DNA of 64,000 bases from Candidatus Margulisiibacteriota bacterium. Lineage in GTDB: Bacteria > Margulisbacteria > Riflemargulisbacteria > GWF2-39-127. The notes below the pieces were generated by a model. The model was not told where the DNA came from. It did no database searches and worked only from the letters and a program-made list of their open reading frames with translations. The DNA lies in contig QKMY01000045.1 of the NCBI GenBank assembly GCA_003242895.1, positions 124,001-188,000 on the forward strand. Direction: 5' to 3'. The translations under genes and the position numbers were made by a program. Positions 1 to 64,000 of the stretch are shown in pieces. Position 1 is the stretch's first letter. The number at the start of each line of letters is the position of its first letter.

Positions 1-2
1 CT

Positions 3-1232
3 GACGGACTGCGCGGCAAGGTCGTGACCTCAAGTGTCTTACCATTACAGGTGAAAGCGTACAACAACTTCAGTTATACGAACCTCACCGGCACTGCGCT
101 CACGATGAATACCTGGGAGAAGCCATTCTCTAATGTAATCGACCATATGCAGCCGCTCAAGTTCCGAGCTGATTTCACGAATGCGTTATCTCAGGAATAC
201 GGGGGGACTATTGTTTTTGAGTTGGTGCGGGTGGAGAATGTCGATGATGATACTACGCCACCGGGAATGCCGAGCAGTTTTACGGTTGCTTCAACTGCAA
301 ATGCAGCAGGTATTCAGACTGTTACGCTAGGTTGGATTAATCCAACAGATCTTGATTTTGCTGGGGTAGAAATAAGGAGAAGTATCACCGGATATCCGCA
401 AAGCGTATCAGATGGAATCTCAATCTATTCTGGGTCAAGTTCATCAAAGGTTGATGCCAATAATATTTCAAGCCAAACAACTTATTATTACAGTATCTTT
501 GCAAAAGATAATAATAACAACTGGTCTTCGGCTGCAACAGCTTCTGTAACGCCGTATTTAGATTCTTATACAAAATTGTTATTGCATATGGATGGAGGTA
601 GTATTGATGACTCTTCCTTAGCCAATCAGACGATCAACGTAAATGGCAGCGTAACACAAGTATCCTCTCCTGCCCACTGGGGTAATATTGGATCATTTAG
701 CTCCCCCAATTATTTATCGGTAGCAGATTCCGAGGATTGGAATTTCGCTGCAGACGATTTTACAATTGATGGTTGGGTTTATCCCAACAATCTTTCAAAT
801 TATTCAACAGATGTTTATAGCAGCAGATTTACTATTTGCACTCAAGGTACAGGTTATGGCGCCTTTAGTCTGTTTATGTATAAAGATAATAATGTGATTT
901 ATCTTATTTTCACTGCTTCAACGTCAGGCACTACCTGGGATATCAATACCGGCTATGTAACCGTCAACATAACCGAGAACAGCTGGAATCATATTGCAGC
1001 GGTAAGAAATGGGAATGCTTTTAGTCTTTATGTTAATGGTTTACAGGTAGGTTCAGCTACTTCATCCGGTACGATAATTAATTCAACTGCGGTACTGAAT
1101 ATAGGGAAATACTCAAATCCACCTAATAATGATTACAGATATGCAAAAGGCTACATTGACGAATTTCGCATCTCCAAAGGGATCTCACGTTGGACAGGCT
1201 CGACATTTGACGTTCCGACAGCACCGTATTAA
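3..1232 (+). CDS. FN3-LamG surface protein, 5' end outside window
   Basis: The reading frame is open from the first bases and has no credible start, so the gene begins upstream; a GTG at 24 is internal. The visible part aligns with the full lipoprotein at 25068-26657. It has the end of the family-specific N-terminal region, then a fibronectin-III-like domain starting at PPGMPSSF (about residues 85-180, with TTYYYSIFAKDNN), then a LamG/concanavalin-like jelly-roll domain (about 188-409, starting YTKLLLHMD and including WNHIAAVRNG). It ends with the family tail RWTGSTF..PTAPY. LamG domains usually bind carbohydrate or protein at the cell surface. By homology with the second copy this is probably a secreted lipoprotein. 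The LamG part differs much more from its paralogue than the FN3 part and tail do. Function unknown. Confidence 0.85.
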   Translation, partial: DGLRGKVVTSSVLPLQVKAYNNFSYTNLTGTALTMNTWEKPFSNVIDHMQPLKFRADFTNALSQEYGGTIVFELVRVENVDDDTTPPGMPSSFTVASTANAAGIQTVTLGWINPTDLDFAGVEIRRSITGYPQSVSDGISIYSGSSSSKVDANNISSQTTYYYSIFAKDNNNNWSSAATASVTPYLDSYTKLLLHMDGGSIDDSSLANQTINVNGSVTQVSSPAHWGNIGSFSSPNYLSVADSEDWNFAADDFTIDGWVYPNNLSNYSTDVYSSRFTICTQGTGYGAFSLFMYKDNNVIYLIFTASTSGTTWDINTGYVTVNITENSWNHIAAVRNGNAFSLYVNGLQVGSATSSGTIINSTAVLNIGKYSNPPNNDYRYAKGYIDEFRISKGISRWTGSTFDVPTAPY

Positions 1233-1243
1233 TTAATTTCTTT

Positions 1244-1271
1244 GTAGAGACGCACAGCCGTGCGTCTCTAC
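1244..1271. repeat. 12-bp perfect hairpin after the LamG gene
   Basis: Arms 1244-1255 and 1260-1271 (GTAGAGACGCAC and its exact complement) flank a 4-base loop. It lies 11 bases after the stop codon. It could stop transcription, but no T-run follows on the plus strand. From memory, palindromes of this GTAGAGACGCAC type are dispersed in many environmental genomes, so it may be a miniature mobile palindrome rather than a dedicated terminator. Confidence 0.7.
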
Positions 1272-1361
1272 GCTTTACATTCCTACAGACAAACTACAGA
1301 CACATTCGCAGATATGCAGCCTGTAACTTGTCAAGCGAATTGACTATTCAATAAAGGTATT

Positions 1362-1382
1362 CTAAATCCCAGAGGGATTTAG
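1362..1382. repeat. 9-bp perfect hairpin
   Basis: CTAAATCCC (1362-1370) and GGGATTTAG (1374-1382) form a perfect stem with a 3-base loop, 11 bases before the inverted-repeat element that carries the DUF559 gene. It may be a separate small palindromic repeat or part of the same insertion. Confidence 0.55.
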
Positions 1383-1393
1383 AGCAAAATAAC

Positions 1394-1866
1394 ATCTCCC
1401 TCGTTGAGGGGGATGTCTTGAGCGAAGCAAAAGACAGGGGGAGTTCGATGCAAAGAGGATTAATCCAAGTCAATTCGAGATTACCATATAATCCTAAATT
1501 AACAGATCGCGCCAAGGAATTACGAAAAAACATGACCAAAGAAGAAAAAAAGCTCTGGTATAATTTTTTATCAAAGACTGACTATCGTTTTCTTAGGCAA
1601 CGACCGATTGACAATTATATTGTTGATTTCTACTGTGCAGAATACAGATTAGTTATTGAAATTGATGGTAGCCATCATTATACTGAAGATGGATTTAAGT
1701 ATGATTCCGTAAGAAGTGAGATTTTATCAGGATATGACATTAAGGTGATTAGATTTACTAATCAGGATATTAATAATAATTTTAATGGGGTATGTCAAAG
1801 AATAAATGACGAACTCCCCCTGTCTTTTGCTGCCGCGAAAGACATCCCCCTCAGGTGAGGGAGATT
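1394..1866. mobile_element. Inverted-repeat-bounded element carrying a DUF559 nuclease gene
   Basis: The segment is bounded by two imperfect inverted repeats of about 53-55 bases, 1394-1446 and 1811-1866. Both contain the blocks ATCTCCCTC, GAGGGGGATGTCTT and GCAAAAGACAGGGGGAGTTC in opposite orientation. The DUF559 gene fills the interior and its reading frame runs into both repeats. There is no DDE transposase. From general experience, DUF559 genes are often found inside such CTCCCCCT palindromic repeats in environmental genomes, which fits a small endonuclease-bearing element. No clear target-site duplication is visible. Confidence 0.6.
1418..1858 (+). CDS. DUF559-family endonuclease-like protein
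   Basis: The product has the DUF559 fold, a PD-(D/E)xK-type relative of very-short-patch-repair nucleases. Visible motifs are KKLWYNFL, FLRQRPIDNYIVDFYC, LVIEIDGSHH and IKVIRFTNQDI; the D of IVDFYC and the E of EIDG are the likely metal ligands. The long frame begins at TTG 1418, but residues 1-10 are translated inverted repeat, so ATG 1448 (MQRGLIQVN) is a plausible true start. The C-terminal LPLSFAAAKDIPLR is likewise translated from the right-hand repeat. Family members are small stand-alone proteins of about 110-150 residues with no established cellular role. The gene belongs to the enclosing inverted-repeat element rather than to the neighbouring glycan genes. Confidence 0.8.
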   Translation: MSEAKDRGSSMQRGLIQVNSRLPYNPKLTDRAKELRKNMTKEEKKLWYNFLSKTDYRFLRQRPIDNYIVDFYCAEYRLVIEIDGSHHYTEDGFKYDSVRSEILSGYDIKVIRFTNQDINNNFNGVCQRINDELPLSFAAAKDIPLR

Positions 1867-1965
1867 TTTCTTTAGTTGTCAGTAAATTACCATAGACTGA
1901 TAGCCATGAGATCCAAAGGTCCTTATAAAAGAAATTATTTCAAGTGAACTAGGCGGAGAATCTTT

Positions 1966-2904
1966 CTATAAATAGCTAGGTTCCATAATCCATTCAAGCA
2001 AGCTTTGGTCATCGTTAATTTCTTTTGTATAAAAATCAATACCGGAATTATACGCTATGATAATTTTTTCTTCCACTTCATTCCGGGCTTTTGCAATGTT
2101 TTTCTTTAAACTTTGGAAACCGCCATATTCACCGGATTTCCTCACGCAGGTAAAAGCGTCTGAAATTGCCTGATTGAAAGATCTTCTCATAAAATACTCG
2201 ATAGTCAGTCTACTTACCGGGACTATATGATATACAGAGGCTTTTGGATTATAGAGAGTTTTATATCCTTTTTCCATAACATGCTGGCTTACAAATGTCT
2301 CTCCATCACCCCTATACCTAATCAATTCCTGAGGCATGCCATCTGGATGGAACCCACCTGCATCAAGTAAAATACTTTTCCTTATAGCGAAATTACATCC
2401 CCAGACATAGTGCGGACTTATTTCCTTTATCTCATCTCCAAAATCGAGAAGACTCAAATAGCCCAACGCCTGTCCCTGATCGCTTCTCTTATTCCACATA
2501 TCCATAATCCATGATGGAGGGGCAGTCTCAAACCGAGGCAATATCTTGCCTCCGACCAGATCGGCACTCTGGTTTTGAAACGATTCTTTTACGCCAGCTA
2601 ACCAGTTGGGGAATGCAATTATGTCATCATCAGTATATACGAGAATATCTGCTTGAGCTTCTTTAAGCCCGATATGTCGGCCAACATGAAGCCCAGGAGT
2701 TGCTTCGTAAAAATATTTTAAATTCTTTATTTTGCCAATAAAATTCTCAGTAATCTGTTTTGTATTATCTGAAGACCCGTTATCAACCACAATCACCTCA
2801 AAACAACCCTGAGATAATGACTGAACACAGATTGAATCCAACACGCCAGATAACGAACCAGCTCTATTTCTTGTTGGAATGATAACAGATAGATTTATCG
2901 ACAT
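1966..2904 (-). CDS. Family 2 glycosyltransferase
   Basis: This is a GT-A-fold sugar transferase of 312 residues. The N-terminus LSVIIPTRNRAGSL, the nucleotide-binding VVDNGSSDNT and the metal-binding DDD near residue 92 (ILVYTDDDIIAFP) are all present. WGCNFAIRKS and GDGETFV mark the acceptor half. No membrane segment is visible, so it should act in the cytosol on a lipid- or protein-linked acceptor with a nucleotide-sugar donor. A GGAGA Shine-Dalgarno-like stretch precedes ATG 2904. It lies 61 bases downstream of a MAF gene on the same strand and is probably co-transcribed with it, which suggests a role in extending a glycan. Donor and acceptor cannot be read from sequence. Confidence 0.9.
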   Translation of the reverse strand: MSINLSVIIPTRNRAGSLSGVLDSICVQSLSQGCFEVIVVDNGSSDNTKQITENFIGKIKNLKYFYEATPGLHVGRHIGLKEAQADILVYTDDDIIAFPNWLAGVKESFQNQSADLVGGKILPRFETAPPSWIMDMWNKRSDQGQALGYLSLLDFGDEIKEISPHYVWGCNFAIRKSILLDAGGFHPDGMPQELIRYRGDGETFVSQHVMEKGYKTLYNPKASVYHIVPVSRLTIEYFMRRSFNQAISDAFTCVRKSGEYGGFQSLKKNIAKARNEVEEKIIIAYNSGIDFYTKEINDDQSLLEWIMEPSYL

Positions 2905-2965
2905 TACTTCTCTCCAAGGGCAGTTGCTATCTTTTCCTCAATAAAATTCTAAAAAGCCTACCGGA

Positions 2966-5212
2966 TCACCCCGATGCTGCTTCCAGCTTAACTATCATAA
3001 ATTTGTTACCTTCTTGCACTGCTAATAGCATTCGAAGTTCATTAGCATATTTTTTCTTAATTATTTCACCAGAATCTGATCTATGATAATTTTTAAAATT
3101 ATTTTTTGTATATCTAAGCAGTTCTGCAGGGATATGTACTTCGATCATTCTGGCTATCTCAGGGTAACTCCGATATATTTCACCCCTGAAGTCATTGAGT
3201 AACGAATATTTTTCTTCGTATTTAATACCTGGCATTTTTATTTTTTCAATAATATTAGCAAACTCAGAATCCAAGCAATTACAGCGATATAGCACTTGAG
3301 TGATGTATTCTGTAGCGTTATCAGTTATCTTTGATAAAACTTTTACTTGATTAGTGATTAAATCCCCTGAAATTGAGTAACTAGTTAATAGCTCTTTTAT
3401 TTCATTTGCCGACACTCTTATCGCGCCATTTATTCTTGCACCCCGACTTGTGAGATTATAAACATGCAGGTTAGCTGTAGCAATATACGATTCAAAAGCT
3501 CTTATATACAAAGCGAAAGTTGATAGCGTGGGAATGTTTTGATCAAAATAATCTTTTACTAATAAAACCGGCTCTCCTGGGATAATTGGATATGAAATAA
3601 TATTGGATAATATGCTTATAAATTTACTATATTTAGCATCTAAATCAAGATTATTCTTTTTAATACGACAATCATAGTCTATTAATATTTTTCCATCGCT
3701 ATTAATATATCCTTTTAAAATCAACTCATTCCATAATTCTTCCGGGTTATTACAAAAAACAATTGTCGAACATGCCAATATAAAAAAACAAAACGCATCA
3801 TATGTCAAATAACCGAGCTTAGGGATTAGAATAACTTTCACTTCATCCCACATACTTTCTAATAAGGGTAATAAATTGTCATCATTTGTTGATAACCATT
3901 TCTTACGAAGCTCCTGATATTCAGAAATTAGACTATTAACATATTCCACATCTTTTATTGACCTGTTTCCAGAAAAAGAGCCTAAGGGTCTCGCATAATA
4001 TTTTCCGTTTATTTGTAATATTTCTATCCTTTTACCAATACTCGCACCTTGAACATGATCCGTCTTTCCCAGACACAAATCCTGCCCAACAAGCACTATC
4101 GGATTCCCGCCTAGTTTGTCAGCAATCATCAGCGAGGACAAAGCAACTGTATGAAAATCCGGAAAACGTTCAACACAAGGATACGCGACATCTTCAAAGT
4201 AAAATCCAAACTGTTTACTGCCTTGCAACATAATCCTTATCGGTCCTTGCCAACTTGTCAGCATACCGGGATAGGTAGTAGTTCCGGCTACGAGAAGTAT
4301 GTCCTTAGTCAGATGTGAATTTTCTTCAAAATATTTAAACTTACCCGGTAACGGATCAATTGCAGTCACAATATCCGGCTTGATACCGTTCTCGATCAGC
4401 ACCTTAAAGGCAGAATCCGCACAGATAAAAATCGCTTTATCCCGGATCTTTTTCAGGTCTTCCAGATAATCATTCAGCGATGGTCCGGAAGCGATACAAA
4501 TACAGGGTACACCTTCGAACTTACCAAAAAGCTCGTTTACCGGAGGACAGGAGAACATAAACGGAATGTTCTTGAATTGGTTCTCCAGCATTGGTCTGCC
4601 ACATTTAATATAGGTCCTAGCGTTAAAATCTTTTTCCTGGATGAATTCTGCTACTAATGAGTTCACCTTATCAAGATATTCTTTCGCATAATTGGTCATA
4701 AATAATGAGGGAACGATAATAACTCCGCCAAGATTGAGCCACTGGGCTGCATGGAGGTTCCTGAAAGTATCCAGATTAACATCACCTAGCACAAAACTTA
4801 TTTTCTGATGGCTAATTAACTCTGTCAGATCTACATGATTCAAAATAGTTTTGAAAAGCGCCATGTCAGGCTCAATTATAATCAGCTCTCTTAACCAGGT
4901 AACTTTGTTAATCAAGTCGAATACGTGATACCCACACCCCAAGCCAATAACGATGGCAAAAGCTGCGTTCAGACACTGCTGTTCATGATCTGCATAATAG
5001 GTCTGGATATACTTAGACGATTCTTTCTGCGGGTCATACGTGCTGTGGTAATAATAGTCCTTGCCGTCTCTAGTAACCTTACTATTAGGTTGACCGTTCT
5101 TAGCGGCAACGTATTGGTATTCTGACGGCATGGCAAGGTCATCCAGACTTTTTGCAAGAGCTGGATATTTTGATGCTAGGGCTGATATATTTTGGGTATA
5201 AATCCTTTTCAT
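2966..5212 (-). CDS. Motility-accessory-factor (MAF/DUF115) glycosyltransferase, paralogue 1
   Basis: At 748 residues this is the longest of four MAF paralogues in the window. MAF proteins transfer nonulosonic acids such as pseudaminate or legionaminate from CMP-sugars to flagellin Ser/Thr in the cytosol. The N-terminal domain has GLGCGYH and ELIIIEPD (about 100-130). The central DUF115 catalytic domain shows ASGPSLNDYLEDL, FICADSAFKVLIENGIKPDIVTAIDP (in two parts, about 234-285) and LVGQDLCLG followed by DHVQGAS. Compared with the other three it has an insertion of about 80 residues near 475-555 containing ELWNEL and KGYINSDGKIL, a module also found in the protein at 47684-49063. The C-terminal helical domain follows (RGARINGAIRVS). 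The upstream SD is weak. The gene next downstream is a GT2. Confidence 0.88.
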   Translation of the reverse strand: MKRIYTQNISALASKYPALAKSLDDLAMPSEYQYVAAKNGQPNSKVTRDGKDYYYHSTYDPQKESSKYIQTYYADHEQQCLNAAFAIVIGLGCGYHVFDLINKVTWLRELIIIEPDMALFKTILNHVDLTELISHQKISFVLGDVNLDTFRNLHAAQWLNLGGVIIVPSLFMTNYAKEYLDKVNSLVAEFIQEKDFNARTYIKCGRPMLENQFKNIPFMFSCPPVNELFGKFEGVPCICIASGPSLNDYLEDLKKIRDKAIFICADSAFKVLIENGIKPDIVTAIDPLPGKFKYFEENSHLTKDILLVAGTTTYPGMLTSWQGPIRIMLQGSKQFGFYFEDVAYPCVERFPDFHTVALSSLMIADKLGGNPIVLVGQDLCLGKTDHVQGASIGKRIEILQINGKYYARPLGSFSGNRSIKDVEYVNSLISEYQELRKKWLSTNDDNLLPLLESMWDEVKVILIPKLGYLTYDAFCFFILACSTIVFCNNPEELWNELILKGYINSDGKILIDYDCRIKKNNLDLDAKYSKFISILSNIISYPIIPGEPVLLVKDYFDQNIPTLSTFALYIRAFESYIATANLHVYNLTSRGARINGAIRVSANEIKELLTSYSISGDLITNQVKVLSKITDNATEYITQVLYRCNCLDSEFANIIEKIKMPGIKYEEKYSLLNDFRGEIYRSYPEIARMIEVHIPAELLRYTKNNFKNYHRSDSGEIIKKKYANELRMLLAVQEGNKFMIVKLEAASG

Positions 5213-5313
5213 TTTTTTAGCCTATCTCTCGTTGCTTTGCAATGATAAAAATAAAGTAAAGGACTACAGGAAATCGAGAAGAAGTTTCTTAAGAAATCTA
5301 TACATAACGACAT

Positions 5314-5694
5314 TCAGGTTATCGAGCAAAGAATTTTTTCCCGCAGTTTCAAAGCTCTATCCAGGAGAACTTCAGCTTCTTCGAAAGATATCTCATAACC
5401 TTCTTCATAACGAACAATCACAGCGTAAGGAGCCAATAACTCAGAGATTTCATAATAGTTCCGAAAAGTTCCGTCAATATTTATTGCCTCTTCCAAAAGA
5501 TAAGTAATGTCATGAGTGAATCTGTACAATACGTTCATCTTTACAAGAAACGCTTTCAATAATTTTTCAATCATTTGTTGGATATGGAATACTATTATAT
5601 CAGGAGAAGATCCTTGTGCTGACATAAGAATGGTTACGGTAGTGTAGTCTTGTTCTGCCTTATTCTTTAGAACTCTCACTCTGTTGTCGTTCAT
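5314..5694 (-). CDS. HEPN-domain protein paired with an MNT nucleotidyltransferase
   Basis: The 126-residue all-helical product resembles HEPN proteins, with an HIQQMIEKLLKAFL helix, then RFTHDITYLLEEA and the C-terminal FEEAEVLLDRALKLREKI. It overlaps the upstream MNT gene by 35 bases, the classic two-gene arrangement. HEPN toxins of this class usually carry an Rx4-6H RNase motif. Here only R-F-T-H is evident, which is closer to the substrate-binding HEPN proteins that partner minimal nucleotidyltransferases. It could therefore be a toxin whose motif is not obvious, or a non-toxic partner. It sits between a MAF gene and an ATPase pseudogene. Confidence 0.75.
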   Translation of the reverse strand: MNDNRVRVLKNKAEQDYTTVTILMSAQGSSPDIIVFHIQQMIEKLLKAFLVKMNVLYRFTHDITYLLEEAINIDGTFRNYYEISELLAPYAVIVRYEEGYEISFEEAEVLLDRALKLREKILCSIT

Positions 5695-6007
5695 ATATCT
5701 TTATTCCTCCAACCAAAGCATTGTATACTACTGAATACTGGTCATTCTTTTTTTCATTTATCTCTTTCGAAGTATATACTAATATGTCGAGAGGATAAGC
5801 TATCCCTCGCAATAAACTACGAACATAGCTCGAACGCAAAGGCAATTTCTGATCAGTTTCTTTTTCTATGAGGATATCTATGTCGCTCATTTCGGTCTCT
5901 TCCCCACGGGCAAACGAACCGAAAATATAAATAGCCCGAGGATCGTAACCGCTGACGACACGTTCTTTTATAAGATGATATAGATTTTCTTTAATTTTTT
6001 TATTCAT
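5660..6007 (-). CDS. MNT-type minimal nucleotidyltransferase
   Basis: The 115-residue product has the polymerase-beta-like nucleotidyltransferase signature GSFARGEETEMSDIDILIE (residues about 30-48), with the GS motif and the paired aspartates DID. A third carboxylate is probably the D in YPLDILVY. In studied HEPN/MNT pairs the nucleotidyltransferase is the antitoxin and AMPylates the HEPN partner. The downstream overlapping HEPN gene supports a functional pair. A dedicated promoter is not obvious. Pairs of this kind are typical of accessory DNA and move horizontally, which matches the surrounding gene remnants. Confidence 0.85.
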   Translation of the reverse strand: MNKKIKENLYHLIKERVVSGYDPRAIYIFGSFARGEETEMSDIDILIEKETDQKLPLRSSYVRSLLRGIAYPLDILVYTSKEINEKKNDQYSVVYNALVGGIKIYERQQSESSKE

Positions 6008-6124
6008 CGAACCAGTCCTTACCCATTATTATACCGGATACCGGATTATTTACAATTATTTTGACTTATTAATTATAATGGGTGAGTTATTGGGGTAACC
6101 AGAAAACTTTGAATGAGTAGCTTT

Positions 6125-7113
6125 CTACAAGAATAACATTCTATCAGGAATAGCCCAGATATTCGAGGCAAATTTGATGATTTCATCGCCAGGGTATACG
6201 AGTATCCCTCTGTCAGCGTGGTCAGGATGTTCGGCGATAAATTTCTTGAGTGGAGTTACGTCGGAAGCAAAAGGTTTTTTTGTGTTTTTCACCTCGATAG
6301 GTAGTAGTTTATTTCCGCTGTGCTTGATAATAAAGTCGATCTCAAATCCAGCAGATGTTCGATAAAAAAATAGTTCAGGAGGAATAGTCTTGGTCGATGA
6401 CCATTTTAGGAGTTCCGTAAATACCCAGGTTTCGTATACATTGCCAGATAATTCCTGATTATACTGTCCGGTTATGACATTTATAAGCCCTGTATCCAGG
6501 AAATATAGTTTAGGGCTTTTTATCATTCGTTTCGTATGGTTTTGATAATAGGGCATTAGGAGATGAACCTGAAAAGTAAGCTCAAATAGCTTCATATAAT
6601 TCTGGGCTGTTGTTACAGAAATTCCGCAGTCTCTGGCGACATCTGTATAAGAAAGGAGATTACCTGTTCGATGCGCAATAACATTTTGAAATCTTGTAAT
6701 ATTCTTTATATCTACAGAGGCTTTTATATCCCGTACATCTTTTTCCAGATATGTCTTCTTGTAGTTGCTAAGCCATCGATATTTAATTTCGCTGTTTTCT
6801 AAATTATGTACCGCCGGATAACCGCCCCACAATTGATGATTCGATAGTAGTTGCTTCTGATCTTGGATTTCCAGTGGTGAAAATGATAGAGGATACATCG
6901 TCCACAATCCGACTCTTCCGGCAAGGGACTCCGGTATTTTTTCCATCATCAAAATTTGAGATTGGTGATTGATATTCCTAATTCAGAAGGGAAAATCTGA
7001 GTTAGCAGTGTACTCTTTCCGACTTGCCGAGCGCCTGTTAAGGCTACATTTCTTTCAGAATTGTAGTATTTCTTTAATATTTTTGTTAGTTTTCGTTTAA
7101 ACATGCCATGCAT
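6125..7113 (-). pseudogene. AAA_14/DUF4143 ATPase, broken by an internal deletion and frame change
   Basis: Two pieces of one gene are visible. The 5' piece (7113 down to 6949, 54 codons from ATG 7113) has an intact Walker A, LTGARQVGKSTLL, and stops at TGA 6951-6949. The 3' piece (6952-6125, another frame) resumes at IPESLAGRVGLWTMYPLSF and contains YRTSAGFEIDFIIKHSGN and LLPIEVKN, the DUF4143 nuclease-like half. Intact family members are about 380-400 residues with roughly 100 residues between these parts, including Walker B. Those are missing, so an internal deletion joined the ends out of frame. The 3' piece might still be translated from TTG 6952 or the ATGs after it, but would lack ATPase activity. 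Confidence 0.8.
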
Positions 7114-7261
7114 TATAAAAAGAATGTTTTAAAAATGCTAGGTAATTACAAAAACAACCCAAACAATTAGAGACGAAAAGCTCAGAGCCCCTCCCATCAA
7201 TCTGAATTGTGCTAGCTGAGTTCCTCGGCGACCTGTATCGCCCAAATTTGATGACGTCTTT

Positions 7262-8263
7262 TCAATAGACTTGCTCAACCATTTTTTTCACTTCTCCGCA
7301 TGAAAGCGGTTCATAGCTGGCAGAAGAATAGCGCAGTCCAGGTTTAACCGGGAACGTGTTATTATAAGAATAATCGATGGTAGTATACGTTATTGCAGGC
7401 AATATAATAAACATTTCATCAGTCTCGAGAGCGCGCTGACTTTCTTCTGTGGTCAGCAGGTCCTCATCCAGGGTTTCGCCATGACGTAACCCGATATACG
7501 TTTTAGTTATATTTTTGTTATTACCAAAAATAGAAATCATAGCATCCGCCAGATTATCAACTTTGATAACAGGCATTTTCAAAAGGAATACTTCTCCACC
7601 ATGCATTGTTTGAGCAGCTTTTATAACCAGCTTTATTGCCTGCTCTTTTGTTATTACAAACCGTTGCATCTTGGGATCAGTTATGGTGATCGGTCCGCCT
7701 TTTTCGATCTGAGAGCGAAATAATGGAACCACAGAACCGCGTGATCCCAGCACATTGCCGAACCGGACGGATGCGAATCTGGTGCACCTATCAGGCCTGC
7801 GATGTGATGCTGTAGCTATAAGCTTTTCACCTAACAGTTTAGTCGCGCCCATAACATTACTGGGACTCGTTGCCTTATCCGTACTGATCGAGATTACTCT
7901 TTCAACGTTATTGGCTATCGCTGCCTCAATCACATTCTGTACGCCAACAACATTAGTTTTGACTGCCTCAAAAGGATTATACTCACACGATGGAACATGC
8001 TTCAGCGCGGCAGTATGAAATACGATATCAATATCTTCAAATGCCGCAGCCAACCGATCAGATTCTCTTACATCACCGATCAACCACCGCAACCGAGGAT
8101 CATCGTTAAGTTCATGACGCATCTCAAATTGTTTCGAATCGTCGCGGGAAAAAACCCTGACAACCTTGGGGTCGTATTTCAGGATTTCGGTGACAAGGGC
8201 TTTTCCGATAAACCCAGAACCCCCGGTAACCACTATCTTTTTGCCTTTTATTAGATCTTTCAT
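7262..8263 (-). CDS. CapD/PseB-like nucleotide-sugar 4,6-dehydratase (extended SDR)
   Basis: The 333-residue enzyme has the Rossmann motif GGSGFIG (16-22), HTAALKHVPSCEYNPFEAVK, and STDKATSPSNVMGATK. In the last, the catalytic tyrosine of ordinary SDRs is replaced by methionine (MxxxK), as in the CapD/PseB/FlaA1 family. FASVRFGNVLGSRGSVVP and ITDPKMQRF are family-typical. Relatives convert UDP-GlcNAc to a 4-keto-6-deoxy sugar, the first step of pseudaminate, legionaminate or bacillosamine synthesis. An SD (CAAGGAATATT) precedes ATG 8263. It heads downstream of the NeuB-NeuA-CgeB group on the same strand, so its product may feed the nonulosonic acid route, although the later aminotransferase and hydrolase genes are not in the window. 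Confidence 0.87.
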   Translation of the reverse strand: MKDLIKGKKIVVTGGSGFIGKALVTEILKYDPKVVRVFSRDDSKQFEMRHELNDDPRLRWLIGDVRESDRLAAAFEDIDIVFHTAALKHVPSCEYNPFEAVKTNVVGVQNVIEAAIANNVERVISISTDKATSPSNVMGATKLLGEKLIATASHRRPDRCTRFASVRFGNVLGSRGSVVPLFRSQIEKGGPITITDPKMQRFVITKEQAIKLVIKAAQTMHGGEVFLLKMPVIKVDNLADAMISIFGNNKNITKTYIGLRHGETLDEDLLTTEESQRALETDEMFIILPAITYTTIDYSYNNTFPVKPGLRYSSASYEPLSCGEVKKMVEQVY

Positions 8264-8379
8264 AATATTCCTTGATACTTGTCTAGCGAATATAAGCTTT
8301 TTTAATTATCGGTATCTATGTTACGCAAGTTAAATAATTATCTGCTTTTTGACAGATGAAATAGTACACTACTGGCACA

Positions 8380-9606
8380 CTAAAACACGCCTGCCTCCTG
8401 AAGCACAAGACTCATACTATCCAACCTTTTTCGCAGTGTATGATCCCGCAGCATTCTCTCATGTCCTGCCTGACCAATCCTCTCGCGTTCAGTATCGTGA
8501 CGAAGGTAATAGTCTGCGAGGATTTCCGCCTCTTCAATTGACTCGAAAGCGACAACCTCTTTCCCGATGTCAAAATACTGAGGCAACTCTGAGGTGAATT
8601 TTACCAGACACAAGGTTTTACTCGCAGCTATCTCAAAAATACGCATGGAAACCGCATCGATGAAAAGCCTGGTCATGGTCAATCCGATTTTTGCGCCTTT
8701 ATAGACATCTGACATCTGCTCACCCCATTGGCAGTACCCATGAAACGTCAAATTACCGGTGCAGGTTAAATTCTGCCACACACCTTCGTCTCCCCATAAA
8801 GAAAAACCATAGGGCGCGAGTCTGCGGATAATGGCCTCCCGGAACCTCCTGTCCGATTCATGGGATAAGGTATCAGCGATCATTTCGGATAAAAAACGTT
8901 TGTCTTTCGGCTGCCCGTCTGCAATTGCATTAATAATCTCATTTTCGTATAAGGGAGCTAAGTCCTCTATATTTAGTCCGTATTTATCATCTTCCAACAG
9001 CAATTTCGGCACAATATAATGACAAATATCCTGATTCTGTTTCTCAAATATCTCATCGAAAAAGTTGATCAGATTATTATCAATTATCTCGCGGGAGTTA
9101 GGATAATATTTATATAAAGCGTCAAGTAAATTGTGGTACTCGTTCCGGGGAGCATAGTTACCACCAACAAAAGCGATATTCGATTGATAGTTCTTAGTAG
9201 CAGGCTTGTTCATTACGAGCGATTTCTCATCAACAGCCAGCGGGAGCAAAAATACGTTTTTATAGCCTGCCTTACGAAACTTATCGTAATCCTCCTGACA
9301 ACACTCGAACACAAACGTATAATCAGAAACGAAATGTTTGCTAAAGAGCAATCTATTGACTACTGCATCCACTCCCCAAAACACATATGGAAGCTTATCT
9401 CTTTTCGCTATTTCTGCAAGGATAAACTGAAAATTAACAGAAAAAAGAATATCAGGCTTGCTTTTTTCGTATTCTGCGATGCACTCATTAACTGTTGTAA
9501 CGTAAACGATCTGATGTCCGATATCTTCAAGATAAAACCGAAGCCAATTAATATAGCTTAGTCCGGCTTCTTTTGCCAAAAATAATATGGTCATTTTTTT
9601 GCTCAT
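8380..9606 (-). CDS. CgeB-like glycosyltransferase (DUF3880 plus GT-B C-terminal domain)
   Basis: The 408-residue protein has the two halves of CgeB-type enzymes. The N-terminal DUF3880-like half contains DILFSVNFQFILAEI, YVFWGVDAVV, and NIAFVGGNYAPR. The C-terminal GT-B half contains FHGYCQWGEQMSDVYKGAKIGL, an acidic FEIAASKTLCLVKFTSELPQYF segment and repeated short helices. No transmembrane segment is visible. CgeB-family enzymes modify spore coat, flagellar or surface structures; flagellin and MAF loci often carry one. Here it lies between the 4,6-dehydratase and NeuA-HAD genes, consistent with transferring or extending a nonulosonate-containing glycan. The C-terminal motif order is clear, but donor and acceptor are unknown. 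Confidence 0.82.
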   Translation of the reverse strand: MSKKMTILFLAKEAGLSYINWLRFYLEDIGHQIVYVTTVNECIAEYEKSKPDILFSVNFQFILAEIAKRDKLPYVFWGVDAVVNRLLFSKHFVSDYTFVFECCQEDYDKFRKAGYKNVFLLPLAVDEKSLVMNKPATKNYQSNIAFVGGNYAPRNEYHNLLDALYKYYPNSREIIDNNLINFFDEIFEKQNQDICHYIVPKLLLEDDKYGLNIEDLAPLYENEIINAIADGQPKDKRFLSEMIADTLSHESDRRFREAIIRRLAPYGFSLWGDEGVWQNLTCTGNLTFHGYCQWGEQMSDVYKGAKIGLTMTRLFIDAVSMRIFEIAASKTLCLVKFTSELPQYFDIGKEVVAFESIEEAEILADYYLRHDTERERIGQAGHERMLRDHTLRKRLDSMSLVLQEAGVF

Positions 9607-9650
9607 AACTAGAGTACTTTCACTATTCTTCGAAAAAATTCATACCGTCA

Positions 9651-10787
9651 TTATTCTTTAAGGATGAGATCTGCTAATTCCCTCACAACCCCTTGCCCGC
9701 CATTCTTCGACAAGACAAGATCAGCCTGAGTTTTAATACTCTCGACAGCATCAGCCGGACAAACACTGATGCCCACACACTGAAAGGCGGACAGATCATT
9801 GAGATCATCGCCGATATATGCAATCGCAGCCCGATCAATACCTGTCAGCAGGGCAAGTTCGCAGATCACTGCACCTTTATCCTGAATCCCTTTATAAACG
9901 AAATCAGCTTTAATTTTTTGTGCCCGGTAGTCGGTTATCGTACTGGATTCACCTGTGATTATTGCGGTTTTGATACCTCTTTCACGCAATAGTTCGATAC
10001 CCTTCCCGTCCCTCGTATTGAATTTCTTCAGTTCTTTCCCGGTTTCATCATAGTACATGCCGCTATCGGTAAGTACTCCGTCGACATCAACAGCCACCAG
10101 CTTGACGCCTTTAAGGCTATCATGGAGCGTTGCTTCCTGTCTCAACTTAATCAATTTTTCGACAGCGTGCCAGTCAGAAAGTTCGTCAATTTCGATCGCA
10201 GTATTTTCCGGCATTTCGTAGATGCCGATCCTGCCTCCCAGACGACACTGTGATTGGGTCAGGACGCTTCGTTTCGTGATGTAAAAAGCGCCATTTTCCA
10301 TGATCACGCCGTTGTAGTCCTGTCTGCGAGGACGGTTCAAGGGATCATAGCTCAAAGGAGTCCCGGCGATATCCCAGTAAAATCTTTTTTGATTAACCCC
10401 GGTTACTAAAGAATCCAGATTTTCTGCGTTAAATTTTTTGTAGGCATTAACGAAATCTAGCGGTTCAGTTAACGGAGACGTTGCCTGGATTGTAACGATG
10501 ACATCAAAATCCACGATGTCGGCAATATGCAGCATGACTGATTCTGTGCTGGAGGTGTCGGTTGCCAATTCCGCCGGTCGCATGATGATCTCTACGTCCA
10601 GATTCAAAGATCGTACGACATCGGCGATCTCCTGTGAATCCGTTGATACGACCACTTTATCAAAAATCCCGGAATTGTATGCTGATTCGAGGGTCCAGGC
10701 ACACAGAGGTTTCCCGGCCATCAGTTTTATATTTTTCTTAGGAATGCTTTTTGAGCCGCCGCGAAGAGGGATAAGGGCTATTATCAT
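9651..10787 (-). CDS. neuA: CMP-nonulosonate cytidylyltransferase fused to a KdsC-like HAD phosphatase
   Basis: Residues 1-215 form a NeuA-type cytidylyltransferase: PLRGGSKSIPKKNIKLMAGKPL is the CTP-binding loop, with VVSTDSQEIADV and TIQATSPLT following. Residues 220-378 form a HAD phosphatase of the KdsC type, with VAVDVDGVLTDSG (nucleophile Asp), TGESSTITDYRAQ, KGIQDKG and GDDLNDLSAF. The pairing suggests that one polypeptide dephosphorylates a nonulosonate 9-phosphate and activates it as the CMP-sugar, as in animal CMP-sialate synthetases that carry a C-terminal HAD domain. The first codons overlap the neuB stop by 4 bases (ATGA), indicating translational coupling. The product should be the donor for the neighbouring MAF enzymes. 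Which nonulosonate is made cannot be decided here. Confidence 0.9.
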   Translation of the reverse strand: MIIALIPLRGGSKSIPKKNIKLMAGKPLCAWTLESAYNSGIFDKVVVSTDSQEIADVVRSLNLDVEIIMRPAELATDTSSTESVMLHIADIVDFDVIVTIQATSPLTEPLDFVNAYKKFNAENLDSLVTGVNQKRFYWDIAGTPLSYDPLNRPRRQDYNGVIMENGAFYITKRSVLTQSQCRLGGRIGIYEMPENTAIEIDELSDWHAVEKLIKLRQEATLHDSLKGVKLVAVDVDGVLTDSGMYYDETGKELKKFNTRDGKGIELLRERGIKTAIITGESSTITDYRAQKIKADFVYKGIQDKGAVICELALLTGIDRAAIAYIGDDLNDLSAFQCVGISVCPADAVESIKTQADLVLSKNGGQGVVRELADLILKE

Positions 10788-11659
10788 TTGATATCGTATT
10801 CTCCTATTTTTCGTTTCAGTTTTTTCCGTTGTACCAGCTCGATATCTAAGATCTCTTTTGGTTTGTATTTCATGGTTTTGTCAACGGCCCGAAGATCTCT
10901 CGTTAGCCTGCGAAGACCGTCCGGCTCGAGACTGGCAGCGTGATCAGTACCTTTCCAGGTCCTATCAAGAGTAAAATGACGTTCAAAATATTCAGCCCCC
11001 AAGACCATTGCACCGATATCAACAGAAATACCCAAATGATGCCCGGAGAAGCCAATTGCCTTTACTTTTTTTCCATAGGCTTGTTTTAATCGCGTTATTT
11101 CCATAAGACAAACATCGTCCATCGGGACCGGATAGCCGGAAACACAGTGATAAATTACCACGTCCTTAGTCCTATTAAACCTATCGAAAAACGAAATAAT
11201 ACGTTCTTCTTCTTTTTGGGTTGTCATACCAAAGGATATATGAATAATCCCCGGGAAATTAATTGCAATATATTCCATCATCTCAAAATCCAGATTAGCA
11301 GCCGACGGGATTTTCAGCATGTTGGGCTGCAAAGAAATAATGTCTCTGGCGGAATCAATATCCCACACGGAAGAGGAATAGCCGATCCCCCAGTCCTTGC
11401 ACCATATCTGCAGCTGCTTGTGCTGTTCAAGGTCGAATTCTAAAAACTCCCGATGTTCGCCATAGGTCGCACCAAACGAATGCATTGGATTAGGATGCGG
11501 AGTATTATACTCTGCCTCGGTAAGGAGTGCGCGGGGATTACGTTTCTGGAATTTGACGACATCTGCTTTGCAGAATAGAGCCGCCATTTTGATCATCTCA
11601 TGGGCAATTTCCATGTCCCCTTTATGATTACATCCTATTTCAGCGATTATTACCGGCAT
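10784..11659 (-). CDS. neuB: NeuB-family nonulosonate synthase without SAF domain
   Basis: NeuB-type enzymes condense PEP with an N-acyl hexosamine (or its phosphate) to form sialic-type nine-carbon acids. The TIM barrel is clear: IIAEIGCNHKGD, VVKFQKRNPRALLT, YSSSVWDIDSA, LKIPSAANLDFEMM, YHCVSGYPVP, GFSGHHLGISVDIGAMVLGA (in parts), FERHFTLDRTWKGTDHAASL. Those segments contain the metal-binding His/Glu and PEP-binding Lys positions. At 291 residues it ends just after the barrel and lacks the about 60-residue C-terminal SAF (antifreeze-like) domain of classical NeuB, LegI and PseI. Barrel-only homologues exist. A good SD (AAAGGGGACC) precedes ATG 11659. It forms an operon with the overlapping NeuA-HAD gene. 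Confidence 0.9.
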   Translation of the reverse strand: MPVIIAEIGCNHKGDMEIAHEMIKMAALFCKADVVKFQKRNPRALLTEAEYNTPHPNPMHSFGATYGEHREFLEFDLEQHKQLQIWCKDWGIGYSSSVWDIDSARDIISLQPNMLKIPSAANLDFEMMEYIAINFPGIIHISFGMTTQKEEERIISFFDRFNRTKDVVIYHCVSGYPVPMDDVCLMEITRLKQAYGKKVKAIGFSGHHLGISVDIGAMVLGAEYFERHFTLDRTWKGTDHAASLEPDGLRRLTRDLRAVDKTMKYKPKEILDIELVQRKKLKRKIGEYDIK

Positions 11660-11717
11660 ATTGGTCCCCTTTAAATAAACAGTTCAGTATTTACACTATA
11701 TCAAAAATATAAAAGCA

Positions 11718-13643
11718 TTACTTTACTAATTCATGGTGTCCGAGCGCACTTTGCAGGTTACCTTTAAGCAGGCTGCAGGCTCTTTCCAATGACAGGAAGA
11801 GACGAAGAATGTTGATATATTTTTTCCGGTATCTTTTTTCTTCACTCAGATTATGGTAATTCTGAAAATTAACTTTGCTCGCCCTGATTATTGCTGCAGG
11901 TATATGCATATCCAGCAGCCTCATGAATGAAGCTGAATTACTGTACGACCGGGCTATTTCGTTATGCAGGAAATCGTATTTTTCTCTCAAGTGTCTTCGT
12001 GCGATCTCTTCACGGCAATACTGTATCCACTGGTCAAAAGCCTGGCAGCTCTCAATACACTTATTGACATGTGCCGTTGCTAGTTCCAGTTCTTTTGGAG
12101 TTCTTTCGCAATAACAATTAAAGATTTCCTTAAAGATGACCTCGTTATTAAAATAATGAACGATCTCGGAAAAAGATACTCTCTGCGCGCCATCGATCCG
12201 GGCGCCTTTTTCGGTAAGGTTAAAAACCGGAGCTTTCATATGAGAACAATAGCCGCCAAGACTTGTAATAAAAAATCGAAAATCTTCCCAGGTTGGAACT
12301 GGCCGGCTATCATAATCAGGAACATAAAACACCTCTTTTTCGACAATCTGATGAGCACTCGTCTCAATGTTGCCATCAGCCGTTGAGCTGCCAGGCTTGC
12401 GAGTCCTGGAATACGTTTTTCCGTCTCTTTCAATAATATCGATAGTATTCGTGACCGAAGATCCGCCGGCATGATCTGTACTAGCCAGGCTCAAGTCCTG
12501 CCCGACCAATATGACCGGATCAGCACCCAATTTGTCAGCGAGCATTAAAGTAAGCATCGCGACAGTGTTGATATCGTTAAAAGTTGCTGCATCCGGAAAG
12601 GCTAATTTCTCGAAAACAAAGTCATACAAGCCATCTCCGGCAACCACAAATCTAATCGGTCCCTGCCAGCAATCAAGCAACCCGGAATAGGTATTACTAC
12701 TCGTCACCAGGAGGATATCTTTTGTCAAATGAGGGTTCTCTTCGAAATATCTATATTTAGTCGGCGGCGGGTCGGTCGCTGTCACGATATCAGGAACAAT
12801 CCCGTACTCGATAAGCACTTTGAACGCCGTATCTGCGACAATAAAAACAGCTTTTTCCCGGATCCTCTTCAAATCAGGGAGATAATTATTCAGGGACGGT
12901 CCGGCTGCCACACACACAAACGGCAGATTACGAAATTTGCCAAACAAGCCATCAACATTAGGCTCGATAAATAAATGCCTAATATTTTTGAACCGGTTCT
13001 CGATCATCATAGTACCGCGGACCATAGCCGTTTTATCAATAACCGATCTCTCGACAACAAAATCTTGAACAACCCTGCTGATTGTCCCTGCGTCCTCCAA
13101 ATAATATTTCGTGACCGTATTCCAGTTAATCATGATCCGATTTCCCAAATTGAGCCACTGTGCACCGCGCAAAGCCCTGAGCTTATCAAGCGTCAATTCC
13201 CCCACGATAAAGCTGATATTCTTGTGTAAAATAACGCCTGTAGTATCTTGATAATGAAGCATTAGCTTGAACAAAGTTTTGTCCGGCTCAATAATAATAA
13301 GTTCCTTTAACCAGGTTATTTTGTCCAGTAACGGTAAGAGATGATATCCAAACCCGAAACCCACAATGATACCAAACACTGCAGAGTTGAGTTCGCAGGA
13401 ATGCCGCTGCGAAAATAGTGCCGCAAAATCTTCGGCTTCTTTTTGCGGATCACCTTGGTCGTGGTAATAAAAATCTTGGTTGCCTACCTTTATCTTACAA
13501 TTCGGAAGGCCACTGTCTGACAAACAATATGTATAATCTTCCGGTATAACTAATTGCACTATTTCCTGCGCCAGCTTTTCGTTCCGGGCTTTCAAGGCTT
13601 CCAGGTTTTTTTGGTAGATTGGCTTATCTGGTAGTTCTGTCAT
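11718..13643 (-). CDS. MAF/DUF115 glycosyltransferase, paralogue 2
   Basis: This is a 641-residue MAF protein with the same three-part layout as its paralogues. The N-terminal Rossmann-like domain has GFGFGYHLLPLLDK and ELIIIEPDKTLF. The DUF115 core has AAGPSLNNYLPDL, FIVADTAFKVLIEYGIVPDIVTATDP (in parts, about 244-290) and ILVGQDLSLASTDHAGGSS. The C-terminal helical domain contains KGARIDGAQRVSFSEI. It is the last gene upstream of neuB (59 bases apart, same strand), so donor synthesis and transfer may be co-expressed. It lacks the insertion seen in paralogue 1. Divergence among paralogues is strong in the C-terminal third, which could reflect different flagellin substrates. Confidence 0.9.
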   Translation of the reverse strand: MTELPDKPIYQKNLEALKARNEKLAQEIVQLVIPEDYTYCLSDSGLPNCKIKVGNQDFYYHDQGDPQKEAEDFAALFSQRHSCELNSAVFGIIVGFGFGYHLLPLLDKITWLKELIIIEPDKTLFKLMLHYQDTTGVILHKNISFIVGELTLDKLRALRGAQWLNLGNRIMINWNTVTKYYLEDAGTISRVVQDFVVERSVIDKTAMVRGTMMIENRFKNIRHLFIEPNVDGLFGKFRNLPFVCVAAGPSLNNYLPDLKRIREKAVFIVADTAFKVLIEYGIVPDIVTATDPPPTKYRYFEENPHLTKDILLVTSSNTYSGLLDCWQGPIRFVVAGDGLYDFVFEKLAFPDAATFNDINTVAMLTLMLADKLGADPVILVGQDLSLASTDHAGGSSVTNTIDIIERDGKTYSRTRKPGSSTADGNIETSAHQIVEKEVFYVPDYDSRPVPTWEDFRFFITSLGGYCSHMKAPVFNLTEKGARIDGAQRVSFSEIVHYFNNEVIFKEIFNCYCERTPKELELATAHVNKCIESCQAFDQWIQYCREEIARRHLREKYDFLHNEIARSYSNSASFMRLLDMHIPAAIIRASKVNFQNYHNLSEEKRYRKKYINILRLFLSLERACSLLKGNLQSALGHHELVK

Positions 13644-13768
13644 AGTTTTCTTGCCTTTATTTATACTATAAGTCCTTATGTTACTATTCGGATGTCCTAC
13701 TATTTTTAAATTATATCATTTGTATGAAGGGATGTTGTTGCGGCGAATCCGCTCTTCCGGAATTAGCC

Positions 13769-13797
13769 TGTGGGCGTACCGCCGGCACGCCCGCACA
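13769..13797. repeat. GC-rich imperfect hairpin in divergent intergenic region
   Basis: TGTGGGCGT (13769-13777) faces ACGCCCGCACA (13787-13797) around a CG-rich loop, an imperfect stem with one bulge. It lies between divergently transcribed genes, where no rho-independent terminator is expected, and is much richer in G+C than its surroundings. It is probably a small dispersed palindrome. The rest of the 265-base intergenic region shows no gene. Confidence 0.45.
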
Positions 13798-13861
13798 CAA
13801 AATCAAGAGCTACTACAATAATTCACGTATCCAGTCCATTAACATTATGAAACCCTTCATC

Positions 13862-13873
13862 TTATGATACAAT
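13862..13873 (+). promoter_or_regulatory. Likely -10 element for the ulosonate operon
   Basis: TTATGATACAAT provides TACAAT (13868-13873) preceded by a TG-type extension, 35 bases before ATG 13909. No convincing -35 is visible at the right distance. It is the only good promoter-like site ahead of the plus-strand operon that starts here. Confidence 0.4.
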
Positions 13874-13908
13874 ATTAAGAAATAGTCTACAAAAAGGTCA
13901 GCATAGTA

Positions 13909-15294
13909 ATGGCACCCAAGGTTTCGATTATCGTCAGGTCAAGAAACGAAGAACGCTGGATCACTCCTTGCCTGAAGTCAGTTTTCAACCAGACATTTAA
14001 GGATTTTGAAGTAATCCTTGTTGATAATAAAAGTACGGACAAGACCGTCGAAAAAGCCAAACAATTCGAGGTGACCGTTGTCGAAATCGACAAATACCTT
14101 CCGGGAAAAGCGATCAACGTCGGCATAGAAGCCTCCTGCGGCAGCTATATTGCAATACTATCCTCTCATTGTATTCCGACCAACGAATTCTGGCTCGAAA
14201 ACCTCGTCAGGAACCTCGATGAAGATACCAACCAGGAAATCGCGGGAGTCTATGGCAGACAAGAGCCGCTCGCCTTCACCCATGATCTTGATAAACGCGA
14301 TCTCCTGATAACCTTTGGGTTAGACCGGCGCGTCCAGATTAAAGACAGTTTTTTTCATAATGCCAATAGCCTTGTCAGAAAGTCTGTTGTCGAGACGATC
14401 CCTTTCGACGACACCGCAACTAATATCGAAGACCGGTTATGGGGCAAAGAAATAATTAACCATGGCTACAAAATAGTCTATGAACCTCAGGCCAGTGTCT
14501 ATCACCACCACGGCATTCATCAATCAGGAGACCCGCAACGCGCCCATAATATAGTCAAGATCATGGAATCGATGAACGAAAAAGAATTTTCTTCGAAAAA
14601 AATCAATCATCTTGATCTCAATATCATGGGTATTATTACTGCTAAAGGCGATCCCTTTATGTTCAATAATAAACCGTTGATCGAGTATACGATAAAGAGC
14701 GCCCAGCAATCAAAGCTATTAAATAATCTTATTGTTTCTACTGATAGCGTTAAAACCAAAGAAATAGCGCAAGCACACGGGGTGAATGTCCCGTTCCTTC
14801 GGCCTCAGAAACTATCTAATGACGATATCGGTGTCGAGGCGGTCCTTCAATACACCTTAGACCAACTGGAAAAGAGTAATATTTTTCCGGATATTATTGT
14901 TTATCTTTCTATTATCCAACCGTTCCGTCCGGTATTCCTGATCGATGAACTCATTAGTATGATGCTGAAAAAAGGGTTTGACTCGGTCCTTCCCGGCTAT
15001 CCTTCCTATAAGTCCTGCTGGATAAAAAAAGAAGGCAGCTTAGTGCGGGTGGACGAAGGCTTCGTTGCCAGTTCGCAAAAACATCCGATACATATCGGCT
15101 ATGCTGGACTTGCCTGCGTTACTTATGCCGAGTTCATCCGAAAAGGCCATTTACTGGGAAATAACGTCGGTATTTCCGAAATTGTCGATTTTTACTCGAC
15201 CATAGAGCTTAAAACCCCGGCAAGTTTCGAACTTGCGGAAAAAGCGTTCCCCTATTGGTGGGCTAAGCAAGAGGAGTACTCAGTCCAACGATGA
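13909..15294 (+). CDS. GT2 glycosyltransferase fused to a degenerate CMP-sugar synthetase domain
   Basis: Residues 1-230 are a family 2 glycosyltransferase (VSIIVRSRNEERWI, ILVDNKSTDKTVEKA, LSSHCIPTNEFW, FHNANSLVRKS, NIEDRLWGKEII). Residues about 240-455 align along their length with the CMP-sugar synthetase encoded at 17857 (IVSTDSVKTKEIAQAHGVNV, VPFLRPQKL, IVYLSIIQPFRPVFLI, GYPSYKSCWIKKEG). The CTP-binding signature is lost, however: where the paralogue has ILARGGSKGLPGKN this one reads IITAKGDPFMFNNKP. The second domain is therefore probably catalytically dead and may bind or channel the CMP-sugar made by the paralogue. The stop overlaps the next start by 4 bases, so it is coupled to the isomerase gene. 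The fusion has no named equivalent that I recognise. Confidence 0.85.
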   Translation: MAPKVSIIVRSRNEERWITPCLKSVFNQTFKDFEVILVDNKSTDKTVEKAKQFEVTVVEIDKYLPGKAINVGIEASCGSYIAILSSHCIPTNEFWLENLVRNLDEDTNQEIAGVYGRQEPLAFTHDLDKRDLLITFGLDRRVQIKDSFFHNANSLVRKSVVETIPFDDTATNIEDRLWGKEIINHGYKIVYEPQASVYHHHGIHQSGDPQRAHNIVKIMESMNEKEFSSKKINHLDLNIMGIITAKGDPFMFNNKPLIEYTIKSAQQSKLLNNLIVSTDSVKTKEIAQAHGVNVPFLRPQKLSNDDIGVEAVLQYTLDQLEKSNIFPDIIVYLSIIQPFRPVFLIDELISMMLKKGFDSVLPGYPSYKSCWIKKEGSLVRVDEGFVASSQKHPIHIGYAGLACVTYAEFIRKGHLLGNNVGISEIVDFYSTIELKTPASFELAEKAFPYWWAKQEEYSVQR

Positions 15295-16097
15295 AATTAT
15301 CATATGTTGTCTCCACCCATGAGACTAGCTTCACCTCAGTCGCCAGCGGAAACTTAGAGAACAAGGTCCGAATAATCGCTTCATTAGGATATGATGGCAT
15401 AGAACTCGCTATCCGTGACCCGGGAATGCTCGATGTTTCGTCAATCAGAACGCTTCTCAAAAAGTGCGGATTACAACTAGCAGCGATCGGTACCGGACAG
15501 GCTTATGTTGATGAAGGCCTGTTCTTTTCCTCGACGGACGCGGGGATAACCAAACAGGCTATCGAACGGATTAAAGGGCATATTGATCTGGCAGCGCAGT
15601 TCGAAAGCCAGGTTATTGTCGGGTTGCTACGAGGCGAAGGAATCAAAAACAAATTCTTTAGCGCTGACCAGTTCAAGAAAAGCCTGAGAGAAATCTGCGC
15701 TTATGCAGAAAAGAAAAATACCCGGATAGTGATTGAGCCGATCAACCGGTACGAAACTTCGCTTATTAATTGCGTCCGGGAAGCGCTTGATATCATCCAA
15801 GAGATTAACAGTGCTTCACTTTATATCCTGGCAGATACCTTCCATATGAATATCGAAGAACAGCAGCTGCCATCTACGCTTACCATTGCCGCGCCGAAGC
15901 TGGCACATGTCCATATTGCCGATAGCGATCGCTGGTATCCCGGACACGGGCATATTGATTTCGAAGCAATCATAACAACACTGAAGCAGATTAATTATCA
16001 AGGCTTTCTTTCAGGAGAAATGCTGCCAAAACCGGATTTCGAGACAGCGGCAAAAAAGACAATTCAGTATATGAAAGACAAAATAACACGCTATTAG
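15291..16097 (+). CDS. TIM-barrel sugar isomerase/epimerase (IolE/IolI/AP-endonuclease-2 fold)
   Basis: The 268-residue protein has the xylose-isomerase-like TIM barrel of the sugar isomerase/epimerase superfamily: GYDGIELAIRDP, LQLAAIGTGQAYVDEG, VIVGLLRGEG, RIVIEPINRYETS (metal-binding Glu), LADTFHMNIEE (metal-binding Asp and His), KLAHVHIADSDRWYPGHGHIDF (in parts; His and Asp/His ligands) and FLSGEMLPKPD. Such enzymes use a divalent metal to epimerise or isomerise keto sugars, ketoinosose or hydroxypyruvate. ATG 15291 overlaps the previous stop. Next to an IolB-like cupin and a DAHP-synthase-like aldolase, the natural inference is that it shapes the sugar precursor for condensation with PEP. 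The exact substrate is not readable. Confidence 0.85.
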   Translation: MKLSYVVSTHETSFTSVASGNLENKVRIIASLGYDGIELAIRDPGMLDVSSIRTLLKKCGLQLAAIGTGQAYVDEGLFFSSTDAGITKQAIERIKGHIDLAAQFESQVIVGLLRGEGIKNKFFSADQFKKSLREICAYAEKKNTRIVIEPINRYETSLINCVREALDIIQEINSASLYILADTFHMNIEEQQLPSTLTIAAPKLAHVHIADSDRWYPGHGHIDFEAIITTLKQINYQGFLSGEMLPKPDFETAAKKTIQYMKDKITRY

Positions 16098-16112
16098 AGA
16101 AAGGAAACAATT

Positions 16113-16904
16113 ATGACCGGATTCTCATCACAACTTAGGATTAAAGAAGGTCGAAATGACGCCAAGTGGGCTGATACAATGTTTCACTACATCAAAAAAT
16201 TCTCGGTATTTTCTCTGACGGATAACCAGTCAATTGAGTTAACGACCGCAAAAGATGAAGAAGCCGGAGTAGTTATCCTTGAAGGTGTGTGCGATATTGT
16301 CCTCGAAGGAAAAGAACACAAAAACCTCGGCACAAGAAAAAGCGTTTTCGAAGGAATACCTACCGCCGTTTACATTCCCGCCGGCACAAACCTCAAAGTT
16401 ACGGGAACAGAAGTGACCTTCGCTCTCTGTGTCGGAAAATGCTCACAGAAAACTCACTCAGCAATAATTAGACCGGAAGACATTAAAGTCATGCAGGCAG
16501 GAAAAGACAACTGGCATCGCGAAGTCCGAATGATCATCGGCCCGGATTCTCCTGCTCAAAATCTGTTAATCGGAGAAACCCTCAATCCTCCGGGGAACTG
16601 GTCCGGAACTCCTCCACACAAACATGAACACAATAACCTTCCCGGCGAATCACTGCATGAAGAACTCTATTACTTCAAAACTGACAAACCTCAAGGATAT
16701 GGAATAGAAAAGTTTTACTCTCCTGAACATAATATCGATATGCTCATTCCAATCAAAGACGGAACAGTTACTTACATGCCCTACGGATATCACCAGATCG
16801 TCGCCGCACCCGGATACACACTCTATTATCTATTCTTTTTATCCGGTGAGGGGAAAAAACTTGTGGGCATACCTGACAAGGACCATGCCTGGATAACCAA
16901 GTAA
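16113..16904 (+). CDS. IolB-like cupin isomerase (5-deoxy-glucuronate isomerase family)
   Basis: Over 263 residues the protein matches the double-cupin IolB/KduI family closely: IGETLNPPGNWSGTPPHKHE, ESLHEELYYFKTDKPQGYGI, YSPEHNIDMLI, YMPYGYHQIVAAPGYTLYY and FLSGEG. The HKHEHN stretch with the Glu of HEELYYF and the later His of GYHQIV form the metal site. IolB converts 5-deoxy-glucuronate to 2-deoxy-5-keto-gluconate in inositol breakdown. No other inositol-catabolism gene is nearby; the neighbours are a sugar isomerase and PEP-condensing and CMP-activating enzymes. The reaction is probably an aldose-ketose isomerisation of a uronate or deoxy sugar, but the physiological substrate is likely different. 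An AGAAAGGAA ribosome site precedes ATG 16113. Confidence 0.85.
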   Translation: MTGFSSQLRIKEGRNDAKWADTMFHYIKKFSVFSLTDNQSIELTTAKDEEAGVVILEGVCDIVLEGKEHKNLGTRKSVFEGIPTAVYIPAGTNLKVTGTEVTFALCVGKCSQKTHSAIIRPEDIKVMQAGKDNWHREVRMIIGPDSPAQNLLIGETLNPPGNWSGTPPHKHEHNNLPGESLHEELYYFKTDKPQGYGIEKFYSPEHNIDMLIPIKDGTVTYMPYGYHQIVAAPGYTLYYLFFLSGEGKKLVGIPDKDHAWITK

Positions 16905-16929
16905 ATAATACGCTAAAGGAGCTTACACC

Positions 16930-17856
16930 ATGAAAGATATATCAGCTAATGATCTACAAAACAATATCCCTCTCATTACCAGAAAAGATTACCGGAGAAT
17001 CATCACAACCGGTTCGTACACCTACAATCCGGAAAAAATAATGATTATTGCCGGCCCGTGTACGGTTGAGAGCAAATCCCAGATTATGGAGATAGCAAAA
17101 GCTGTCAGGGAAGCTGGGGCAACTATGCTGCGCGGCGGCATTTTTAAACCGCTCACCTTCCCATACGGCGACCCTCTGGGAAAAAGCGATGCCGATTGCG
17201 ACGGACAGGACCTGGACCGCAAGACTATTATGTCGAAAAAAGAGCTATTTGCCCGGGCAGAAACCCGGCTCGCTTATTTGAAAGAAGCCGGAGATACCTA
17301 CCATTTACCGGTAGTCTCCGAAATCCTCTATGCTGAGACGGCCGCAATGATGTCCAAGTATGTCGACGTATTCCAAATCGGATACCGGCACATGTTCAAC
17401 ATGGACCTTATCGAAGCATTAGCAAATGTTAACAAACCGATCATCCTTAAACGCCATTACGGAGAAAGCCTGCGCTCGCTCCTCGGCGTAGCAGAACACT
17501 TCGAAGCCCGAGGCAAACACGATATAATGTTCTGCGAACGAGGAGTAACTTCGCCGCATACCCACAATGTTGAATCACGGGCAATTATTGATATACAAGC
17601 GATCCCTGCACTGAACGAATACGCTCCGACGGTGCCGGTCCTGGTCGACCCAAGCCATTCTACATTTAAGCGCAGCTATGTTGCGCCGGTAAGCAGGGCA
17701 GCCATCGCAGCAGGAGCAAACGGGCTACTTATCGAAGTCCACAACAACCCGGAAAAAGCATGGGTTGATCCGCTCCAGGCACTTGGATTTAACGACTTTG
17801 AAAAGCTTGTCAAAGAAATCGATCTCATTGGGAAAGTACTCGGGAGGTCTGTCTAA
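16930..17856 (+). CDS. DAHP-synthase-like PEP-dependent aldolase with altered aldose site
   Basis: The 308-residue TIM barrel belongs to the type I-beta DAHP synthase/Kdo8P synthase superfamily: IIAGPCTVESKSQI, MLRGGIFKP, PVVSEILYAETAAMM, VFQIGYRHMFNMDLIEAL, KPIILKRHYGES, ILVDPSHSTFKRSY-like VLVDPSHSTFKRSY, and GLLIEVHNNPEKAWVDPLQAL (in parts). PEP- and metal-binding positions are kept. The erythrose-4-phosphate signature KPR(S/T)S of true DAHP synthases reads KPLTF here, and a stretch of about 25 residues (around DADCDGQDLD) is inserted after it. Aromatic-pathway function is thus doubtful. In this operon, with a CMP-sugar synthetase starting the next base after its stop, it more likely condenses PEP with another aldose to form a 3-deoxy-ulosonic acid. 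An AAGGAG SD precedes ATG 16930. Confidence 0.85.
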   Translation: MKDISANDLQNNIPLITRKDYRRIITTGSYTYNPEKIMIIAGPCTVESKSQIMEIAKAVREAGATMLRGGIFKPLTFPYGDPLGKSDADCDGQDLDRKTIMSKKELFARAETRLAYLKEAGDTYHLPVVSEILYAETAAMMSKYVDVFQIGYRHMFNMDLIEALANVNKPIILKRHYGESLRSLLGVAEHFEARGKHDIMFCERGVTSPHTHNVESRAIIDIQAIPALNEYAPTVPVLVDPSHSTFKRSYVAPVSRAAIAAGANGLLIEVHNNPEKAWVDPLQALGFNDFEKLVKEIDLIGKVLGRSV

Positions 17857-18564
17857 ATGACAAAGAAAAACGTAGCGGCAATTATTCTGGCCCGCGGCGG
17901 GTCCAAAGGTCTGCCGGGGAAAAACATTAAGCCCCTACTCGGACACCCGCTCATGGAATACACCATCAAACCTGCCAGACAAGTACGGCTCATTGACCGG
18001 GTTATTGTTTCGACTGATGATACGGAAATAGCTGCTGTCGCCAAAAGCCTGGGAGCTGAAGTGCCATTTATCCGCCCGGCAGAAGTCGCACAGGACAACA
18101 CCACCTCGGAAGCGTCCATTAAGCATGCACTTCTTTGGTTACAGAAAAACGAAAACTACCGGGTTGATATTCTTGTTTACTTACAGATCCCTGACCTGTT
18201 CAAACAACCTGAATTAATTGAGCAGGCAGTGCGGGCCCTGATAGACGATGATTCCATCGATTCGGCGTTTGTCGGGTATCCTGACAAAAAGAATTACTGG
18301 AAAAAAGAAGAAGGAACCTATACCTGCCTTACGCCAGGAAAACACATGTCACGCCAATTGAAACCACCGGTCTTGCGCGAAGATACCGGTCTGGGCTGTG
18401 CGACACGGGCACGACTACTCATAGAAGAAGAACGGCGTTTGGGTGATAAAGTTGTCATAATCCCCAATAACGAACTGCTGATCGATATCCACGATGACTT
18501 TGATTTCTGGTTCGCGGAAAAAGTCTTACAGGAAAGACCGGAGTTTCAGAAATATAGATTATAG
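17857..18564 (+). CDS. CMP-sugar (ulosonate) cytidylyltransferase
   Basis: The 235-residue NeuA/KdsB-like enzyme has an intact CTP-binding loop, IILARGGSKGLPGKNIKPL (residues 9-27), followed by RVIVSTDDTEIAAVAKSLGA and EVPFIRPAEVAQD. The usual TSPxR segment after the third strand is changed to LQIPDLFKQPELI, so its sugar pocket differs from NeuA at 9651. GYPDKKNYWKKEEG and IPNNELLIDIHDDFDF are shared in pattern with the degenerate domain of the fusion at 13909. Its ATG abuts the stop of the DAHP-synthase-like gene. This order mirrors Kdo and nonulosonate pathways, where synthase and CMP-transferase act consecutively. It should deliver a CMP-ulosonate to a glycosyltransferase such as the fusion protein or a MAF. 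Confidence 0.88.
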   Translation: MTKKNVAAIILARGGSKGLPGKNIKPLLGHPLMEYTIKPARQVRLIDRVIVSTDDTEIAAVAKSLGAEVPFIRPAEVAQDNTTSEASIKHALLWLQKNENYRVDILVYLQIPDLFKQPELIEQAVRALIDDDSIDSAFVGYPDKKNYWKKEEGTYTCLTPGKHMSRQLKPPVLREDTGLGCATRARLLIEEERRLGDKVVIIPNNELLIDIHDDFDFWFAEKVLQERPEFQKYRL

Positions 18565-18681
18565 AAAGGATACTCTTTTCTCAAGTATAGTATCCCGTTC
18601 CAAACGCTGATATAATGCTACGGAAGGTTTATTCGTGGGAATGAAAATTCATGATATTAAAATATGTAATAAATCCGGAGG

Positions 18682-19581
18682 ATGATGATGAATTGTTTAG
18701 TTACAGGTGGAGCGGGATTTATCGGGTCTCATGTAGTGGACCTTTTAGTTAGCCAGGGGCATCAGGTTACCATTATCGATAATCTGCTGACAGGCGACAC
18801 CAAGAACCTTAACCCTCGCGCGTCACTCATTAAAGCTGATATGAGGGACCTTGAGCAAATCAAACCTCATTTCAAAAATATTGACTTTGTTTTCCATTTA
18901 GCAGCACTACCACGCATTCAGCCGTCTTTTGACGATCCGGTTGAACACGAAGAAGTGAATGTCATAGGAACGATCAATTGTCTGCTGGCAGCAAAAGGCA
19001 ATAACATAAAAAAACTCGTCTATTCCAGTTCAGCAGCCTGCTATGGCAGCCCGGAAGAACTTCCGACTTCGGAGAATGCAAAAATCTCCTGTCTAAGCCC
19101 TTATGCCTTACAAAAGTATGCCGGAGAACAGTATTGCATGATACTCGGCGAGAGATACGGAATACCGACGATTGCCCTGCGATATTTCAACGCCTACGGT
19201 CCCAGGTCTTTTAGCGATAAAAACCCACAAAACGCCTATACTTCGGTAATCGGGATATTCAAGAGGAAAAAAGACAACGGGGAGCCACTGCTCATTACAG
19301 GAGACGGCGAACAAACCAGAGATTTTGTACATGTCCATGATATTGCCAGAGCCAATTATGCTGCAGCCACCTCAGATAAAGTATATGAGATCTATAACGT
19401 AGGCTGTGGAGAAAGCTACAGCATCAATCACATCGCAAAACTCTTCAAGGCCCCGTATGAACATATTCCCGAACGACAAGGGGAAGCGAGAACAACTATC
19501 AGCAATATAGATAAAATCCGCAGAGACCTCAATTGGTCTCCGAGCATCAATCTGGAAAAAGGGCTTTCACTCTTAGATTAA
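18682..19581 (+). CDS. NAD-dependent nucleotide-sugar epimerase/dehydratase
   Basis: This 299-residue extended SDR has the NAD loop VTGGAGFIGSHVV (8-20), DNLLTGDTKNL, VFHLAALPRIQPS, YSSSAACYG and the catalytic YALQK (Tyr/Lys). LRYFNAYGPRS, ITGDGEQTRDFVHVHDIARA and a C-terminal LNWSPSINLEKGL complete the GalE/WbpP-like pattern. It probably epimerises a UDP- or GDP-sugar at C4 in the cytosol. It lies 117 bases after the CMP-synthetase gene with an internal GGAGG SD at 18677, and may have its own promoter in that gap. Its product may be the partner sugar of the glycan built by the downstream glycosyltransferase and UGM-like flavoenzyme. Confidence 0.88.
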   Translation: MMMNCLVTGGAGFIGSHVVDLLVSQGHQVTIIDNLLTGDTKNLNPRASLIKADMRDLEQIKPHFKNIDFVFHLAALPRIQPSFDDPVEHEEVNVIGTINCLLAAKGNNIKKLVYSSSAACYGSPEELPTSENAKISCLSPYALQKYAGEQYCMILGERYGIPTIALRYFNAYGPRSFSDKNPQNAYTSVIGIFKRKKDNGEPLLITGDGEQTRDFVHVHDIARANYAAATSDKVYEIYNVGCGESYSINHIAKLFKAPYEHIPERQGEARTTISNIDKIRRDLNWSPSINLEKGLSLLD

Positions 19582-19615
19582 GAATACGAAACTGAAGTGA
19601 TTAGGGAACTTACCA

Positions 19616-20968
19616 ATGAACCAAATCCAGAACATTTATGAAGACTATTGTAATGGGCATTATGACAAAGCTATCAAAGCCATTCTACAAATACATAGAA
19701 ATGAGCAATCAACGAGTTTCCAGTTAGACAGTCTCCTGATTCAAAGCTATATCAAAGGAAACTACACTGACAAGGCTGTTTATCACGGGCTGAAGCTCTA
19801 TCAATTGCTGCATAATATTGATTCAAATAACCAGTTTTTTTCCAATTATTACGATTTCCTAAAACAACAGAATGTTGTACAGGCAGGACTAACTATCCTG
19901 CATGAACTAAAAGAACTAAAAGAAATTAAGCCGGATTTCTCCCGGATATACAAAGGTATCAATGAAAAAATATATTCTGAATGCATCGGCAAAAGAATAA
20001 TAGTCTACCCGCTAATCTGGAGTATAGCGTTCGGGGACATGATCGTCGTTCACCAGTTTATCAAACAAAAAAAACTGGAAAATCCATCTGTTCCGGTCAT
20101 ATTAATCATGCCGCTTAACAGGCCGGAGCTAAAAGAACTTGCCTCGCTCAATACCGCTATCGACTATGTAATCGATATCACGCTGCTGGAAGCAGAAAAG
20201 GACAGGCTTCACTCGCTCCAGCTTAGGAACAAGGAATTCCACAATATTTCTGTCCAGGAATATATTATTGATTGTATTTTACAAGACCTGATAAGCAACA
20301 GATTTGAGATTACTATCGAAAAGACACGTTATTTCCCTTTGCTTGATAACTATCGCTATAATGCAGGATGGCGCATCTGGGAAAAACGAGCAGAATTGTA
20401 TTTATCAGAAAAAAAAGAACTTCCCAAGCTAACCGAGCAAAAATATACCAAAAAGAAAAAAATCACGATTCATTTAAGGGAAGCAAATTACGGAGAAGAT
20501 GCCCGTAACGTCACTCCGGAACAAGGGCAATTATTTGTCAATCTTCTCAAAGAACATTACCCTGATTATGAGATAGTCCGGCTCGGTGATAAATCAATGA
20601 CTCCACTTCTGAATTGCCGAAACGCCTGTCATGAGAACTTTTCGCTCAACGATCAACTCCGAGAGGTCCAGGAAAGCGCACTCTTTATCGGGTCTCACTC
20701 TGCCCCGCAGCATTTTGCAGTAGCGATAAGCAATACGCCAATCATTTGCATGAATTACGGGCTGCAAGAAACCTGCAAGTCCTGGAATGATCACATCCCC
20801 AAAATGAGCCTTGAACCGGTTGGAGCGCAAGTAAAAGCAGTTCTCTACAGTAAAATGTTTGATATACATGAGAATGAGTTAATCCCACGGTTAAATCAGA
20901 AAGCACACTCCGTAGTCCCGACATTGCTCGAAGATGTTATAGCACTTACCCATCAAATCATTACATAA
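19616..20968 (+). CDS. TPR-containing GT-B glycosyltransferase-like protein
   Basis: The 450-residue protein has an N-terminal helical region with TPR-like pairs (IYEDYCNGHYDKAIKAIL, SYIKGNYTDKAVYHGLKLYQ; residues 5-80). A two-domain region follows that looks like a heptosyltransferase/GT9-type GT-B fold: IVYPLIWSIAFGDMIVVHQF (about 125-145), the linker KKKITIHLREANYGEDARN, VTPEQGQLFVNLLKEHYPDY, and the donor-site-like SALFIGSHSAPQHFAVAISN with PIICMNYG. No membrane segment is visible. It is 34 bases from the epimerase gene and in the same operon. The glycosyltransferase call rests on fold pattern rather than a strong family signature, so the donor is unknown. Confidence 0.65.
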   Translation: MNQIQNIYEDYCNGHYDKAIKAILQIHRNEQSTSFQLDSLLIQSYIKGNYTDKAVYHGLKLYQLLHNIDSNNQFFSNYYDFLKQQNVVQAGLTILHELKELKEIKPDFSRIYKGINEKIYSECIGKRIIVYPLIWSIAFGDMIVVHQFIKQKKLENPSVPVILIMPLNRPELKELASLNTAIDYVIDITLLEAEKDRLHSLQLRNKEFHNISVQEYIIDCILQDLISNRFEITIEKTRYFPLLDNYRYNAGWRIWEKRAELYLSEKKELPKLTEQKYTKKKKITIHLREANYGEDARNVTPEQGQLFVNLLKEHYPDYEIVRLGDKSMTPLLNCRNACHENFSLNDQLREVQESALFIGSHSAPQHFAVAISNTPIICMNYGLQETCKSWNDHIPKMSLEPVGAQVKAVLYSKMFDIHENELIPRLNQKAHSVVPTLLEDVIALTHQIIT

Positions 20969-21027
20969 TTTTATTTTTTAGATATCATATAGTTAAGAGC
21001 TATTTTATAGAACGGAGGAAAAATCAG

Positions 21028-22281
21028 GTGAAAACTTGTTATATTATCGGCGGAGGGCTTTCGGGACTCACCGCAGCGAATGCATTAAAAGACAAATTCA
21101 ACAAAACAATTGTTATAGAGAAACACAATGATATCGGAGGCCTCTGCCAGACCTACCAGATTGATGGAATTAACTACGAATTCGGGCCCCACGTACTATA
21201 TTCCAAAACGGTTGAACAATCGGCTTTCTGGGGACGATTAATTACTCCCAAGTACATTGATTATCATGTCAGATGCTGTATTGACGGACAACTAAAAAGC
21301 TATGACGAATTATTCGATTTCCCTATCAGCAAAAGAAATATCTCAAGGCTAGGAGAAAGCTATATCCCTCAAGAACCTGATTATAGTAATTTTGAAAACT
21401 ACATGATCAGTCAAATCGGAAAAGCTTCGTACGAAACTTTTGTTAAAAACTATAATATTAAACAGTGGGGAATTCATCCTAAAGACATGTTAGCCGACTG
21501 GGCAAAATTCAGACCGCTCTCCTTAAAACCGGATAATCCACGTATGTTCGGTGATGTCTGGGCCGGACATCCGGGAAGCTATCGTCCGGTATTTGACAAA
21601 TTGAGTCAAGACCTGGAGATTGTAACTGATACCAAGGTTTCAGGGCTGGGGATAGATAATAATGTTATCAAATGCATCTATTTCAATAATAACAACAACA
21701 AAATATCGATTAGTCCGAACGATGTTGTTATCAATACGTTACCGATCGATCTTTTCTTTGAAGAAAAACTTGACTGGAGAGGCTCGTTGAAGGTATTCGC
21801 GCTCCTCGACACATGCCCGGCAATGCCAACATACAGCACTACTTTCCCCAACAATTACAGCTGGACAAGGATTGTCGAGTATCCACATCATTCCGGGCAG
21901 GAAAACACGAACGGCAAAACGCTTATTTCTTTCGCCATACCATACAGCATAAATGAACCGCTGCAAAATGACTACATGCAAGAAATTCATGATTTTGTAA
22001 TACATCAAATACATGCAAAAGTCATAAAAACCGTCAAAAAACATGAAGATTTCTGTTACCCGATTTCAAGTCAACAGAATATCGACACCCTGGAAAAGAT
22101 CTTAAACAAGGCAAGCAACATCAATAATTTTTATTCTATCGGGAGATTGGGACTGTTTGCATATATTTCGATGACCAGAGCAATACAGATAGCCTTAGAA
22201 CTTTCAAATAATATCGACAAGCTATCCAGCCCTGCCGATAAAATGACGTTTTTTAAAAAACTTAGAGAAGAATTATGGTAA
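21028..22281 (+). CDS. UDP-galactopyranose-mutase-like FAD oxidoreductase
   Basis: Residues 1-35 form a dinucleotide-binding fold (CYIIGGGLSGLTAANAL, then VIEKHNDIGGLCQTYQIDG), followed by NYEFGPHVLYS, LFDFPISKRNISRL and KNYNIKQWGIHPKDMLADWA. The last aligns with the KQWG region of UDP-galactopyranose mutases, which use reduced FAD to contract a pyranose to a furanose ring. The C-terminus YSIGRLGLFAYISMTRAIQIA is the typical second FAD contact. At 417 residues it fits the family. An ACGGAGGAAAAA SD precedes GTG 21028. It may make a furanose donor for the same surface glycan. Assignment to true UGM rather than a related amine-oxidase-like protein is moderately sure. Confidence 0.75.
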   Translation: MKTCYIIGGGLSGLTAANALKDKFNKTIVIEKHNDIGGLCQTYQIDGINYEFGPHVLYSKTVEQSAFWGRLITPKYIDYHVRCCIDGQLKSYDELFDFPISKRNISRLGESYIPQEPDYSNFENYMISQIGKASYETFVKNYNIKQWGIHPKDMLADWAKFRPLSLKPDNPRMFGDVWAGHPGSYRPVFDKLSQDLEIVTDTKVSGLGIDNNVIKCIYFNNNNNKISISPNDVVINTLPIDLFFEEKLDWRGSLKVFALLDTCPAMPTYSTTFPNNYSWTRIVEYPHHSGQENTNGKTLISFAIPYSINEPLQNDYMQEIHDFVIHQIHAKVIKTVKKHEDFCYPISSQQNIDTLEKILNKASNINNFYSIGRLGLFAYISMTRAIQIALELSNNIDKLSSPADKMTFFKKLREELW

Positions 22282-22312
22282 CGTGCACCGGACGAAGTTA
22301 GTTTTTTATAAG

Positions 22313-24205
22313 CTAAAAATCTCTGTTCGCTTCAATTATCAAGCTCCTCAAACCTACAAGACCGCGCCTTAGCGCGACGATAGTCTTTAACGAAAGCACA
22401 TACCGGCTTTTTGTGCCCGCTATAGTATCAGAACTATCAGTATATTGTACGGTGATATAGTTATTGATCTCTTTATGTATATAGAGATTAAGCATAGCCA
22501 TTAATTCAGGGAACTCCCGGTTAAGGGAAGTAATCATATTTTGGATAAAGCTATCCTTGTTAGCGATTGGCTGCCTGATTATTGTTCTGAAATGCTTCAA
22601 TTGGGCATTAATTCTTTCCTCTAATAATTGACTATCCTTTGTTAACCGGTCCAGCATAGCAACGACATACTCTCTATTGTGCAAGGTCATTGTTCCCTGT
22701 CCGCTCAAAATATGTTCTACTCTGACGAACGGGTCAAAACATCCGGTAATTTCAGCAAATGTCGTACGTGGAACTCCGGCTATTTTAGCCCCGGTAGCCG
22801 TGATATTAAAGAACTTTTTCCGGGTGTTCCTGACAAAAAGTTCGATGCTTTTTCTAAACCCGTCGAAAACAGGTATTGTCCGGACTAAATTATCGTCATA
22901 ATCCGGAATGTATATAATCCGTTTGTTATCGTAGACGATATCTTTCTTCTTTTTCTGTTGTATAACCTTAATATGATCCTCGCCATTTTCGCTAACAATC
23001 TCGATATTTCTGCAGTTAGCTGACCCGGCAGCGTGAGTGACCTCGGTGAATCGCAGGTCCTGCCCTACCATAACAATCGGATCACCACCTAACCTGTCGG
23101 CTAGTTTTAATGAGAGCATTCCGACGGTCGGGATTCCTGTGAGCACTTCCGTGCCCTTTTCAACCAAATGATCCAGGATCGTATTCATAGTATGATTAAG
23201 GCTGCCATTCACTACGAGCCGTATAGGCCCCTGCCAGCATTTGTTGATCCCAGAATACGTATCCATCGTAGTAACCAGAAGGATATCTTTCGTCAGATGA
23301 GCGTTTTTCTCAATGAATCCAAATTTATTGCAAAACCGGGGCTCAAGCGCCGTTACAATGTCAGGCTTGATCCCGTGTTCCATGAGAACATTAAATGCCG
23401 AATCCGCGGCAATGAAAATAGCTTTTTCGCAGACCAGTTTCAAGTCCTCCAGATAATCCGTAAGACTTGGCCCGGAGGCGATACAGACAATAGGGAGATC
23501 AGCTAATCTGCCGTACATTTCGTTAATCAGAGGTTTATCAAATAAGTGCACGAGATTATAAAAGTTATTCCGTATGACATCTTTGCTTTTCAAGCCTAGC
23601 GTTGCGGATAAAGAATCTTTCTCTTCGATATACTCAGTAATCAACTGAACGGACTTCTGCACAATATCGGGGAAAAGCACTGTCGTAACCTGCGGATGAG
23701 GAATAATGATCCCCTGGGCGTAATACAAACTGCCACTGGCATCAAGCTGCTTAACCTTTAGTCTATTGAGCTCTCCGATAACCAGGTTTATTTTTTTCGC
23801 CCGGAACATGTCACTCATATCAATAGAAGTAAGAGCAATTTTAAACAGGACCGGGGCAGGTTCAATGATGATTATTTCCCGGAACCAGTCAAACCGCCGG
23901 ATCAGCTCTCGTGCGTAATATCCCATACCGAACCCGACAATGATACCCAGCCGTGCTTTCTCGACCTCTGAGACACGTTCATTATAGAATTGTTCGATGT
24001 ACTTCGCGGCTTCGCTGTCCGGAGCGTACGGACTATGACACCAATGCTCTTTACCCGCTCTTCTGATCTTTACATTGGGCAACCCGTTCTTCGACGCAGT
24101 ACATTCGTATTCATCACTAATCCGGATATTATCTATTACCTCGGCCAGACTAGTGTCCATTTCGGCTATAATCTTGATATTTCTGTCATATATTGCGCTA
24201 CTCAT
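22313..24205 (-). CDS. MAF/DUF115 glycosyltransferase, paralogue 3
   Basis: The MAF layout is complete: GFGMGYYARELIRR and EIIIIEPAPVLF, then the DUF115 core CIASGPSLTDYLEDL, FIAADSAFNVLMEHGIKPDIVTALEP (in parts) and VMVGQDLRFTEVTHAAGSAN, and the C-terminal TGAKIAGVPRTTF domain. An ATG at 24238 is in frame, but ATG 24205 has an AAGG stretch at good spacing and its MSSAIYDRN aligns with the start of paralogue 4, so 24205 is preferred. It is closest to paralogue 4 (30596), sharing for example AAGSAN/HAAGSANA and FCNK. It converges on the ulosonate operon, separated by only 31 bases, and both sets probably serve flagellin or surface glycan assembly. Confidence 0.9.
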   Translation of the reverse strand: MSSAIYDRNIKIIAEMDTSLAEVIDNIRISDEYECTASKNGLPNVKIRRAGKEHWCHSPYAPDSEAAKYIEQFYNERVSEVEKARLGIIVGFGMGYYARELIRRFDWFREIIIIEPAPVLFKIALTSIDMSDMFRAKKINLVIGELNRLKVKQLDASGSLYYAQGIIIPHPQVTTVLFPDIVQKSVQLITEYIEEKDSLSATLGLKSKDVIRNNFYNLVHLFDKPLINEMYGRLADLPIVCIASGPSLTDYLEDLKLVCEKAIFIAADSAFNVLMEHGIKPDIVTALEPRFCNKFGFIEKNAHLTKDILLVTTMDTYSGINKCWQGPIRLVVNGSLNHTMNTILDHLVEKGTEVLTGIPTVGMLSLKLADRLGGDPIVMVGQDLRFTEVTHAAGSANCRNIEIVSENGEDHIKVIQQKKKKDIVYDNKRIIYIPDYDDNLVRTIPVFDGFRKSIELFVRNTRKKFFNITATGAKIAGVPRTTFAEITGCFDPFVRVEHILSGQGTMTLHNREYVVAMLDRLTKDSQLLEERINAQLKHFRTIIRQPIANKDSFIQNMITSLNREFPELMAMLNLYIHKEINNYITVQYTDSSDTIAGTKSRYVLSLKTIVALRRGLVGLRSLIIEANRDF

Positions 24206-24289
24206 ACTATCGGCTACCTTAAAAAACTTTATCTTCATATATCATAACAAGATACCTGTTTTATAACAAAACTTTAATCCGCTTTTTAG

Positions 24290-24549
24290 CAGTCAAAAAT
24301 CTTTTACCCGAAGAAGACCGCTATTCTGCTTGGCCCCAGGCAAGTAGGTAAGACTTTTTTGTTGAAAAAATTATTCATGGAACTTTCTGCGCTCGGAGCA
24401 AGATGCCATTATTATAATCTGGAAATACCGAAATACCTCAAGGAATAAAAGTATTTATCGACCATTATCCTGAAGTTATATATTCTATCGTGTTATCCTC
24501 AAATTTTGAAACAAAAGCTGATTATAAAGGGAAAAAAATATTTTTTCGG
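24290..24549 (+). pseudogene. AAA_14-type ATPase remnant, both ends only
   Basis: A short open frame (24290-24448) reads AILLGPRQVGKTFLLKKLF, a Walker A of the AAA_14/DUF4143 family, then stops after IPKYLKE. Two bases out of frame, from about 24442, the sequence continues VFIDHYPEVIYSIVLSSNFE and DYKGKKIFF, which matches the last residues of such ATPases. About 300 central codons are missing. It is thus an internally deleted pseudogene with both ends kept, distinct in sequence from the ATPase pseudogene at 6125-7113. Confidence 0.65.
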
Positions 24550-24987
24550 AACTTGCACTTCGTTCGAAGGACGGGGGAAATCTCCCTTATAAATATCCCC
24601 TAGGAAGCATTAAGGAATAATTGTAATGGGACGCTGACGCTCCCAAACCCTAGTCGTTAAGGCCTTAATGCGAAGACCTTAACAATCCGCGCATTCCTAC
24701 GGAAGGTCTGATTGACTAGCCTCGAGACCTGACCGCTTGCGCAACTCGCTGATAACTGCAACAGCTTACGCCAGGCTCAGACCCCTTCGAGTACTGCGGG
24801 GAGCAAAATCTGAGCCTGGCTCCAGTGTTTCCGTAATCAGCTCAGACATGCTCGGCGAATCAGATTAGTGGGTGTATTAAAAGTATGAGGAAGCCAGAAA
24901 AAATAGCTGAAAGATTCGGTCAGCTTGATTTAATTGATAATCCTAAACAGGGGGGCAGCATGTCATGATGCTTGACATTTTTTTTCG
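24550..24987. other. Gene-free stretch with a cluster of hairpins; possible structured RNA or element remnant
   Basis: No credible gene is seen. Three hairpins follow each other. TGGGACGC/GCTCCCA is at 24627-24645 (one bulge). GTTAAGG (24656-24662) pairs with CCTTAAC (24677-24683). CCAGGCTCAGA (24771-24781) pairs perfectly with 24809-24819 and encloses an inner CCCC/GGGG pair (24782-24785 with 24798-24801). This core is visibly richer in G+C than its flanks. It could be a structured RNA, the non-coding end of an insertion sequence, or another dispersed repeat. A 27-codon frame at 24885-24968 has no ribosome site and is not called. Confidence 0.45.
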
Positions 24988-25016
24988 TTGACACTGCAAT
25001 TTTTTATTATTACAAT
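24988..25016 (+). promoter_or_regulatory. Sigma-70-type promoter of the LamG lipoprotein gene
   Basis: A consensus TTGACA (24988-24993), a 17-base spacer and TACAAT (25011-25016) lie 52 bases before the start codon. This is the clearest promoter in the accessory region and implies that the lipoprotein is strongly expressed. Confidence 0.75.
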
Positions 25017-25067
25017 CGATAGAATATTAGCGTTTAATAATAATCTTATATTAATAAAGGAGCTTTT

Positions 25068-26657
25068 ATGAATAAAAAATGGCTATTTTTAGGTTTTGGC
25101 ATATCTCTCTTCGCTCTTGCAGGCTGCGGCCAGCTTAACAAACTTGACCCCAATCCAGGTGATACTGACCTCTCTCCCCTCAACTCAGCCAAGCATGTAA
25201 ACATTATCGCCACTTCAAAAATCAAGATCACCCTCGGTGATAAAAAATCCGGGGTCTCTGCCCAGTCTATTGAAACTTCCCTGATTGCTTCTCAGTCGGT
25301 CGAAATAGAGGCTGACGTCCCGTCTTTCATGACCTTCCAGGCTAACAGCTCTATTTTCTTTAATGTGACTCAGCTCGGACTGATTAATGCCGATGGCACG
25401 ATCACCCTTAATGTCGTCTACAATGACCTCATCAGCCAGGACCTTCAAGGGGTCAGGGTCAGGGCGTATATGGTTGAATCAAATGGCCTCCACGGTCAGC
25501 AGGTATCAGGAAATATCATCCCGCTTGATATCCAGGTCGTGAACGGTATCCCTTACCAACCATTAACAACCAGCAGCGCAAATATGAAAGTCTGGAATGC
25601 CCCTTTTATGCAGGCGATTAATGAACAAGTTGTGCTCAAGCTCAGAGGCAACTTCACCTATGCACTCAAACAACAGTACAAAGGCACGATAATGCTCGAG
25701 TTCGTCAGGGACGAGAATATAGACAGCCTTCCTCCGGGTATGCCCACCAACTTCACAGCTTCCGCCGGAGACCAGAGAGTAACTCTTAACTGGACCAACC
25801 CCGCGGATAATGACCTCAAAGAAGTGGAATTACGGGTTGCCACCAATAACTATCCGATTTCAGTCACGGATGGAACGCTTGTCTATAAAGGACTGAACCA
25901 GTCCTATATTCACACCGGGCTTACCAATGGTGCAACTTACTATTACAGCATTTTTGCTCGTGACAATGATGGGAATGTGTCGTCGGGGAATCGCGTCTCT
26001 GCAACGCCTCAATCTCCCCCAGATCAGTACACGAAACTACTTCTGCATATGGATGGAAATGGAGAGAGCTTTGTTGATTCTTCTGGACTGAATAACCCTG
26101 TATATGCTGCAGGAGATGCCACACAAACTAGTTCACAAATGGTGTTTGGGGGTAAATCAGCTTATTTTGATGGAACTGGTGATTTCGTTTGTACAAATAC
26201 TTCTCCTATATGGGATCTAGATATCGATAAGTTTACAATAGATTACTGGGTTAAGTTTGCTGCTATAAATGCTGCAAATAATGGCATTTTTGACCAAAAT
26301 AATTTTTATTATATGAATTATGGTGGAACGAACCATGAATTGGGATTTATCTATTATGACTGGAACTATGGTGGTTGGAAAGGAGTAGGCACAACGACTG
26401 TTCTTACAACAAATACATGGTATCACGTTGCTGTAGCAAGAAATGGAGCTAACTTGTTACTTTATTTAAACGGAGTACAAGTAGGCAGTCGAAACATTGG
26501 GGATTATACTATCCCTGGAAATACTGGAGCACTAACCATCGGTTATTCAGCATCCAATGCCAGCATGTCAAATTTATACATTGATGAATTCAGGTTCTCA
26601 AAAGGGATTGCTCGTTGGACCGGACCAACATTTAACGTGCCAACAAACCCATACTAA
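25068..26657 (+). CDS. FN3-LamG lipoprotein
   Basis: The 529-residue protein starts with a lipoprotein signal peptide (MNKKWLFLGFGISLFALAGC): lipobox LAGC, lipidated Cys20. A family-specific region (about 30-223) follows, with KIKITLGDKKSGVSAQSIE and ADVPSFMTFQANSS. Then come a fibronectin-III-like domain (about 224-315: PPGMPTNFTAS, TNGATYYYSIFARDNDGNVS) and a LamG/concanavalin-like domain (about 322-515: YTKLLLHMDGNG, SAYFDGTGDFV, WYHVAVARNGANLLLYLNGVQ in parts). The tail is ARWTGPTFNVPTNPY. It should be membrane-anchored and face the cell exterior or periplasm, binding carbohydrate or protein. AAAGGAGC precedes ATG 25068. Related copies sit at 3-1232 (partial), 28786-29033 and 30461-30559 (decayed). 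Confidence 0.9.
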   Translation: MNKKWLFLGFGISLFALAGCGQLNKLDPNPGDTDLSPLNSAKHVNIIATSKIKITLGDKKSGVSAQSIETSLIASQSVEIEADVPSFMTFQANSSIFFNVTQLGLINADGTITLNVVYNDLISQDLQGVRVRAYMVESNGLHGQQVSGNIIPLDIQVVNGIPYQPLTTSSANMKVWNAPFMQAINEQVVLKLRGNFTYALKQQYKGTIMLEFVRDENIDSLPPGMPTNFTASAGDQRVTLNWTNPADNDLKEVELRVATNNYPISVTDGTLVYKGLNQSYIHTGLTNGATYYYSIFARDNDGNVSSGNRVSATPQSPPDQYTKLLLHMDGNGESFVDSSGLNNPVYAAGDATQTSSQMVFGGKSAYFDGTGDFVCTNTSPIWDLDIDKFTIDYWVKFAAINAANNGIFDQNNFYYMNYGGTNHELGFIYYDWNYGGWKGVGTTTVLTTNTWYHVAVARNGANLLLYLNGVQVGSRNIGDYTIPGNTGALTIGYSASNASMSNLYIDEFRFSKGIARWTGPTFNVPTNPY

Positions 26658-26677
26658 ATTATTCCCCCCAAAATATG

Positions 26678-26715
26678 GCTAAGAGAGCGTTCAATATGAA
26701 AAACGCTTTCTTAGC
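26678..26715 (+). terminator. 14-bp hairpin after the LamG lipoprotein gene
   Basis: GCTAAGAGAGCGTT (26678-26691) pairs with AACGCTTTCTTAGC (26702-26715) with one G-U pair and a 10-base loop, 20 bases past the stop. The following bases (TTGTCATCCCTTCATTTGG) are only weakly T-rich, so termination may be partial. Confidence 0.6.
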
Positions 26716-26847
26716 TTGTCATCCCTTCATTTGGTATTTATTATAGTTATAGGAACATGTTCATCCAAAACATTAAAAAATACAGGGTCCGCGATTAACA
26801 TATAAGGCTATTGAATTCCGAAATATCTCTCAATGGGAGCAAATAAT

Positions 26848-27942
26848 ATGAAAAATATTTATGTAGTATGGATTCATACTTATAATTTAGAATGTCTGGA
26901 ATACTGTCTCCATACGTTTGAAGAACGTACCGACTATACGAGTCAGCCGTACCGCCATTTTATTGTCGACAGCAGTATCGGAAAACAGGACGAAGTTAAG
27001 CTCTGGCTCGAAAAAGAAAACCGGGAAAGATTACATGATCCGAAAAAACCTCCCATCGAATGTCACTTTTGTGACGAGCATTTGGGCCCTACATCAAAAC
27101 GCAACATCGCATTCTCTCTTCTTAAAGGAAAATATGATTTTCTGGTAGAGATGGAAGATGATGTAACGATAGGCACGAACACTAACCAATGGCTAAAAAT
27201 GACAACAGATGGCATCTCGGAATTTGAAAGCCAAGGACAGTCTGCATTTTTCGATTTTAACTTTGGAATGAATCCCCCGGAGTTTACTTGTGCCGGTTCA
27301 ATTTTATCATGTAAAACAAGAGACTTCCTCGGCAATTATCCCTCACAAATCTCGGGAGATTTTATTAACCTTATTGAAGAATTGGTATTGTTTCCCCGTT
27401 ATTTACAAAAACGTTTATGCGTAGATAACAATCTTATATATATAGGCGCACAAAGCCATTTGTGGCTGGAGTTTGATTTAGCATCAATTTCTTCTAACTA
27501 TATCATAGAGTTCCGAAAAACCTATGATGAGCGATGCATCAACAATTTAATGAGTTCAAAAGAATATGAAGGAATTTATAAAGAACTTTATGCCAGATTT
27601 ATAAATAATCCCCGTCCCACTAGAGCAGTTTTTGAGGAGATGGATCTACATCGAGATATGTGTATTGAAAAATTACTTATCCTGAAAAACAAAACGCATT
27701 GGCTTTTAAAAATTGAGGATTATAGAAAATACGAACGAAGCATTTGTTTAACCCAAGAAGAGTTCTCCGTGTTCCAAAAAGAGTTGAACAGCAACCCGGA
27801 AGTTCTAATATCATTAATCAGTCAAAAAGCAATTATGGAAGAGGAAGGGTTATTTCTAATTAACAGCCTAGACAAAGATATTATCAACTTAAAAGAGTCT
27901 CTTCCTGAAGCTTTCAGGGTGCTTATTAAGTACGCGAAATAA
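26848..27942 (+). CDS. GT-A-fold glycosyltransferase-like protein
   Basis: The roughly 364-residue protein begins like a family 2 enzyme (IYVVWIHTYNLECLEYCL). It has HLGPTSKRNIAFSLLKGKYDFLVEMEDDVTIG, where EDD near residue 105 is the likely metal-binding DXD equivalent and TSKRNIAF resembles the donor loop. The C-terminal 150 residues are helical and unrecognised. ATG 26833 is in frame, but its own GGGAG lies ideally 8 bases before ATG 26848, which is chosen. It precedes an FkbM methyltransferase on the same strand (50 bases apart), so the pair may add and methylate a sugar. The donor is not identifiable. Confidence 0.7.
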   Translation: MKNIYVVWIHTYNLECLEYCLHTFEERTDYTSQPYRHFIVDSSIGKQDEVKLWLEKENRERLHDPKKPPIECHFCDEHLGPTSKRNIAFSLLKGKYDFLVEMEDDVTIGTNTNQWLKMTTDGISEFESQGQSAFFDFNFGMNPPEFTCAGSILSCKTRDFLGNYPSQISGDFINLIEELVLFPRYLQKRLCVDNNLIYIGAQSHLWLEFDLASISSNYIIEFRKTYDERCINNLMSSKEYEGIYKELYARFINNPRPTRAVFEEMDLHRDMCIEKLLILKNKTHWLLKIEDYRKYERSICLTQEEFSVFQKELNSNPEVLISLISQKAIMEEEGLFLINSLDKDIINLKESLPEAFRVLIKYAK

Positions 27943-27992
27943 GTTAGGATTTAATCTTCTTACTACGGCAACAAGTACAAATTAAGGATATC

Positions 27993-28730
27993 ATGGACAA
28001 AATTCAAGTATCAACACATGGAAAAACCTTTTACGCCGGATCAAAGCATGAACATTTTTGGCGTAGGGTGGCCAGTGGCTTATGGGAACCTCATACTTAC
28101 CGAGTATTTGAAAGATTTTTATCTGCGGAGCATTCATACATTGATATCGGAGCCTGGATAGGCCCAACAATCTTGTACGGTGCACAGATAGCCAAGCATA
28201 CCTATGCTGTTGAGCCGGATCCTGTAGCTCTACAGTTCCTTAAGACCAATCTGATGTTCAATCAGGGTTTGATTGATAAAATAACGCTGTTTGAAGGGTG
28301 CATAGGTGAATCAGACGGGCAAGTACAAATAGGCACAAATTCCCATTTTGGCGATAGTATGTCGAGCCTTTTATTCGCCGGAACAAAAAGTTCTGTCACA
28401 GTACCGTCATTAACGTTCGATTCTTTTATCAAAATTAGTGGTGCCCAAAACTTTAATTTCATTAAGATGGATATTGAGGGTGCGGAAAGTTTTGTGCTTC
28501 CTTCTATGAAAAAAGCACTTCACGAGACAAAACCGACCTTGCACTTGTCATTGCATTCCGGATGGTTCAATAATCTAAGAGAAGACTCAAACAAAATAGT
28601 TGAAGTACTATCAATTTATAAATATTTATACAATCATCATGGTTGTCTTCTAACTCACGATAGCCTTATAAAGAATATTTTGTATAAAGGTAAAATTTAC
28701 GATATTATTGCAACTGATACTAAATGGTGA
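27993..28730 (+). CDS. FkbM-family methyltransferase
   Basis: This 245-residue class I SAM-dependent methyltransferase of the FkbM type has YIDIGAWIGPTILYGAQIA (SAM-binding loop), AVEPDPVALQFLKTNLMFN, and FNFIKMDIEGAESFVLPSM, the FkbM hallmark. FkbM enzymes O-methylate sugars or polyketides and are common in flagellin and surface glycan loci. An AAGGATATC SD precedes ATG 27993. It is likely co-transcribed with the upstream glycosyltransferase. Lack of a signal peptide indicates cytosolic action on a sugar precursor or a glycoprotein. Confidence 0.88.
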   Translation: MDKIQVSTHGKTFYAGSKHEHFWRRVASGLWEPHTYRVFERFLSAEHSYIDIGAWIGPTILYGAQIAKHTYAVEPDPVALQFLKTNLMFNQGLIDKITLFEGCIGESDGQVQIGTNSHFGDSMSSLLFAGTKSSVTVPSLTFDSFIKISGAQNFNFIKMDIEGAESFVLPSMKKALHETKPTLHLSLHSGWFNNLREDSNKIVEVLSIYKYLYNHHGCLLTHDSLIKNILYKGKIYDIIATDTKW

Positions 28731-28785
28731 TCTTTGATGGAATCTTGTATATAATATTTACTTTAAAATAATAAAGGAGCTTTTA

Positions 28786-29033
28786 ATGAAGAAAACTGGC
28801 TTTTTTTAGGTATTGGGATATCTCTCTTCGCTCTCGCAGGCTGCGGCCAGCTTAACAAACTTGACCCCAATCCAGGTGATACTGACCTCTCTCCCCTCAA
28901 CTCAGCCAAGCATATAACCATTATCGCCACTTCAAAAATCAAGATCACCCTCGGGGATAAAAAGTCCGGAGTCTCTGCCCAGTCTATTGCTCGCTGGACG
29001 AGCAACTTCACACCTCCGACAGCACCTTATTAA
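28786..29033 (+). pseudogene. Mini LamG-lipoprotein gene: 5' and 3' ends joined, start frameshifted
   Basis: Starting after a conserved AATAAAGGAGCTTTT leader, the sequence matches the first about 67 codons of the 25068 lipoprotein (LFLGIGISLFALAGCGQ, then the GVSAQSI segment). It then jumps directly to the family C-terminus ARWTSNFTPPTAPY and a TAA at 29031-29033. The junction sits on the tetramer ATTG, present at both matching places in the intact gene (25269 and 26607). An equivalent deletion would be 1338 bases, exactly 446 codons. In addition, one base is missing in the A-run after ATG 28786, putting the signal peptide out of frame (stop at codon 8). A TATAAT-like element lies upstream. 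Confidence 0.8.
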
Positions 29034-29054
29034 TATAAACTGAAATTAAAATAT

Positions 29055-29090
29055 AAAAAGGACTGTTCCTTTATTGGGGCAGTCTTTTTT
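29055..29090 (+). terminator. Rho-independent terminator
   Basis: AAAAAGGACTG (29055-29065) pairs with CAGTCTTTTTT (29080-29090) allowing one G-U, followed by GTTCCTGTTT. It lies 21 bases past the mini-lipoprotein stop and probably served the ancestral full-length gene. Confidence 0.65.
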
Positions 29091-29096
29091 GTTCCT

Positions 29097-29218
29097 GTTT
29101 TAGATATACTCTCCGCAAATTGGTTTTAGCTTTGTCATTCCTCGCATCATTTATTGATATAAACTTCACTCGTCATTTCGTGCTAAAACCAATTTGCGTT
29201 CGGTATACCTACTAAAAC
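29097..29218. repeat. MITE-like 122-bp inverted repeat
   Basis: The left arm (29097-29130) and right arm (29182-29218) are inverted copies. They have a perfect inner 17-bp match, GCAAATTGGTTTTAGC type (about 29114-29130 and 29182-29198), and a degenerate outer match (GTTTTAG..TATAC). The inner 51 bases have no gene. Size and structure fit a small non-autonomous element. It lies between the mini-lipoprotein remnant and the Fic gene. Confidence 0.6.
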
Positions 29219-29273
29219 CAGAGAATTAGCAAAATGGGAAAAACTAAAAAAACAATCGAAACCGATAACAGGA

Positions 29274-30305
29274 TTAAGTTTTAATTTTATAATAAGTAGC
29301 TCTTCCTCTTCCTTGTCTCTCTATATAACCCTGTTTAATAAGCTTGTTAAAATCGATATTCCTTGTAGGTTTTGCTCGATCTGTCAGTTTAGCGTAGTCA
29401 TTATAGGTGATATAGCCATGTTCTTTTATAAAGTTTAATATTTTCAGGTGATATTCTTTTAGTTTCGCCTCTGGTGTTATCATCGATGTTTTTAGTTCTT
29501 TTCCTACTCTCAATAATTCATCGATAATCCCATCGGTAAAGTATTCGAGCCAAACAGTGAAATCGACTTTATCTTTTAAATCATAATAGTTTCCAATAAC
29601 GCCAACCATTTCAAAGTATTTACTGACGTTATTGTTATAGTAATTTTCAAAACTGAATAAATTAAATGTATCAAGCCCCATAGCCGCTAATAAAAGCTTT
29701 GTGATTAATCGGGCAGTACGCCCATTGCCATTAGTAAAAGGATGAATAATAACAAATTGTTTATGAAAAATGCCAGCTAAAATCAAAGGGTCTATCAAAT
29801 CTTTGTTACCATTGGCAAAGATTATAAGTTCATTTATTAAATATTTAACATCCTGCTGGTCTGGGGGTAAGTATACTGGTTGGAGTTTTCGAGGATTATT
29901 AACAAATACAGGTTCCTGTCTGAGCTTTCCAATTTGGTATTTACTAAGTAAGCCTTTTGATATCCTTTTATGAAGGTTTAATATCAAAGGCAAATTGATA
30001 TTGATGTCCCCTTTTTTAATACGATCATTCATAGTCACAAGCGTTTCATTATAATTAATAACTTCTTGTTCACTGTCTCTTAATTTCTGCGGTATATTTT
30101 TAAGAATTTTTTTGACCTCAGTTAAAGGAAGTGGGTTCCCCTCTATACTGGTTGAAGAATAAGCGGAAAGTTCCCGTGCTGATTGCTCTAGATTCGTTAA
30201 AATTATCTCATTATATCGGAAAGAATTTAACTCAAATATTAGCGTTGCAATGCGTTTAATATTAGATAGTAGTTTTGAAGTTATCGTATACTTTGGTTCA
30301 AACAT
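29274..30305 (-). CDS. Fic/DOC-family AMP-transferase with N-terminal inhibitory motif
   Basis: Over 343 residues the Fic core is HPFTNGNGRTARLITKLLL (about 190-210), matching HPFxxGNGRxxR with catalytic His. An inhibitory helix motif (S/T)xxxE(G/N) appears as STSIEGN near residues 53-59, so activity should be self-inhibited in the resting state. The C-terminal part (ILNFIKEHGYITYNDYAKL, then LIKQGYIERQGRGRATYYKI) is a winged-helix-like domain. Fic proteins transfer AMP to target-protein Thr/Tyr. The gene stands alone and faces the opposite way from the LamG remnants on both sides, which suggests it was inserted there. No antitoxin partner is visible. Confidence 0.9.
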   Translation of the reverse strand: MFEPKYTITSKLLSNIKRIATLIFELNSFRYNEIILTNLEQSARELSAYSSTSIEGNPLPLTEVKKILKNIPQKLRDSEQEVINYNETLVTMNDRIKKGDININLPLILNLHKRISKGLLSKYQIGKLRQEPVFVNNPRKLQPVYLPPDQQDVKYLINELIIFANGNKDLIDPLILAGIFHKQFVIIHPFTNGNGRTARLITKLLLAAMGLDTFNLFSFENYYNNNVSKYFEMVGVIGNYYDLKDKVDFTVWLEYFTDGIIDELLRVGKELKTSMITPEAKLKEYHLKILNFIKEHGYITYNDYAKLTDRAKPTRNIDFNKLIKQGYIERQGRGRATYYKIKT

Positions 30306-30460
30306 ATTAGACTAACATTAGACGATAATTAGACGATAATCAATATAGCAGATTGGGGCGGAAGTAACCGGTGTTAAGGTGCTGAAAAATAATTTATCGG
30401 CATATACACACCGGTACATTATGTTTCTATAATATTCAAAATATCGGAGCATGTTTATCA

Positions 30461-30559
30461 GGGACAGGTATCCTTAATGGCTACATTAATGAATTTCGTG
30501 TATCTTTATGCATTACCCGCTGGACGGGTAACTTCACACCTCCGACAGCACCTTATTAG
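30461..30559 (+). pseudogene. C-terminal remnant of a LamG lipoprotein gene
   Basis: The frame GTGILNGYINEFRVS then ITRWTGNFTPPTAPY and TAG (30557-30559) matches the conserved C-terminus of the LamG lipoproteins at 1232 and 26657. About 30 codons are recognisable; upstream bases (30306-30460) show no clear homology. With the remnant at 28786 it flanks the Fic gene. Confidence 0.75.
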
Positions 30560-30574
30560 ATTACATCGATATTT

Positions 30575-30596
30575 GGGCGGACCGATTGGTTCGCCC
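30575..30596. repeat. 9-bp hairpin at the end of MAF paralogue 4 and the LamG remnant
   Basis: GGGCGGACC (30575-30583) pairs with GGTTCGCCC (30588-30596) with one G-U pair and a GATT loop. It touches the MAF stop codon. From memory, GGGCGAACC/GGTTCGCCC palindromes are widely dispersed in environmental bacteria. It could also act as a bidirectional terminator between two converging units. Confidence 0.6.
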
Positions 30597-32458
30597 TACA
30601 GTGCTTGTATCATAATTTCCCGGACCTTTTTTAGTCCTCTTCTCAGGGTAACCGTTTTTTTCATTACACTGCGGTACTTGTTGAGGTGGGTTCTATCCCT
30701 TGCCTTAGATATTTTCAACGTCTCCAGTTCCTTAAAGAGAAAGAACGTTAGCAAACTCATAAAATCAGGATATTTCTTATCAAGGCTAGTTATTAATTCC
30801 TGTAAATATATGGTTCTTTTTTCTATATTATTGTCCACCTTTTTTAACGAGTCCAGCCCTGTATCCAGATCTTTTTTCATACCCTCGCTTTGCGTGTCTA
30901 ATGTCTTGAGCCATTCGTTTACGAGATAGTTATTTCTCAAAAATAATTTCCCCGAATCAGTAAAAAGAAGTCGTCTCTCTACCCGATTCCCTAAATATGG
31001 TTTAATTTCTTCAATAGTACTTCGAGGCGCGCCTTCGATTTTTACACCACCTACCGTTACATTCATAATCTTCGCCTGGGTTGAAGCAATATTTCCTTCT
31101 ATGGTTTCCTTAAAGTGCTTTAAAGCAGCGGTAGTCGGCACCAGCTTGCCATCATAATCCGGAAGGTACTCGACTTTCTGTCGGTCATAGACCAGATCTT
31201 TTTCATCGGTCTTTTTTATCACTTTCAGAAAAGATTGATCATTTTCGTTAATGATCTCAATCTTGCGGGCGTTCGCTGATCCGGCAGCGTGAGTGACATC
31301 AGTTAACCGGAGGTCCTGCCCTACCATAATGATAGGATTCCCCCCAAACTTGTCAGCTACGATAAGGGACATCAGTCCGACGGTCGGGATACCCGGAAAT
31401 ATTTCGATACCCGGATCAATTAGCTTGGGAACTAACTCTCGCATTTCCTTCATCAATCCACGGTGAAGCAGAAGTCGAGCCGGGCCCTGCCAATGCTTAC
31501 TAATTCCAGAATAGGTATCGAGCGTCGTTACCAGAAGAATATCTTTCGTCAAATGAGCGTTTTTCTCAATATAATCATATTTATTGCAAAATTGTGGTTC
31601 AATTGCCGTGACAATATCGGGAACTATGCCGTTCTCGATCAGCACGTTAAAGGCAGAATCCACAGCGATGAATATTGCTTGATCCCGTATAGCCTTCAAT
31701 TCTGCTATATAATTGGTTAGGCTCGGTCCGGAAGATACGCAAATGACCGGAATAGCCGGGAACTTTTTGAACAATTCATTAACTAACGGCTTATCGAATA
31801 AATGGGTGAAAGCATAAAGATTATTTTTGACAATATCTTTACTTTTCATTTCTAATAAATTAGTAATATGGTCTTTTCTGGTAATATAATTAGTGATTTC
31901 TTTCAGGACTCCCATAACGTATTCAGGTCCGGCCATGGTGGCTATCTGCGGATGGGGGATAATGATACCCTGGGCGGAGTATAGGTTGCTGGCTTCGTCA
32001 AGCGCTTTGAGCTTTAACGGATCTAAGGCCCCCACAACAAAATGAACATTAGGTCTCGCGAATAATACGCTAAAATCGACACAGTGGAGTGCAAGCTTAA
32101 ATAGTCCGACATCCGGCTCAATAATTATTATTTCATCTAACCAAATATACTGCGATAGCACTTCCTGCACGTAATACCCCAGGCCAAAACCTATAATAAT
32201 TCCAGAGGTTGCTTTATCTACCTCCGATCTATGTTGTTCGTAAAAATGCCGGAGGTATTTCTTGGCTTCGACCAAAGGATCATAAGGACTATGACAGTAA
32301 CAGTCCCGGCCAGGTTGTGTGATTTTTATAGTAGGAAGTCCACTTTTAGACAGCACCGCATCATAATTATTACTAATAGGTGCGTTATCTATTTCTTTTG
32401 CAAGATTAGTATTTTTACAGGTAATCAGCTGTATATTATTTTTATATACCTCAGACAA
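30596..32458 (-). CDS. MAF/DUF115 glycosyltransferase, paralogue 4
   Basis: The 620-residue MAF protein keeps the family order: GFGLGYYVQEVLSQY and EIIIIEPDVGLF; DUF115 core CVSSGPSLTNYIAEL, FIAVDSAFNVLIENGIVPDIVTAIEP (in parts) and IMVGQDLRLTDVTHAAGSAN; C-terminal VKIEGAPRSTIEEI. Its start is TTG 32458; no ATG lies upstream before an in-frame TAG. It is most like paralogue 3. It follows an unknown 202-residue gene on the same strand by 36 bases and is probably co-transcribed with it. The donor could be either CMP-sugar made in this window. Confidence 0.9.
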   Translation of the reverse strand: MSEVYKNNIQLITCKNTNLAKEIDNAPISNNYDAVLSKSGLPTIKITQPGRDCYCHSPYDPLVEAKKYLRHFYEQHRSEVDKATSGIIIGFGLGYYVQEVLSQYIWLDEIIIIEPDVGLFKLALHCVDFSVLFARPNVHFVVGALDPLKLKALDEASNLYSAQGIIIPHPQIATMAGPEYVMGVLKEITNYITRKDHITNLLEMKSKDIVKNNLYAFTHLFDKPLVNELFKKFPAIPVICVSSGPSLTNYIAELKAIRDQAIFIAVDSAFNVLIENGIVPDIVTAIEPQFCNKYDYIEKNAHLTKDILLVTTLDTYSGISKHWQGPARLLLHRGLMKEMRELVPKLIDPGIEIFPGIPTVGLMSLIVADKFGGNPIIMVGQDLRLTDVTHAAGSANARKIEIINENDQSFLKVIKKTDEKDLVYDRQKVEYLPDYDGKLVPTTAALKHFKETIEGNIASTQAKIMNVTVGGVKIEGAPRSTIEEIKPYLGNRVERRLLFTDSGKLFLRNNYLVNEWLKTLDTQSEGMKKDLDTGLDSLKKVDNNIEKRTIYLQELITSLDKKYPDFMSLLTFFLFKELETLKISKARDRTHLNKYRSVMKKTVTLRRGLKKVREIMIQAL

Positions 32459-32494
32459 TGATAGCTACCATAAGCATAAAAATATCACGAAGTC

Positions 32495-33103
32495 TTACAG
32501 ATAATCTTTTAAGACATCTTTTTGGGTCATCGTCTCTTCGAGTTTATCGAGCAGTTCGTAATCGATAACGTCTTTGACCATCATGAAATCATGATTTTCA
32601 AGTGTTTCGCTGAGCTGTATGATCACTTCTTCGAGTTTTTTGTAATTGTCTTTTATCCGGGTGACGTCTATGCCATTATTTTTGGCAACAATAATGTTCG
32701 TTATCATATCGATGGCCTGCTGGCAATATCGCCATTTTTTAACTGCCCTGGCAATAAGTGCTGCCGATTCGTCATACTTCTGACTATAAATAATGTCCGA
32801 AGCTTTTTTGAACTCAGCTATGCACTCTTTTAAATGTATATCAATCTCATCCATTGTCTGGAGGCAGAGCGCTTTCACTGACACCGTTTCAATGTTAAGC
32901 ACTTTTACATCCGTTAATGACCTGGAAAAAATATCATCAACAAATGGCGGAGTAATAGCATAACCGTCTATCGAGATAAGGGTAACGATTTTTTCATTTT
33001 CAGAAGCATGGGTTTTAAACTTGTTGAAGAAGTCCTCCAGGGTCTCATGTTCATTATCTTCAACAACTACCATATCTTTTATTCCATCAACAATTATTTC
33101 CAT
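32495..33103 (-). CDS. Unknown protein upstream of MAF paralogue 4
   Basis: I do not recognise this 202-residue acidic, soluble protein. The N-terminal 85 residues look like a small alpha/beta domain (MEIIVDGIKDMVVVEDNEHE, LISIDGYAITPPFVDDIF). The rest is predicted helical, with long amphipathic stretches (ECIAEFKKASDIIYSQKYDE, NYKKLEEVIIQLSETLENHD) that could be a coiled-coil or four-helix bundle. No signal peptide or membrane segment is seen. AAAGAAAGGATGTTGTA upstream gives an AGGA ribosome site for ATG 33103. Co-directional placement 36 bases from a MAF gene suggests a role in flagellin export or glycosylation, but this is only context. Confidence 0.7.
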   Translation of the reverse strand: MEIIVDGIKDMVVVEDNEHETLEDFFNKFKTHASENEKIVTLISIDGYAITPPFVDDIFSRSLTDVKVLNIETVSVKALCLQTMDEIDIHLKECIAEFKKASDIIYSQKYDESAALIARAVKKWRYCQQAIDMITNIIVAKNNGIDVTRIKDNYKKLEEVIIQLSETLENHDFMMVKDVIDYELLDKLEETMTQKDVLKDYL

Positions 33104-33360
33104 TACAACATCCTTTCTTTCACCTCAATCATGGTGGTAGCGCCATTTGGCGACAACGGACTGAAGGGCTCTATGATATAGTCTGGTATTATAAGTATAT
33201 CAAACTAATCGCAGCTCACAAAACACCTTTCAGTAACCTAATACAAAATAAGCTAATAGAACTTGAATTTTCAATTGTTTGATTATACTATTAATTTAAA
33301 GAGTATTAATAATTATTACTGTTATTAACTTTTTCCATGTGATAACTGAGCGGAGCACTC

Positions 33361-35142
33361 ATGCATTTCTTAAACAATGTAAAACTTCGTGATAAGTTTT
33401 TATTGATTATCCTTTCGATATTTATATTTGTTTTTTTTCTTTTCTCTTTTGTCTTAATAAGATTTGAAGAAAAACAGATTATTGAAAATACAAGGCTCCA
33501 GGGCGAGTACCTGGTAAAAACGCTCGCATTCACCTTTATCAAAGCTCTCGAAGGCAACAACCCTGCACAGGATATCAAACGGGCTGTCTCCCAGACCCAA
33601 AATGATAAAAACATCCGTAACCTTATCCTTATAGATACGAATAATACAGTGCTCTACCGGTCAGGGCCATTACCAGCCTCGATCAAAAATTCAGCTCAGT
33701 TCACTCAAACTAAAGAACTCCTGAAACCAACAATGATCCAGTTCATTTATCCTCTTAACAATATCGAAAAATCATATGGCGTTGTCTACTTGGATTATTC
33801 GCTTGAATCAGCCATAGCAAAACTCACTTATTTCAAGTATTTCCTGATCATATCGGCATTTCTAATTCTCGTACTGGCAATCTTCCTTTCGCTCATACTC
33901 TCGCGAATGGTTACAAGACAGGTAGACCTACTTCACCAGACCGTTCAAAAGGTTAATAATGGGAATTTTTCACATAAAGTACAGGTCACCGCAAATGATG
34001 AGCTGGGAGATCTGGCAAAAGCCTTTAATCTGCTCTTCCATACCATAAAAGAATCAAATAAGAATTCCTATATCAAGACTAAGAAGTTACTGGCAGAAAA
34101 AAACATGCTCCATGCAATCCTGTCCAATTTATACGAAGGTGTGATAGTCACCGACCCCGGCATGCGGATTATTGAGATAAATACAACAGCGGAAGATATG
34201 TTTGATATCTACTCGAAACTGGCGCTCGGAGAGCTGGTCTCAACTATCATTAAAAATGAGATATACATTGAGCGTATCAGCGCTTTCACTTCCGATTCCG
34301 AACCGGCAATGTCATTTTCGATCCAGTTTGCTCCCGATGAGCTATCCTCTTCAACCTACAAAGTCAGCCTCATTAGAGCTACGAATGAGTTTGGTGAAAT
34401 AATTGGGATTATCTCTGTTTTCAACAACATTACAAAAGAGCATAAGATTGATGAGATGAAAACTAATTTGCTGCAGATTGTCTCCCATGAATTAAGAACA
34501 CCCCTCGTAAGTATCATCGGATTTCTAGATATTCTTGAAAAAGAAGGGAAAAGCTACATCAAAGAGCAGCACTTTGAATTCATCGATCTCGCCAAGACCA
34601 GCGCCGAGAATCTTAAAAACCTCGTAAACAATCTCCTCAGTCTATCAAGATTACAATCGGACCAGATTGAATTTACCATTACGAAAATTGCGTTGCCTTC
34701 GCTCATTGACGAAGTCGTTAAAACATTTCATCCACAAATCGAAATGAAAGGACTCGCTATCAATAAAAAATACCATTCAGAGAGTTTTTTTCTGGAATGC
34801 GATCATAATATGATAAGACAAGTCCTATTCAATCTTATCGGTAACGCTATCAAATTCACAGACAGCGGATCAATTACGCTTTCAACGAGCCAGGACGAAC
34901 ATAATACTTCGATCGAAATAGCTGATACAGGAATCGGGATTCCTCAGAAATATATTGCTGAAATTTTCGAAAAATTCAAACAAGTCGATCTTTCTTTTTC
35001 CAGGAACTATGAGGGTATTGGCTTAGGACTCTCCATCGTGCAGGAAATCATCACTCGTTTAGGTGGCAGCATAAAAGTAAGCTCTGCCGAAAAAAAAGGA
35101 AGCGTGTTTACGATTAGTCTGCCGATAAAAAGGAATTCCTGA
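33361..35142 (+). CDS. Membrane sensor histidine kinase (HAMP-PAS-HisKA-HATPase)
   Basis: Domain order over 593 residues: first transmembrane helix (about 13-36), extracytoplasmic sensing segment (about 37-155), second transmembrane helix (about 156-180), HAMP (about 180-232), PAS (about 248-360: ILSNLYEGVIVTDPGMRIIE), HisKA with phospho-acceptor His in VSHELRTPLVSIIGFLDIL (about 375), and HATPase_c with NLIGNAIKFTD, ADTGIGIPQKY and GIGLGLSIVQEI. It should autophosphorylate in response to an external signal. The stop TGA shares one base with the start of a second kinase gene, so the two are translationally coupled. The partner regulator is probably the receiver protein at 36433. Confidence 0.93.
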   Translation: MHFLNNVKLRDKFLLIILSIFIFVFFLFSFVLIRFEEKQIIENTRLQGEYLVKTLAFTFIKALEGNNPAQDIKRAVSQTQNDKNIRNLILIDTNNTVLYRSGPLPASIKNSAQFTQTKELLKPTMIQFIYPLNNIEKSYGVVYLDYSLESAIAKLTYFKYFLIISAFLILVLAIFLSLILSRMVTRQVDLLHQTVQKVNNGNFSHKVQVTANDELGDLAKAFNLLFHTIKESNKNSYIKTKKLLAEKNMLHAILSNLYEGVIVTDPGMRIIEINTTAEDMFDIYSKLALGELVSTIIKNEIYIERISAFTSDSEPAMSFSIQFAPDELSSSTYKVSLIRATNEFGEIIGIISVFNNITKEHKIDEMKTNLLQIVSHELRTPLVSIIGFLDILEKEGKSYIKEQHFEFIDLAKTSAENLKNLVNNLLSLSRLQSDQIEFTITKIALPSLIDEVVKTFHPQIEMKGLAINKKYHSESFFLECDHNMIRQVLFNLIGNAIKFTDSGSITLSTSQDEHNTSIEIADTGIGIPQKYIAEIFEKFKQVDLSFSRNYEGIGLGLSIVQEIITRLGGSIKVSSAEKKGSVFTISLPIKRNS

Positions 35143-36449
35143 TGACTATCACGAGCTTATTATTAAAGGGTTATTTTATTGCATCGCTTCTCATTATTGC
35201 AATATTCGCATACCTTTTGGTGAGAAAACACAGACAAGTCATTAAGCTCATACAGCAAGATACCAGCGAAAAGCTAGCTCAATTCAACCAGCAGCTAGAA
35301 AAAGAATTGAAGCAAAGGATCTCCGAAACGAACCAGACAAACAAGGAACTCTACAAAGCTAATATCCTTCTCAATCAAGAAAAAGACAAATCAGGCGCAG
35401 TTATTAAGTATATGGCCGACGGCATTGTTGTAATTGATAATGAAGGTATTATCATGGAAATAAATGAACTGGCACTTGAACTCTTAGAAAACATTAACAA
35501 AAATATTATAGGCCGCCATGTAGAAGAAATTATCACTTATAAGCAGTATTTAGAAGCACTCGAAAAAATCCAGAACAATAAGCAAGAGAAGGTAGACATG
35601 GAGATTCCTCTCATTCGAGACGATAAAACTGCAAAAATACTAAATGTTAAAATAACACGAGCTATTGATAAAAAAGGAAACCCGTTAGGGCTTATCAGCG
35701 TTATTAGGGATATTACCAAACAAAAAGAGCTCGACCATTTAAAGAATAACTTTATCAGGACAATTTCTCATGAGCTTCGTACACCACTCACAAGTATTAT
35801 CGGATTCATTGATATCCTGAAAAGTGAAAAGCGCGGACCACTTACCGGCGAACAGAAAGAATATCTTGAAGTAATCCTTAAAGGAAGCCTGCATTTAAGG
35901 CAATTGATCAATGATTTACTCGACATCTCACTCATGGAGTCGAAAAAATTAAAAATTAAAATTGAGACGATTAACCTGTATAAAATGTATAAAGAAATTA
36001 TTCTCTCTTTCATGCCCCAGGCCAGGCTAAAAGGTATCGAACTCATCCTGGTCGAGGACGCGGCAATTCCCTCCGTCTGGACTGATGAAGACAAGGCAAG
36101 AAGAATTTTTATTAACATAATTAGCAATGCTATTAAATTTACAGAAAAAGGCCATGTAAAAGTTTATTTTTCCTTAAAAGACAATTATCTTAATACTCAT
36201 GTCGAAGATTCGGGAATAGGTATCAACAAAAAAGAAAAAGAGATTATCTTTGAAAAATTCCGACAAATCGATTCTTCATCTACGAGAAAATATGAAGGGT
36301 TAGGGATAGGACTACCGATAGTCAAAGATCTGCTTAATCTTCTCGGGGGCACAATTGAAGTCATAAGTGAAGAAAATAAGGGAAGCGTTTTCACCTTCTC
36401 GCTCCCCATCAATTACGAAAAAGGGATACAAGATGAACGGAACGAATAA
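35142..36449 (+). CDS. Sensor histidine kinase (PAS-HisKA-HATPase)
   Basis: A single N-terminal transmembrane helix (about 6-27) is followed by a coiled-coil-like stretch (about 33-85, rich in K/E/Q), a PAS domain (about 88-205: YMADGIVVIDNEGIIMEINE), HisKA with ISHELRTPLTSIIGFIDIL (His near 210) and HATPase_c (NIISNAIKFTEKG, EDSGIGINKKEKEIIFEKFR, GLGIGLPIVKDLL). There is no extracytoplasmic loop, so it senses an intracellular or membrane cue through PAS. The catalytic core resembles that of the upstream kinase, so the pair may have arisen by duplication. Its 3' end overlaps the receiver gene by 17 bases. Confidence 0.92.
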   Translation: MTITSLLLKGYFIASLLIIAIFAYLLVRKHRQVIKLIQQDTSEKLAQFNQQLEKELKQRISETNQTNKELYKANILLNQEKDKSGAVIKYMADGIVVIDNEGIIMEINELALELLENINKNIIGRHVEEIITYKQYLEALEKIQNNKQEKVDMEIPLIRDDKTAKILNVKITRAIDKKGNPLGLISVIRDITKQKELDHLKNNFIRTISHELRTPLTSIIGFIDILKSEKRGPLTGEQKEYLEVILKGSLHLRQLINDLLDISLMESKKLKIKIETINLYKMYKEIILSFMPQARLKGIELILVEDAAIPSVWTDEDKARRIFINIISNAIKFTEKGHVKVYFSLKDNYLNTHVEDSGIGINKKEKEIIFEKFRQIDSSSTRKYEGLGIGLPIVKDLLNLLGGTIEVISEENKGSVFTFSLPINYEKGIQDERNE

Positions 36450-36876
36450 AAAAGAACACAATTCATTAACTCGCCTGGAGAAATTTTCCAGTGATGACCA
36501 TAATCATAACAGCAAACAAAATAAGATATTAATTGTTGAAGATAATCCAATTCTTGTAAAATTGTACTCGATGTACCTTAAAAACAATTTTTTCATTGAT
36601 ACTGCGTACAATGGGCTGGATGCTATTAAGAAAATTATAAAAATGCCTCCGCATTTAATATTGCTGGATATTATGATGCCAGGTCTTGACGGATTCAGCG
36701 TGGCACAGCAGATGTCCGATAAAAAAATATTAATCCCTACAATAGTTTTGACTGCAAAACACTTAAACAAAGAAGAAATAGAGCTCCTGAAAAAATTAGG
36801 AATAACCTCATATTTCCAAAAAGATGAACTCACACAAGATATCCTCTTGGAAGAAATTAAGAAATATTTTTTATAA
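36433..36876 (+). CDS. Stand-alone response regulator receiver
   Basis: After a 30-residue polar N-terminal tail there is a single receiver domain: ILIVEDNPILVKLYSMYL (acidic pocket), LILLDIMMPGLDGFSVA (phospho-acceptor Asp), TIVLTAK and YFQKDEL (conserved Lys). No output domain follows. The start is ATG 36433 (MNGTNKKEHN), inside the end of the kinase gene. It probably shuttles phosphate from the two upstream kinases or acts on a protein target such as motility machinery. The three genes form one overlapping unit. Confidence 0.9.
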   Translation: MNGTNKKEHNSLTRLEKFSSDDHNHNSKQNKILIVEDNPILVKLYSMYLKNNFFIDTAYNGLDAIKKIIKMPPHLILLDIMMPGLDGFSVAQQMSDKKILIPTIVLTAKHLNKEEIELLKKLGITSYFQKDELTQDILLEEIKKYFL

Positions 36877-36945
36877 TTATTATAATTATTTGTGATATAA
36901 ATTGCTTTGAGTATAAGTCATAATAAAATATGATACAATTGCGAT

Positions 36946-39267
36946 ATGAGCCTGTCACCTGGAAATGCCTATAATTCAGAAAACAATCTACAGCCAGCCC
37001 TAAAATCCTTAGAGTTAGCCAAAGTCCATTTTCAAAACGGTGAACTAATAAAGGCCGAACTACTCTGCCAGGAAATTCTGCTGCTAGCACCTAGCCATGC
37101 GGAAACGCTTAACCTTCTGGGAATTATCAGTAATCAGCAAGGAGACAATGTCCGGGCTATTACATTTCTTTCCTTGGCCATCGAGAATGATCCATCGATT
37201 CCTGATTTCTATAATAATTTAGGAAACGTGCTTCTCTTTGAAGGTAAACTCGATGAGGCCATTAACTATTATCAGGAAGCCCTCAAAATAAACCCTGATT
37301 TTTATATTGCTCAAAATAATCGCGGGTTTGCATTACAGAAACAAGGGAACCACGAAATGGCGATGCAGCATTTTCAGGCAGCCATCAAGCTTAATCCTGA
37401 TTACTTTCATGCATATAACAATATCGGGATGTCCCTACATCAGCAGAATAAACTCGAAGATGCCATTTCTTACTACCAAAAAGTTATCAACCTGAAAACA
37501 GACTTTGTTGAAGCATATTACAATATTGGACTCGCGCTTACAAAACAGAAAAAACTCGAGCAGGCAATCAACTACTTTCAGGAAGCAGTACATTATAATC
37601 CGGAATTTTTTAAAGCCTATTATAGTATTGCGCTCATCTACTTTAAACAACATAAACTAACAGAAGCGATTGAGTATTTTAAGGAAACCATTCATCGTAA
37701 TCCTCAGCTTTTTTTAGCTCACTACCATCTGGGACTCAGCTATTTGCAACAAAATAATACAGGAGAAGCTAATGCCTGCTTTCAAGAAACGGCCAGGCTC
37801 TCCCCTCAATTTGCTGACGCCTTTAATTTTCTAGGGATCTGCCAACTTCAGACACATGATTATTCGCAGGCAATCACCAGTTTTCAAACAGCGATCGAGA
37901 TTAAGCCAGACTTCGCTGATGCTTATTGCAATTGGGGAAATACCCTGTCGAAAATTGCCAGAATCGATGAAGCATTGGAACAATACCGGCAGGCACTACG
38001 GGTTAATCCGCACCATAGCGTTGCCCATTCAAATATATTGCTTTCACTTCATTTTTATATTGCGGTCGATCCTGCTACGATTTTTGAAGAACATAAACGC
38101 TGGTTCCAGTTACATGCTGCCAGCAACAAAATGATTACAGCCTATGAAAATAATTTTTCGCAAACACGACCTCTGCGGATCGGCTACGTATCTCCAAATT
38201 TCAGCCTTCACTCCGTAGGTTTCTTTATCGCTCCGGTAATTGCCAGGCATGACCGGAAACGAATTACTGTCGTATGTTACTCTGACATAAAGCATCCCGA
38301 TGCCGTAACAAAACAATTCGAAACTTATGCAGATATCTGGCGAGATATTAATGGAAAACCCGATGAGGAAGTTATCGAGCTCATAAAAACCGACCGAATT
38401 GATATTCTCGTTGACCTCGCCGGACATACTGATGGCAACAGGTTATCACTCTTCGCTCGCAAACCTGCACCGTTGCAAATAACCTATCTCGGCTATCCGA
38501 ATACAACCGGATTGCCAGCAATCGATTACAGAATAACCGATACCTACGCGGACCCGCAAGGATTAACGGATAAATACTATTCCGAAAACCTTTTCCGCCT
38601 GCCATCAACTTTTCTTTGCTATCAGCCACACAATAACTGCCCTGAAGTAGGAGAGCTTCCCTTCTTTAAAAACGGTTTCCTCACCTTCGGCTCATTCAGC
38701 ATTCTCGCAAAAATAAATTCCACGGTTATCCGGCTCTGGTCCACTATTTTAAACACCATACCTAATAGCCGTCTCATTCTTAAAACTCAAGGGCTCTTGT
38801 TCGATGAAACACTACAAAAGTACCAGGCATTATTTGCGGAAAACGGTATCGCCTCCGAACGAATTACCTTCAAAGAATACCTCCCCTACGAACAGCATAT
38901 GAACATTTATAATTCGATAGACATAAGTCTTGATACTTTCCCTTATAATGGAACCGCTACAACTTGTGAATCGCTCTGGATGGGTGTCCCGGTAATCACA
39001 CTCGAAGGGAATACCCATGTATCCCGCGTCGGGGTCAGCTTACTCTCGAACATCGGACTTTCTTCGTTTATTGCCCAATCTCAAGAAGAATATACCGCCA
39101 TAGCTATCAATCTAGCGAACACTCCGGATATATTGTATAACATCAGAAAAAACTTGCGGGAGATGATGCGCCAATCAAGGATCATGGACACTCAGCATTT
39201 TACCCAAGATTTAGAAACTGCTTATACTGAAATGTGGATGCATTATTGTTCAAATGCTGCTGATTAA
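36946..39267 (+). CDS. TPR O-GlcNAc transferase (SPINDLY/OGT-like, GT41)
   Basis: The 773-residue protein has about ten TPR units (residues 20-365; repeated patterns such as PDFYNNLGNVLLFEGKLDEA and PDYFHAYNNIGMSLHQQNKL). The GT41 catalytic region follows: LRIGYVSPNFSLHSVGFFI (catalytic-face His), DILVDLAGHTDGNRL, PLQITYLGYPNTTGLPAIDY, GFLTFGSFSILAKIN, SLDTFPYNGTATTCESLWMG and HVSRVGVSLLSNIGL. GT41 enzymes move GlcNAc (or fucose in plant SPINDLY) to protein Ser/Thr. It is cytosolic. Its -10-like TATGATACAATTGCGAT sequence lies just before ATG 36946. In bacteria such enzymes often modify surface proteins or flagellin; here it is separate from the MAF cluster. Confidence 0.93.
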   Translation: MSLSPGNAYNSENNLQPALKSLELAKVHFQNGELIKAELLCQEILLLAPSHAETLNLLGIISNQQGDNVRAITFLSLAIENDPSIPDFYNNLGNVLLFEGKLDEAINYYQEALKINPDFYIAQNNRGFALQKQGNHEMAMQHFQAAIKLNPDYFHAYNNIGMSLHQQNKLEDAISYYQKVINLKTDFVEAYYNIGLALTKQKKLEQAINYFQEAVHYNPEFFKAYYSIALIYFKQHKLTEAIEYFKETIHRNPQLFLAHYHLGLSYLQQNNTGEANACFQETARLSPQFADAFNFLGICQLQTHDYSQAITSFQTAIEIKPDFADAYCNWGNTLSKIARIDEALEQYRQALRVNPHHSVAHSNILLSLHFYIAVDPATIFEEHKRWFQLHAASNKMITAYENNFSQTRPLRIGYVSPNFSLHSVGFFIAPVIARHDRKRITVVCYSDIKHPDAVTKQFETYADIWRDINGKPDEEVIELIKTDRIDILVDLAGHTDGNRLSLFARKPAPLQITYLGYPNTTGLPAIDYRITDTYADPQGLTDKYYSENLFRLPSTFLCYQPHNNCPEVGELPFFKNGFLTFGSFSILAKINSTVIRLWSTILNTIPNSRLILKTQGLLFDETLQKYQALFAENGIASERITFKEYLPYEQHMNIYNSIDISLDTFPYNGTATTCESLWMGVPVITLEGNTHVSRVGVSLLSNIGLSSFIAQSQEEYTAIAINLANTPDILYNIRKNLREMMRQSRIMDTQHFTQDLETAYTEMWMHYCSNAAD

Positions 39268-39272
39268 CGGGA

Positions 39273-39671
39273 TTACCCCCCGTCAGCCTGCACCAAAATT
39301 GTTGTTCCATCGCTTTTATACGCCGTTAACGTATAGTTTTCGGCCTCAACCGTATACGTTATCTTGCCTTCTGAATCAGCAATACTAAACTGTTGCCCGG
39401 TGAATGGGTTCTTCGGTATCTTCGTGATATAGCCGGCTTCCTGAAATACTTCGAACAACCCTGCCCCAGTAGCTTTATCAGGAAGGTAATGGCCATTATC
39501 AAGATAGTAGCTTTCGAGAAGTGTTTGCAGTCGAAATACATTCGATTTCAGAGCCATTTCGTTTGATTTGTTCCTCACATTCTTTATGTTTGGGATCATT
39601 ACCATGGTAAGCATAGCAATGATAGAACACACTAACAAAAGCTCAACCACTGTAAATCCTTTATTATTCAT
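39273..39671 (-). CDS. Type II secretion/type IV pilus-like major pseudopilin
   Basis: The start is ATG 39671, preceded by AAAGGAGAATCTA; an upstream in-frame start at 39755 lacks a ribosome site and would disrupt the leader. The prepilin leader MNNKGFTVVELLLVCSIIAM has the G|F cleavage site, Glu5 of the mature protein and a hydrophobic helix. The C-terminal globular part (YYLDNGHYLPDK, IPKNPFTGQQFSI) is GspG-like. About 132 residues long, it should be processed by a prepilin peptidase and assembled into a periplasmic pseudopilus or pilus. No other secretion gene is in the window. It converges with the OGT gene, six bases apart. Confidence 0.9.
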   Translation of the reverse strand: MNNKGFTVVELLLVCSIIAMLTMVMIPNIKNVRNKSNEMALKSNVFRLQTLLESYYLDNGHYLPDKATGAGLFEVFQEAGYITKIPKNPFTGQQFSIADSEGKITYTVEAENYTLTAYKSDGTTILVQADGG

Positions 39672-39813
39672 TAGATTCTCCTTTATTTTATAAATTTGCT
39701 GTCCTGCCTTCACGCATATACCTAATAGGAAACTAAAAGCAGTATAATTCGGCAACTATTTTACGTCAAGTAAATATTTACCTCAATATTTAACGATAGA
39801 TATTACATTAAAA

Positions 39814-39842
39814 TTGACAGCGATTCACTTTTCATATATTCT
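39814..39842 (+). promoter_or_regulatory. Putative promoter of larB
   Basis: TTGACA (39814-39819) is followed by TATATT (39835-39840, 15-base spacer) or TATTCT (39837-39842, 17-base spacer), 30-37 bases before ATG 39872. The -35 is perfect; the exact -10 is ambiguous. Confidence 0.5.
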
Positions 39843-39871
39843 CTGAATTAATTTTAAATAAGGAAATAGCT

Positions 39872-40615
39872 ATGGATGAAAAATTTTTAAGTGAACTTCT
39901 CAACAAATATAAAGATGACAAGCTCTCTTTCGAAGAAACCTTAGCTATCTTAAAAAAAGTACCCTTTGAAGACATCGGGTTCGCAAAAGTAGACCATCAC
40001 CGCTCTCTGAGAAAAGGATTTCCGGAAGTTATTTACTGCCCGGGAAAAACCCCTGAGCAGATTAAAGCGATTATCGAAAAAATGCTCCCCTACAGTGAGA
40101 ATGTGCTCGCCACCAGAGCGACAAATGACGTCTATGAGTTCCTGAAACCAGCCTTTCAGGACATTGTTTACAATGCAGATGCACGGATTATTTATTTCAA
40201 AAGAAAAATCAAACTTAAAACACAAAAAAACATTACTGTCCTCAGCGCAGGTACTGCCGATATCCCCGTAGCCGAAGAAGCTGCGCTTACAGCCGAATTT
40301 TTGGGAAATCCGGTTAACCGTATCTACGATATCGGTGTTGCCGGACTACATCGAGTATTTGCCCATCTCCCCAAAATAAACGAGGCTAACATTTTAATTA
40401 TTGTAGCAGGAATGGAAGGCGCGCTGCCAAGCGTTGTCGCAAGCCTTACCGACAAACCGGTAATCGCCGTCCCGACAAGTATTGGCTATGGAACGAACTT
40501 CAATGGCTTAACTCCGCTTTTCGCGATGCTTAATAGCTGTGTCACCGGACTTACGCTCGTCAACATCGATAACGGTTTCGGAGCAGGCTGTTTTGCAAGC
40601 CTTATCAATAAATAG
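39872..40615 (+). CDS. larB: LarB, nickel-pincer cofactor biosynthesis (carboxylase/hydrolase)
   Basis: LarB carboxylates and hydrolyses nicotinate adenine dinucleotide to start the nickel-pincer nucleotide cofactor. The 247-residue protein has the LarB N-terminal part (FAKVDHHRSLRKGFPEVIYC, GKTPEQIKAI) and the AIRC/PurE-like C-terminal domain (VLSAGTADIPVAEEAALTAE, YDIGVAGLHRVFAH, AGMEGALPSVVASL, PTSIGYGTNFNGLTPLFAML in parts). A TAAGGAAATAGCT SD precedes ATG 39872. larC follows 134 bases later. LarE and the LarA racemase are not in the window, so the enzyme using the cofactor lies elsewhere or is a non-LarA homologue. Confidence 0.93.
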   Translation: MDEKFLSELLNKYKDDKLSFEETLAILKKVPFEDIGFAKVDHHRSLRKGFPEVIYCPGKTPEQIKAIIEKMLPYSENVLATRATNDVYEFLKPAFQDIVYNADARIIYFKRKIKLKTQKNITVLSAGTADIPVAEEAALTAEFLGNPVNRIYDIGVAGLHRVFAHLPKINEANILIIVAGMEGALPSVVASLTDKPVIAVPTSIGYGTNFNGLTPLFAMLNSCVTGLTLVNIDNGFGAGCFASLINK

Positions 40616-40749
40616 CACATTGAGCGATACGAGAACCGCCCCGGCACTTATAATATACATGAGTGAACCAAGATAACTATACTAAAAAGTTAGTTATCGC
40701 CGAGAAAAACCCGTTGAGATCATTTGATCAATGCTTAAAAGGGAAAAAA

Positions 40750-41919
40750 ATGATTGCACTCTTTAATTGCCATTCCGGAATAGCGGGAAATATGTTCCTC
40801 GGCGCACTCCTCCATGCCGGGGTACCAATGGATTATCTTATCACCAACTTAAAAACTCTCGATCTCCCGCCTTGGGACCTTTTCGTTACACATCCGATGA
40901 TTAATGGCATAAAAACCACCTTTGTCGAGATAACCTACCAGCAAGGTCATCACCATCGCGGAGTTACAAGGATAAAACAACTTATTACGGCTGCTTCGCT
41001 GCCGCTCCACGTCAAAGAAACCAGCATCAAAGCCTTCGAACTGCTTGCCAGCGCCGAAGCATGTGCGCACGGAATACCGGAGGAAACCGTTCATTTCCAT
41101 GAAGTCGGCGCAATCGATGCAATTATAGATATTGTCGGATCATTCCTGGGTATCCATTACCTGTCTATCCGCGAGGTATTTGCAACACCCATCAATATCG
41201 GAGGCGGACTCGCCAAATGTGCTCATGGTTCAATCCCGGTACCTGTTCCCGCAGTAAGTGCTCTTTTGAAAGGAATGCCGATATTCTCAAGCACTAACAG
41301 CTACGAACTTACGACGCCTACAGGCGCAGCAATTCTTGCTGCACTCAAGCCTTCTTTCTCCCCAATACCGATTGCTTCACCACGAGCTTCCGGATACGGG
41401 GCAGGAAGTTACCGGCATGAGGATGCAAACTATCTCAATCTTATTATACTTGAAAAAAAAGAAGGCCCTCAAAACACTACGATTACTGAAATTGAGACCA
41501 ACATTGATGACACCAATCCGGAAGTTTATGATCTCCTTATAGAAAAGCTGCTGGAATTAGGAGCTGTCGATGTATTTTTGACCCCGATAATAATGAAAAA
41601 AAGCCGTCCGGCTATCAAATTATCGGTACTTTGCCACGAAGCAACTATGCCCGCGCTTATTCATGAGATCCTTGCCCAAACAGGTACCTTCGGACTACGC
41701 ATCTCTCAAAAAGAGAGAACCATGCTCGATTCCAGTTTTGAAACAATCCAGACAGAATGGGGAGCGGTCCCCTTTAGAGTCGGGAAGTTTAAGGGTTCAG
41801 TAATATCGATCAAACCTGAATACGAAATATGCAAAACCATCGCAAAGGAGTACAATATACCTTTGAAAAAATTACTCCACCTACTCAATAAAAAAGGAGA
41901 AGCACTTTATGACATATAA
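40750..41919 (+). CDS. larC: LarC, CTP-dependent nickel insertase (single uninterrupted frame)
   Basis: LarC inserts nickel into the pyridinium bisthiocarboxylate cofactor, with CTP and Mn. The start ATG 40750 (MIALFNCHSGIAGNMFLGAL) matches the family start and has AAAAGGGA upstream; a GTG at 40663 in frame would add 29 unrelated residues. HHRGVTRIKQLI, VHFHEVGAIDAIIDIVGSFL (in parts), ELTTPTGAAIL and ETNIDDTNPEVY are present. In some lactobacilli LarC is made from larC1/larC2 by ribosomal frameshifting; here it is one continuous 389-codon frame. Its end overlaps folD by 11 bases, so the two are co-translated. Confidence 0.92.
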   Translation: MIALFNCHSGIAGNMFLGALLHAGVPMDYLITNLKTLDLPPWDLFVTHPMINGIKTTFVEITYQQGHHHRGVTRIKQLITAASLPLHVKETSIKAFELLASAEACAHGIPEETVHFHEVGAIDAIIDIVGSFLGIHYLSIREVFATPINIGGGLAKCAHGSIPVPVPAVSALLKGMPIFSSTNSYELTTPTGAAILAALKPSFSPIPIASPRASGYGAGSYRHEDANYLNLIILEKKEGPQNTTITEIETNIDDTNPEVYDLLIEKLLELGAVDVFLTPIIMKKSRPAIKLSVLCHEATMPALIHEILAQTGTFGLRISQKERTMLDSSFETIQTEWGAVPFRVGKFKGSVISIKPEYEICKTIAKEYNIPLKKLLHLLNKKGEALYDI

Positions 41920-42769
41920 AATTCTGGATGGCAAATTACTTTCTCAGAAAATAAAACGTAATTTAAAAGAAGAGATATTTGAGATTGAAAGAAAACATCA
42001 TATTACGCCTGGATTAGCAGTTGTTCTTGTAGGAGAAGACAAAGCTTCCCAGGTATATGTCGCAAACAAGATCAAAGACTGTGAAGAAATCGGTATAAAA
42101 TCTCAAGCTTATCGCCTTCCTGCCACAACCGGGGAAGATGAAGTGCTGAAGTTACTCAGCAAGTTGAATAGCGATATGTCTGTTCACGGAATTCTAGTAC
42201 AGCTTCCCCTACCGAAACATATAGATTCCGAGAAGATCATAGAGGCTATCGATCCACGAAAAGATGTCGACTGCTTTCATCCGATTAATGTAGGCAAACT
42301 TTTTTCGGGCCTGGACAACCCCTTCCAGCCATGTACACCTGCCGGAGTGATTGCCTTGCTCAAAGAATACAATATCAGCCTCTCAGGAAAAGATGCCGTC
42401 GTAATCGGCAGAAGCAATATAGTAGGAAAACCGATGTCAATCCTATTACTTAACGAAAATTGTACGGTCACTATTTGCCATTCAAAAACAAAAGATCTGG
42501 CAGAAAAATGCTTAAATGCAGATATTGTCGTTGCTGCCATAGGAAAAGCCAACTTCGTTACAGCTGACATGATAAAAAATGGCGCTGTCGTGATCGATGT
42601 CGGGATGAATCGACTTGACGGTAAACTCGTCGGAGATGTAGATTTTCATTCTGTTGCAGAAAAGACAAGCGCAATAACTCCTGTCCCGGGGGGCGTTGGT
42701 CCTATGACCAGAGCAATACTCATGAATAATACCATTCAGGGTTTTAAAAAATATTTTCTAGCGTCATAA
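41909..42769 (+). CDS. folD: FolD, methylene-THF dehydrogenase/cyclohydrolase
   Basis: FolD interconverts 5,10-methylene-, methenyl- and 10-formyl-tetrahydrofolate using NADP in the cytosol. The 286 residues include ASQVYVANKIKDCEEIGI (catalytic Lys/Tyr region), GILVQLPLPKHI, DVDCFHPINVGKLF, PCTPAGVIALL, AVVIGRSNIVGKPMSILLL (NADP-binding) and ITPVPGGVGPMTRAILM. AAAAAGGAGAAG precedes ATG 41909 inside the end of larC. The length is usual. It supplies one-carbon units to purine, formyl-Met and thymidylate synthesis. Confidence 0.96.
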   Translation: MTYKILDGKLLSQKIKRNLKEEIFEIERKHHITPGLAVVLVGEDKASQVYVANKIKDCEEIGIKSQAYRLPATTGEDEVLKLLSKLNSDMSVHGILVQLPLPKHIDSEKIIEAIDPRKDVDCFHPINVGKLFSGLDNPFQPCTPAGVIALLKEYNISLSGKDAVVIGRSNIVGKPMSILLLNENCTVTICHSKTKDLAEKCLNADIVVAAIGKANFVTADMIKNGAVVIDVGMNRLDGKLVGDVDFHSVAEKTSAITPVPGGVGPMTRAILMNNTIQGFKKYFLAS

Positions 42770-42855
42770 TAAGTGTTTATAATTGTTTTTTATTAAATGA
42801 CCTACTATACTATATTAACTAAGGATAATTTTAGTAACTTTTATGGGAGATAAGA

Positions 42856-44007
42856 ATGAGATATTTGACTGCCGGTGAATCTCACGGAAAAGGACTCGTT
42901 GTTATCATCGAGGGCATCCCGGCTAATTTAGAACTAACTGCCTACGATATCAACAAAGAACTTGCAAAACGGCAACAAGGATATGGCCGCGGCGGCAGAA
43001 TGAAAATAGAAACAGATACCGTAGAAATCATCTCAGGCATCAGGCATGGCAAAACGCTTGGCAGCCCGATTTCCTTCGTTATCTATAACAAAGACTGGGA
43101 GAATTGGCAGGAGACAATGAGTGTCGAGCCGATAGATAGCGAATCGAAACCTATCAGTGCAGTAAGGCCAGGCCACGCAGATCTTCCGGGGATGCTCAAA
43201 TATAATCAAAACGATCTCCGGAATATCCTGGAGAGATCATCTGCACGAGAAACAGCGGCAAGAGTCGCTGCCGGGGCAGTTGCCAAAAAATATCTGGAAA
43301 CATTTAACATTTCTATCTGGAGCCACGTGACTCAAATAGGTTCGGTAGCTTCCACCATGACTAATAGCAACAGTTTATCCTACCAAGATATCTGTGCCCA
43401 CCTTGAAACATCCGAACTCAAATGCCTCTCAACCGAAGCAGAATCCAGAATGAAAAGCGCCATTGATGAAGCTAAAAGTAAGGGAGTCACGCTCGGAGGG
43501 ATATTTGAAATTATTATCGACCGGCTACCGGTCGGACTCGGCAGCCATGTCCAATGGGACAGAAAACTTGACGGGCAGCTCGCACAGGCGCTTATGAGCA
43601 TTCAGGCAATAAAAGGCGTGGAGATAGGAATGGGATTCGAAGCAGCCACCTTACCAGGAAATCTCGTCCATGATGAACTATTCTATAGCGAAGAAAAAGG
43701 CTATTACAGAAAAACCAATAATGCAGGAGGGATTGAAGGCGGGATTTCAAATGGAAATAAAATTATCTTACGTGCCGCTATGAAACCCATACCAACCATG
43801 AAGCATTCACTACAATCAGTAGATATCTCAACAAAAAAACCTGTTGACGCTCATTTTGAAAGGTCAGATAATTGTGCTGTTCCAGCAGCTAGTGTTGTTG
43901 GAGAAAATGTCGTTGCAATTACGTTAGCAAATGCATTAATAGAAAAGTTAGGCGGTGATTATATAGAAGAACAGTTGGCAAGATTTTCTTTATTGAAAAA
44001 GAAATAA
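42856..44007 (+). CDS. aroC: AroC, chorismate synthase
   Basis: Chorismate synthase removes phosphate from EPSP with reduced FMN, the last common step to aromatic amino acids. The 383-residue protein has all signatures: [34 protein letters not shown]-like [49 protein letters not shown] (in parts) and [13 protein letters not shown] 42856 follows TTATGGGAGATAAGA. An 86-base gap after folD has no terminator-like hairpin. Its presence shows the organism keeps a normal shikimate pathway separate from the DAHP-synthase-like gene of the glycan operon. Confidence 0.97.
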
Positions 44008-44016
44008 ACAATATCA

Positions 44017-44046
44017 TTGACGAAAAGTCGATTAATATGATATTAT
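44017..44046 (+). promoter_or_regulatory. Promoter of the rpsP operon
   Basis: TTGACG (44017-44022), an 18-base spacer and TATTAT (44041-44046) lie just before a strong GAAGGAGG ribosome site and rpsP. Transcription would start near 44053. Confidence 0.6.
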
Positions 44047-44073
44047 CATCCCCTGATTTTGAAGGAGGCAATA

Positions 44074-44364
44074 ATGGCTGTAAAAATTCGTTTAAAAAGA
44101 TTTGGAAAGAAAAAAGACCCTATCTATCGTGTCGTAGTACAAGATTCACATGTACAGCGTGACGGAAAGGTAATTGAACAATTGGGACAGTATGCACCCA
44201 AAAATGATCCAGTAGTATTTAATGTTGATGTTGAAAAAGTTAAGTCCTGGATAGGCAAAGGTGCACAACCTACGGTTACAGTTGCTCGATTACTAGGAAA
44301 TGCAGGGATTATTTCAAAACCTGTTAGAACTGCAAAGAAACCACCGAAGAAGCAAAAAGCATAA
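44074..44364 (+). CDS. rpsP: Ribosomal protein S16
   Basis: This small-subunit protein begins [20 protein letters not shown] and includes [20 protein letters not shown], the S16 hallmark; the C-terminal tail is Lys-rich. The start is ATG 44074, seven bases after GAAGGAGG; an in-frame ATG at 44059 precedes that site and is not used. It heads the operon rpsP-khpA-ylqD-rimM-trmD-rplS-lepB, with the order known from Bacillus. Confidence 0.97.
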
Positions 44365-44417
44365 GTATAAAGAACTTGTTAAAGTTCTGATGCATGTATG
44401 AAAGCAGGTGTAGTATT

Positions 44418-44651
44418 ATGAAACAACTAGTTGAAATAATAACAAAAGCTCTCGTTGATAATCCGGATGAGGTAAGAATAAATGAAACTGAAGGAGAAAG
44501 CATTGTTATTCTCGAAATTAACGTTTCTCCTGAAGATGTCGGTAAAATAATCGGCAGAGAAGGTAGAATTGCAAATGCCATCAGAACTGTTGTCAAAGCT
44601 GCAGCTGCAAAACAAAGAAAAAAAGTAACTGTTGAAATTATAACTAAATAA
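44418..44651 (+). CDS. khpA: KhpA, KH-domain RNA-binding protein
   Basis: The 77-residue protein is a single KH domain with VSPEDVGKIIGREGRIANAI (GxxG loop GREG). KhpA partners KhpB in several Gram-positives and regulates small RNAs and cell division. The start ATG 44418 (MKQLVEIITKALVDNP) fits the family; the longer in-frame start at 44394 is unlikely. It sits in the conserved slot after rpsP. Confidence 0.93.
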   Translation: MKQLVEIITKALVDNPDEVRINETEGESIVILEINVSPEDVGKIIGREGRIANAIRTVVKAAAAKQRKKVTVEIITK

Positions 44652-44666
44652 CCTAAGGAGATTTTA

Positions 44667-45113
44667 ATGGATGACAAAAAGAAATCTAAGTCGGTTACTT
44701 TAAAGAGAACAGTGACGATAAAAGCTATTGTTACAGAAGATTTTAGAAAATACTTAGTCTATGAACTACAGAATTCCATAAAATCTCTCGATGAAAAACT
44801 CCAGCAAATGGAAATACAAGGGAAACAGCTTGTTGAGATGATGACCAAGCAAGGTGCCCTTGACCAAATAAGTTCAATAAAGCAACAAATCGAACTTGAA
44901 CGCGTCCAACAAAAATCTGCAAAAGATGAACTAACGAAAAGAGTAGACGAAGCACAAAGCCTTCCTATCGACAGTGAATTCGTTCAGGGAACTATAGATG
45001 GATTCGTATCAATCAAACCTGGAGATAATCTTTATCAAAAGCTAGGAGCCATGGAAATCATTATAAAAGACGGGATTATCCAGGACATAACGGGTGATGT
45101 TGAAGAAAAATAA
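44667..45113 (+). CDS. ylqD: YlqD-family protein
   Basis: The 148-residue protein occupies the ylqD position between khpA and rimM and matches its pattern: a short N-terminal KRTVTIKAIVTEDFRKYL strand region, a long coiled coil (about 33-100, rich in Q/E/K) and a C-terminal GFVSIKPGDNLYQKLG with IIIKDGIIQDI. The family's molecular function is not known. CCTAAGGAGATTTTA precedes ATG 44667. The end overlaps rimM. Confidence 0.88.
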   Translation: MDDKKKSKSVTLKRTVTIKAIVTEDFRKYLVYELQNSIKSLDEKLQQMEIQGKQLVEMMTKQGALDQISSIKQQIELERVQQKSAKDELTKRVDEAQSLPIDSEFVQGTIDGFVSIKPGDNLYQKLGAMEIIIKDGIIQDITGDVEEK

Positions 45114-45615
45114 TAACTATATAATTTTTGGTGTTATAACAAAACAACATGGAATAAAAGGGGAGCTTCGGCTCCTCCCTTTTTTTCAAGATACCTCAAC
45201 CTTTTATAAGGCTAAGGAAGTAACCCTTATAAAAAACAACGACATTAGGACCTTCAGGGTATGTTCAGCAAGACCCCATGCCAAATTCATTCTTATAAAA
45301 CTGGAATCGATTAACTCAATCGAAGACGCTATACCGCTGATTAACAGTGAAGTTGGAATAAGCAATGAATATGTTCCGCCACTGGAAAAAGATGAATTCT
45401 ACGTGGAAGACCTTATTGGAATGAAAGCGCTTGATAGTGAAAACAGCTTTTCCGGAACGGTAAAAGACGTATTTACCACACCGAGCAATGATGTTTATGA
45501 AATTACCAATGATGACACCGGAGAAGAAATACTTGTGCCAGGAACAAAAGAATATATCCACAAAATAGACTTCGAAAACAAAGAAATTAGGATTAAGTTG
45601 CCGAAGTACCTATAA
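45097..45615 (+). CDS. rimM: RimM, 16S rRNA processing protein
   Basis: RimM binds S19 and assists 30S head maturation. The N-terminal RimM domain shows FGVITKQHGIKGELRLLPFF; the PRC-barrel C-terminal domain shows EFYVEDLIGMKAL, SNDVYEI, and ILVPGTKEYIHKID. ATG 45097 lies inside the end of ylqD, with GTG 45094 as alternative. 172 residues is the usual length. Overlap means coupled translation. Confidence 0.94.
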   Translation: MLKKNNNYIIFGVITKQHGIKGELRLLPFFQDTSTFYKAKEVTLIKNNDIRTFRVCSARPHAKFILIKLESINSIEDAIPLINSEVGISNEYVPPLEKDEFYVEDLIGMKALDSENSFSGTVKDVFTTPSNDVYEITNDDTGEEILVPGTKEYIHKIDFENKEIRIKLPKYL

Positions 45616-45656
45616 TACTTAATAATTTCATCAGTTGGAAAGCTGTGAGAGAGTAC

Positions 45657-46379
45657 ATGAAAATTGATATTATAACTATATTTCCCGGCTTATTTACCAG
45701 CGTTTTTTCTGAAAGCATCATTAAAAAAGCTCTCGATAAAAATATCTGCGAAATAAAGATACATAATCTACGGGAATATTGCGAGGACAAACACAAACAA
45801 GTAGACGACTCTCCATTTGGAGGCGGTCCAGGCATGGTGTTCAAACCGGAACCGCTTCACAAAGCTATTACATCCTTAAAAACTGCCGACACCTATACCA
45901 TACTAACCTGCCCTCGGGGGAAACGTCTGACACAAACGCTATTAAGCAATTTATCAGATAAACATCACCTGATTATTATTGCTGCACATTATGAAGGTAT
46001 CGACGAGCGGATAACAGAGAGCCTTGTTGATCAGTCCGTTTCAATTGGTGATTATGTACTATGTGGAGGAGAGCTGCCAAGCATGGTGCTTTGCGAAGGG
46101 CTTATCAGACTATTGCCCGGCGTTGTCGGGAATCAAGAATCATTAAAGCAGGACTCATTTCAGGAATCGTTACTTGATTTCCCTCACTATACCAGGCCAG
46201 CAAATTTTCTTGGACAAAATGTACCTCATGTGCTATTATCAGGCAGTCATAATGCCATACATCAATGGAGAAGACAGCAAAGCATTATCAAAACCTTTAA
46301 CGAAAGGCCTGATACACTTGCTGGTGCTTGTTTTTCTGAAGAAGATAAAACATTATTCGAAAATTACTTTAAAACATAA
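45657..46379 (+). CDS. trmD: TrmD, tRNA (guanine37-N1)-methyltransferase
   Basis: TrmD methylates G37 of tRNAs reading CNN codons to prevent frameshifting. The SPOUT knot is visible in YEGIDERITESLVDQSVSIG (in parts), SIGDYVLCGGELPSMVLCEG and RLLPGVVGN. DDSPFGGGPGMVFKPEPL and HYTRPANFLG are also present. Start ATG 45657 (MKIDIITIFPGLF) fits the family; TTG/GTG starts upstream at 45645 would add four residues. Confidence 0.96.
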   Translation: MKIDIITIFPGLFTSVFSESIIKKALDKNICEIKIHNLREYCEDKHKQVDDSPFGGGPGMVFKPEPLHKAITSLKTADTYTILTCPRGKRLTQTLLSNLSDKHHLIIIAAHYEGIDERITESLVDQSVSIGDYVLCGGELPSMVLCEGLIRLLPGVVGNQESLKQDSFQESLLDFPHYTRPANFLGQNVPHVLLSGSHNAIHQWRRQQSIIKTFNERPDTLAGACFSEEDKTLFENYFKT

Positions 46380-46397
46380 TTAGTAAAGGAGATAGGA

Positions 46398-46757
46398 ATG
46401 TCTAACATAATAGAAAAAATTGAAAGTGCCCAAGTCAGAAGTGACTTCCCGGAGTTCCATGTAGGGGACACGATAAAGGTATATGCAAAAATTATCGAAG
46501 GAAAAAAAGAAAGAATACAATTCTTTCAAGGCATTGTTATTAAGATGCAAAACGGCTCTGTACAGAAAACATTTTCTGTCAGAAAAGTTGTTGGCGATGT
46601 TGGCGTCGAAAAAACCTTTCCCCTTAACTCACCGAAAATCACAAAGATCGAGATTATTACTGCAGGAAAAGTACGTAGAGCCCGATTATTTTACCTAAGA
46701 GACAGAATAGGTACGAAAGCAACAAGAATTAAAAAGAAGGAGACTAAAAAGTCTTAA
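46398..46757 (+). CDS. rplS: Ribosomal protein L19
   Basis: The large-subunit protein has FHVGDTIKVYAKIIEGKKER, QFFQGIVIKMQNGS, FSVRKVVGDVGVEKTFPLNS (in parts) and RARLFYLRDRIGTKATRIK. GTAAAGGAGATAGGA precedes ATG 46398. At 119 residues it is the normal length. Its stop shares bases with the lepB start (TAATG). Confidence 0.97.
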   Translation: MSNIIEKIESAQVRSDFPEFHVGDTIKVYAKIIEGKKERIQFFQGIVIKMQNGSVQKTFSVRKVVGDVGVEKTFPLNSPKITKIEIITAGKVRRARLFYLRDRIGTKATRIKKKETKKS

Positions 46758-47503
46758 TGTTTAGTAACAAACTGAAATCACTCGCTGATAATCAGAATAA
46801 AAGTATTAGCAGACATATAAGGGAAACAGTAGAAACCTTTGTTATTGCTTTTGTTTTAGCTGTTCTTATAAAAACTTTCTTCTTTCAAATTTTTTATATT
46901 CCTTCAGGATCAATGATACCTACGCTCATGATAAAAGACCGGCTCGTCGTAATTAAGCCGTACTATGGGATTCAAAATCCATTATTTAATGCTAAACACA
47001 AAAAAACATTTCTTTATGTTATTCCTAATCCGCTTTATAAGGTAAATATCCCGTTTTCAAATACAAAATATGTGATTGATTTCAAAAACCCGCTAAAAAG
47101 ATTTGACGTTGTAGTTTTTTACCCACCGGAAGAACCGGTTGAGGGAGCAATACATTTCTACACCGAAAATACCTTCCGAAAGGTAACGTATTTCCGGCCT
47201 CCCCAGAAACCAGGAAGTGACTATATAAAAAGAATAATTGGCTTACCTGGCGAGATTATTGAAGTTAAAGATGGCTACATCTATGTTAACGGCAAAAAAA
47301 TTGATGAGTCAAAGCATCTTCTCATAAGGGATGAAGATAATTTCGGACCAATCAAGATACCCGCAAAGAGCTTCTTCGCAATGGGCGACAATCGTCCGCG
47401 CAGCAGTGACAGCAGAATCTGGGGCTTCCTGCCAGCAGAAAATATTGTTGGTAAAGCTATATTCAAAATCTGGCCAGTTACCCGAATTGGTCCTATAATC
47501 TAA
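46757..47503 (+). CDS. lepB: Signal peptidase I
   Basis: The protein has one N-terminal membrane anchor (about 27-48, TVETFVIAFVLAVLIKTFFF). The catalytic Ser is in IPSGSMIPTL (about 54-57) and the general-base Lys in DYIKRIIGLPGE (about 155-165). Box E is FAMGDNRPRSSDSR. About 70 residues between the first two boxes are longer than the minimal form. It cleaves signal peptides of exported non-lipoproteins on the outer face of the membrane. ATG 46757 overlaps the rplS stop. It ends the operon; no strong hairpin is seen in the 180-base gap after it. Confidence 0.95.
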   Translation: MFSNKLKSLADNQNKSISRHIRETVETFVIAFVLAVLIKTFFFQIFYIPSGSMIPTLMIKDRLVVIKPYYGIQNPLFNAKHKKTFLYVIPNPLYKVNIPFSNTKYVIDFKNPLKRFDVVVFYPPEEPVEGAIHFYTENTFRKVTYFRPPQKPGSDYIKRIIGLPGEIIEVKDGYIYVNGKKIDESKHLLIRDEDNFGPIKIPAKSFFAMGDNRPRSSDSRIWGFLPAENIVGKAIFKIWPVTRIGPII

Positions 47504-47683
47504 TAACTTTTACTGGCTATTTGCTTTCATACTAAGTTTTCCCTAAAAACTAATCCAGACTATTATCATCAAGAAGTGCTATTCATAAAGAATTCCATAC
47601 TCCTTGTTGATGTTTCATTTTATCTATACCGTGGAATAATTATCATAACAACACCATTATAAATATATATGAAGGAGAGCCTC

Positions 47684-49063
47684 ATGGAAGTCAGCAAAGG
47701 AATAGGCGAAACAATAAAATACTTCAGCACTAAAACAAATCATTTGGATAATGACAGCAAAAACGTTTCTGTAGAAGAACTAAAAAAAGCAAAAGATGAC
47801 AAGAACCTTGCTCCCGAAGGTAAAGAATTCATTCAATCATTATTAGCAAATAACGAAACGCTCTATAAATCTATGATGAAGATGACAAATGAAAATTGCT
47901 TTGGCCTCGTAAATAGCGGTGAGCTTTCTATCAAAGACCTTTCTAAAGCTCAGTACCTAAAAGATACCAGCAGCACTATAGATGAGTTAATAAGCTATTT
48001 CAACAGAGGTGAAAATGCGTTCAGCACAGAAGCTCCCGGGTTTTTGCCCAAAACCTTTTTAGGACTTTTTAAATTCCCTTGGGATTATAAAGCTTTAAAT
48101 AAAAATGCCTTCACCGACATAAAAGACGATAAAAATAAAACTATTAACAATGATACCTCAAAAGAGATCTGGAATGAACTACAAAAAAAAGGGTACATAA
48201 ACGAGAAGGGTAAAGTATTAGACAAATTTGCTCCTGACAAGGAGAACTTCAAGCTCGATATCGATTCAAAATTTGCGAGATATGACAAAGACATAATATT
48301 TATAATGAACCAAGACCACCATATATCTAAAAACGAATTGGAAAAAGCCAAAGCTGATAATCGACTATCTGCTGGTACAAAAAAACTGATTGAGTCAATG
48401 CTAGCGGACCAAGGAACTCTATACGATTCGCTCACCCACCTTACAAAAGAAAGCTTGAAAGGGTTTAATAATGACAAAGAGTTGTCCCTAGCAGATCTCT
48501 ACCGGAATAACCGTGAGATGAAAAAACCTGAAGCAGAAGAAGTTGTGAAGACCCTTGATACTTTAAACGACAAAAAAACATTACACGAAAAATTAATAAA
48601 TGAAATTAATTCTCCCTCCAACAAAAAGCTAGCCGGAGACATCCTTAACTACTTCACGTCAGGTAAAAAGGATAATCAAGGACAGTGGATTCCAAATAAG
48701 GAGCACTTCCCAGCAATATACGATTATTACAAAGATGGGAACAAAGCTTGGTTCAAAAAAGACGGCAATTATTTAATAAGCGTCTTATCAAAAAAAGAAG
48801 ATTATCCTGATTTTAATAATAATCTAAAATTCACGCTTAAAATGGTCGCTAACCTGATAGAAGTAAAAGGTGAAAACAATCCTGACACGAAAAATATCGC
48901 CAATAAGATACGTACAGGCTCTTTCGAAAACGCACTTACAGCATATAGACACTTCAAAGCTCCAAATGACACCGAATTCACAGGAACCGCTTTTGGATTA
49001 AATACTATCCAAGACCTGGCAGATGATCTTGAAAAATACAAACAACTTCCCCTTTTGAAATAA
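47684..49063 (+). CDS. Unknown cytosolic-type protein with an internal duplication and a WNEL-type module
   Basis: I do not recognise the family. The start is ATG 47684, six bases after AAGGAG; ATG 47669 overlaps that site. The 459-residue protein is hydrophilic and Lys/Asn/Asp-rich without a signal peptide. Residues about 21-90 and 208-275 are duplicated modules (VSVEELKKAKDDKNLAPEGK against ISKNELEKAKADNRLSAGTK; LSIKDL against LSLADL) resembling paired EF-hand-like helix-loop-helix units. Between them, residues 160-200 carry KEIWNELQKKGYINEKGKVL and LDIDSKFARY, a short module also inserted in the MAF protein at 2966. It is monocistronic, with a terminator after it. Confidence 0.8.
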   Translation: MEVSKGIGETIKYFSTKTNHLDNDSKNVSVEELKKAKDDKNLAPEGKEFIQSLLANNETLYKSMMKMTNENCFGLVNSGELSIKDLSKAQYLKDTSSTIDELISYFNRGENAFSTEAPGFLPKTFLGLFKFPWDYKALNKNAFTDIKDDKNKTINNDTSKEIWNELQKKGYINEKGKVLDKFAPDKENFKLDIDSKFARYDKDIIFIMNQDHHISKNELEKAKADNRLSAGTKKLIESMLADQGTLYDSLTHLTKESLKGFNNDKELSLADLYRNNREMKKPEAEEVVKTLDTLNDKKTLHEKLINEINSPSNKKLAGDILNYFTSGKKDNQGQWIPNKEHFPAIYDYYKDGNKAWFKKDGNYLISVLSKKEDYPDFNNNLKFTLKMVANLIEVKGENNPDTKNIANKIRTGSFENALTAYRHFKAPNDTEFTGTAFGLNTIQDLADDLEKYKQLPLLK

Positions 49064-49080
49064 AGTTTATAGATAAAAAC

Positions 49081-49108
49081 CCCCGAAAAATTGTGGGGCT
49101 TTTTTTTG
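49081..49108 (+). terminator. Rho-independent terminator
   Basis: CCCC (49081-49084) and GGGG (49095-49098) form a short stem around GAAAAATTGT, followed by C and eight T. It lies 18 bases after the stop of the unknown repeat protein. Confidence 0.7.
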
Positions 49109-49120
49109 TCTTTTCAAATA

Positions 49121-49129
49121 TGTTATAAT
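49121..49129 (+). promoter_or_regulatory. Extended -10 promoter directly upstream of folP
   Basis: TGTTATAAT is a TGn extended -10 with a perfect TATAAT (49124-49129). The folP ATG begins at 49136, so transcription would start within a base or two of the start codon. There is no Shine-Dalgarno site between. No good -35 is visible, which is acceptable for extended -10 promoters. Confidence 0.6.
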
Positions 49130-49135
49130 TTCCCT

Positions 49136-50353
49136 ATGAAGAATCTAGCAATTATCAAAAAATTTGTAAATAACGAGGAAATAATAGAGGCACTTCGCTT
49201 ACTAGGATCAGATACCCATGGCATCAAGATCATGGCCCCGAAGTTTCGTCATCATGTTATCAAAATAACCAACATATCAACAACTGCGGCATTAATCATT
49301 AAACAAGAAATGCTCTCCAAAGGTGGGGAAGTAGCAACTCCCCGGAATATGATTACACATACCATCAATGAAGGCGATATTATGATAGCGGGTACATCAA
49401 ACCAATACAAAGAGCTTATTAGAAAGCTCAGAGCCCAGCCTTTCGGGCTTAAAAATATTGCGGAGGAGCTTGAATCACTTACAGGAGAAGATAGACTACA
49501 CCCAATAGTCATAGGGAAGAAAACTTTCGACTTTAATGTCCAGTCTTATCTAATGGGCATACTTAACGTCACACCTGACTCTTTCTCTGATGGAGGGCAG
49601 TATTATAGCGCCGAAGATGCTTTGCGCAAAGCCAAGCAATTAATCAATGAAGAGGCCGATATAATTGATATAGGAGGACAATCCACTCGCCCTGGAGCAG
49701 AAAGCATCCAGATAGAAGAAGAAATAAAGCGAGTACTCCCGGTAATTAAAGCGATTAGAACTATTTCGACAATTCCAATCTCAATCGATACGTTTCATTC
49801 ACGTGTTGCGCATACAGCCTTGCAAGAAGGCGCGGATATGGTTAATGACATTAGCGGGTTGCGTTTTGATCCTGAAATGGCTGCCGTTGTGAAAAAACAC
49901 AATTGCCCGGTTGCACTTATGCATACACAAGGGATGCCACTAACCATGCAGAAAAATCCAACATATAGCAATATTATACAAGAAATCATCGAATACTTAG
50001 AAGACTCAATTAAGCTTGCAATTGAGACAGGAATTGACAAATCAAAAATTATTATTGACCCAGGTATCGGGTTTGGGAAAAATATCAACCATAACCTTTC
50101 CATTCTACATAACCTCGGCGAACTCAAAACACTGAAATGCCCGATCCTTGTGGGCACCAGCAGAAAATCTTTTATAGGAAAGATACTAGGAGATCCGGTC
50201 GATGAAAGGATCCTCGGCACAGCAGTTACTAATGTTATTGCATTAAATAATGGAGCCAATATAATTAGGGTCCATGATGTGAAGGAAATGAAAAAAGTTA
50301 TCACAATGTCAGAATCAATAAAATATTACAAAGGAGGGTCTTATTGTGATTAA
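49136..50353 (+). CDS. folP: Dihydropteroate synthase with N-terminal extension
   Basis: FolP joins p-aminobenzoate to 6-hydroxymethyl-dihydropterin pyrophosphate. The C-terminal 270 residues hold the TIM barrel: YLMGILNVTPDSFSDGGQYY, ADIIDIGGQSTRPGAESI, DMVNDISGLRFDPEMA, PVALMHTQGMP, IIIDPGIGFGKN and LVGTSRKSFIGKI. The first about 135 residues are an alpha/beta extension seen in several Clostridia and thermophile FolPs. Start ATG 49136 gives 405 residues and probably a leaderless mRNA. It overlaps folK by 8 bases. Confidence 0.94.
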   Translation: MKNLAIIKKFVNNEEIIEALRLLGSDTHGIKIMAPKFRHHVIKITNISTTAALIIKQEMLSKGGEVATPRNMITHTINEGDIMIAGTSNQYKELIRKLRAQPFGLKNIAEELESLTGEDRLHPIVIGKKTFDFNVQSYLMGILNVTPDSFSDGGQYYSAEDALRKAKQLINEEADIIDIGGQSTRPGAESIQIEEEIKRVLPVIKAIRTISTIPISIDTFHSRVAHTALQEGADMVNDISGLRFDPEMAAVVKKHNCPVALMHTQGMPLTMQKNPTYSNIIQEIIEYLEDSIKLAIETGIDKSKIIIDPGIGFGKNINHNLSILHNLGELKTLKCPILVGTSRKSFIGKILGDPVDERILGTAVTNVIALNNGANIIRVHDVKEMKKVITMSESIKYYKGGSYCD

Positions 50354-50828
50354 AGCTTTCTTATCGCTCGGCAGTAATCTTGGAGATAAAGAACTTAATA
50401 TAAAAAAAGCAATTGAAGCACTACAAACCGCGAAAGGTATCGACATAATGATGGTATCAAATTGTTATGAAACCTTACCCGAAGGCGGAGGCAGGAACCA
50501 ACCATTTTTTCTTAATAACGCAGTGGAGATACTAACAACGCTTACACCTCACGAATTACTGGAAAAAGCGCAGGAAATAGAAAGCAATTTAGGCCGCACA
50601 AATAAAAATGATTATAGCCCGCGTATAATCGATATCGATATTGTTCTTTATGGTGAGGACATTATTATTGAAGAAGACCTTACGATACCACACCCATTAA
50701 TGCATGAACGACTTTTTGTCCTTGAACCGCTCTATGAAATTGCTCCGGATGCGATTCATCCGGTAATGGGTGAAACGGTAGAAAAGCTATTACATCAGTT
50801 ACAAAACGGCTATGGAATATATAACTAA
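50346..50828 (+). CDS. folK: FolK, HPPK
   Basis: FolK pyrophosphorylates 6-hydroxymethyl-dihydropterin with ATP, one step before FolP. Signatures are FLSLGSNLGDKELNIKKAI, GRNQPFFLNNAVEI and YSPRIIDIDIVLYG (the catalytic Asp pair), then PHPLMHERLFVLEPL. It starts at GTG 50346 behind AAAGGAGGG, inside the end of folP. The 160-residue length is normal. Its end overlaps tsaE by 17 bases. Confidence 0.95.
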   Translation: MIKAFLSLGSNLGDKELNIKKAIEALQTAKGIDIMMVSNCYETLPEGGGRNQPFFLNNAVEILTTLTPHELLEKAQEIESNLGRTNKNDYSPRIIDIDIVLYGEDIIIEEDLTIPHPLMHERLFVLEPLYEIAPDAIHPVMGETVEKLLHQLQNGYGIYN

Positions 50829-51276
50829 AAGCACACAAGAAACTTATGATTTGGCCAGGAAAATTGCATCCCTGACTCATTCACAAGACATAATTGCCTT
50901 ACAGGGAACATTAGGTGCCGGAAAAACAACGTTCACTCAGGGTTTCTGTAAATTTTTTCACGTTACAGCTTACGTGACTTCGCCCACATTTACCCTGATA
51001 AATATATATCATGGATCTTTGCCAATCTACCATATCGACCTATACCGGCTTAATGAACTGGAAGATACACTGGATATCGGCATCGAAGAATATTTACCTC
51101 CCAAAGAAGGCATTGTACTGGTAGAATGGGCAGACAAGTTCCCTGATGTATTGCCAGAAGACTATATTTCCATTAAAATTACCTATGAGAATGAAACTAC
51201 GCGATGCTTTTATATTCAAGGCCTCGGCAATAAATATAAGGATTTCGAGCAAAACCTGGCATGCCTGATTAAATAG
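50812..51276 (+). CDS. tsaE: TsaE, t6A-synthesis ATPase
   Basis: TsaE is the ATPase that resets the TsaB-TsaD complex for N6-threonylcarbamoyladenosine formation on tRNA. Walker A is ALQGTLGAGKTTFTQG (about 30-45); SPTFTLINIY, YHIDLYRL and VLVEWADKFPDVLPED follow. ATG 50812 lies within folK. The product is 154 residues. It is followed after 53 bases by tsaB, and the t6A genes thus cluster. Confidence 0.95.
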   Translation: MEYITKSTQETYDLARKIASLTHSQDIIALQGTLGAGKTTFTQGFCKFFHVTAYVTSPTFTLINIYHGSLPIYHIDLYRLNELEDTLDIGIEEYLPPKEGIVLVEWADKFPDVLPEDYISIKITYENETTRCFYIQGLGNKYKDFEQNLACLIK

Positions 51277-51329
51277 GTTTATTCTCAATCGGGTTTTAAA
51301 AAGATCGAGAGAATAAAGGAAAAGATCTA

Positions 51330-52037
51330 ATGAAAATACTAGCAATCAGTTCTTCAACAAATTCTCTCAGCATAGCAATTGCCGCGGATTCTAAAGTTAT
51401 TGGAGAGAGCTTCTACAACCATATTCCAACGTTGTCTGAAAACATTGTTCGTTACATTAAGATCCTTATAGATGAAACAAAAACTCCAATAAAATCGATA
51501 CAAGGAGTTGTCGTTAGTAAAGGTCCTGGGGCTTTTACTAACTTGCGGGTAGGAATTACGGCGGCCAAAGTCATGTCGCAAATACTCACGATTCCAATCA
51601 TTGGACTTGATTCGCTCGAACTGGTTGCGCGAAATGTCCAGGTCTCGGGAAGTGTTGTTGTCATTCAGAAAGCCTGCAGAAACGATGTAAATGTAGCGAT
51701 TTATGGGATGGAACACTTTACTTTAACCCCATTATCAAAACCATTCACCATTAATACCGAGACACTAGCCGCCAAGTTATCGGACAGCAAAGGGCCGCTC
51801 TATTTAACTGGAGACGGAGCATCCCTTGTTTTTGAAATCATAGAGGAATCAATTCGGAAAGCAGGAATTTATCTCGCGCCTAAGAGCACATGGGAACCAC
51901 GGGCATCAACCTTAGCATTCTGGGGACAGGAGCTTCTAGAGCGAGGGAAGCAGGATAATGTGCTGACACTTAGTCCGGTCTACTCACATCCGCCTAACAT
52001 CCGTAAAACTGTATATGGAAAAAACAAAAACATTTAA
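51330..52037 (+). CDS. tsaB: TsaB, t6A-synthesis partner protein
   Basis: TsaB is the inactive ASKHA-fold partner of TsaD. ILAISSSTNSLSIAI and GVVVSKGPGAFTNLRVGIT (with GPGSFTGLR-like sequence), ILTIPIIGLDSLELVA and PLYLTGDGASL are present. AAAGGAAAAGATCTA precedes ATG 51330. The 235-residue length matches. Its end overlaps the RimI-type gene by 23 bases, a frequent order. TsaD is not in the window. Confidence 0.93.
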   Translation: MKILAISSSTNSLSIAIAADSKVIGESFYNHIPTLSENIVRYIKILIDETKTPIKSIQGVVVSKGPGAFTNLRVGITAAKVMSQILTIPIIGLDSLELVARNVQVSGSVVVIQKACRNDVNVAIYGMEHFTLTPLSKPFTINTETLAAKLSDSKGPLYLTGDGASLVFEIIEESIRKAGIYLAPKSTWEPRASTLAFWGQELLERGKQDNVLTLSPVYSHPPNIRKTVYGKNKNI

Positions 52038-52485
52038 CACCACGCCTGTCATCCTTTATTTAACAGTGGATCATCGCGAACTGGTTTCCAATCTTTCACT
52101 ATTATTTGATTTCCACTGGAATAAAGATAATTTCGAAGCGATTCTTTCCTCTTGTTACTCATTGAATATAGGGTTATTCGTCAATAACGAGCTAAATGGC
52201 TTTCTACTAGCGACAGCACTCCATCCTACCGCTTCCATCGAACTGATAGCAATCCATCCTCAAGCCCAAAAACAAGGGTTAGGAATGCTCCTCTTTCAAC
52301 ACTTTTCTGAAATTTTAAAGAACCGAGATTTCAAAGAAATAGAGCTTGAAGTCTCAGAAATCAATACCGCACATTATTTTTATGAAAAAATGGGATTCAC
52401 TGTTTTTAATAAAAGACGGAACTACTACAAAGATGGCTCAGATGCGTTATTAATGACACATTCATTAGAAGATCACTCGCGTTAG
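52015..52485 (+). CDS. rimI: RimI-like GNAT acetyltransferase
   Basis: The 156-residue GNAT domain has ELIAIHPQAQKQGLGMLLF (acetyl-CoA pyrophosphate loop QKQGLG) and IELEVSEINTAHYFYEKMGF, the family pattern of RimI, which acetylates the N-terminus of S18. Its position immediately after tsaB is the standard one. The first about 20 residues overlap tsaB and are poorly conserved, so a later start is possible. Confidence 0.87.
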   Translation: MEKTKTFNTTPVILYLTVDHRELVSNLSLLFDFHWNKDNFEAILSSCYSLNIGLFVNNELNGFLLATALHPTASIELIAIHPQAQKQGLGMLLFQHFSEILKNRDFKEIELEVSEINTAHYFYEKMGFTVFNKRRNYYKDGSDALLMTHSLEDHSR

Positions 52486-52522
52486 GCAGCACTGAATTCG
52501 CACAGATGTGAAAAGAAATCCG

Positions 52523-53401
52523 TTATTTTCGCTCAAGAACCTCTATCCCATGAGGAACAGTTTGGCAAAGCGTGGCAAAATACCCTTTTTTATCAAAGTA
52601 TTCAGCGATTTTATGTAAAATATTTTTTTCCTTAGATAAGGCAAAAAAAGCAGAACCACTCCCCGTCATCATTACAGCATCTGCGCCAAGAGTCAAACAT
52701 TCAGCTTTTATAGAATTTATTTCCTGATAACTCCCGCTACATAACTCCTCAAAAACATTATAAAGCGAAGCATTACGAGTCAAAGGATTTCCTATCCTAT
52801 CAATTATGCGATCAGCAGATTCAGGGGGGGTAGAATAATGTGCATATTGCTGGTACGCCCATCCTGTTGAAATAGAGAATAATGGTTTTATGATAACCAT
52901 GGAGAAAGGTTCGATGTCTTTCATTTTTTGAAGGACCTCCCCCCTACCCTGCGCACTATAGGTGCCTCCGAAAAGACAAAAAGGAACATCACTACCAATC
53001 GTTGAAGCTATCTCGATCAGTTCATTTTGAGAAAGTGAAATGCCATACAACTCAGATAACCCGACAATTACAGCAGCACCGTCCGCACTGCCTCCGGCCA
53101 TTCCGGCTTCTGTAGGAATGTTTTTTTCGAGATAAATTTCGATACCACCTTTTATTCCAGTATATGAATAAAAAGCTTTAGCTGCTTTAAATGCAATATT
53201 GGATTCATCGAGAGGTATCAAAATATTATTGCTTTTGATCGAGATATATTGATCGTCATTCTTCGTCAAACCAATTCTATCTGCAAGCGAAACAGATTGC
53301 ATAATGGTAAAAATATCATGAAAACCATCGTCGCGTTTTTTTATGATTTCAAGAAAAAGATTTATTTTTGCATAGGCTTTTAATAATATATAGTTGTACA
53401 T
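52523..53401 (-). CDS. ispE: IspE, CDP-ME kinase
   Basis: IspE phosphorylates 4-diphosphocytidyl-2-C-methyl-erythritol in the non-mevalonate isoprenoid pathway. The GHMP motifs are AKINLFLEIIKKRDDGFHDI, EKNIPTEAGMAGGSADGAAV (ATP loop) and VMMTGSGSAFFAL. ATG 53401 (MYNYILLKAY) is preferred over GTG 53410, because the AAGG site is 10 bases before it. It converges with rimI. A terminator separates it from the HU gene upstream on the same strand. Confidence 0.94.
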   Translation of the reverse strand: MYNYILLKAYAKINLFLEIIKKRDDGFHDIFTIMQSVSLADRIGLTKNDDQYISIKSNNILIPLDESNIAFKAAKAFYSYTGIKGGIEIYLEKNIPTEAGMAGGSADGAAVIVGLSELYGISLSQNELIEIASTIGSDVPFCLFGGTYSAQGRGEVLQKMKDIEPFSMVIIKPLFSISTGWAYQQYAHYSTPPESADRIIDRIGNPLTRNASLYNVFEELCSGSYQEINSIKAECLTLGADAVMMTGSGSAFFALSKEKNILHKIAEYFDKKGYFATLCQTVPHGIEVLERK

Positions 53402-53423
53402 ACTCGCCACCCTTAAGGAATAA

Positions 53424-53446
53424 AAACCCCGAACGAGCCGGGGTTT
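53424..53446 (-). terminator. Rho-independent terminator of the HU gene
   Basis: On the minus strand AAACCCCG (53446-53439) pairs with CGGGGTTT (53431-53424) around a 7-base loop, followed by TTATT. It lies 26 bases downstream of the HU stop and 22 before the ispE start. Confidence 0.8.
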
Positions 53447-53471
53447 AATTATTAATTACTGATTAAAGAAA

Positions 53472-53750
53472 CTATCTACCTTTGACAGCATCTTTTAGTG
53501 CTTTACCAGCAATAAAAGCCGGTGTCTTTGTTTTGGAAATCTCGATTTTCTGACCTGTTCTTGGGTTTCTACCCGTTCTTCCTTTTCGATCTCTTACTTC
53601 GAACATACCAAATCCCACAAGACGAACATTCTTTCCAGTCTTTAACTCCTTAGTAATGATTTCTATCATTTCCTCTACGATATCACTTACGATGGTTTTT
53701 GTCTTTCCTGTTTTATCCGAAATTCTCTCAATCAAATTCTTTTTATTCAT
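53472..53750 (-). CDS. hup: HU-family DNA-binding protein
   Basis: The 92-residue histone-like protein begins MNKKNLIERISDKTGKTKTI and carries VRLVGFGMFEVRDRKGRTGRNP with the beta-arm GRNPRTGQKIEI and the C-terminal FIAGKALKDAV. It binds and bends DNA as a dimer. AAAGGGG precedes ATG 53750. The gene has its own promoter and terminator. Confidence 0.97.
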   Translation of the reverse strand: MNKKNLIERISDKTGKTKTIVSDIVEEMIEIITKELKTGKNVRLVGFGMFEVRDRKGRTGRNPRTGQKIEISKTKTPAFIAGKALKDAVKGR

Positions 53751-53802
53751 TCCCCAAAACCCCTTTCATATTTCTAATTTAGCATGTGTTAAAATCATAG
53801 TC

Positions 53803-53830
53803 ATTATATCATTTGTTTTAAACCTGTAAA
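53803..53830 (-). promoter_or_regulatory. Promoter of the HU gene
   Basis: Read on the minus strand: TTTACA (53830-53825), a 16-base spacer and TATAAT (53808-53803), about 50 bases before ATG 53750. The rest of the 325-base gap up to the tRNA gene is A+T-rich without a gene. Confidence 0.65.
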
Positions 53831-54026
53831 CATTTTTCTTTAAAATTTTAAATAGGATAAAACAAAATCAAATACTTCCAATATTCATAATATGATGATC
53901 TATCTCCCGAGAATATATTACGTTTTCCTAAGATGAGATAATGTTTATCAGCTTTAAAATTTGTAATTTTCTAACATATCAGAAGGTGTATTTCTTAAAT
54001 CCGTAAAGAAAAACAAAGTATATTTG

Positions 54027-54055
54027 TTGACGTCGTATTATCTTTATGATTTAAT
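54027..54055 (+). promoter_or_regulatory. Promoter of tRNA-Leu(GAG)
   Basis: TTGACG (54027-54032), 17-base spacer and TTTAAT (54050-54055), about 20 bases before the tRNA 5' end. Confidence 0.6.
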
Positions 54056-54076
54056 TATTGAATAATTCATAAGCGT

Positions 54077-54165
54077 GCCGGGGTGGTGGAATTGGTAGAC
54101 ACACCAGCTTGAGGGGCTGGCGGCCTTCATTGGCTGTGCAAGTTCAAGTCTTGTCCTCGGCACCA
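54077..54165 (+). tRNA. tRNA-Leu(GAG) with encoded CCA
   Basis: The cloverleaf starts GCCGGGG and closes with CCTCGGC, discriminator A (54162) and an encoded CCA (54163-54165). The D-arm GGTGGAATTGGTAGACAC is leucine-like, the anticodon loop TTGAGGG lies between CCAGC and GCTGG (anticodon GAG), there is a long variable arm, and the T-loop is TTCAAGT. It reads CUC/CUU. The 3' end is duplicated at 55437-55500. Confidence 0.95.
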
Positions 54166-54217
54166 AATACTGATAATTTTTAAGACAGCTACTTGCCCTA
54201 TCGAAGTAGCTTTTTTT
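54153..54217 (+). repeat. Left copy of a tRNA-flank direct repeat (att-like)
   Basis: From the tRNA 3' end (TCCTCGGCACCA) through the terminator, about 60 bases recur at 55437-55500 with roughly 77 percent identity by hand alignment (for example GGCACYARATA, AATTTT, AGCTACYTGC, AGTAG then T-run). The two copies enclose only the HD-domain gene, as expected for an islet integrated at a tRNA gene. Confidence 0.6.
54187..54217 (+). terminator. Terminator of tRNA-Leu(GAG)
   Basis: AGCTACTT (54187-54194) pairs perfectly with AAGTAGCT (54204-54211) around a 9-base loop, and a run of T follows. Confidence 0.85.
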
Positions 54218-54362
54218 GGCTCTACTCCAAAGATTTAGGAATCCTGAATTGGAGCCTGGCTGCCGGATATTCTCGACAATACCATCTACCGCGGAAAATT
54301 TTGGGGATATTTATAAAAAATATAACGATAAATAAAGGTAGATTTACATCTAATTGCAGAAC

Positions 54363-55433
54363 ATGGAAAAGAACAAAGGCATAGCCGTGATATTACTATA
54401 TAAAAAAGTTATCAATTTTGTGGATTTAATAAAAAATCAACTAACTTTTGAGAGAGACTTCGAACTCTGGGATGGTGATATTAATAGAATTTTTGGAAGG
54501 ATAGGAACAGCTCACGTAATTCCTAATTCCTCTAAAATCGAGTTTTTATCATTTGGTAGTGCGTTAATGAGCAAAAAAGTGAATAAATTTACCAGATTAA
54601 AAGAATTTACTCAGAAAGACATTGATTTCGTCAGGTCAATAAAAGATGAGCGAGACACAACGAAAATCGATGAAGTATGTCAAAACCTTCGAGTTGCTCA
54701 AACTAAAGAATATCAAAGTTATAAACAAAAGAATAATTACAAGATGATAAAATTATTGCTCATAGAAAGGTATTGGAAAACGCAAGGATTAATTGACTCT
54801 TCCTCCGGGTTATCGCTACTTGATCACGCGCAGAAAGAGTGGAATATTTTAATCGGTTTATTAACAGGTCAAATTGAAAGAATTCCTTTCCAGAACTTCG
54901 GTATCCCCAGTACAAATCAAGTTAGTGCTCTTAAAGCTCTATTTGCCAAATATTTCACACAAGAAATTTCATTAATAAATGAATCAGCATTACTTTTATT
55001 ACAGGGGTTCTTTAGCTATTTTTTAATACTTCATGATATTGGAAAAATATATGATGGAGACACCGGACATGAGAAGAGAAGTGAAGAAAGAATAAAGTTA
55101 TTATTTCAATATAACAAAAATATCTTTGATAGATTAAAAGATAAAGAGTGGAAACTATTATGGTTAGCAATTGGGGAACATTCAACATTAGATAGGGTAA
55201 GGAACGATGATCCGAATATTGCACAGGATGCTCAAGAAAGAATCATCAAAATATTTACAAATGCTGAATTGCATTTGTCACAAGAAGAACAGAGAATTCT
55301 TTTTCTAGGATTAGTTATATTTCGAATTGCAGAAGGAGTTCAATCAGAACATTTTGGTATTATTGATGAAAAAACAATTAAATCAAAGTTTGAGGATTAT
55401 AAATTAATAAAAACTAAACTAGGATTAAACTGA
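54363..55433 (+). CDS. HD-domain phosphohydrolase-like protein of unknown role
   Basis: The 356-residue protein contains an HD-type metal motif: LLDHAQKEW (His region near 165), FLILHDIGKIYDGDTGHEKR (His-Asp pair near 230) and WLAIGEHSTLD (further His). HD proteins hydrolyse phosphate esters of nucleotides or cyclic nucleotides. The first 150 residues (ELWDGDINRIFGRIGTAHVI) are unrecognised. ATG 54363 is used; TTG 54354 is possible; no good ribosome site is seen. The gene is A+T-rich and lies alone between duplicated tRNA-flank repeats, suggesting acquisition. A defence role is conceivable but not shown. Confidence 0.7.
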   Translation: MEKNKGIAVILLYKKVINFVDLIKNQLTFERDFELWDGDINRIFGRIGTAHVIPNSSKIEFLSFGSALMSKKVNKFTRLKEFTQKDIDFVRSIKDERDTTKIDEVCQNLRVAQTKEYQSYKQKNNYKMIKLLLIERYWKTQGLIDSSSGLSLLDHAQKEWNILIGLLTGQIERIPFQNFGIPSTNQVSALKALFAKYFTQEISLINESALLLLQGFFSYFLILHDIGKIYDGDTGHEKRSEERIKLLFQYNKNIFDRLKDKEWKLLWLAIGEHSTLDRVRNDDPNIAQDAQERIIKIFTNAELHLSQEEQRILFLGLVIFRIAEGVQSEHFGIIDEKTIKSKFEDYKLIKTKLGLN

Positions 55434-55436
55434 GAT

Positions 55437-55500
55437 TCCCAGGCACTAGATATAGAGAATTTTCAAGATAGCTACCTGCACTATTGCAGTAGTTTTTTCT
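55437..55500 (+). repeat. Right copy of the tRNA-flank direct repeat, including a terminator hairpin
   Basis: Begins TCCCAGGCACTA, matching the tRNA 3' end TCCTCGGCACCA, and ends with the hairpin CTACCTGCA/TGCAGTAG (one bulged base) and a T-run, which here would terminate the HD gene. It starts 4 bases after the HD gene's stop. Confidence 0.6.
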
Positions 55501-55507
55501 AGGGCAA

Positions 55508-55567
55508 AAAGCACTACTTATAAAAGCGCAAAACGAGTAAAGTCAAGGCCTCCGGAAGTAGTGCTTT
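55508..55567. repeat. 12-bp inverted repeat before the transglutaminase gene
   Basis: AAAGCACTACTT (55508-55519) and AAGTAGTGCTTT (55556-55567) are exact complements separated by 36 bases. They could form a leader hairpin or an operator. No T-run follows. Confidence 0.5.
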
Positions 55568-55627
55568 CCATTGAAACCTATCGATCTGTTCTTTATAATA
55601 GGTGGTATAGGCCCGTTAGGATTTGGT

Positions 55628-56536
55628 ATGCGACACTTAGTTTACATTTTTTTATTCATTATTTTTCTCACTTCTCAATCTATTGTTCACAGCAAAGAAC
55701 ATAGCGTTGCCTTTGATCTGGGCTATCAGTTTATTCCAGAGGGAGCAACTTCACATCTTGAATTTATCACGATACTCCCAAGAACCATTGCAAATTGCCA
55801 GCACATCAATACAATAAATTTTTCTATTCCGCCGGATTCTATCTATGAAAATGACGGAAACAACTATGCAAAATTTGTCTTTTCAAATGTCAGCCAAAAT
55901 ATATCGCTCACGATTAATGTTGAGGCTATGCTTATGAACTACGACCTCAACACAGCGCTTAGTATATCACTTAATAGCATAGACGAGACCTTCAACAAAT
56001 ACTTGCAGTCCGAAATTTTCCAGGAAAAAGATGATCCGCTTATACAAACAATAGCCAAAACCATAACCGGAAACGAAGATATCACGATCGTCAAAAATAT
56101 CTATACATACGTAAAACGCTCCATGCGGTATATGGGCTATACTCCATTCAGCCTTGGGGCCAAATACGCAGCAAAAATGAAACAAGGCGACTGCACAGAA
56201 TTTTCTGACCTCTTCGTTGCACTGTGTCGAGCGAAAAATATTCCGGCTAAAAGCATTGATGGCTACACAACAACCTACTACAATGTGCCTTCGCATGCCT
56301 GGACAGAAGTATTTTTATCCGGTTATGGGTGGGTACCTTTCGATGTGACACTTGATGACAATAAACTTTCTACGTTCACCAGACTAAAACCAATTTATAT
56401 CTATTTTTCGCAAACCCGAAATGACAGGGAACTAACCTTAAAAAACAGAATACAGGATGCACATTTTTTTTCATACTGGTATATTGGAAGTCCTGTTCGT
56501 TTTTTCAATAGTTTTACTGTAAGAAAATACATATAA
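55628..56536 (+). CDS. Secreted transglutaminase-like protein
   Basis: Start ATG 55628 gives a signal peptide (MRHLVYIFLFIIFLTSQSIVHS). The transglutaminase core has the catalytic Cys in QGDCTEFSDLFVALCRAKNI, His in SHAWTEVFL and Asp in WVPFDVTLDD, in correct order and spacing. The N-terminal 130 residues are a beta-rich region. Such proteins act outside the cytoplasm as peptidases or amide-forming enzymes, mostly of undefined substrate. 302 residues. The upstream in-frame start at 55571 would place hydrophobic sequence before the signal peptide and is rejected. Confidence 0.87.
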   Translation: MRHLVYIFLFIIFLTSQSIVHSKEHSVAFDLGYQFIPEGATSHLEFITILPRTIANCQHINTINFSIPPDSIYENDGNNYAKFVFSNVSQNISLTINVEAMLMNYDLNTALSISLNSIDETFNKYLQSEIFQEKDDPLIQTIAKTITGNEDITIVKNIYTYVKRSMRYMGYTPFSLGAKYAAKMKQGDCTEFSDLFVALCRAKNIPAKSIDGYTTTYYNVPSHAWTEVFLSGYGWVPFDVTLDDNKLSTFTRLKPIYIYFSQTRNDRELTLKNRIQDAHFFSYWYIGSPVRFFNSFTVRKYI

Positions 56537-56613
56537 TTCTCTTTAGCCTGCACTTTTAAGGATAGCAGAAATAACGGGGCGGTTAACTGACAGACGCCAA
56601 TAAAAATCTCTTT

Positions 56614-57753
56614 TTACGGATTAGAAAATAATTTAAGCAGCTGATCAACGATGTGACTCCAGGTGTAGCCTTGTGAAACATACAAAGGACCGGAACGATG
56701 TGCCTGCATGCGAAAATCCTGGTTTTCTATTGAAAATATCATTAATTCAACCAAGTGGTCTAAATCAGGCTCTAAATAAGTCCCTTCATTTTTATGAAAG
56801 TTTGAGCTATTAATGTGTAAGGCAAATGAATTGTCGGTAAAATCATCCGTTGGACCTCCTTTTGTACATAGAACAGGGAGTCCACAAGCCATAGCTTCCA
56901 ACACCGGCATATTAAAACCCTCAGCTCTATAGGGGGCAACATAAACATCTGCAAAATGATAAAGGTCTGCCATGGCAGAAAAGGAAAGATTGTCACCAAT
57001 ATAATAGAGCCGTGGCAATATTTTGTCGATGGTATTCTGTGGCAATGATTCCATGTAGGCCGTCACCGCTTGTGATGAAGGATATAAAGAATCAGCACCT
57101 TTTAAGACAAGTTTTGTATCCGGATATTTGTCAATTATAATGCCAAAGGCTTTTAGCAATAAATCTATTCCTTTACTTCCAGCCATCGCACTATTATTAA
57201 AAAACACAAAACCATTTAAACCGGAACGCTTTCTCTGCTCTAATTTCTGCTCTTTAGTCCTTGGATTGAAGATATTGATATCTACGCCATGCGGGATGAC
57301 ACGAACGCGTTCAGGCTCGGCACCATGATTGAGAAAACCCTCTCTCGACCATTGAGAAGGCGTAATGATGTACGTATCATTATTTTTAATGATTTCCTTC
57401 AATGGTATATTTCCAAAAAGATAATCAATTTCAACTTTCTTGGTTTCAGTGGTACCAAATACGAAAGTACGTGAGGATTTGGATCTCCGGAAATCAAAAG
57501 GACCGTATATCCGATAGGTAATATCGGGAATTTCATCATCTAGTATCACGGGAATATTGAAAAGCTTTTCCTCATCAGTTTTGCTAAATATCTCACGGGT
57601 TGGTTTCCAGGAAGACCCGTAATAAGGCATATCTCGGCGAAAGATTTTTATGTCGGATTGTTTCAAGAATTCAAGAGTTTGGAATTGATTCACAACCGCA
57701 TATGAATGCGATATAAACCACCACCCCTCGATAAGAATAGATTTCATAGTCAT
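56614..57753 (-). CDS. Family 4 glycosyltransferase (GT-B)
   Basis: The 379-residue enzyme has the GT4 acceptor half (YIITPSQWSREGFLNHG, VRVIPHGVDINIFNP) and donor half (FFNNSAMAGSKGIDLLLKAF, TKLVLKGAD, ADVYVAPYRAEGFNMPVLEAMACGLPV). The E(x7)E motif is in the last segment: E of AEGFNMP and E of LEAM, followed by CTKGGPTDDF. It uses a nucleotide-activated sugar and retains configuration. The gene is isolated, so its glycan is unknown. An ATG at 57747 is an alternative start. Confidence 0.92.
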   Translation of the reverse strand: MTMKSILIEGWWFISHSYAVVNQFQTLEFLKQSDIKIFRRDMPYYGSSWKPTREIFSKTDEEKLFNIPVILDDEIPDITYRIYGPFDFRRSKSSRTFVFGTTETKKVEIDYLFGNIPLKEIIKNNDTYIITPSQWSREGFLNHGAEPERVRVIPHGVDINIFNPRTKEQKLEQRKRSGLNGFVFFNNSAMAGSKGIDLLLKAFGIIIDKYPDTKLVLKGADSLYPSSQAVTAYMESLPQNTIDKILPRLYYIGDNLSFSAMADLYHFADVYVAPYRAEGFNMPVLEAMACGLPVLCTKGGPTDDFTDNSFALHINSSNFHKNEGTYLEPDLDHLVELMIFSIENQDFRMQAHRSGPLYVSQGYTWSHIVDQLLKLFSNP

Positions 57754-57812
57754 TCTATGATCTCACATACCAATAGCCAAAAAACTATAGAGAAAATCAG
57801 CAACTGCTAGGC

Positions 57813-58175
57813 TTAAACTTCACCAAGTACCTTTTTTACTGCTGAAAACAAAATATCAAGTTCAAAAGGTTTAGTAAGAATCTCTTTTACATTGAGTAAA
57901 TTCAACTTATTTATTACATTCGAGGTAGCATGAGCGGATACGATAATAACAGGTATATTTTTTTTCTTAAGCTGCAGAGCGAACTCTAACCCATTCATAT
58001 TCGGCATACTTAGGTCCGTTACCACAAGGTCAGGCTTATAGCTGTCGGCTTTTATAAGACCATCTTTTCCATCATTACCAATATAGACAAGATATCCTTC
58101 TTTTTCCAAGGCTTTCGCAACTATCTTCCGAACAAACATCTCATCATCAACAATAAGGATTTTTTTCTTACTCAT
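57813..58175 (-). CDS. Stand-alone CheY-like receiver
   Basis: The 120-residue protein is one receiver domain: KILIVDDEMFVRKIVAKALE (acidic pocket), PDLVVTDLSMPNMNGLEFAL (phospho-acceptor Asp), IPVIIVSAHA and ILTKPFELD (Lys). ATG 58175 follows AGAGGTA; the longer frame from 58256 runs through an IS remnant. No kinase is adjacent. It may be a CheY-type or relay protein. Confidence 0.9.
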   Translation of the reverse strand: MSKKKILIVDDEMFVRKIVAKALEKEGYLVYIGNDGKDGLIKADSYKPDLVVTDLSMPNMNGLEFALQLKKKNIPVIIVSAHATSNVINKLNLLNVKEILTKPFELDILFSAVKKVLGEV

Positions 58176-58309
58176 TACCTCTAAAGTCCTTCCGACTGAA
58201 AATTTCACACCAATATAAAGATTATATGAAATCTTTCGATCTTTGGTCAAGATCAATAAACATTCTCGCTTTGCTCAATCTACATACTTCTTGCGTCCGA
58301 GCGATAAAG

Positions 58310-58440
58310 CATTTCTCAAATTTCTTATAATCCATACGTGCAAAATCCTCGACTTCTTCCCATGCGTTACAGCGACATATTATTGCGCATATTGCTATCG
58401 TTATAATATCTATTAACTTATGTCTTTGTGCATATCCTGA
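58310..58440 (-). pseudogene. ISAs1-family transposase, N-terminal remnant
   Basis: On the minus strand from 58440 the frame reads QRHKLIDIITIAICAIIC then NAWEEVEDFARMDYKKFEKCF. This matches the start of ISAs1/H-repeat transposases (HKLLDIIxIAICAVICGADxWxxIExF). It has no start codon and no catalytic domain, and after about 45 codons it loses homology. It lies directly after the hydrolase gene, whose stop it nearly touches. Confidence 0.7.
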
Positions 58441-58443
58441 TCT

Positions 58444-59208
58444 TCATCTATCATTTGCTCCGATGCCTTGAGCATACAAACATACTTTCAAATTAGTATA
58501 TTTATGATCGATCCCTTTAAAATACGAATCAATTTTCGGATATTTTTTTTTAAAATGGGGTGGAAATTCATGAAAAAGATTAGGATAAACATCTAACTGA
58601 ACACGCGCTCCTTTTAATGAGAGTTTACGGTACCCATTACGAAGATAGCTACAGGTTATATCCTTATCCCCGGTAATAAAATAATATTTTTGTTTGCTTA
58701 AATATTTCGATTTAACTGTATGCAATTTCTTCTGATGCCTCTCATCAAAAAAACCAAATATGCACAAAACTTTCGTAAATAACTTAGGATGACTCAGCGC
58801 TAAATCGATTGCAAACCCACCTCCCATTGAAAACCCTGCGACAATAATGTCCTTTACGTATACTTTCTTTTTTATCATCTTAACAAAATGGACCGTATTA
58901 TTAACGTTCCGGTTTATATTATCCAGATAACTATTATCAACACCTGTTCCTTGCGGCGCTAAAATTATATAATTATATTTTTTCGCTATATCCTGCCAGT
59001 AGATAAAAGAATTATGCGCAGAATAACCTTTTCCGTGCAAGACAATAAGGAGTGTATACTTTTTCTGGGATTCGAGATTTTGAGGCAGAAGATAATAAGC
59101 CTTTGCGCCATTAGCAAGCTTAAGAATATTTTTTTGAGATTCTTTAGCTTCTGTGACAGCACAAAAAATATATAGGAAAATTAACTGGATTAATAGTATT
59201 TTTCTCAT
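58444..59208 (-). CDS. Secreted alpha/beta hydrolase
   Basis: From ATG 59208 the protein has a signal peptide (MRKILLIQLIFLYIFCAVTEA) and an alpha/beta-hydrolase domain: LLIVLHGKGYSAHNSF, nucleophile elbow VAGFSMGGGFAIDLAL, acid ITGDKD and base His in LFHEFPPHF. It resembles carboxylesterase or feruloyl/PHB-depolymerase-type enzymes of about 250 residues. The last about 20 residues run into the flank of the ISAs1 remnant, so the natural C-terminus may have been altered. Its substrate is unknown. A GTG/ATG start at 59244 would give a longer leader. Confidence 0.85.
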   Translation of the reverse strand: MRKILLIQLIFLYIFCAVTEAKESQKNILKLANGAKAYYLLPQNLESQKKYTLLIVLHGKGYSAHNSFIYWQDIAKKYNYIILAPQGTGVDNSYLDNINRNVNNTVHFVKMIKKKVYVKDIIVAGFSMGGGFAIDLALSHPKLFTKVLCIFGFFDERHQKKLHTVKSKYLSKQKYYFITGDKDITCSYLRNGYRKLSLKGARVQLDVYPNLFHEFPPHFKKKYPKIDSYFKGIDHKYTNLKVCLYAQGIGANDR

Positions 59209-59314
59209 TATTGCTCTGATTAAAAAATACAAAGCCTTTCTCACATTATAGCTTAGAAATACTCGATTGAATTCCGTTGATTATTGCAATAAATAATCTG
59301 TGCATAGAGCTAAA

Positions 59315-59345
59315 AAGGCATATAATAGTAATTATTATATGCCTT
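59315..59345 (-). terminator. Terminator of the S1/tRNA-Leu(TAA) unit
   Basis: A 13-bp perfect stem (59315-59327 with 59333-59345, AAGGCATATAATA and its complement), 5-base loop and a minus-strand T-run (TTTTT). It lies 18 bases beyond the tRNA CCA end. Confidence 0.85.
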
Positions 59346-59362
59346 AGCTAAAGAGTAAAAAG

Positions 59363-59451
59363 TGGTGCCGAGGGCCGGAATCGAACCGGCACGATCATTG
59401 CTAACCATTGGATTTTAAGTCCAACGCGTCTACCAATTCCGCCACCCCGGC
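59363..59451 (-). tRNA. tRNA-Leu(TAA) with encoded CCA
   Basis: On the minus strand the gene starts GCCGGGG at 59451 and closes with CCTCGGC, A (59366) and CCA (59365-59363). The anticodon loop CTTAAAA lies between TTGGA and TCCAA (anticodon TAA, reads UUA/UUG). There is a long variable arm and T-loop TTCGATT. It is only 7 bases after the S1-domain gene, so probably co-transcribed. Confidence 0.96.
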
Positions 59452-59458
59452 AATATGC

Positions 59459-59968
59459 CTAGGAACGTTTTCGCTTTTTGTAGCCTTGTTTCTCCTGTAC
59501 GTTCCTTTTTAGATCAAGAAGCTTCTCTTCACTTTTCTTCAGGAAAGCATTCATCTTTGCTTCAAAAGGGTCATCACTATTTATTTTTCTCTTTTTATTG
59601 TTGTTCGATTTGTTGATATACTCATTTCTATCTCTATCATTTCTTTCCCTATCGGGCTCTACAACTTCAACAGGTTCACAGTTGTCTATCTCTACAACTT
59701 CAATAATTTCTGAAGCTGCACCACTCACTTTTTTTAACGATAAATCAAGCTTCCCTTGCTTATTATGACCAAGAACTTTAACTGAAATTTCGTCTCCTAG
59801 CTTTAAATAATCGTTAATATTTTTCACATAAGTATCAGCGATCTCAGAAATATGTACTAATCCTTCTAGTCCACTTTCTAATTTGATAAAGGCTCCAAAT
59901 TTCGTTATTCCGGAGACTTTACCTTTCACTATACTATCTTTTGCAATACTCACAAACTCACACTCCAT
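59459..59968 (-). CDS. S1-domain RNA-binding protein (YabR-like)
   Basis: One S1 domain fills the first 80 residues: VKGKVSGITKFGAFIKLES, GLEGLVHISEIAD, LGDEISVKVLGHNKQGKLDL. The rest is charged and low in complexity (DRERNDRDRNEYINK, KKRKINSDDPFEAKMNAFLK). The gene order mazG-divIC-S1 is that of the Bacillus yabN-divIC-yabR region. It probably binds RNA or ribosomes; its role is not known. Confidence 0.9.
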   Translation of the reverse strand: MECEFVSIAKDSIVKGKVSGITKFGAFIKLESGLEGLVHISEIADTYVKNINDYLKLGDEISVKVLGHNKQGKLDLSLKKVSGAASEIIEVVEIDNCEPVEVVEPDRERNDRDRNEYINKSNNNKKRKINSDDPFEAKMNAFLKKSEEKLLDLKRNVQEKQGYKKRKRS

Positions 59969-59977
59969 TTCTCATCA

Positions 59978-60298
59978 TTACTCAACAATTCGAAAAGCAG
60001 TTTCTCCCGGTTTTACGAGACCCAGCTTTTCTCGTATTATTCTCTCTAAAAAGTTCGCCTCGGTAAATAGGAATAATTCTTTTTTCAGCTCATTATTCTG
60101 CAATTGATCTCGTTGCAATTTTGTCTTCATCAATACTTCATCCGCTATTAAATCTTTATTGCGTAAGTATATTTGAACGTTTAAGACCGATAAGTAAATA
60201 AAAATAACCATTAAAAATAAAAGGCTAACTTTGGAAAAAGCCCTCGGTATGGTTTTGTTATTACTGTTTTTATAATTATATTCCAAAGTTGATAGCAT
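59978..60298 (-). CDS. divIC: DivIC/FtsB-family septum protein
   Basis: The 106-residue protein has a short cytoplasmic tail, one membrane helix (about 22-43, VSLLFLMVIFIYLSVLNVQI) and an extracytoplasmic coiled coil ending ERIIREKLGLVKPGETAFRI, the family signature. It joins FtsL and DivIB/FtsQ in the divisome. It lies 9 bases before the S1 gene. Confidence 0.9.
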   Translation of the reverse strand: MLSTLEYNYKNSNNKTIPRAFSKVSLLFLMVIFIYLSVLNVQIYLRNKDLIADEVLMKTKLQRDQLQNNELKKELFLFTEANFLERIIREKLGLVKPGETAFRIVE

Positions 60299-60357
60299 TA
60301 TATTAAATCTTTACCGCTTTGTAAATATTGAGAAAATAAATTTTTACTCAAAAAGCT

Positions 60358-61173
60358 CTATTGTTCTAGATCTTTTAACTGCTGCTTTGCTTCATTCCAT
60401 AATCGGTCAAGTTCAGGCAATGGTACATCTTTCAATTCTTTCCCAGTTTTGGTAACTTGTTGCTCTATATAGCTGAATCTTCCCATAAATTTTTCTATTG
60501 CTCTGCGTAAAGCTTCTTCAGCATCAATATCCAACTTCCTAGTTACATTTACCACCGAAAAAAGCAGATCGCCGAGCTCTTCAGTTAATGCTTCTTTTTC
60601 ATTCGTTGTCGAGATTATCTGTTCTACTTCATCTATTTCTTCATGTACCTTATTCCAGGCTCCAGCGATAGAATCCCAATCGAAGCCGATTCTCGCTGCT
60701 CTGCGTTGCAGTTTCTCTGCCCTCATGAGCGCAGGAAGGGCTTGGGGAACACTATCAAGGATTGAGCCTTTATTCTCCTTTAGCTTCTCGCCTTTTTTGA
60801 TCCTATCCCAGTTTTCCCAGACCTCATTTACTGATTTCACCTTTATTTCACCAAAAACATGTGGATGCCGACGAATCATTTTTTCACTAATTCCGAGGAC
60901 AACGTCCTCTAAGGCAAACGATTTCTCCTCTTGGGCCATAGCACTATGCATGACAATATGCAATAAGACATCCCCTAGCTCTTCACACAGCAGCAAAGGC
61001 TCGGCTTTATCAATTGCCTCCATAACCTCATAGGTTTCTTCAAGAAGATAAGGTTTTAAACTCTTGTGGGTCTGTTCCCGATCCCAAGGACATCCATTAT
61101 CCCCTCTTAGTCTTCGCACTATTTCCTGCAATCTTTCCATTTCGTCATTAACCGACACGAGGAACTCCTTCAT
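60358..61173 (-). CDS. mazG: MazG nucleoside-triphosphate pyrophosphohydrolase
   Basis: MazG hydrolyses NTPs and dNTPs to monophosphates and limits mutagenic or signalling nucleotides. There are two tandem MazG domains: LRGDNGCPWDREQTHKSLKP with YEVMEAID and EELGDVLLHIVMHSAMA (metal-binding Glu/Glu/Asp), then GFDWDSIAGAWNKVHEEIDE with EELGDLLFSVVNVTRKL. 271 residues. Its start overlaps the end of the chaperone gene by 26 bases. Confidence 0.95.
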   Translation of the reverse strand: MKEFLVSVNDEMERLQEIVRRLRGDNGCPWDREQTHKSLKPYLLEETYEVMEAIDKAEPLLLCEELGDVLLHIVMHSAMAQEEKSFALEDVVLGISEKMIRRHPHVFGEIKVKSVNEVWENWDRIKKGEKLKENKGSILDSVPQALPALMRAEKLQRRAARIGFDWDSIAGAWNKVHEEIDEVEQIISTTNEKEALTEELGDLLFSVVNVTRKLDIDAEEALRRAIEKFMGRFSYIEQQVTKTGKELKDVPLPELDRLWNEAKQQLKDLEQ

Positions 61174-62419
61174 TTTCTAATCTGAACTTTTTTTTCTTAA
61201 GATTATGATCCCCCGGAGTCAGTAATTCTTCACCATTATTTGATGGGACCTTAGACGAACTGTTTTTTAAAAGGAAAATCGGATTTATACGAATATCTGC
61301 TTTCTCTCGCACATCTTTTAACCAATCATGATAAATATTCTGCTGGTTTTCGATCTGCAGGTATTTCTTAATTTTTTCTTTTGCTTCCTTAGCATCCACA
61401 TACGCTTTCGGGCGTTTTTCAAGGATTTTATAGATAACAAATTGATTAGCAATTTCCAATACCGGGCTTATATCATCTATTGTCAGATGAAAGAGAATCT
61501 TCTCTTCTTTGGCTGGCATCTGTCCCCGTTCTAATTCCTCTTCCATCATATTCGTAGGATCATCCTGAAATAACGAATATTTGCGCTGTATATCTTCAAA
61601 AGATTGACCTTCCTTAATTTTTCTCAACAGAGACTGGGCTTCCGAATGTGAGTTTAGGATGATCTTCAAGACCCGGATCCTTTCAGGTTGAATAAACATT
61701 TCCTTGTGATTATTATAATAGTGCCAAATCTGTTCATCGCTGATATCATATTCCCTCGCAAGCCGCTCAGAAATCATATCAATGAGTATTTGCTGCCGGA
61801 TTCCTTCTTTCAAGGTATCAAGATGGATACCTTCTTCCTCAATGGCATTCTGGAAAAGTTCTTCACTGGGGAAGCCTTTTCTGATCTCACTTATTTTCTG
61901 CTTAATATGGGATGTCGGGACTTCTATCTCCATCTTGTCCGCTTCTTCAAAAATCAGTCTAGAATCTATCAATTCACTCAAAATGGTTTGTTTAGTCTCT
62001 TGCGTTGACTCTTTGGCCGCAACAGAACTGAATCCTTGATTCTCCTGGTTCCCCAGTTGTTTGAGGGCATGACTTAATGCTTCATTAAATTCAAGCAGAG
62101 TAATTACTTTACTGTTAACCATCGCAGCATAATTATCACCACTTAGATAAGTACCTTTAATATCTTTTCTTAAAATATTTACGGTCGTAGGGGATTCCTC
62201 AAGTTTCCGGACGTGGAGAACTCTTTTATGAAGCATCTTTGTATTATTTTTTTTGATAGCGATAGGATTAGATTTATTTGTACTTTCTCTTTTAATAGTA
62301 GTTTCCTGGGCCTTCGCTTCTAGCGACCACAAACAAACCAGTATCATAAAAAAAACTAATTTTACTAGAAACTGCCCTCTGCTCAACTTATTATACTCAT
62401 ATAGGTAATACGCCATCAC
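61148..62419 (-). CDS. SurA/PrsA-like peptidyl-prolyl isomerase
   Basis: The protein has a signal peptide or anchor (about 18-37, FLVKLVFFMILVCLWSLEAK), a SurA N-terminal helical domain (about 98-230: VNSKVITLLEFNEAL, TILSELIDSRLIFEEADKM) and a parvulin-like domain (about 245-345: RIRVLKIILNSHSEAQSLL, GQSFEDIQRKYSLF, FVIYKILEKRPKAYVDAKEA). It should chaperone exported proteins. Residues 38-95 are a linker of low complexity. It starts at GTG 62419 or ATG 62416, with AAGGG upstream. It follows mfd. Confidence 0.88.
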   Translation of the reverse strand: MMAYYLYEYNKLSRGQFLVKLVFFMILVCLWSLEAKAQETTIKRESTNKSNPIAIKKNNTKMLHKRVLHVRKLEESPTTVNILRKDIKGTYLSGDNYAAMVNSKVITLLEFNEALSHALKQLGNQENQGFSSVAAKESTQETKQTILSELIDSRLIFEEADKMEIEVPTSHIKQKISEIRKGFPSEELFQNAIEEEGIHLDTLKEGIRQQILIDMISERLAREYDISDEQIWHYYNNHKEMFIQPERIRVLKIILNSHSEAQSLLRKIKEGQSFEDIQRKYSLFQDDPTNMMEEELERGQMPAKEEKILFHLTIDDISPVLEIANQFVIYKILEKRPKAYVDAKEAKEKIKKYLQIENQQNIYHDWLKDVREKADIRINPIFLLKNSSSKVPSNNGEELLTPGDHNLKKKKFRLENEGVPRVG

Positions 62420-62521
62420 ATTGATTAACCCTTTTTCTTTAACCTTTATTAATTAATATAGAGTTTTTGCTCATTTCCCACCTCCAAATATTCAGGCAGT
62501 CAAGATTACAATCCCTCTACT

Positions 62522-62545
62522 ATTATAATAGTTTACATTAGAATA
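62522..62545 (-). promoter_or_regulatory. Possible promoter of the surA-mazG-divIC-S1 unit
   Basis: On the minus strand a TATAAT (62527-62522) lies about 100 bases before the surA start, with TTGTTT as a weak -35 about 18 bases upstream. The 168-base gap between mfd and surA has no terminator-like hairpin. Confidence 0.4.
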
Positions 62546-62587
62546 AAACAAAAGTATCTAAGCTAATAATAATAGCAATCGTGGTCA

Positions 62588-64000
62588 TTATGTCAACTGA
62601 TCTTTTAGCGATTTAACAAGCTTGACCACCTCTTCCGGCGGTTTCCCAAAGCGATCTTCCATTTCTCTCGCTACTTCTTCAATATCTTGAGTTTTTTTTG
62701 AGGAAAATAATCGCTGATAAATAGCAATTTTCTGTTTGTGATCCTCAATATAATAGTCAGGGATATGCAGTAACCCCGTGACAAACTCCTTTGCCTGAGG
62801 GACAGACTCACCCCTTGCCCGAGAGATGGAATCCTGAAGCAATTTACAATAGAGCTCAAATCCAATAGCAACCATATTCCCGTGCTGCTCAGCTCCCAAC
62901 ACATTTCCCGCACCTCGAATCTGAAGATCTTTCATGGCAATATTAAACCCTGAGCCCAAAGCGGTATATTCAGCAATAGCTTCAAGCCTTTCACGTGCAT
63001 CTTTTGAAAGAACTTTTCCCGGTTGATACAACAGATAGGCGAAGGCATTCTTTGAAGTTCTTCCAACCCTGCCTCTTAACTGATGCAATTGAGAAAGCCC
63101 GAACTTGTCTGCATCGATAATAATGATCGTGTTAACATTGGCTATATCCAGTCCTGATTCTATGATGGTAGAACAAGCCAATATATCGTAATGTTTGTCG
63201 AGAAAGTCGAGCATGATTTTTTCCAGGCTATGACCTTTCATTTGACCATGGGCAACACCCACCTTCGCCTCTGGTACCAAACTGGATATTTTTTTAGCAG
63301 TCTTCTCTAAGGAGCGCACGTCATTATGGAGGTAAAAAACCTGACCACCCCGTGCAATTTCCTTTTCGACAGCCTGTTTGATAATATCCTCGTTATATGG
63401 CTCTACAATCGTTCGTACCGGTTCCCTTCCTTGCGGAGGCGTTGATATCACGCTGATGTCCCTCACTCCGGAAAGGCTCATATAAAGCGTGCGAGGGATA
63501 GGCGTCGCAGTCATTGTGAGCACATCAACGGTTTTCCTGAACTGCTTGAGTTTTTCTTTATGAACTACGCCAAACCGTTGCTCTTCATCGATAATTAGCA
63601 ATCCGATATCTTTAAACTGTATATCACCTTGAAGCAACCGATGTGTCCCGATAATGACATCAACTTTTCCTTCCTTAAGTTTTTGAATCACTGCAATTTG
63701 CTCTTTTTTGCTTCTAAATCGAGTGAGTACCTCAACGATAAGTCCGAACTCTTGAAACCTGCTGATACAGTTGAGATAATGCTGCTGTGCCAGAACGGTT
63801 GTAGGCACAAGTATTGCGACTTGCTTACTATCAAGCGAAGCCTTAAATGCCGCTCGAATCGCTATCTCTGTTTTTCCAAAACCAACGTCTCCACAGATGA
63901 GCCGATCCATTGGACGGGGAGTTTCCATATCTTTTTTCACTTCGAGTATGGCTTTTTCCTGATCTTTGGTTTCTTCATATGGGAAGGTTTCTTCCAGGTC
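62588..64000 (-). CDS. mfd: Mfd transcription-repair coupling factor, C-terminal part, 5' end outside window
   Basis: The frame is open to the window edge (FPYEETKDQEKAI near 63980). It contains the translocase motor: LICGDVGFGKTEIAIRAAF (Walker A), IIGTHRLLQ, LLIIDEEQRFGV (DEEQ box), TMTATPIPRTLYMSL, STIIESGLDIANVNTIIII and QLHQLRGRVGRTSKNAFAYL (in parts), with the TRG-like AEYTALGSGFNIAMKDLQIR. Mfd displaces stalled RNA polymerase and recruits UvrA. It ends at KLVKSLKDQLT, about 95 residues short of the E. coli protein, so most of the C-terminal D7 (TRCF) domain is missing. No homology to it is seen after the stop. Confidence 0.94.
   Translation of the reverse strand, partial: DLEETFPYEETKDQEKAILEVKKDMETPRPMDRLICGDVGFGKTEIAIRAAFKASLDSKQVAILVPTTVLAQQHYLNCISRFQEFGLIVEVLTRFRSKKEQIAVIQKLKEGKVDVIIGTHRLLQGDIQFKDIGLLIIDEEQRFGVVHKEKLKQFRKTVDVLTMTATPIPRTLYMSLSGVRDISVISTPPQGREPVRTIVEPYNEDIIKQAVEKEIARGGQVFYLHNDVRSLEKTAKKISSLVPEAKVGVAHGQMKGHSLEKIMLDFLDKHYDILACSTIIESGLDIANVNTIIIIDADKFGLSQLHQLRGRVGRTSKNAFAYLLYQPGKVLSKDARERLEAIAEYTALGSGFNIAMKDLQIRGAGNVLGAEQHGNMVAIGFELYCKLLQDSISRARGESVPQAKEFVTGLLHIPDYYIEDHKQKIAIYQRLFSSKKTQDIEEVAREMEDRFGKPPEEVVKLVKSLKDQLT

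Follow-up and report, generated by a model that had tools for sequence, protein, structure and literature searches.

A DAHP-synthase-like gene cassette as a candidate route to a CMP-activated 3-deoxy-2-ulosonic acid

What would a DAHP-synthase-like protein make when its gene is packed between those of two isomerase-type enzymes and a CMP-sugar synthetase? The question is raised by five genes on the plus strand of the window, the 64,000-nucleotide stretch (G000:C45:124001-188000) of a 3.35 Mb genome that was analyzed here. The first, g1 (13909-15294), encodes a GT2 glycosyltransferase of the GT-A type (PF00535, 2.9e-28) that is fused to a degenerate CMP-sugar-synthetase domain, matched by a fragment of PF02348. 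It is followed by g2 (15291-16097), an IolO-type ketose/keto-acid epimerase with a TIM barrel (NF041099, 330.6 bits; cut-off 300), and by g3 (16113-16904), a cupin of the IolB/KduI keto-aldo isomerase type (TIGR04378, 221 bits; cut-off 205). The DAHP-synthase-like g4 (16930-17856; PF00793, 7.5e-44) is the proposed 3-deoxy-ulosonate synthase, and g5 (17857-18564) encodes a CMP-sugar synthetase with an intact P-loop (PF02348 (CTP_transf_3), 8.9e-23). All five open reading frames were recovered where the original prediction had placed them, with the spacings it gave: according to the ORF calls, a 4-base overlap, gaps of 15 and 25 bases, and a zero gap between g4 and g5. Promoter and terminator scans returned signal at chance level.

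The separate NeuB/NeuA pair that had been predicted outside the cassette was also found, on the minus strand (9651-11659). It consists of a NeuB-type nonulosonate synthase (10784-11659; PF03102, 1.6e-64) and a NeuA fused to a KdsC/KDN-9-phosphatase-like HAD domain (9651-10787). A MAF flagellin glycosyltransferase (11718-13643, minus strand; PF01973, 2.1e-32) is a divergent neighbour only. Farther downstream in the window, at a distance of 24 kb, a block of ribosomal and housekeeping genes includes one for chorismate synthase, which is unrelated to the cassette.

We propose, at a probability of about 0.7, that the five genes form a dedicated route to a CMP-activated 3-deoxy-2-ulosonic acid for a surface glycan. 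In the chemistry that we infer, g2 and g3 would convert a ketose or keto-hexonate to an unphosphorylated aldose or aldouronate. Subsequently g4, a relative of DAHP synthase re-tuned to that aldehyde, would condense it with PEP. The product would then be activated with CTP by g5 and the resulting CMP-sugar used by g1, which would transfer the activated acid.

Distribution and linkage of the cassette

Relatives of g4 were collected with a probe alignment that included the distant phage-borne homologue L019 and was limited to the blocks presumed to be specific to the family; artificial decoys, which only steered the scan, make up its extra rows. One scan of 84,980 species yielded 74 loci, which together with the window and L019 make up the set of 76. 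The scan demanded either GGxFKPLTF or QIGYRHMF, and the uniformity of the family at those positions is thereby overstated.

Besides the window, g4 is thus carried at 75 loci across at least ten bacterial phyla, one phage contig included. The carriers belong to the Omnitrophota, Elusimicrobiota, several CPR groups, Myxococcota, Sulfurovum, Acidobacteriota, Chloroflexota, Actinomycetota, SAR324 and many Alphaproteobacteria, among them Pelagibacter ubique HTCC9565, and also include Prochlorococcus marinus MIT 9302. Cultured carriers are Thalassobaculum litoreum DSM 18839, T. fulvum KCTC 42651, Nisaea nitritireducens DSM 19540 and a Roseibium sp. The phage contig L019 (IMG/VR, 38.6 kb) encodes an endolysin and a DnaB-like helicase. 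Four of the five viral matches fell outside the g4 family: L020 and L022 are ordinary KdsA, and L021 and L023 score alike at 24% identity. A scan of viral contigs with a single g4 sequence gave zero matches, and a search of plasmid and phage records with g4 returned ordinary DAHPS and KdsA only. Among 73 other genomes of the window's own phylum, no relative was closer to g4 than ordinary DAHP synthase; the best match, which covers two thirds of the protein, is 43% identical, and KPRTSPY is found in the proteins that matched.

A profile search that made no motif demand was run on 289 Alphaproteobacteria. It returned four true g4 proteins at 418 bits or more, with ordinary DAHPS at 278. Three of them (G085, G086 and G218) lie in genomes that the scan had found; the fourth, G202, reads FKPLSFPY, which is outside both scan patterns, and its genome has the complete order g5, g1, Gfo, g4, AroE. 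A further profile match, G315, was rejected as a canonical DAHPS carrying KPRTS. In the alphaproteobacterial sample g4 is present in 4 genomes, g1 in 6 and both in 3, one of these three being the chosen centre; G150 has g1 and no g4, which speaks against the proposal.

The CMP-sugar synthetase g5 was found in 65/76 loci and the GT2 protein g1 in 62/76. Most loci without one of them lie on short contigs or are split: in Azospirillum halopraeferens the GT2 gene lies 18 kb off on the same contig, and in the L052 genome g1 is on a separate contig. The genes of the Gfo/AroE type described below lie at a median distance of 4 bp from g4, IolB at 6 bp and IolO at 804 bp, with IolB in between. Gene order and linkage are therefore conserved in distant phyla, as the original prediction had proposed to check, and the scattered, unlinked homologues that would have spoken against it were not what was found. 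The five-gene set is not a chance neighbourhood, since the same genes are found together in other phyla. None of the 75 other loci contains a KdsC-type phosphatase, which points to an unphosphorylated aldehyde and product; the NeuA-HAD fusion of the window is the sole such domain near any carrier cassette.

The proposed synthase g4

The window's g4 scores below the DAHP synthase models NF006421 (261 bits, cut-off 335) and TIGR01361 (228 bits, cut-off 268), and likewise below the models for NeuB (19.5 bits against 22.1) and KdsA (97.6 bits against 242). In the tree the 76 family members form a single clade, separate from housekeeping DAHPS, with a support of 100. The AF2 model (pLDDT 91) is closest in fold to the DAHP synthases 1zco and 1vs1, and next to KDO8PS.

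With the type I-beta DAHP synthases (AroF; 1zco, 1vs1, 1rzm), g4 shares the barrel and the PEP, metal and catalytic residues. Measured against nine housekeeping DAHPS from the window's phylum, the family keeps K73, T76, R153, K174, R204, H243 and D280, and E269 is retained as Glu or sometimes Asp. However, g4 lacks the ACT domain and the Arg of the KPRT motif, and stands apart by its separate clade, its linkage to CMP-sugar genes and a series of fixed differences: R75L, E182R, R210H, 212H, G246F, S279V and G281P, with a few rows deviating at 279 and 281. The KPRT Arg, which we take to bind the phosphate of erythrose-4-phosphate (E4P) in DAHP synthase, is Leu (KPLT) in 76/76 g4 proteins, a residue for which the scan had partly selected. 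The motif-free recovery of G202 confirms the loss of the Arg independently. One lost Arg would still fall short of proving that the aldehyde substrate is unphosphorylated.

Where the DAHPS have a metal-binding GPC, many g4 members have GPN. The metal ligand C44 is Cys in the window's g4 and Asn in 53/68 g4 of the Gfo/AroE type; this is presumably the same Cys/Asn switch that divides metal-dependent from metal-free KDO8P synthases. The source genome has an ordinary type I-beta DAHPS with KPRTSPYSFQG on contig C69 and a second, different DAHPS on C66. No KdsA was seen there in the PF00793 search, which covers KdsA too, because the matches comprise only g4 and the two DAHPS. On these grounds g4 is very unlikely to be the housekeeping DAHP synthase.

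Proposed activation, transfer and supply of the sugar

The P-loop of g5 is conserved (R13/G15/S16/K22/N23). Its best NCBIfam match is PseF, at 124 bits against a cut-off of 205.7, and it is also below the KdsB equivalog cut-off. Oddly, g5 reads QIPDLF at a place where T is the usual third residue, a point that speaks against the proposal. With this P-loop and the PEP and metal residues of g4 intact in one locus, the predicted pairing of a PEP synthase with a CMP-transferase, distinct from NeuB/NeuA, is supported.

In the GT2 domain of g1, S[AG]H.P takes the place of the DxD motif of NDP-sugar GT2 enzymes in 51/51 aligned proteins (S-S-H in two rows), while ED and W are retained. A GT2 free of DxD would suit a donor without diphosphate, as a CMP-sugar needs no metal for a diphosphate; we know of no GT2 with a CMP donor. 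The fusion described in the original prediction is present, with the CMP-synthetase half degenerate: the P-loop is missing in 51/51 aligned relatives. The AF2 model of g1 (pLDDT 92) has a GT-A fold, and its C-terminal domain matches NeuA at a TMt of about 0.8. L041 and L043 encode the GT2, g5 and the dead CMP-synthetase in three separate genes that lie side by side; the dead domain is thus retained even when it is unfused. Apparent long g5 proteins in Thalassobaculum were discarded as stop-to-stop artefacts; the real layout is one of separate genes. NeuA enzymes are dimers, and the dead domain probably pairs with g5 or holds the CMP-sugar.

The proposal that the isomerase and the cupin would feed the pathway is supported; the genes of both recur near g4 in other carriers. 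IolO and IolB genes are located beside g4 in the window and in L025, L026, L027, L029, L030 and L034, and the phage contig carries IolB with a weak IolO-like remnant. The other module abuts g4 as well. It consists of a Gfo/Idh/MocA dehydrogenase (closest to WlbA and IolG) and an AroE-like protein that is closest to shikimate dehydrogenases and also to 5-ketofructose reductase. IolO/IolB occurs at 8 loci and Gfo/AroE at 65, and both together at none (hypergeometric 9e-9, uncorrected for kinship); a weak 43-bit Gfo relative in L030 comes from a different cluster. The first reading of the locus had overlooked two points: the IolO/IolB pair can be exchanged for a second module, and the CMP-synthetase part of the fusion is dead. 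In the g4 tree the IolO/IolB types are nested within the Gfo/AroE types; Gfo/AroE would be the ancestral module and IolO/IolB an alternative. Four changes of module are needed on this tree, and strongly supported branches force only one of them. The g4 of L028 (Staskawiczbacteria) is 74% identical to that of the window, yet it is accompanied by the Gfo/AroE module.

All four adapter enzymes retain their catalytic residues. The closest solved structure to g2 is TM0416 (2zvr, 2e-62), and 6/6 metal and catalytic residues are kept in g2, as are 8/8 of the metal His/Glu residues in g3. Both proteins pass the NCBIfam cut-offs of the enzymes they resemble, IolB and those of the Thermotoga inositol/5-keto-L-gluconate route (IolO TM0416). 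In contrast to that route, g2 and g3 stand beside sugar activation rather than catabolism, and IolD was above cut-off in 0/7 IolB carriers, so the cassette does not serve inositol catabolism.

In most other carriers the dehydrogenase and the AroE-like reductase would replace g2 and g3. A single net reaction that could explain both modules is the C3 inversion of a hexose or hexuronate, either by a ketose C3-epimerase with a keto-aldo isomerase or by C3 oxidation followed by reduction. That both modules perform this inversion is a tentative idea, with the odds somewhat against it, and a C3-inverted hexose or hexuronate as the substrate of g4 is a guess. Uronates are substrates of IolO, IolB and WlbA-type enzymes. 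A firm uronate substrate was weighed and dropped: of the two serines for the shikimate carboxylate, one is missing in the AroE-like reductases (Ala in 54/56), which weakens the uronate reading. In what an account of iminosugar cascades says of them, shikimate dehydrogenases are also promiscuous toward other sugar-like substrates (PMC9881201).

Alternatives and significance

Could g4 be a spare DAHP synthase or an aminoshikimate-like enzyme, and could the AroE-like protein be a second enzyme of the shikimate type? Its sequence family, fold and catalytic residues agree with this, an AroE homologue is paired with g4 in most carriers, and the Pelagibacter g4 even exceeds the TIGR01361 cut-off (280 against 268). 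The aminoshikimate (AHBA) pathway, moreover, likewise joins DAHPS-like, Gfo/Idh and AroE-like proteins (an aminoDAHP synthase, RifL and RifI). However, it requires an AroB-type cyclase and has no CMP-sugar step. AroB was found in 0/7 CPR (Patescibacteria) carriers, and in 7/7 of them g4 is the sole PF00793 protein; these are draft MAGs, in which single absences are weak and the joint absence in 7/7 is not. Of the other carriers tested, 11/11 have AroB, and 11/11 have a PF00793 protein besides g4. The g4 pathway is therefore not the shikimate pathway. The lost KPRT Arg and the carriers without AroB also disfavour the synthesis of DAHP from E4P, named at the outset as the result that would speak against the proposal. 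With the IolB-type loci having no nearby AroE-like gene, the linkage to CMP-synthetase and GT2 genes, and ordinary DAHPS elsewhere in the source genome, we regard a spare or AHBA-type enzyme as highly improbable. A flagellin-specific sugar transferred by the adjacent MAF proteins is improbable too. Five MAF genes are present in the source genome, and in the window there are MAF genes to either side of the cassette, but 0/20 other carriers examined have one, and the carriers include Pelagibacter and CPR bacteria, for which we know of no flagella. The expected co-occurrence with MAF genes thus fails and leaves a flagellin-specific role unsupported; the flagellin link is at most local to the source genome. 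Of the two transferases originally put forward, the fusion is the one that recurs with g4, and g1 is more likely than MAF to transfer the activated acid.

A new route to a known acid (Kdn, Kdo, 8-epi or another known nonulosonate), in which the enzymes but not the sugar would be new, seems rather unlikely to us. The logic of PEP synthase, CMP transferase and transferase is that of the known ulosonic acids, NeuB/KdsA and NeuA/KdsB likewise combine PEP condensation and CMP activation in one operon, and g5 is closest to PseF/NeuA-type enzymes. Yet the cassette's synthase is of a different lineage, outside KdsA and NeuB, and comes without a KdsC phosphatase; with NeuB and NeuA near the cassette in the window, L063, L078 and L087, a second route would seem redundant. 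Somewhat less doubtful, although still on the unlikely side, is a promiscuous g4, supplied with different aldehydes by the two modules, so that the carriers would make a family of acids. This would suit the covariation of Gfo with AroE (r 0.75), when each covaries with g4 at only 0.38-0.42, and the variation of active-site positions 152/154/156 by g4 subclade (YRHMF against S/T/A-RNMQ). On the other hand, modules are swapped among g4 proteins that are 67-74% identical and retain the same residues.

The dedicated route to a CMP-activated 3-deoxy acid remains our preferred reading. The cassette is real, widespread and apparently undescribed: a literature search of open-licence papers found no description of it, although the theme of a PEP synthase followed by a CMP-transferase is itself known. 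That the sugar has not been described before has about an even chance. A more specific reading falls slightly short of even odds. According to it, g4 would be an independent ulosonate-synthase lineage besides KdsA and NeuB, derived from DAHP synthase, with two swappable supply modules and a GT2 that is free of the metal motif and partnered by a dead CMP-synthetase. The CMP-activated 3-deoxy acid that it serves would be one not described so far, perhaps nonulosonic or nonulosaric and inverted at C3, and the carriers would span at least ten phyla, with CPR, Pelagibacter and Prochlorococcus among them.

Annotation pipelines would label these proteins as DAHP synthase and shikimate dehydrogenase, when in Pelagibacter, Prochlorococcus and CPR they are probably surface-sugar enzymes. 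The cultured carriers allow the cassette to be tested directly. If the reading is true, it would offer a GT2 with a possible CMP donor, and a test case for a single synthase that is supplied by two enzyme pairs unrelated to each other. It would also correct aromatic-pathway predictions in abundant marine bacteria and CPR, and add one to the known bacterial activated sugars.

Nonulosonate genes and MAF glycosyltransferases in the window

The window also encodes an unusual nonulosonate pair (9651-11659, minus strand), in which a short NeuB of 291 aa is accompanied by a fusion protein combining NeuA with an HAD domain of KDN-9-phosphatase-like type. Four MAF-type glycosyltransferases are found within less than 30 kb (2966-5212, 11718-13643, 22313-24238 and 30596-32458), and a fifth is encoded elsewhere in the same genome.

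Phage-borne relatives

One putative surface-sugar cassette is phage-borne. On the phage-like contig L019 (IMGVR_UViG_3300002460_000088), the region 3091-9744 encodes the proposed PEP-condensing synthase g4, an IolB, a CMP-synthetase, a cytidylyltransferase/GT2 fusion with the domains in reversed order, and a 36% homologue of the window protein at 19616-20968. The phage contigs L020 (4107-5099) and L022 (1818-2810) each carry an ordinary KdsA (Kdo-8-phosphate synthase).

Variation among cellular carriers

Adjacent to or near the GT2 fusion gene g1, a protein cluster recurs at six loci (L029, L031, L033, L034, L078 and L090); the protein from L029 shows a match to the DHDPS/NanA family. A conserved protein of ~315 aa is encoded at most about 2 kb downstream of the CMP-sugar synthetase g5 in L025, L027 and L028, the latter two copies having no Pfam match.

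The g4 homologue of Pelagibacter ubique HTCC9565 (L098, 9968-10861) scores above the cut-off of TIGR01361, the NCBIfam DAHP-synthase model, and will therefore be miscalled by automatic annotation. At the Pelagibacteraceae loci L056, L063 and L072, the g5 protein reaches ~590 aa. In L063 the additional half resembles a SAM methyltransferase, a hint of sugar methylation at these loci.

In the alphaproteobacterial genome G150, g1 is present at full length (contig C64, locus L114), and a profile search of this genome found no g4. The fusion may thus serve another acid.

Follow-up and report, generated by a model that had tools for sequence, protein, structure and literature searches.

A glycosyltransferase joined to a synthetase-like domain lacking catalytic residues, found in seven genomes of three phyla

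The gene at 13909-15294 raises the question of why a glycosyltransferase should carry a copy of a CMP-sugar synthetase that appears to have lost its chemistry, when a separate synthetase with an intact CTP loop is encoded a few genes downstream. The window, by which we mean the whole 64,000-nucleotide stretch analysed, comprises positions 124,001 to 188,000 of the forward strand of contig QKMY01000045.1, from a Candidatus Margulisiibacteriota bacterium (GCA_003242895.1). An original prediction, made from the sequence alone, described a GT2-family glycosyltransferase fused to a catalytically dead domain paralogous to the CMP-synthetase encoded from position 17857, and proposed that this domain either captures the CMP-ulosonate made by the synthetase and hands it to the GT2, or binds the synthetase as a subunit.

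The fusion protein and its altered active site

13909..15294, + strand: fusion protein of a GT2 and a putatively inactive CMP-ulosonate-synthetase-like domain, 461 aa (ORF and translation, Pfam, six full-length homologues)
13909..14523, + strand: GT2 domain, residues 1-205 (PF00535, E 2.9e-28; 59-66% identity to the other fusions)
14161..14172, + strand: S85-S-H87-C88 in the DXD position (S-x-H-C in seven of seven fusions and four unfused relatives)
14428..14433, + strand: E174-D175, the GT2 'ED' catalytic-base motif, retained (invariant in alignments)
14620..15291, + strand: putatively inactive CMP-ulosonate-synthetase-like domain, residues 238-461 (PF02348, BLASTP to the 17857 protein, Foldseek)
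14635..14676, + strand: CTP-loop remnant ITAKGDPFMFNNKP, 8 residues shorter than in the 17857 protein (alignment)
14800..14802, + strand: R298, equivalent to Arg71 of the N. meningitidis and V. cholerae synthetases, retained (alignment; role from PMC6580227)
14908..14910, + strand: S334, replacing catalytic Gln104 (alignment; role from PMC2901514)
15205..15213, + strand: E433-L-K435, replacing metal-binding Asp209-x-Asp211 (alignment; roles from PMC2901514)

The fusion is encoded by a single open reading frame that begins with ATG. Its N-terminal part matches Glycos_transf_2 (PF00535) over residues 6-163 with 99.3 bits against a cut-off of 23.3, and its C-terminal part matches CTP_transf_3 (PF02348) over residues 252-359 with 42.4 bits against a cut-off of 22.6, the latter profile being entered only from position 21, downstream of the CTP loop. 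The C-terminal domain aligns by BLASTP with the 17857 protein over residues 238-422 (35% identity, E 1e-29); against the PseF profile TIGR03584 it scores 70.3 bits, below the curated cut-off of 205.7. The best PDB matches returned by Foldseek for an AlphaFold2 model of this domain (three-row alignment, pLDDT 69, pTM 0.70) are CMP-Pse, CMP-Kdn and CMP-Neu5Ac synthetases, with E about 1e-11 (9ftc, 9t4z, 6ifd, 1eyr). The full-length model, which drew on sequences of the window and related loci only, is of too low confidence for the domain arrangement to be read (pLDDT 63, pTM 0.44). The predicted union of a GT2 with a domain of the CMP-sugar-synthetase fold is thus borne out by Pfam, BLASTP and Foldseek, as is the alignment of that domain with the 17857 synthetase.

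Active-site residues are numbered here after the N. meningitidis synthetase, with its sequence taken from the PDB alignment. Where the 17857 protein has ARGGSKGLPGKNIKPLLGHPL, the fusion has AKG--------DPFMFNNKPL, and the eight-residue gap spans Ser15, Lys16, Lys21 and the CTP loop around them; the position of Asn22 carries no Asn. The loop, RxxSKxxxxKN, is absent from all seven fusions through an identical 8-residue deletion, so that the loop was rightly reported as gone but has been deleted, not exchanged residue for residue as had been supposed. Across the same seven proteins Asp209 has become E or N, Asp211 K, R or S, and Gln104 S or E; Lys16, Lys21, Asn22, Asp209 and Asp211 are lost without exception. 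In the N. meningitidis synthetase, D209A leaves no measurable activity, D211A lowers kcat 15,000-fold and several Gln104 mutants lower it 800- to 20,000-fold (PMC2901514). Because the CTP loop, both Mg-ligand aspartates and the catalytic Gln have all been lost, the C-terminal domain very probably has no cytidylyltransferase activity left, and the original description of it as dead gains strong support from residue comparison.

Arg71 of active synthetases recognises cytosine (PMC6580227), and its equivalent is invariant in the seven fusions; its retention could be structural, since every other aligned homologue has it too. The ribose and phosphate contacts Asn22, Lys21, Lys16 and Ser15 are lost from the dead domains and the sugar contacts Arg165, Arg173 and Tyr179 are mostly changed; Thr106 of the sugar pocket is retained in six of the seven fusions, and the Arg12 position is basic (K or R) in five. 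Several residues that are invariant among the fusions yet different in their sister synthetases fall in or near the dimerisation arm (Nm156, Nm161), an extended segment, residues 137-176, by which active synthetases dimerise (PMC6580227).

Distribution, selection and origin

The original prediction had called for a search for the same two-domain fusion, and six further full-length cases were found. Searching 74 genomes of the window's phylum with the C-terminal domain recovered G047 and G069, a wider search recovered G102 and G311 from outside that phylum, and a search of the phyla of these last two recovered G387 and G385. Together with the window, the seven fusions represent three families of the window's phylum and two other phyla, three phyla in all. 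Identity to the window protein among the aligned fusions is 59-66% for the GT2 domains and 35-42% for the C-terminal domains. Whole-protein scans of GTDB contigs, IMG/VR, phages and plasmids returned GT2 relatives only and no fusion, and a scan of viral contigs with the C-terminal domain gave no match. Because the same frame and the same deletion recur in six other genomes, the fusion is neither a chance product nor an error of assembly or reading frame, and we reject an artefact.

Between G311 and G385, a close pair, dN/dS is 0.072 in the dead domain; the GT2 gives 0.035 and the intact synthetase 0.052, a value made rough by a dS saturated at 2.2. The dead domain is under strong purifying constraint in this pair, and this low ratio, together with the deletion common to all fusions, led us to reject a decaying pseudogene domain. 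As a separate matter, dS of about 2.2 for the intact synthetase (L107:8493-9221, L119:8956-9675) against 0.6 for the fusion gene suggests that the synthetase has been replaced by recombination in this pair.

Maximum-likelihood analysis of 60 synthetase-fold domains places the seven dead domains in a single clade (support 100/100). Their sister is a clade (98/91) that holds the 17857 protein with its G311 and G385 orthologues, and the two are united at a node with support of 100/98. The proposed paralogy with 17857 is therefore upheld and can be placed more exactly, the 17857 protein being a member of that sister group. The sister paralogue is present in three of the seven fusion-bearing genomes (window, G311, G385); at the search thresholds used it was not found in G047, G069, G102 or G387, the last of which is only 88% complete. 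In these four the fusion adjoins a CMP-synthetase of a distant clade, and the neighbourhoods of G047, G069 and G102 also hold genes for an Ldh_2 dehydrogenase and a GFO/IDH/MocA oxidoreductase. Because the searches gave no sister paralogue for these four fusion-bearing genomes, to pair with that paralogue is not the general role of the dead domain, which has either outlived that paralogue or been transferred without it. The suggestion that the domain binds the synthetase as a subunit is accordingly weakened as a general role, and with it an obligate heterodimer with 17857, although in those four genomes the fusion adjoins another CMP-synthetase-fold gene and may dock on a synthetase more generally.

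Within a few kb of each of the seven fusions lies a synthetase whose CTP loop is intact. The 17857 protein retains the loop, Gln104 and Asp209, with His at the Asp211 position, and we call it intact on these residues. The synthetases beside the other four fusions keep the loop but have Gln104 and one or both of Asp209 and Asp211 replaced, and the term is used of them with equal caution. The change from D-I-D to D-I-H at the metal site is common to the synthetases of three genomes (window 17857-18564, L107:8493-9221, L119:8956-9675).

The glycosyltransferase and its gene company

The GT2 domain of the fusion has no DXD metal/diphosphate motif and carries S-x-H instead. We found the longer signature S-x-H-C in four unfused GT2s, from Thalassovita, Gemmobacter, G170 and G251 (L139, L140, L176 and L177), a small set that was partly picked by similarity. 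In the first three (L139, L140, L176) the GT2 gene is overlapped by the next gene, a CMP-synthetase with an intact loop, and in G251 (L177) an intact CMP-synthetase lies about 1.7 kb away on the opposite strand. The closest GT2 clade in a search of 383 genomes had all five of its members fused to the dead domain. Such recurrent gene company suggests, short of proof, that the donor or the partner sugar is a CMP-ulosonate. NDP-sugars are the usual donors of GT2 enzymes, however, and capsule GT2s of Gloeothece and Lactiplantibacillus have S-x-H with no CMP-synthetase nearby; for these reasons CMP-ulosonate is no more than a candidate donor. On account of the capsule enzymes we dropped S-x-H as a marker of CMP-donor use, only the narrower S-x-H-C being linked to synthetase genes.

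Sister S-x-H GT2s have been fused to a different partner, a zinc-dependent alcohol dehydrogenase, in G068, G069 and G102 (L156, L170/L173:10528-12417, L171), and a CTP_transf_3 gene adjoins in all three genomes.

Downstream of the fusion lie four genes on the same strand.

15291..16097, + strand: IolO-like (5-keto-L-gluconate epimerase) gene (NF041099, 330.6 bits, cut-off 300; also in the G311 and G385 operons)
16113..16904, + strand: IolB-like (KduI/IolB) isomerase (TIGR04378, 221 bits, cut-off 205; 54-55% identity to G311/G385)
16930..17856, + strand: DAHP-synthase-like PEP aldolase (PF00793, E 7.5e-44; 72% identity to G311/G385)
17857..18564, + strand: predicted CMP-ulosonate synthetase with intact CTP loop and metal site D-I-H (PF02348, E 8.9e-23; tree; residue table)

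The five genes follow one another in the order fusion, IolO, IolB, DAHPS, CMP-synthetase with gaps no longer than about 25 bases, and the start of the IolO-like gene (15291) overlaps the fusion stop. The same gene set occurs in G311 and G385 (L107, L119), at 44-72% identity per gene. Because the genome has two other DAHP synthase loci, the operon gene, a third copy that is 37% identical to one of them, is a dedicated one. Present in two phyla, the IolO-IolB-DAHPS-CMP-synthetase set (window 15291-18564, L107, L119) appears to be a so far undescribed pathway to a CMP-ulosonic acid.

On either side of the cluster are Maf/MptE-like flagellin glycosyltransferase genes. On the opposite strand, a NeuA-HAD fusion (window 9651-11659, -) adjoins a NeuB-like synthase; it combines a CMP-Kdn-type synthetase with a Kdn-9-phosphatase-like domain (161 bits against a cut-off of 180), and the two genes are predicted to form a second ulosonate pathway. 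A further CTP_transf_3 domain lies outside the window on the minus strand (G000:C45:108476-108913) within a 549-aa open frame. Also within the glycosylation region, HEPN and MNT-type nucleotidyltransferase genes adjoin at window 5314-6007 (-) and are likely a toxin-antitoxin pair. Related lipoprotein-like proteins are encoded at window 25068-26657 and L054:13593-15233, the window one matching a laminin-G-like domain.

Possible roles of the dead domain

Because the pairing has been kept in seven genomes of three phyla, always beside an apparently working synthetase, it is probable that the dead copy has a function, for instance to hold the loaded sugar or to dock partners for the transferase. 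The reading we prefer, tentatively and at a probability of about 0.4, is that it is a non-catalytic module in the service of the GT2 to which it is fused, binding CMP-ulosonate or its synthetase-like dimer. The IolO-like epimerase, the IolB-like isomerase and the DAHPS-like PEP aldolase, followed by the 17857 CMP-synthetase, would yield a CMP-activated ulosonic acid. A duplicate of a 17857-type synthetase would long ago have been fused to a GT2 of the S-x-H clade and would then have lost its chemistry, keeping its fold, its cytosine-recognising Arg and its dimerisation-arm region. Such a domain could hold CMP-ulosonate, or the synthetase-like dimer arrangement that releases this product, beside the GT2 active site, and tethering of this kind would raise both local donor concentration and specificity. 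The fusion, the loss of catalytic residues, conservation, the phylogeny and the gene company were computed directly; we infer that a CMP-ulosonate is the product of the operon, and that this product is used or modified by the GT2 and bound by the dead domain. Capture of CMP-ulosonate and its handover to the GT2, as first proposed, is compatible with the kept cytosine-binding Arg and with the gene company of the GT2 clade; the affinity of the module may nonetheless be low or nil, because the ribose and phosphate contacts are lost and the sugar contacts mostly changed. The fuller version, in which a pseudo-CMP-synthetase is a dedicated module that tethers the donor for a transferase of the GT2 family and GT-A fold, this donor being a CMP-ulosonate and the acid itself a new one made by the IolO/IolB/DAHP-synthase-like route, we consider rather unlikely as a whole.

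The dimer interface of the synthetase family might instead act as a scaffold, homodimerising the GT2 or docking it on an active CMP-synthetase without binding nucleotide. Fusion-specific invariant residues in or near the arm through which active synthetases dimerise favour such a role, and so does the CMP-synthetase-fold gene near every fusion. However, with the sister paralogue absent from four of seven genomes and the neighbouring synthetases there of a distant clade, a conserved heterodimer interface would need to have followed a change of partner, and we regard this explanation as somewhat doubtful. That the domain recognises acceptor, binding an ulosonate already on a glycan or on flagellin while the GT2 adds a further, ordinary sugar, would suit the usual preference of GT2s for NDP-sugars, the flanking flagellin glycosyltransferase genes and the kept Thr106; it is improbable, given that Gln104, Arg165, Arg173 and Tyr179 are changed whereas the cytosine-contacting Arg is invariant.

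Regulation offers another precedent for a dead domain. Eukaryotic GMPPA lacks the activity of its paralogue GMPPB but still binds GDP-mannose and acts as an inhibitor of GMPPB (PMC11228364), and the dead domain, a paralogue of the synthetase in the same operon, might likewise sense the CMP-ulosonate product and feed back on the synthetase or the GT2. Its paralogous target is absent from four genomes, though, and fusion to a glycosyltransferase suggests a role in transfer, not synthesis, so that we hold a sensor to be decidedly improbable. Finally, the domain might be live after all, as an enzyme of some other kind or as a slow synthetase that uses another loop; the basic residue at the Arg12 position in most fusions and the strong purifying selection would both be expected of one. 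This is highly improbable when set against the universal loss of Lys16, Lys21, Asn22 and both aspartates and the near or complete loss of activity that follows mutation of either aspartate in the N. meningitidis enzyme.

The preferred module, which would bind the product or its synthetase-like dimer for the GT2, can be placed among known systems. With the NeuA, PseF and CMP-Kdn synthetases (PF02348) the dead domain shares fold, sequence homology and the cytosine-binding Arg71, and it differs from them in the 8-residue loop deletion, the loss of Gln104, Asp209 and Asp211, and its position behind a GT2. The GT2s of Thalassovita, Gemmobacter, G170 and G251 have the same S-x-H-C motif and a CMP-synthetase gene near, the two plasmid members being 35-36% identical to the window GT2 domain, but their synthetase is separate and its loop intact, whereas the window has a dead copy attached to the GT2 and, apart from it, a second copy that is apparently live. 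GMPPA and GMPPB present a dead nucleotide-sugar-synthetase paralogue kept by selection beside an active one, a situation that our fusions offer in three of the seven genomes; however, GMPPA is free-standing, regulatory and from another nucleotidyltransferase family, and our dead paralogue forms part of a glycosyltransferase. The GT2-alcohol dehydrogenase fusions (G068, G069, G102) resemble ours in belonging to the sister S-x-H clade, in their C-terminal enzyme-derived domain and in the adjoining CTP_transf_3 gene, but their partner is a medium-chain alcohol dehydrogenase and not a synthetase.

Dead nucleotidyltransferase paralogues, ordinary GT2s and CMP-synthetases are already known; fusion of a GT2 to an inactivated CMP-synthetase was not found among the open-access papers that the limited search covered, and papers on Geobacillus and Clostridium flagellar glycosylation make no mention of one. 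Should the dead domain prove to bind CMP-ulosonate, we would have a natural instance of a nucleotide-sugar synthetase converted into a module with which a glycosyltransferase binds its donor, and a pointer to GT2 enzymes that draw on CMP-sugars. If it is only a scaffold, it would still be a clear pseudoenzyme retained by fusion across phyla. The conserved gene set, for its part, points to what seems an undescribed pathway to a CMP-activated acidic sugar, one open to reconstitution and direct identification.

A second type of fusion between a GT2 and a degenerate CMP-synthetase-like domain occurs in G210 (L108:7507-8904) and G393 (L134:35-1402). Here the GT2 has a canonical LDADD, the loop is of normal length but rewritten (VVPVMADPPFTLGAPFTKLAGKPL) and the metal ligands are lost; this type is possibly of independent origin (tree AU p 0.09).
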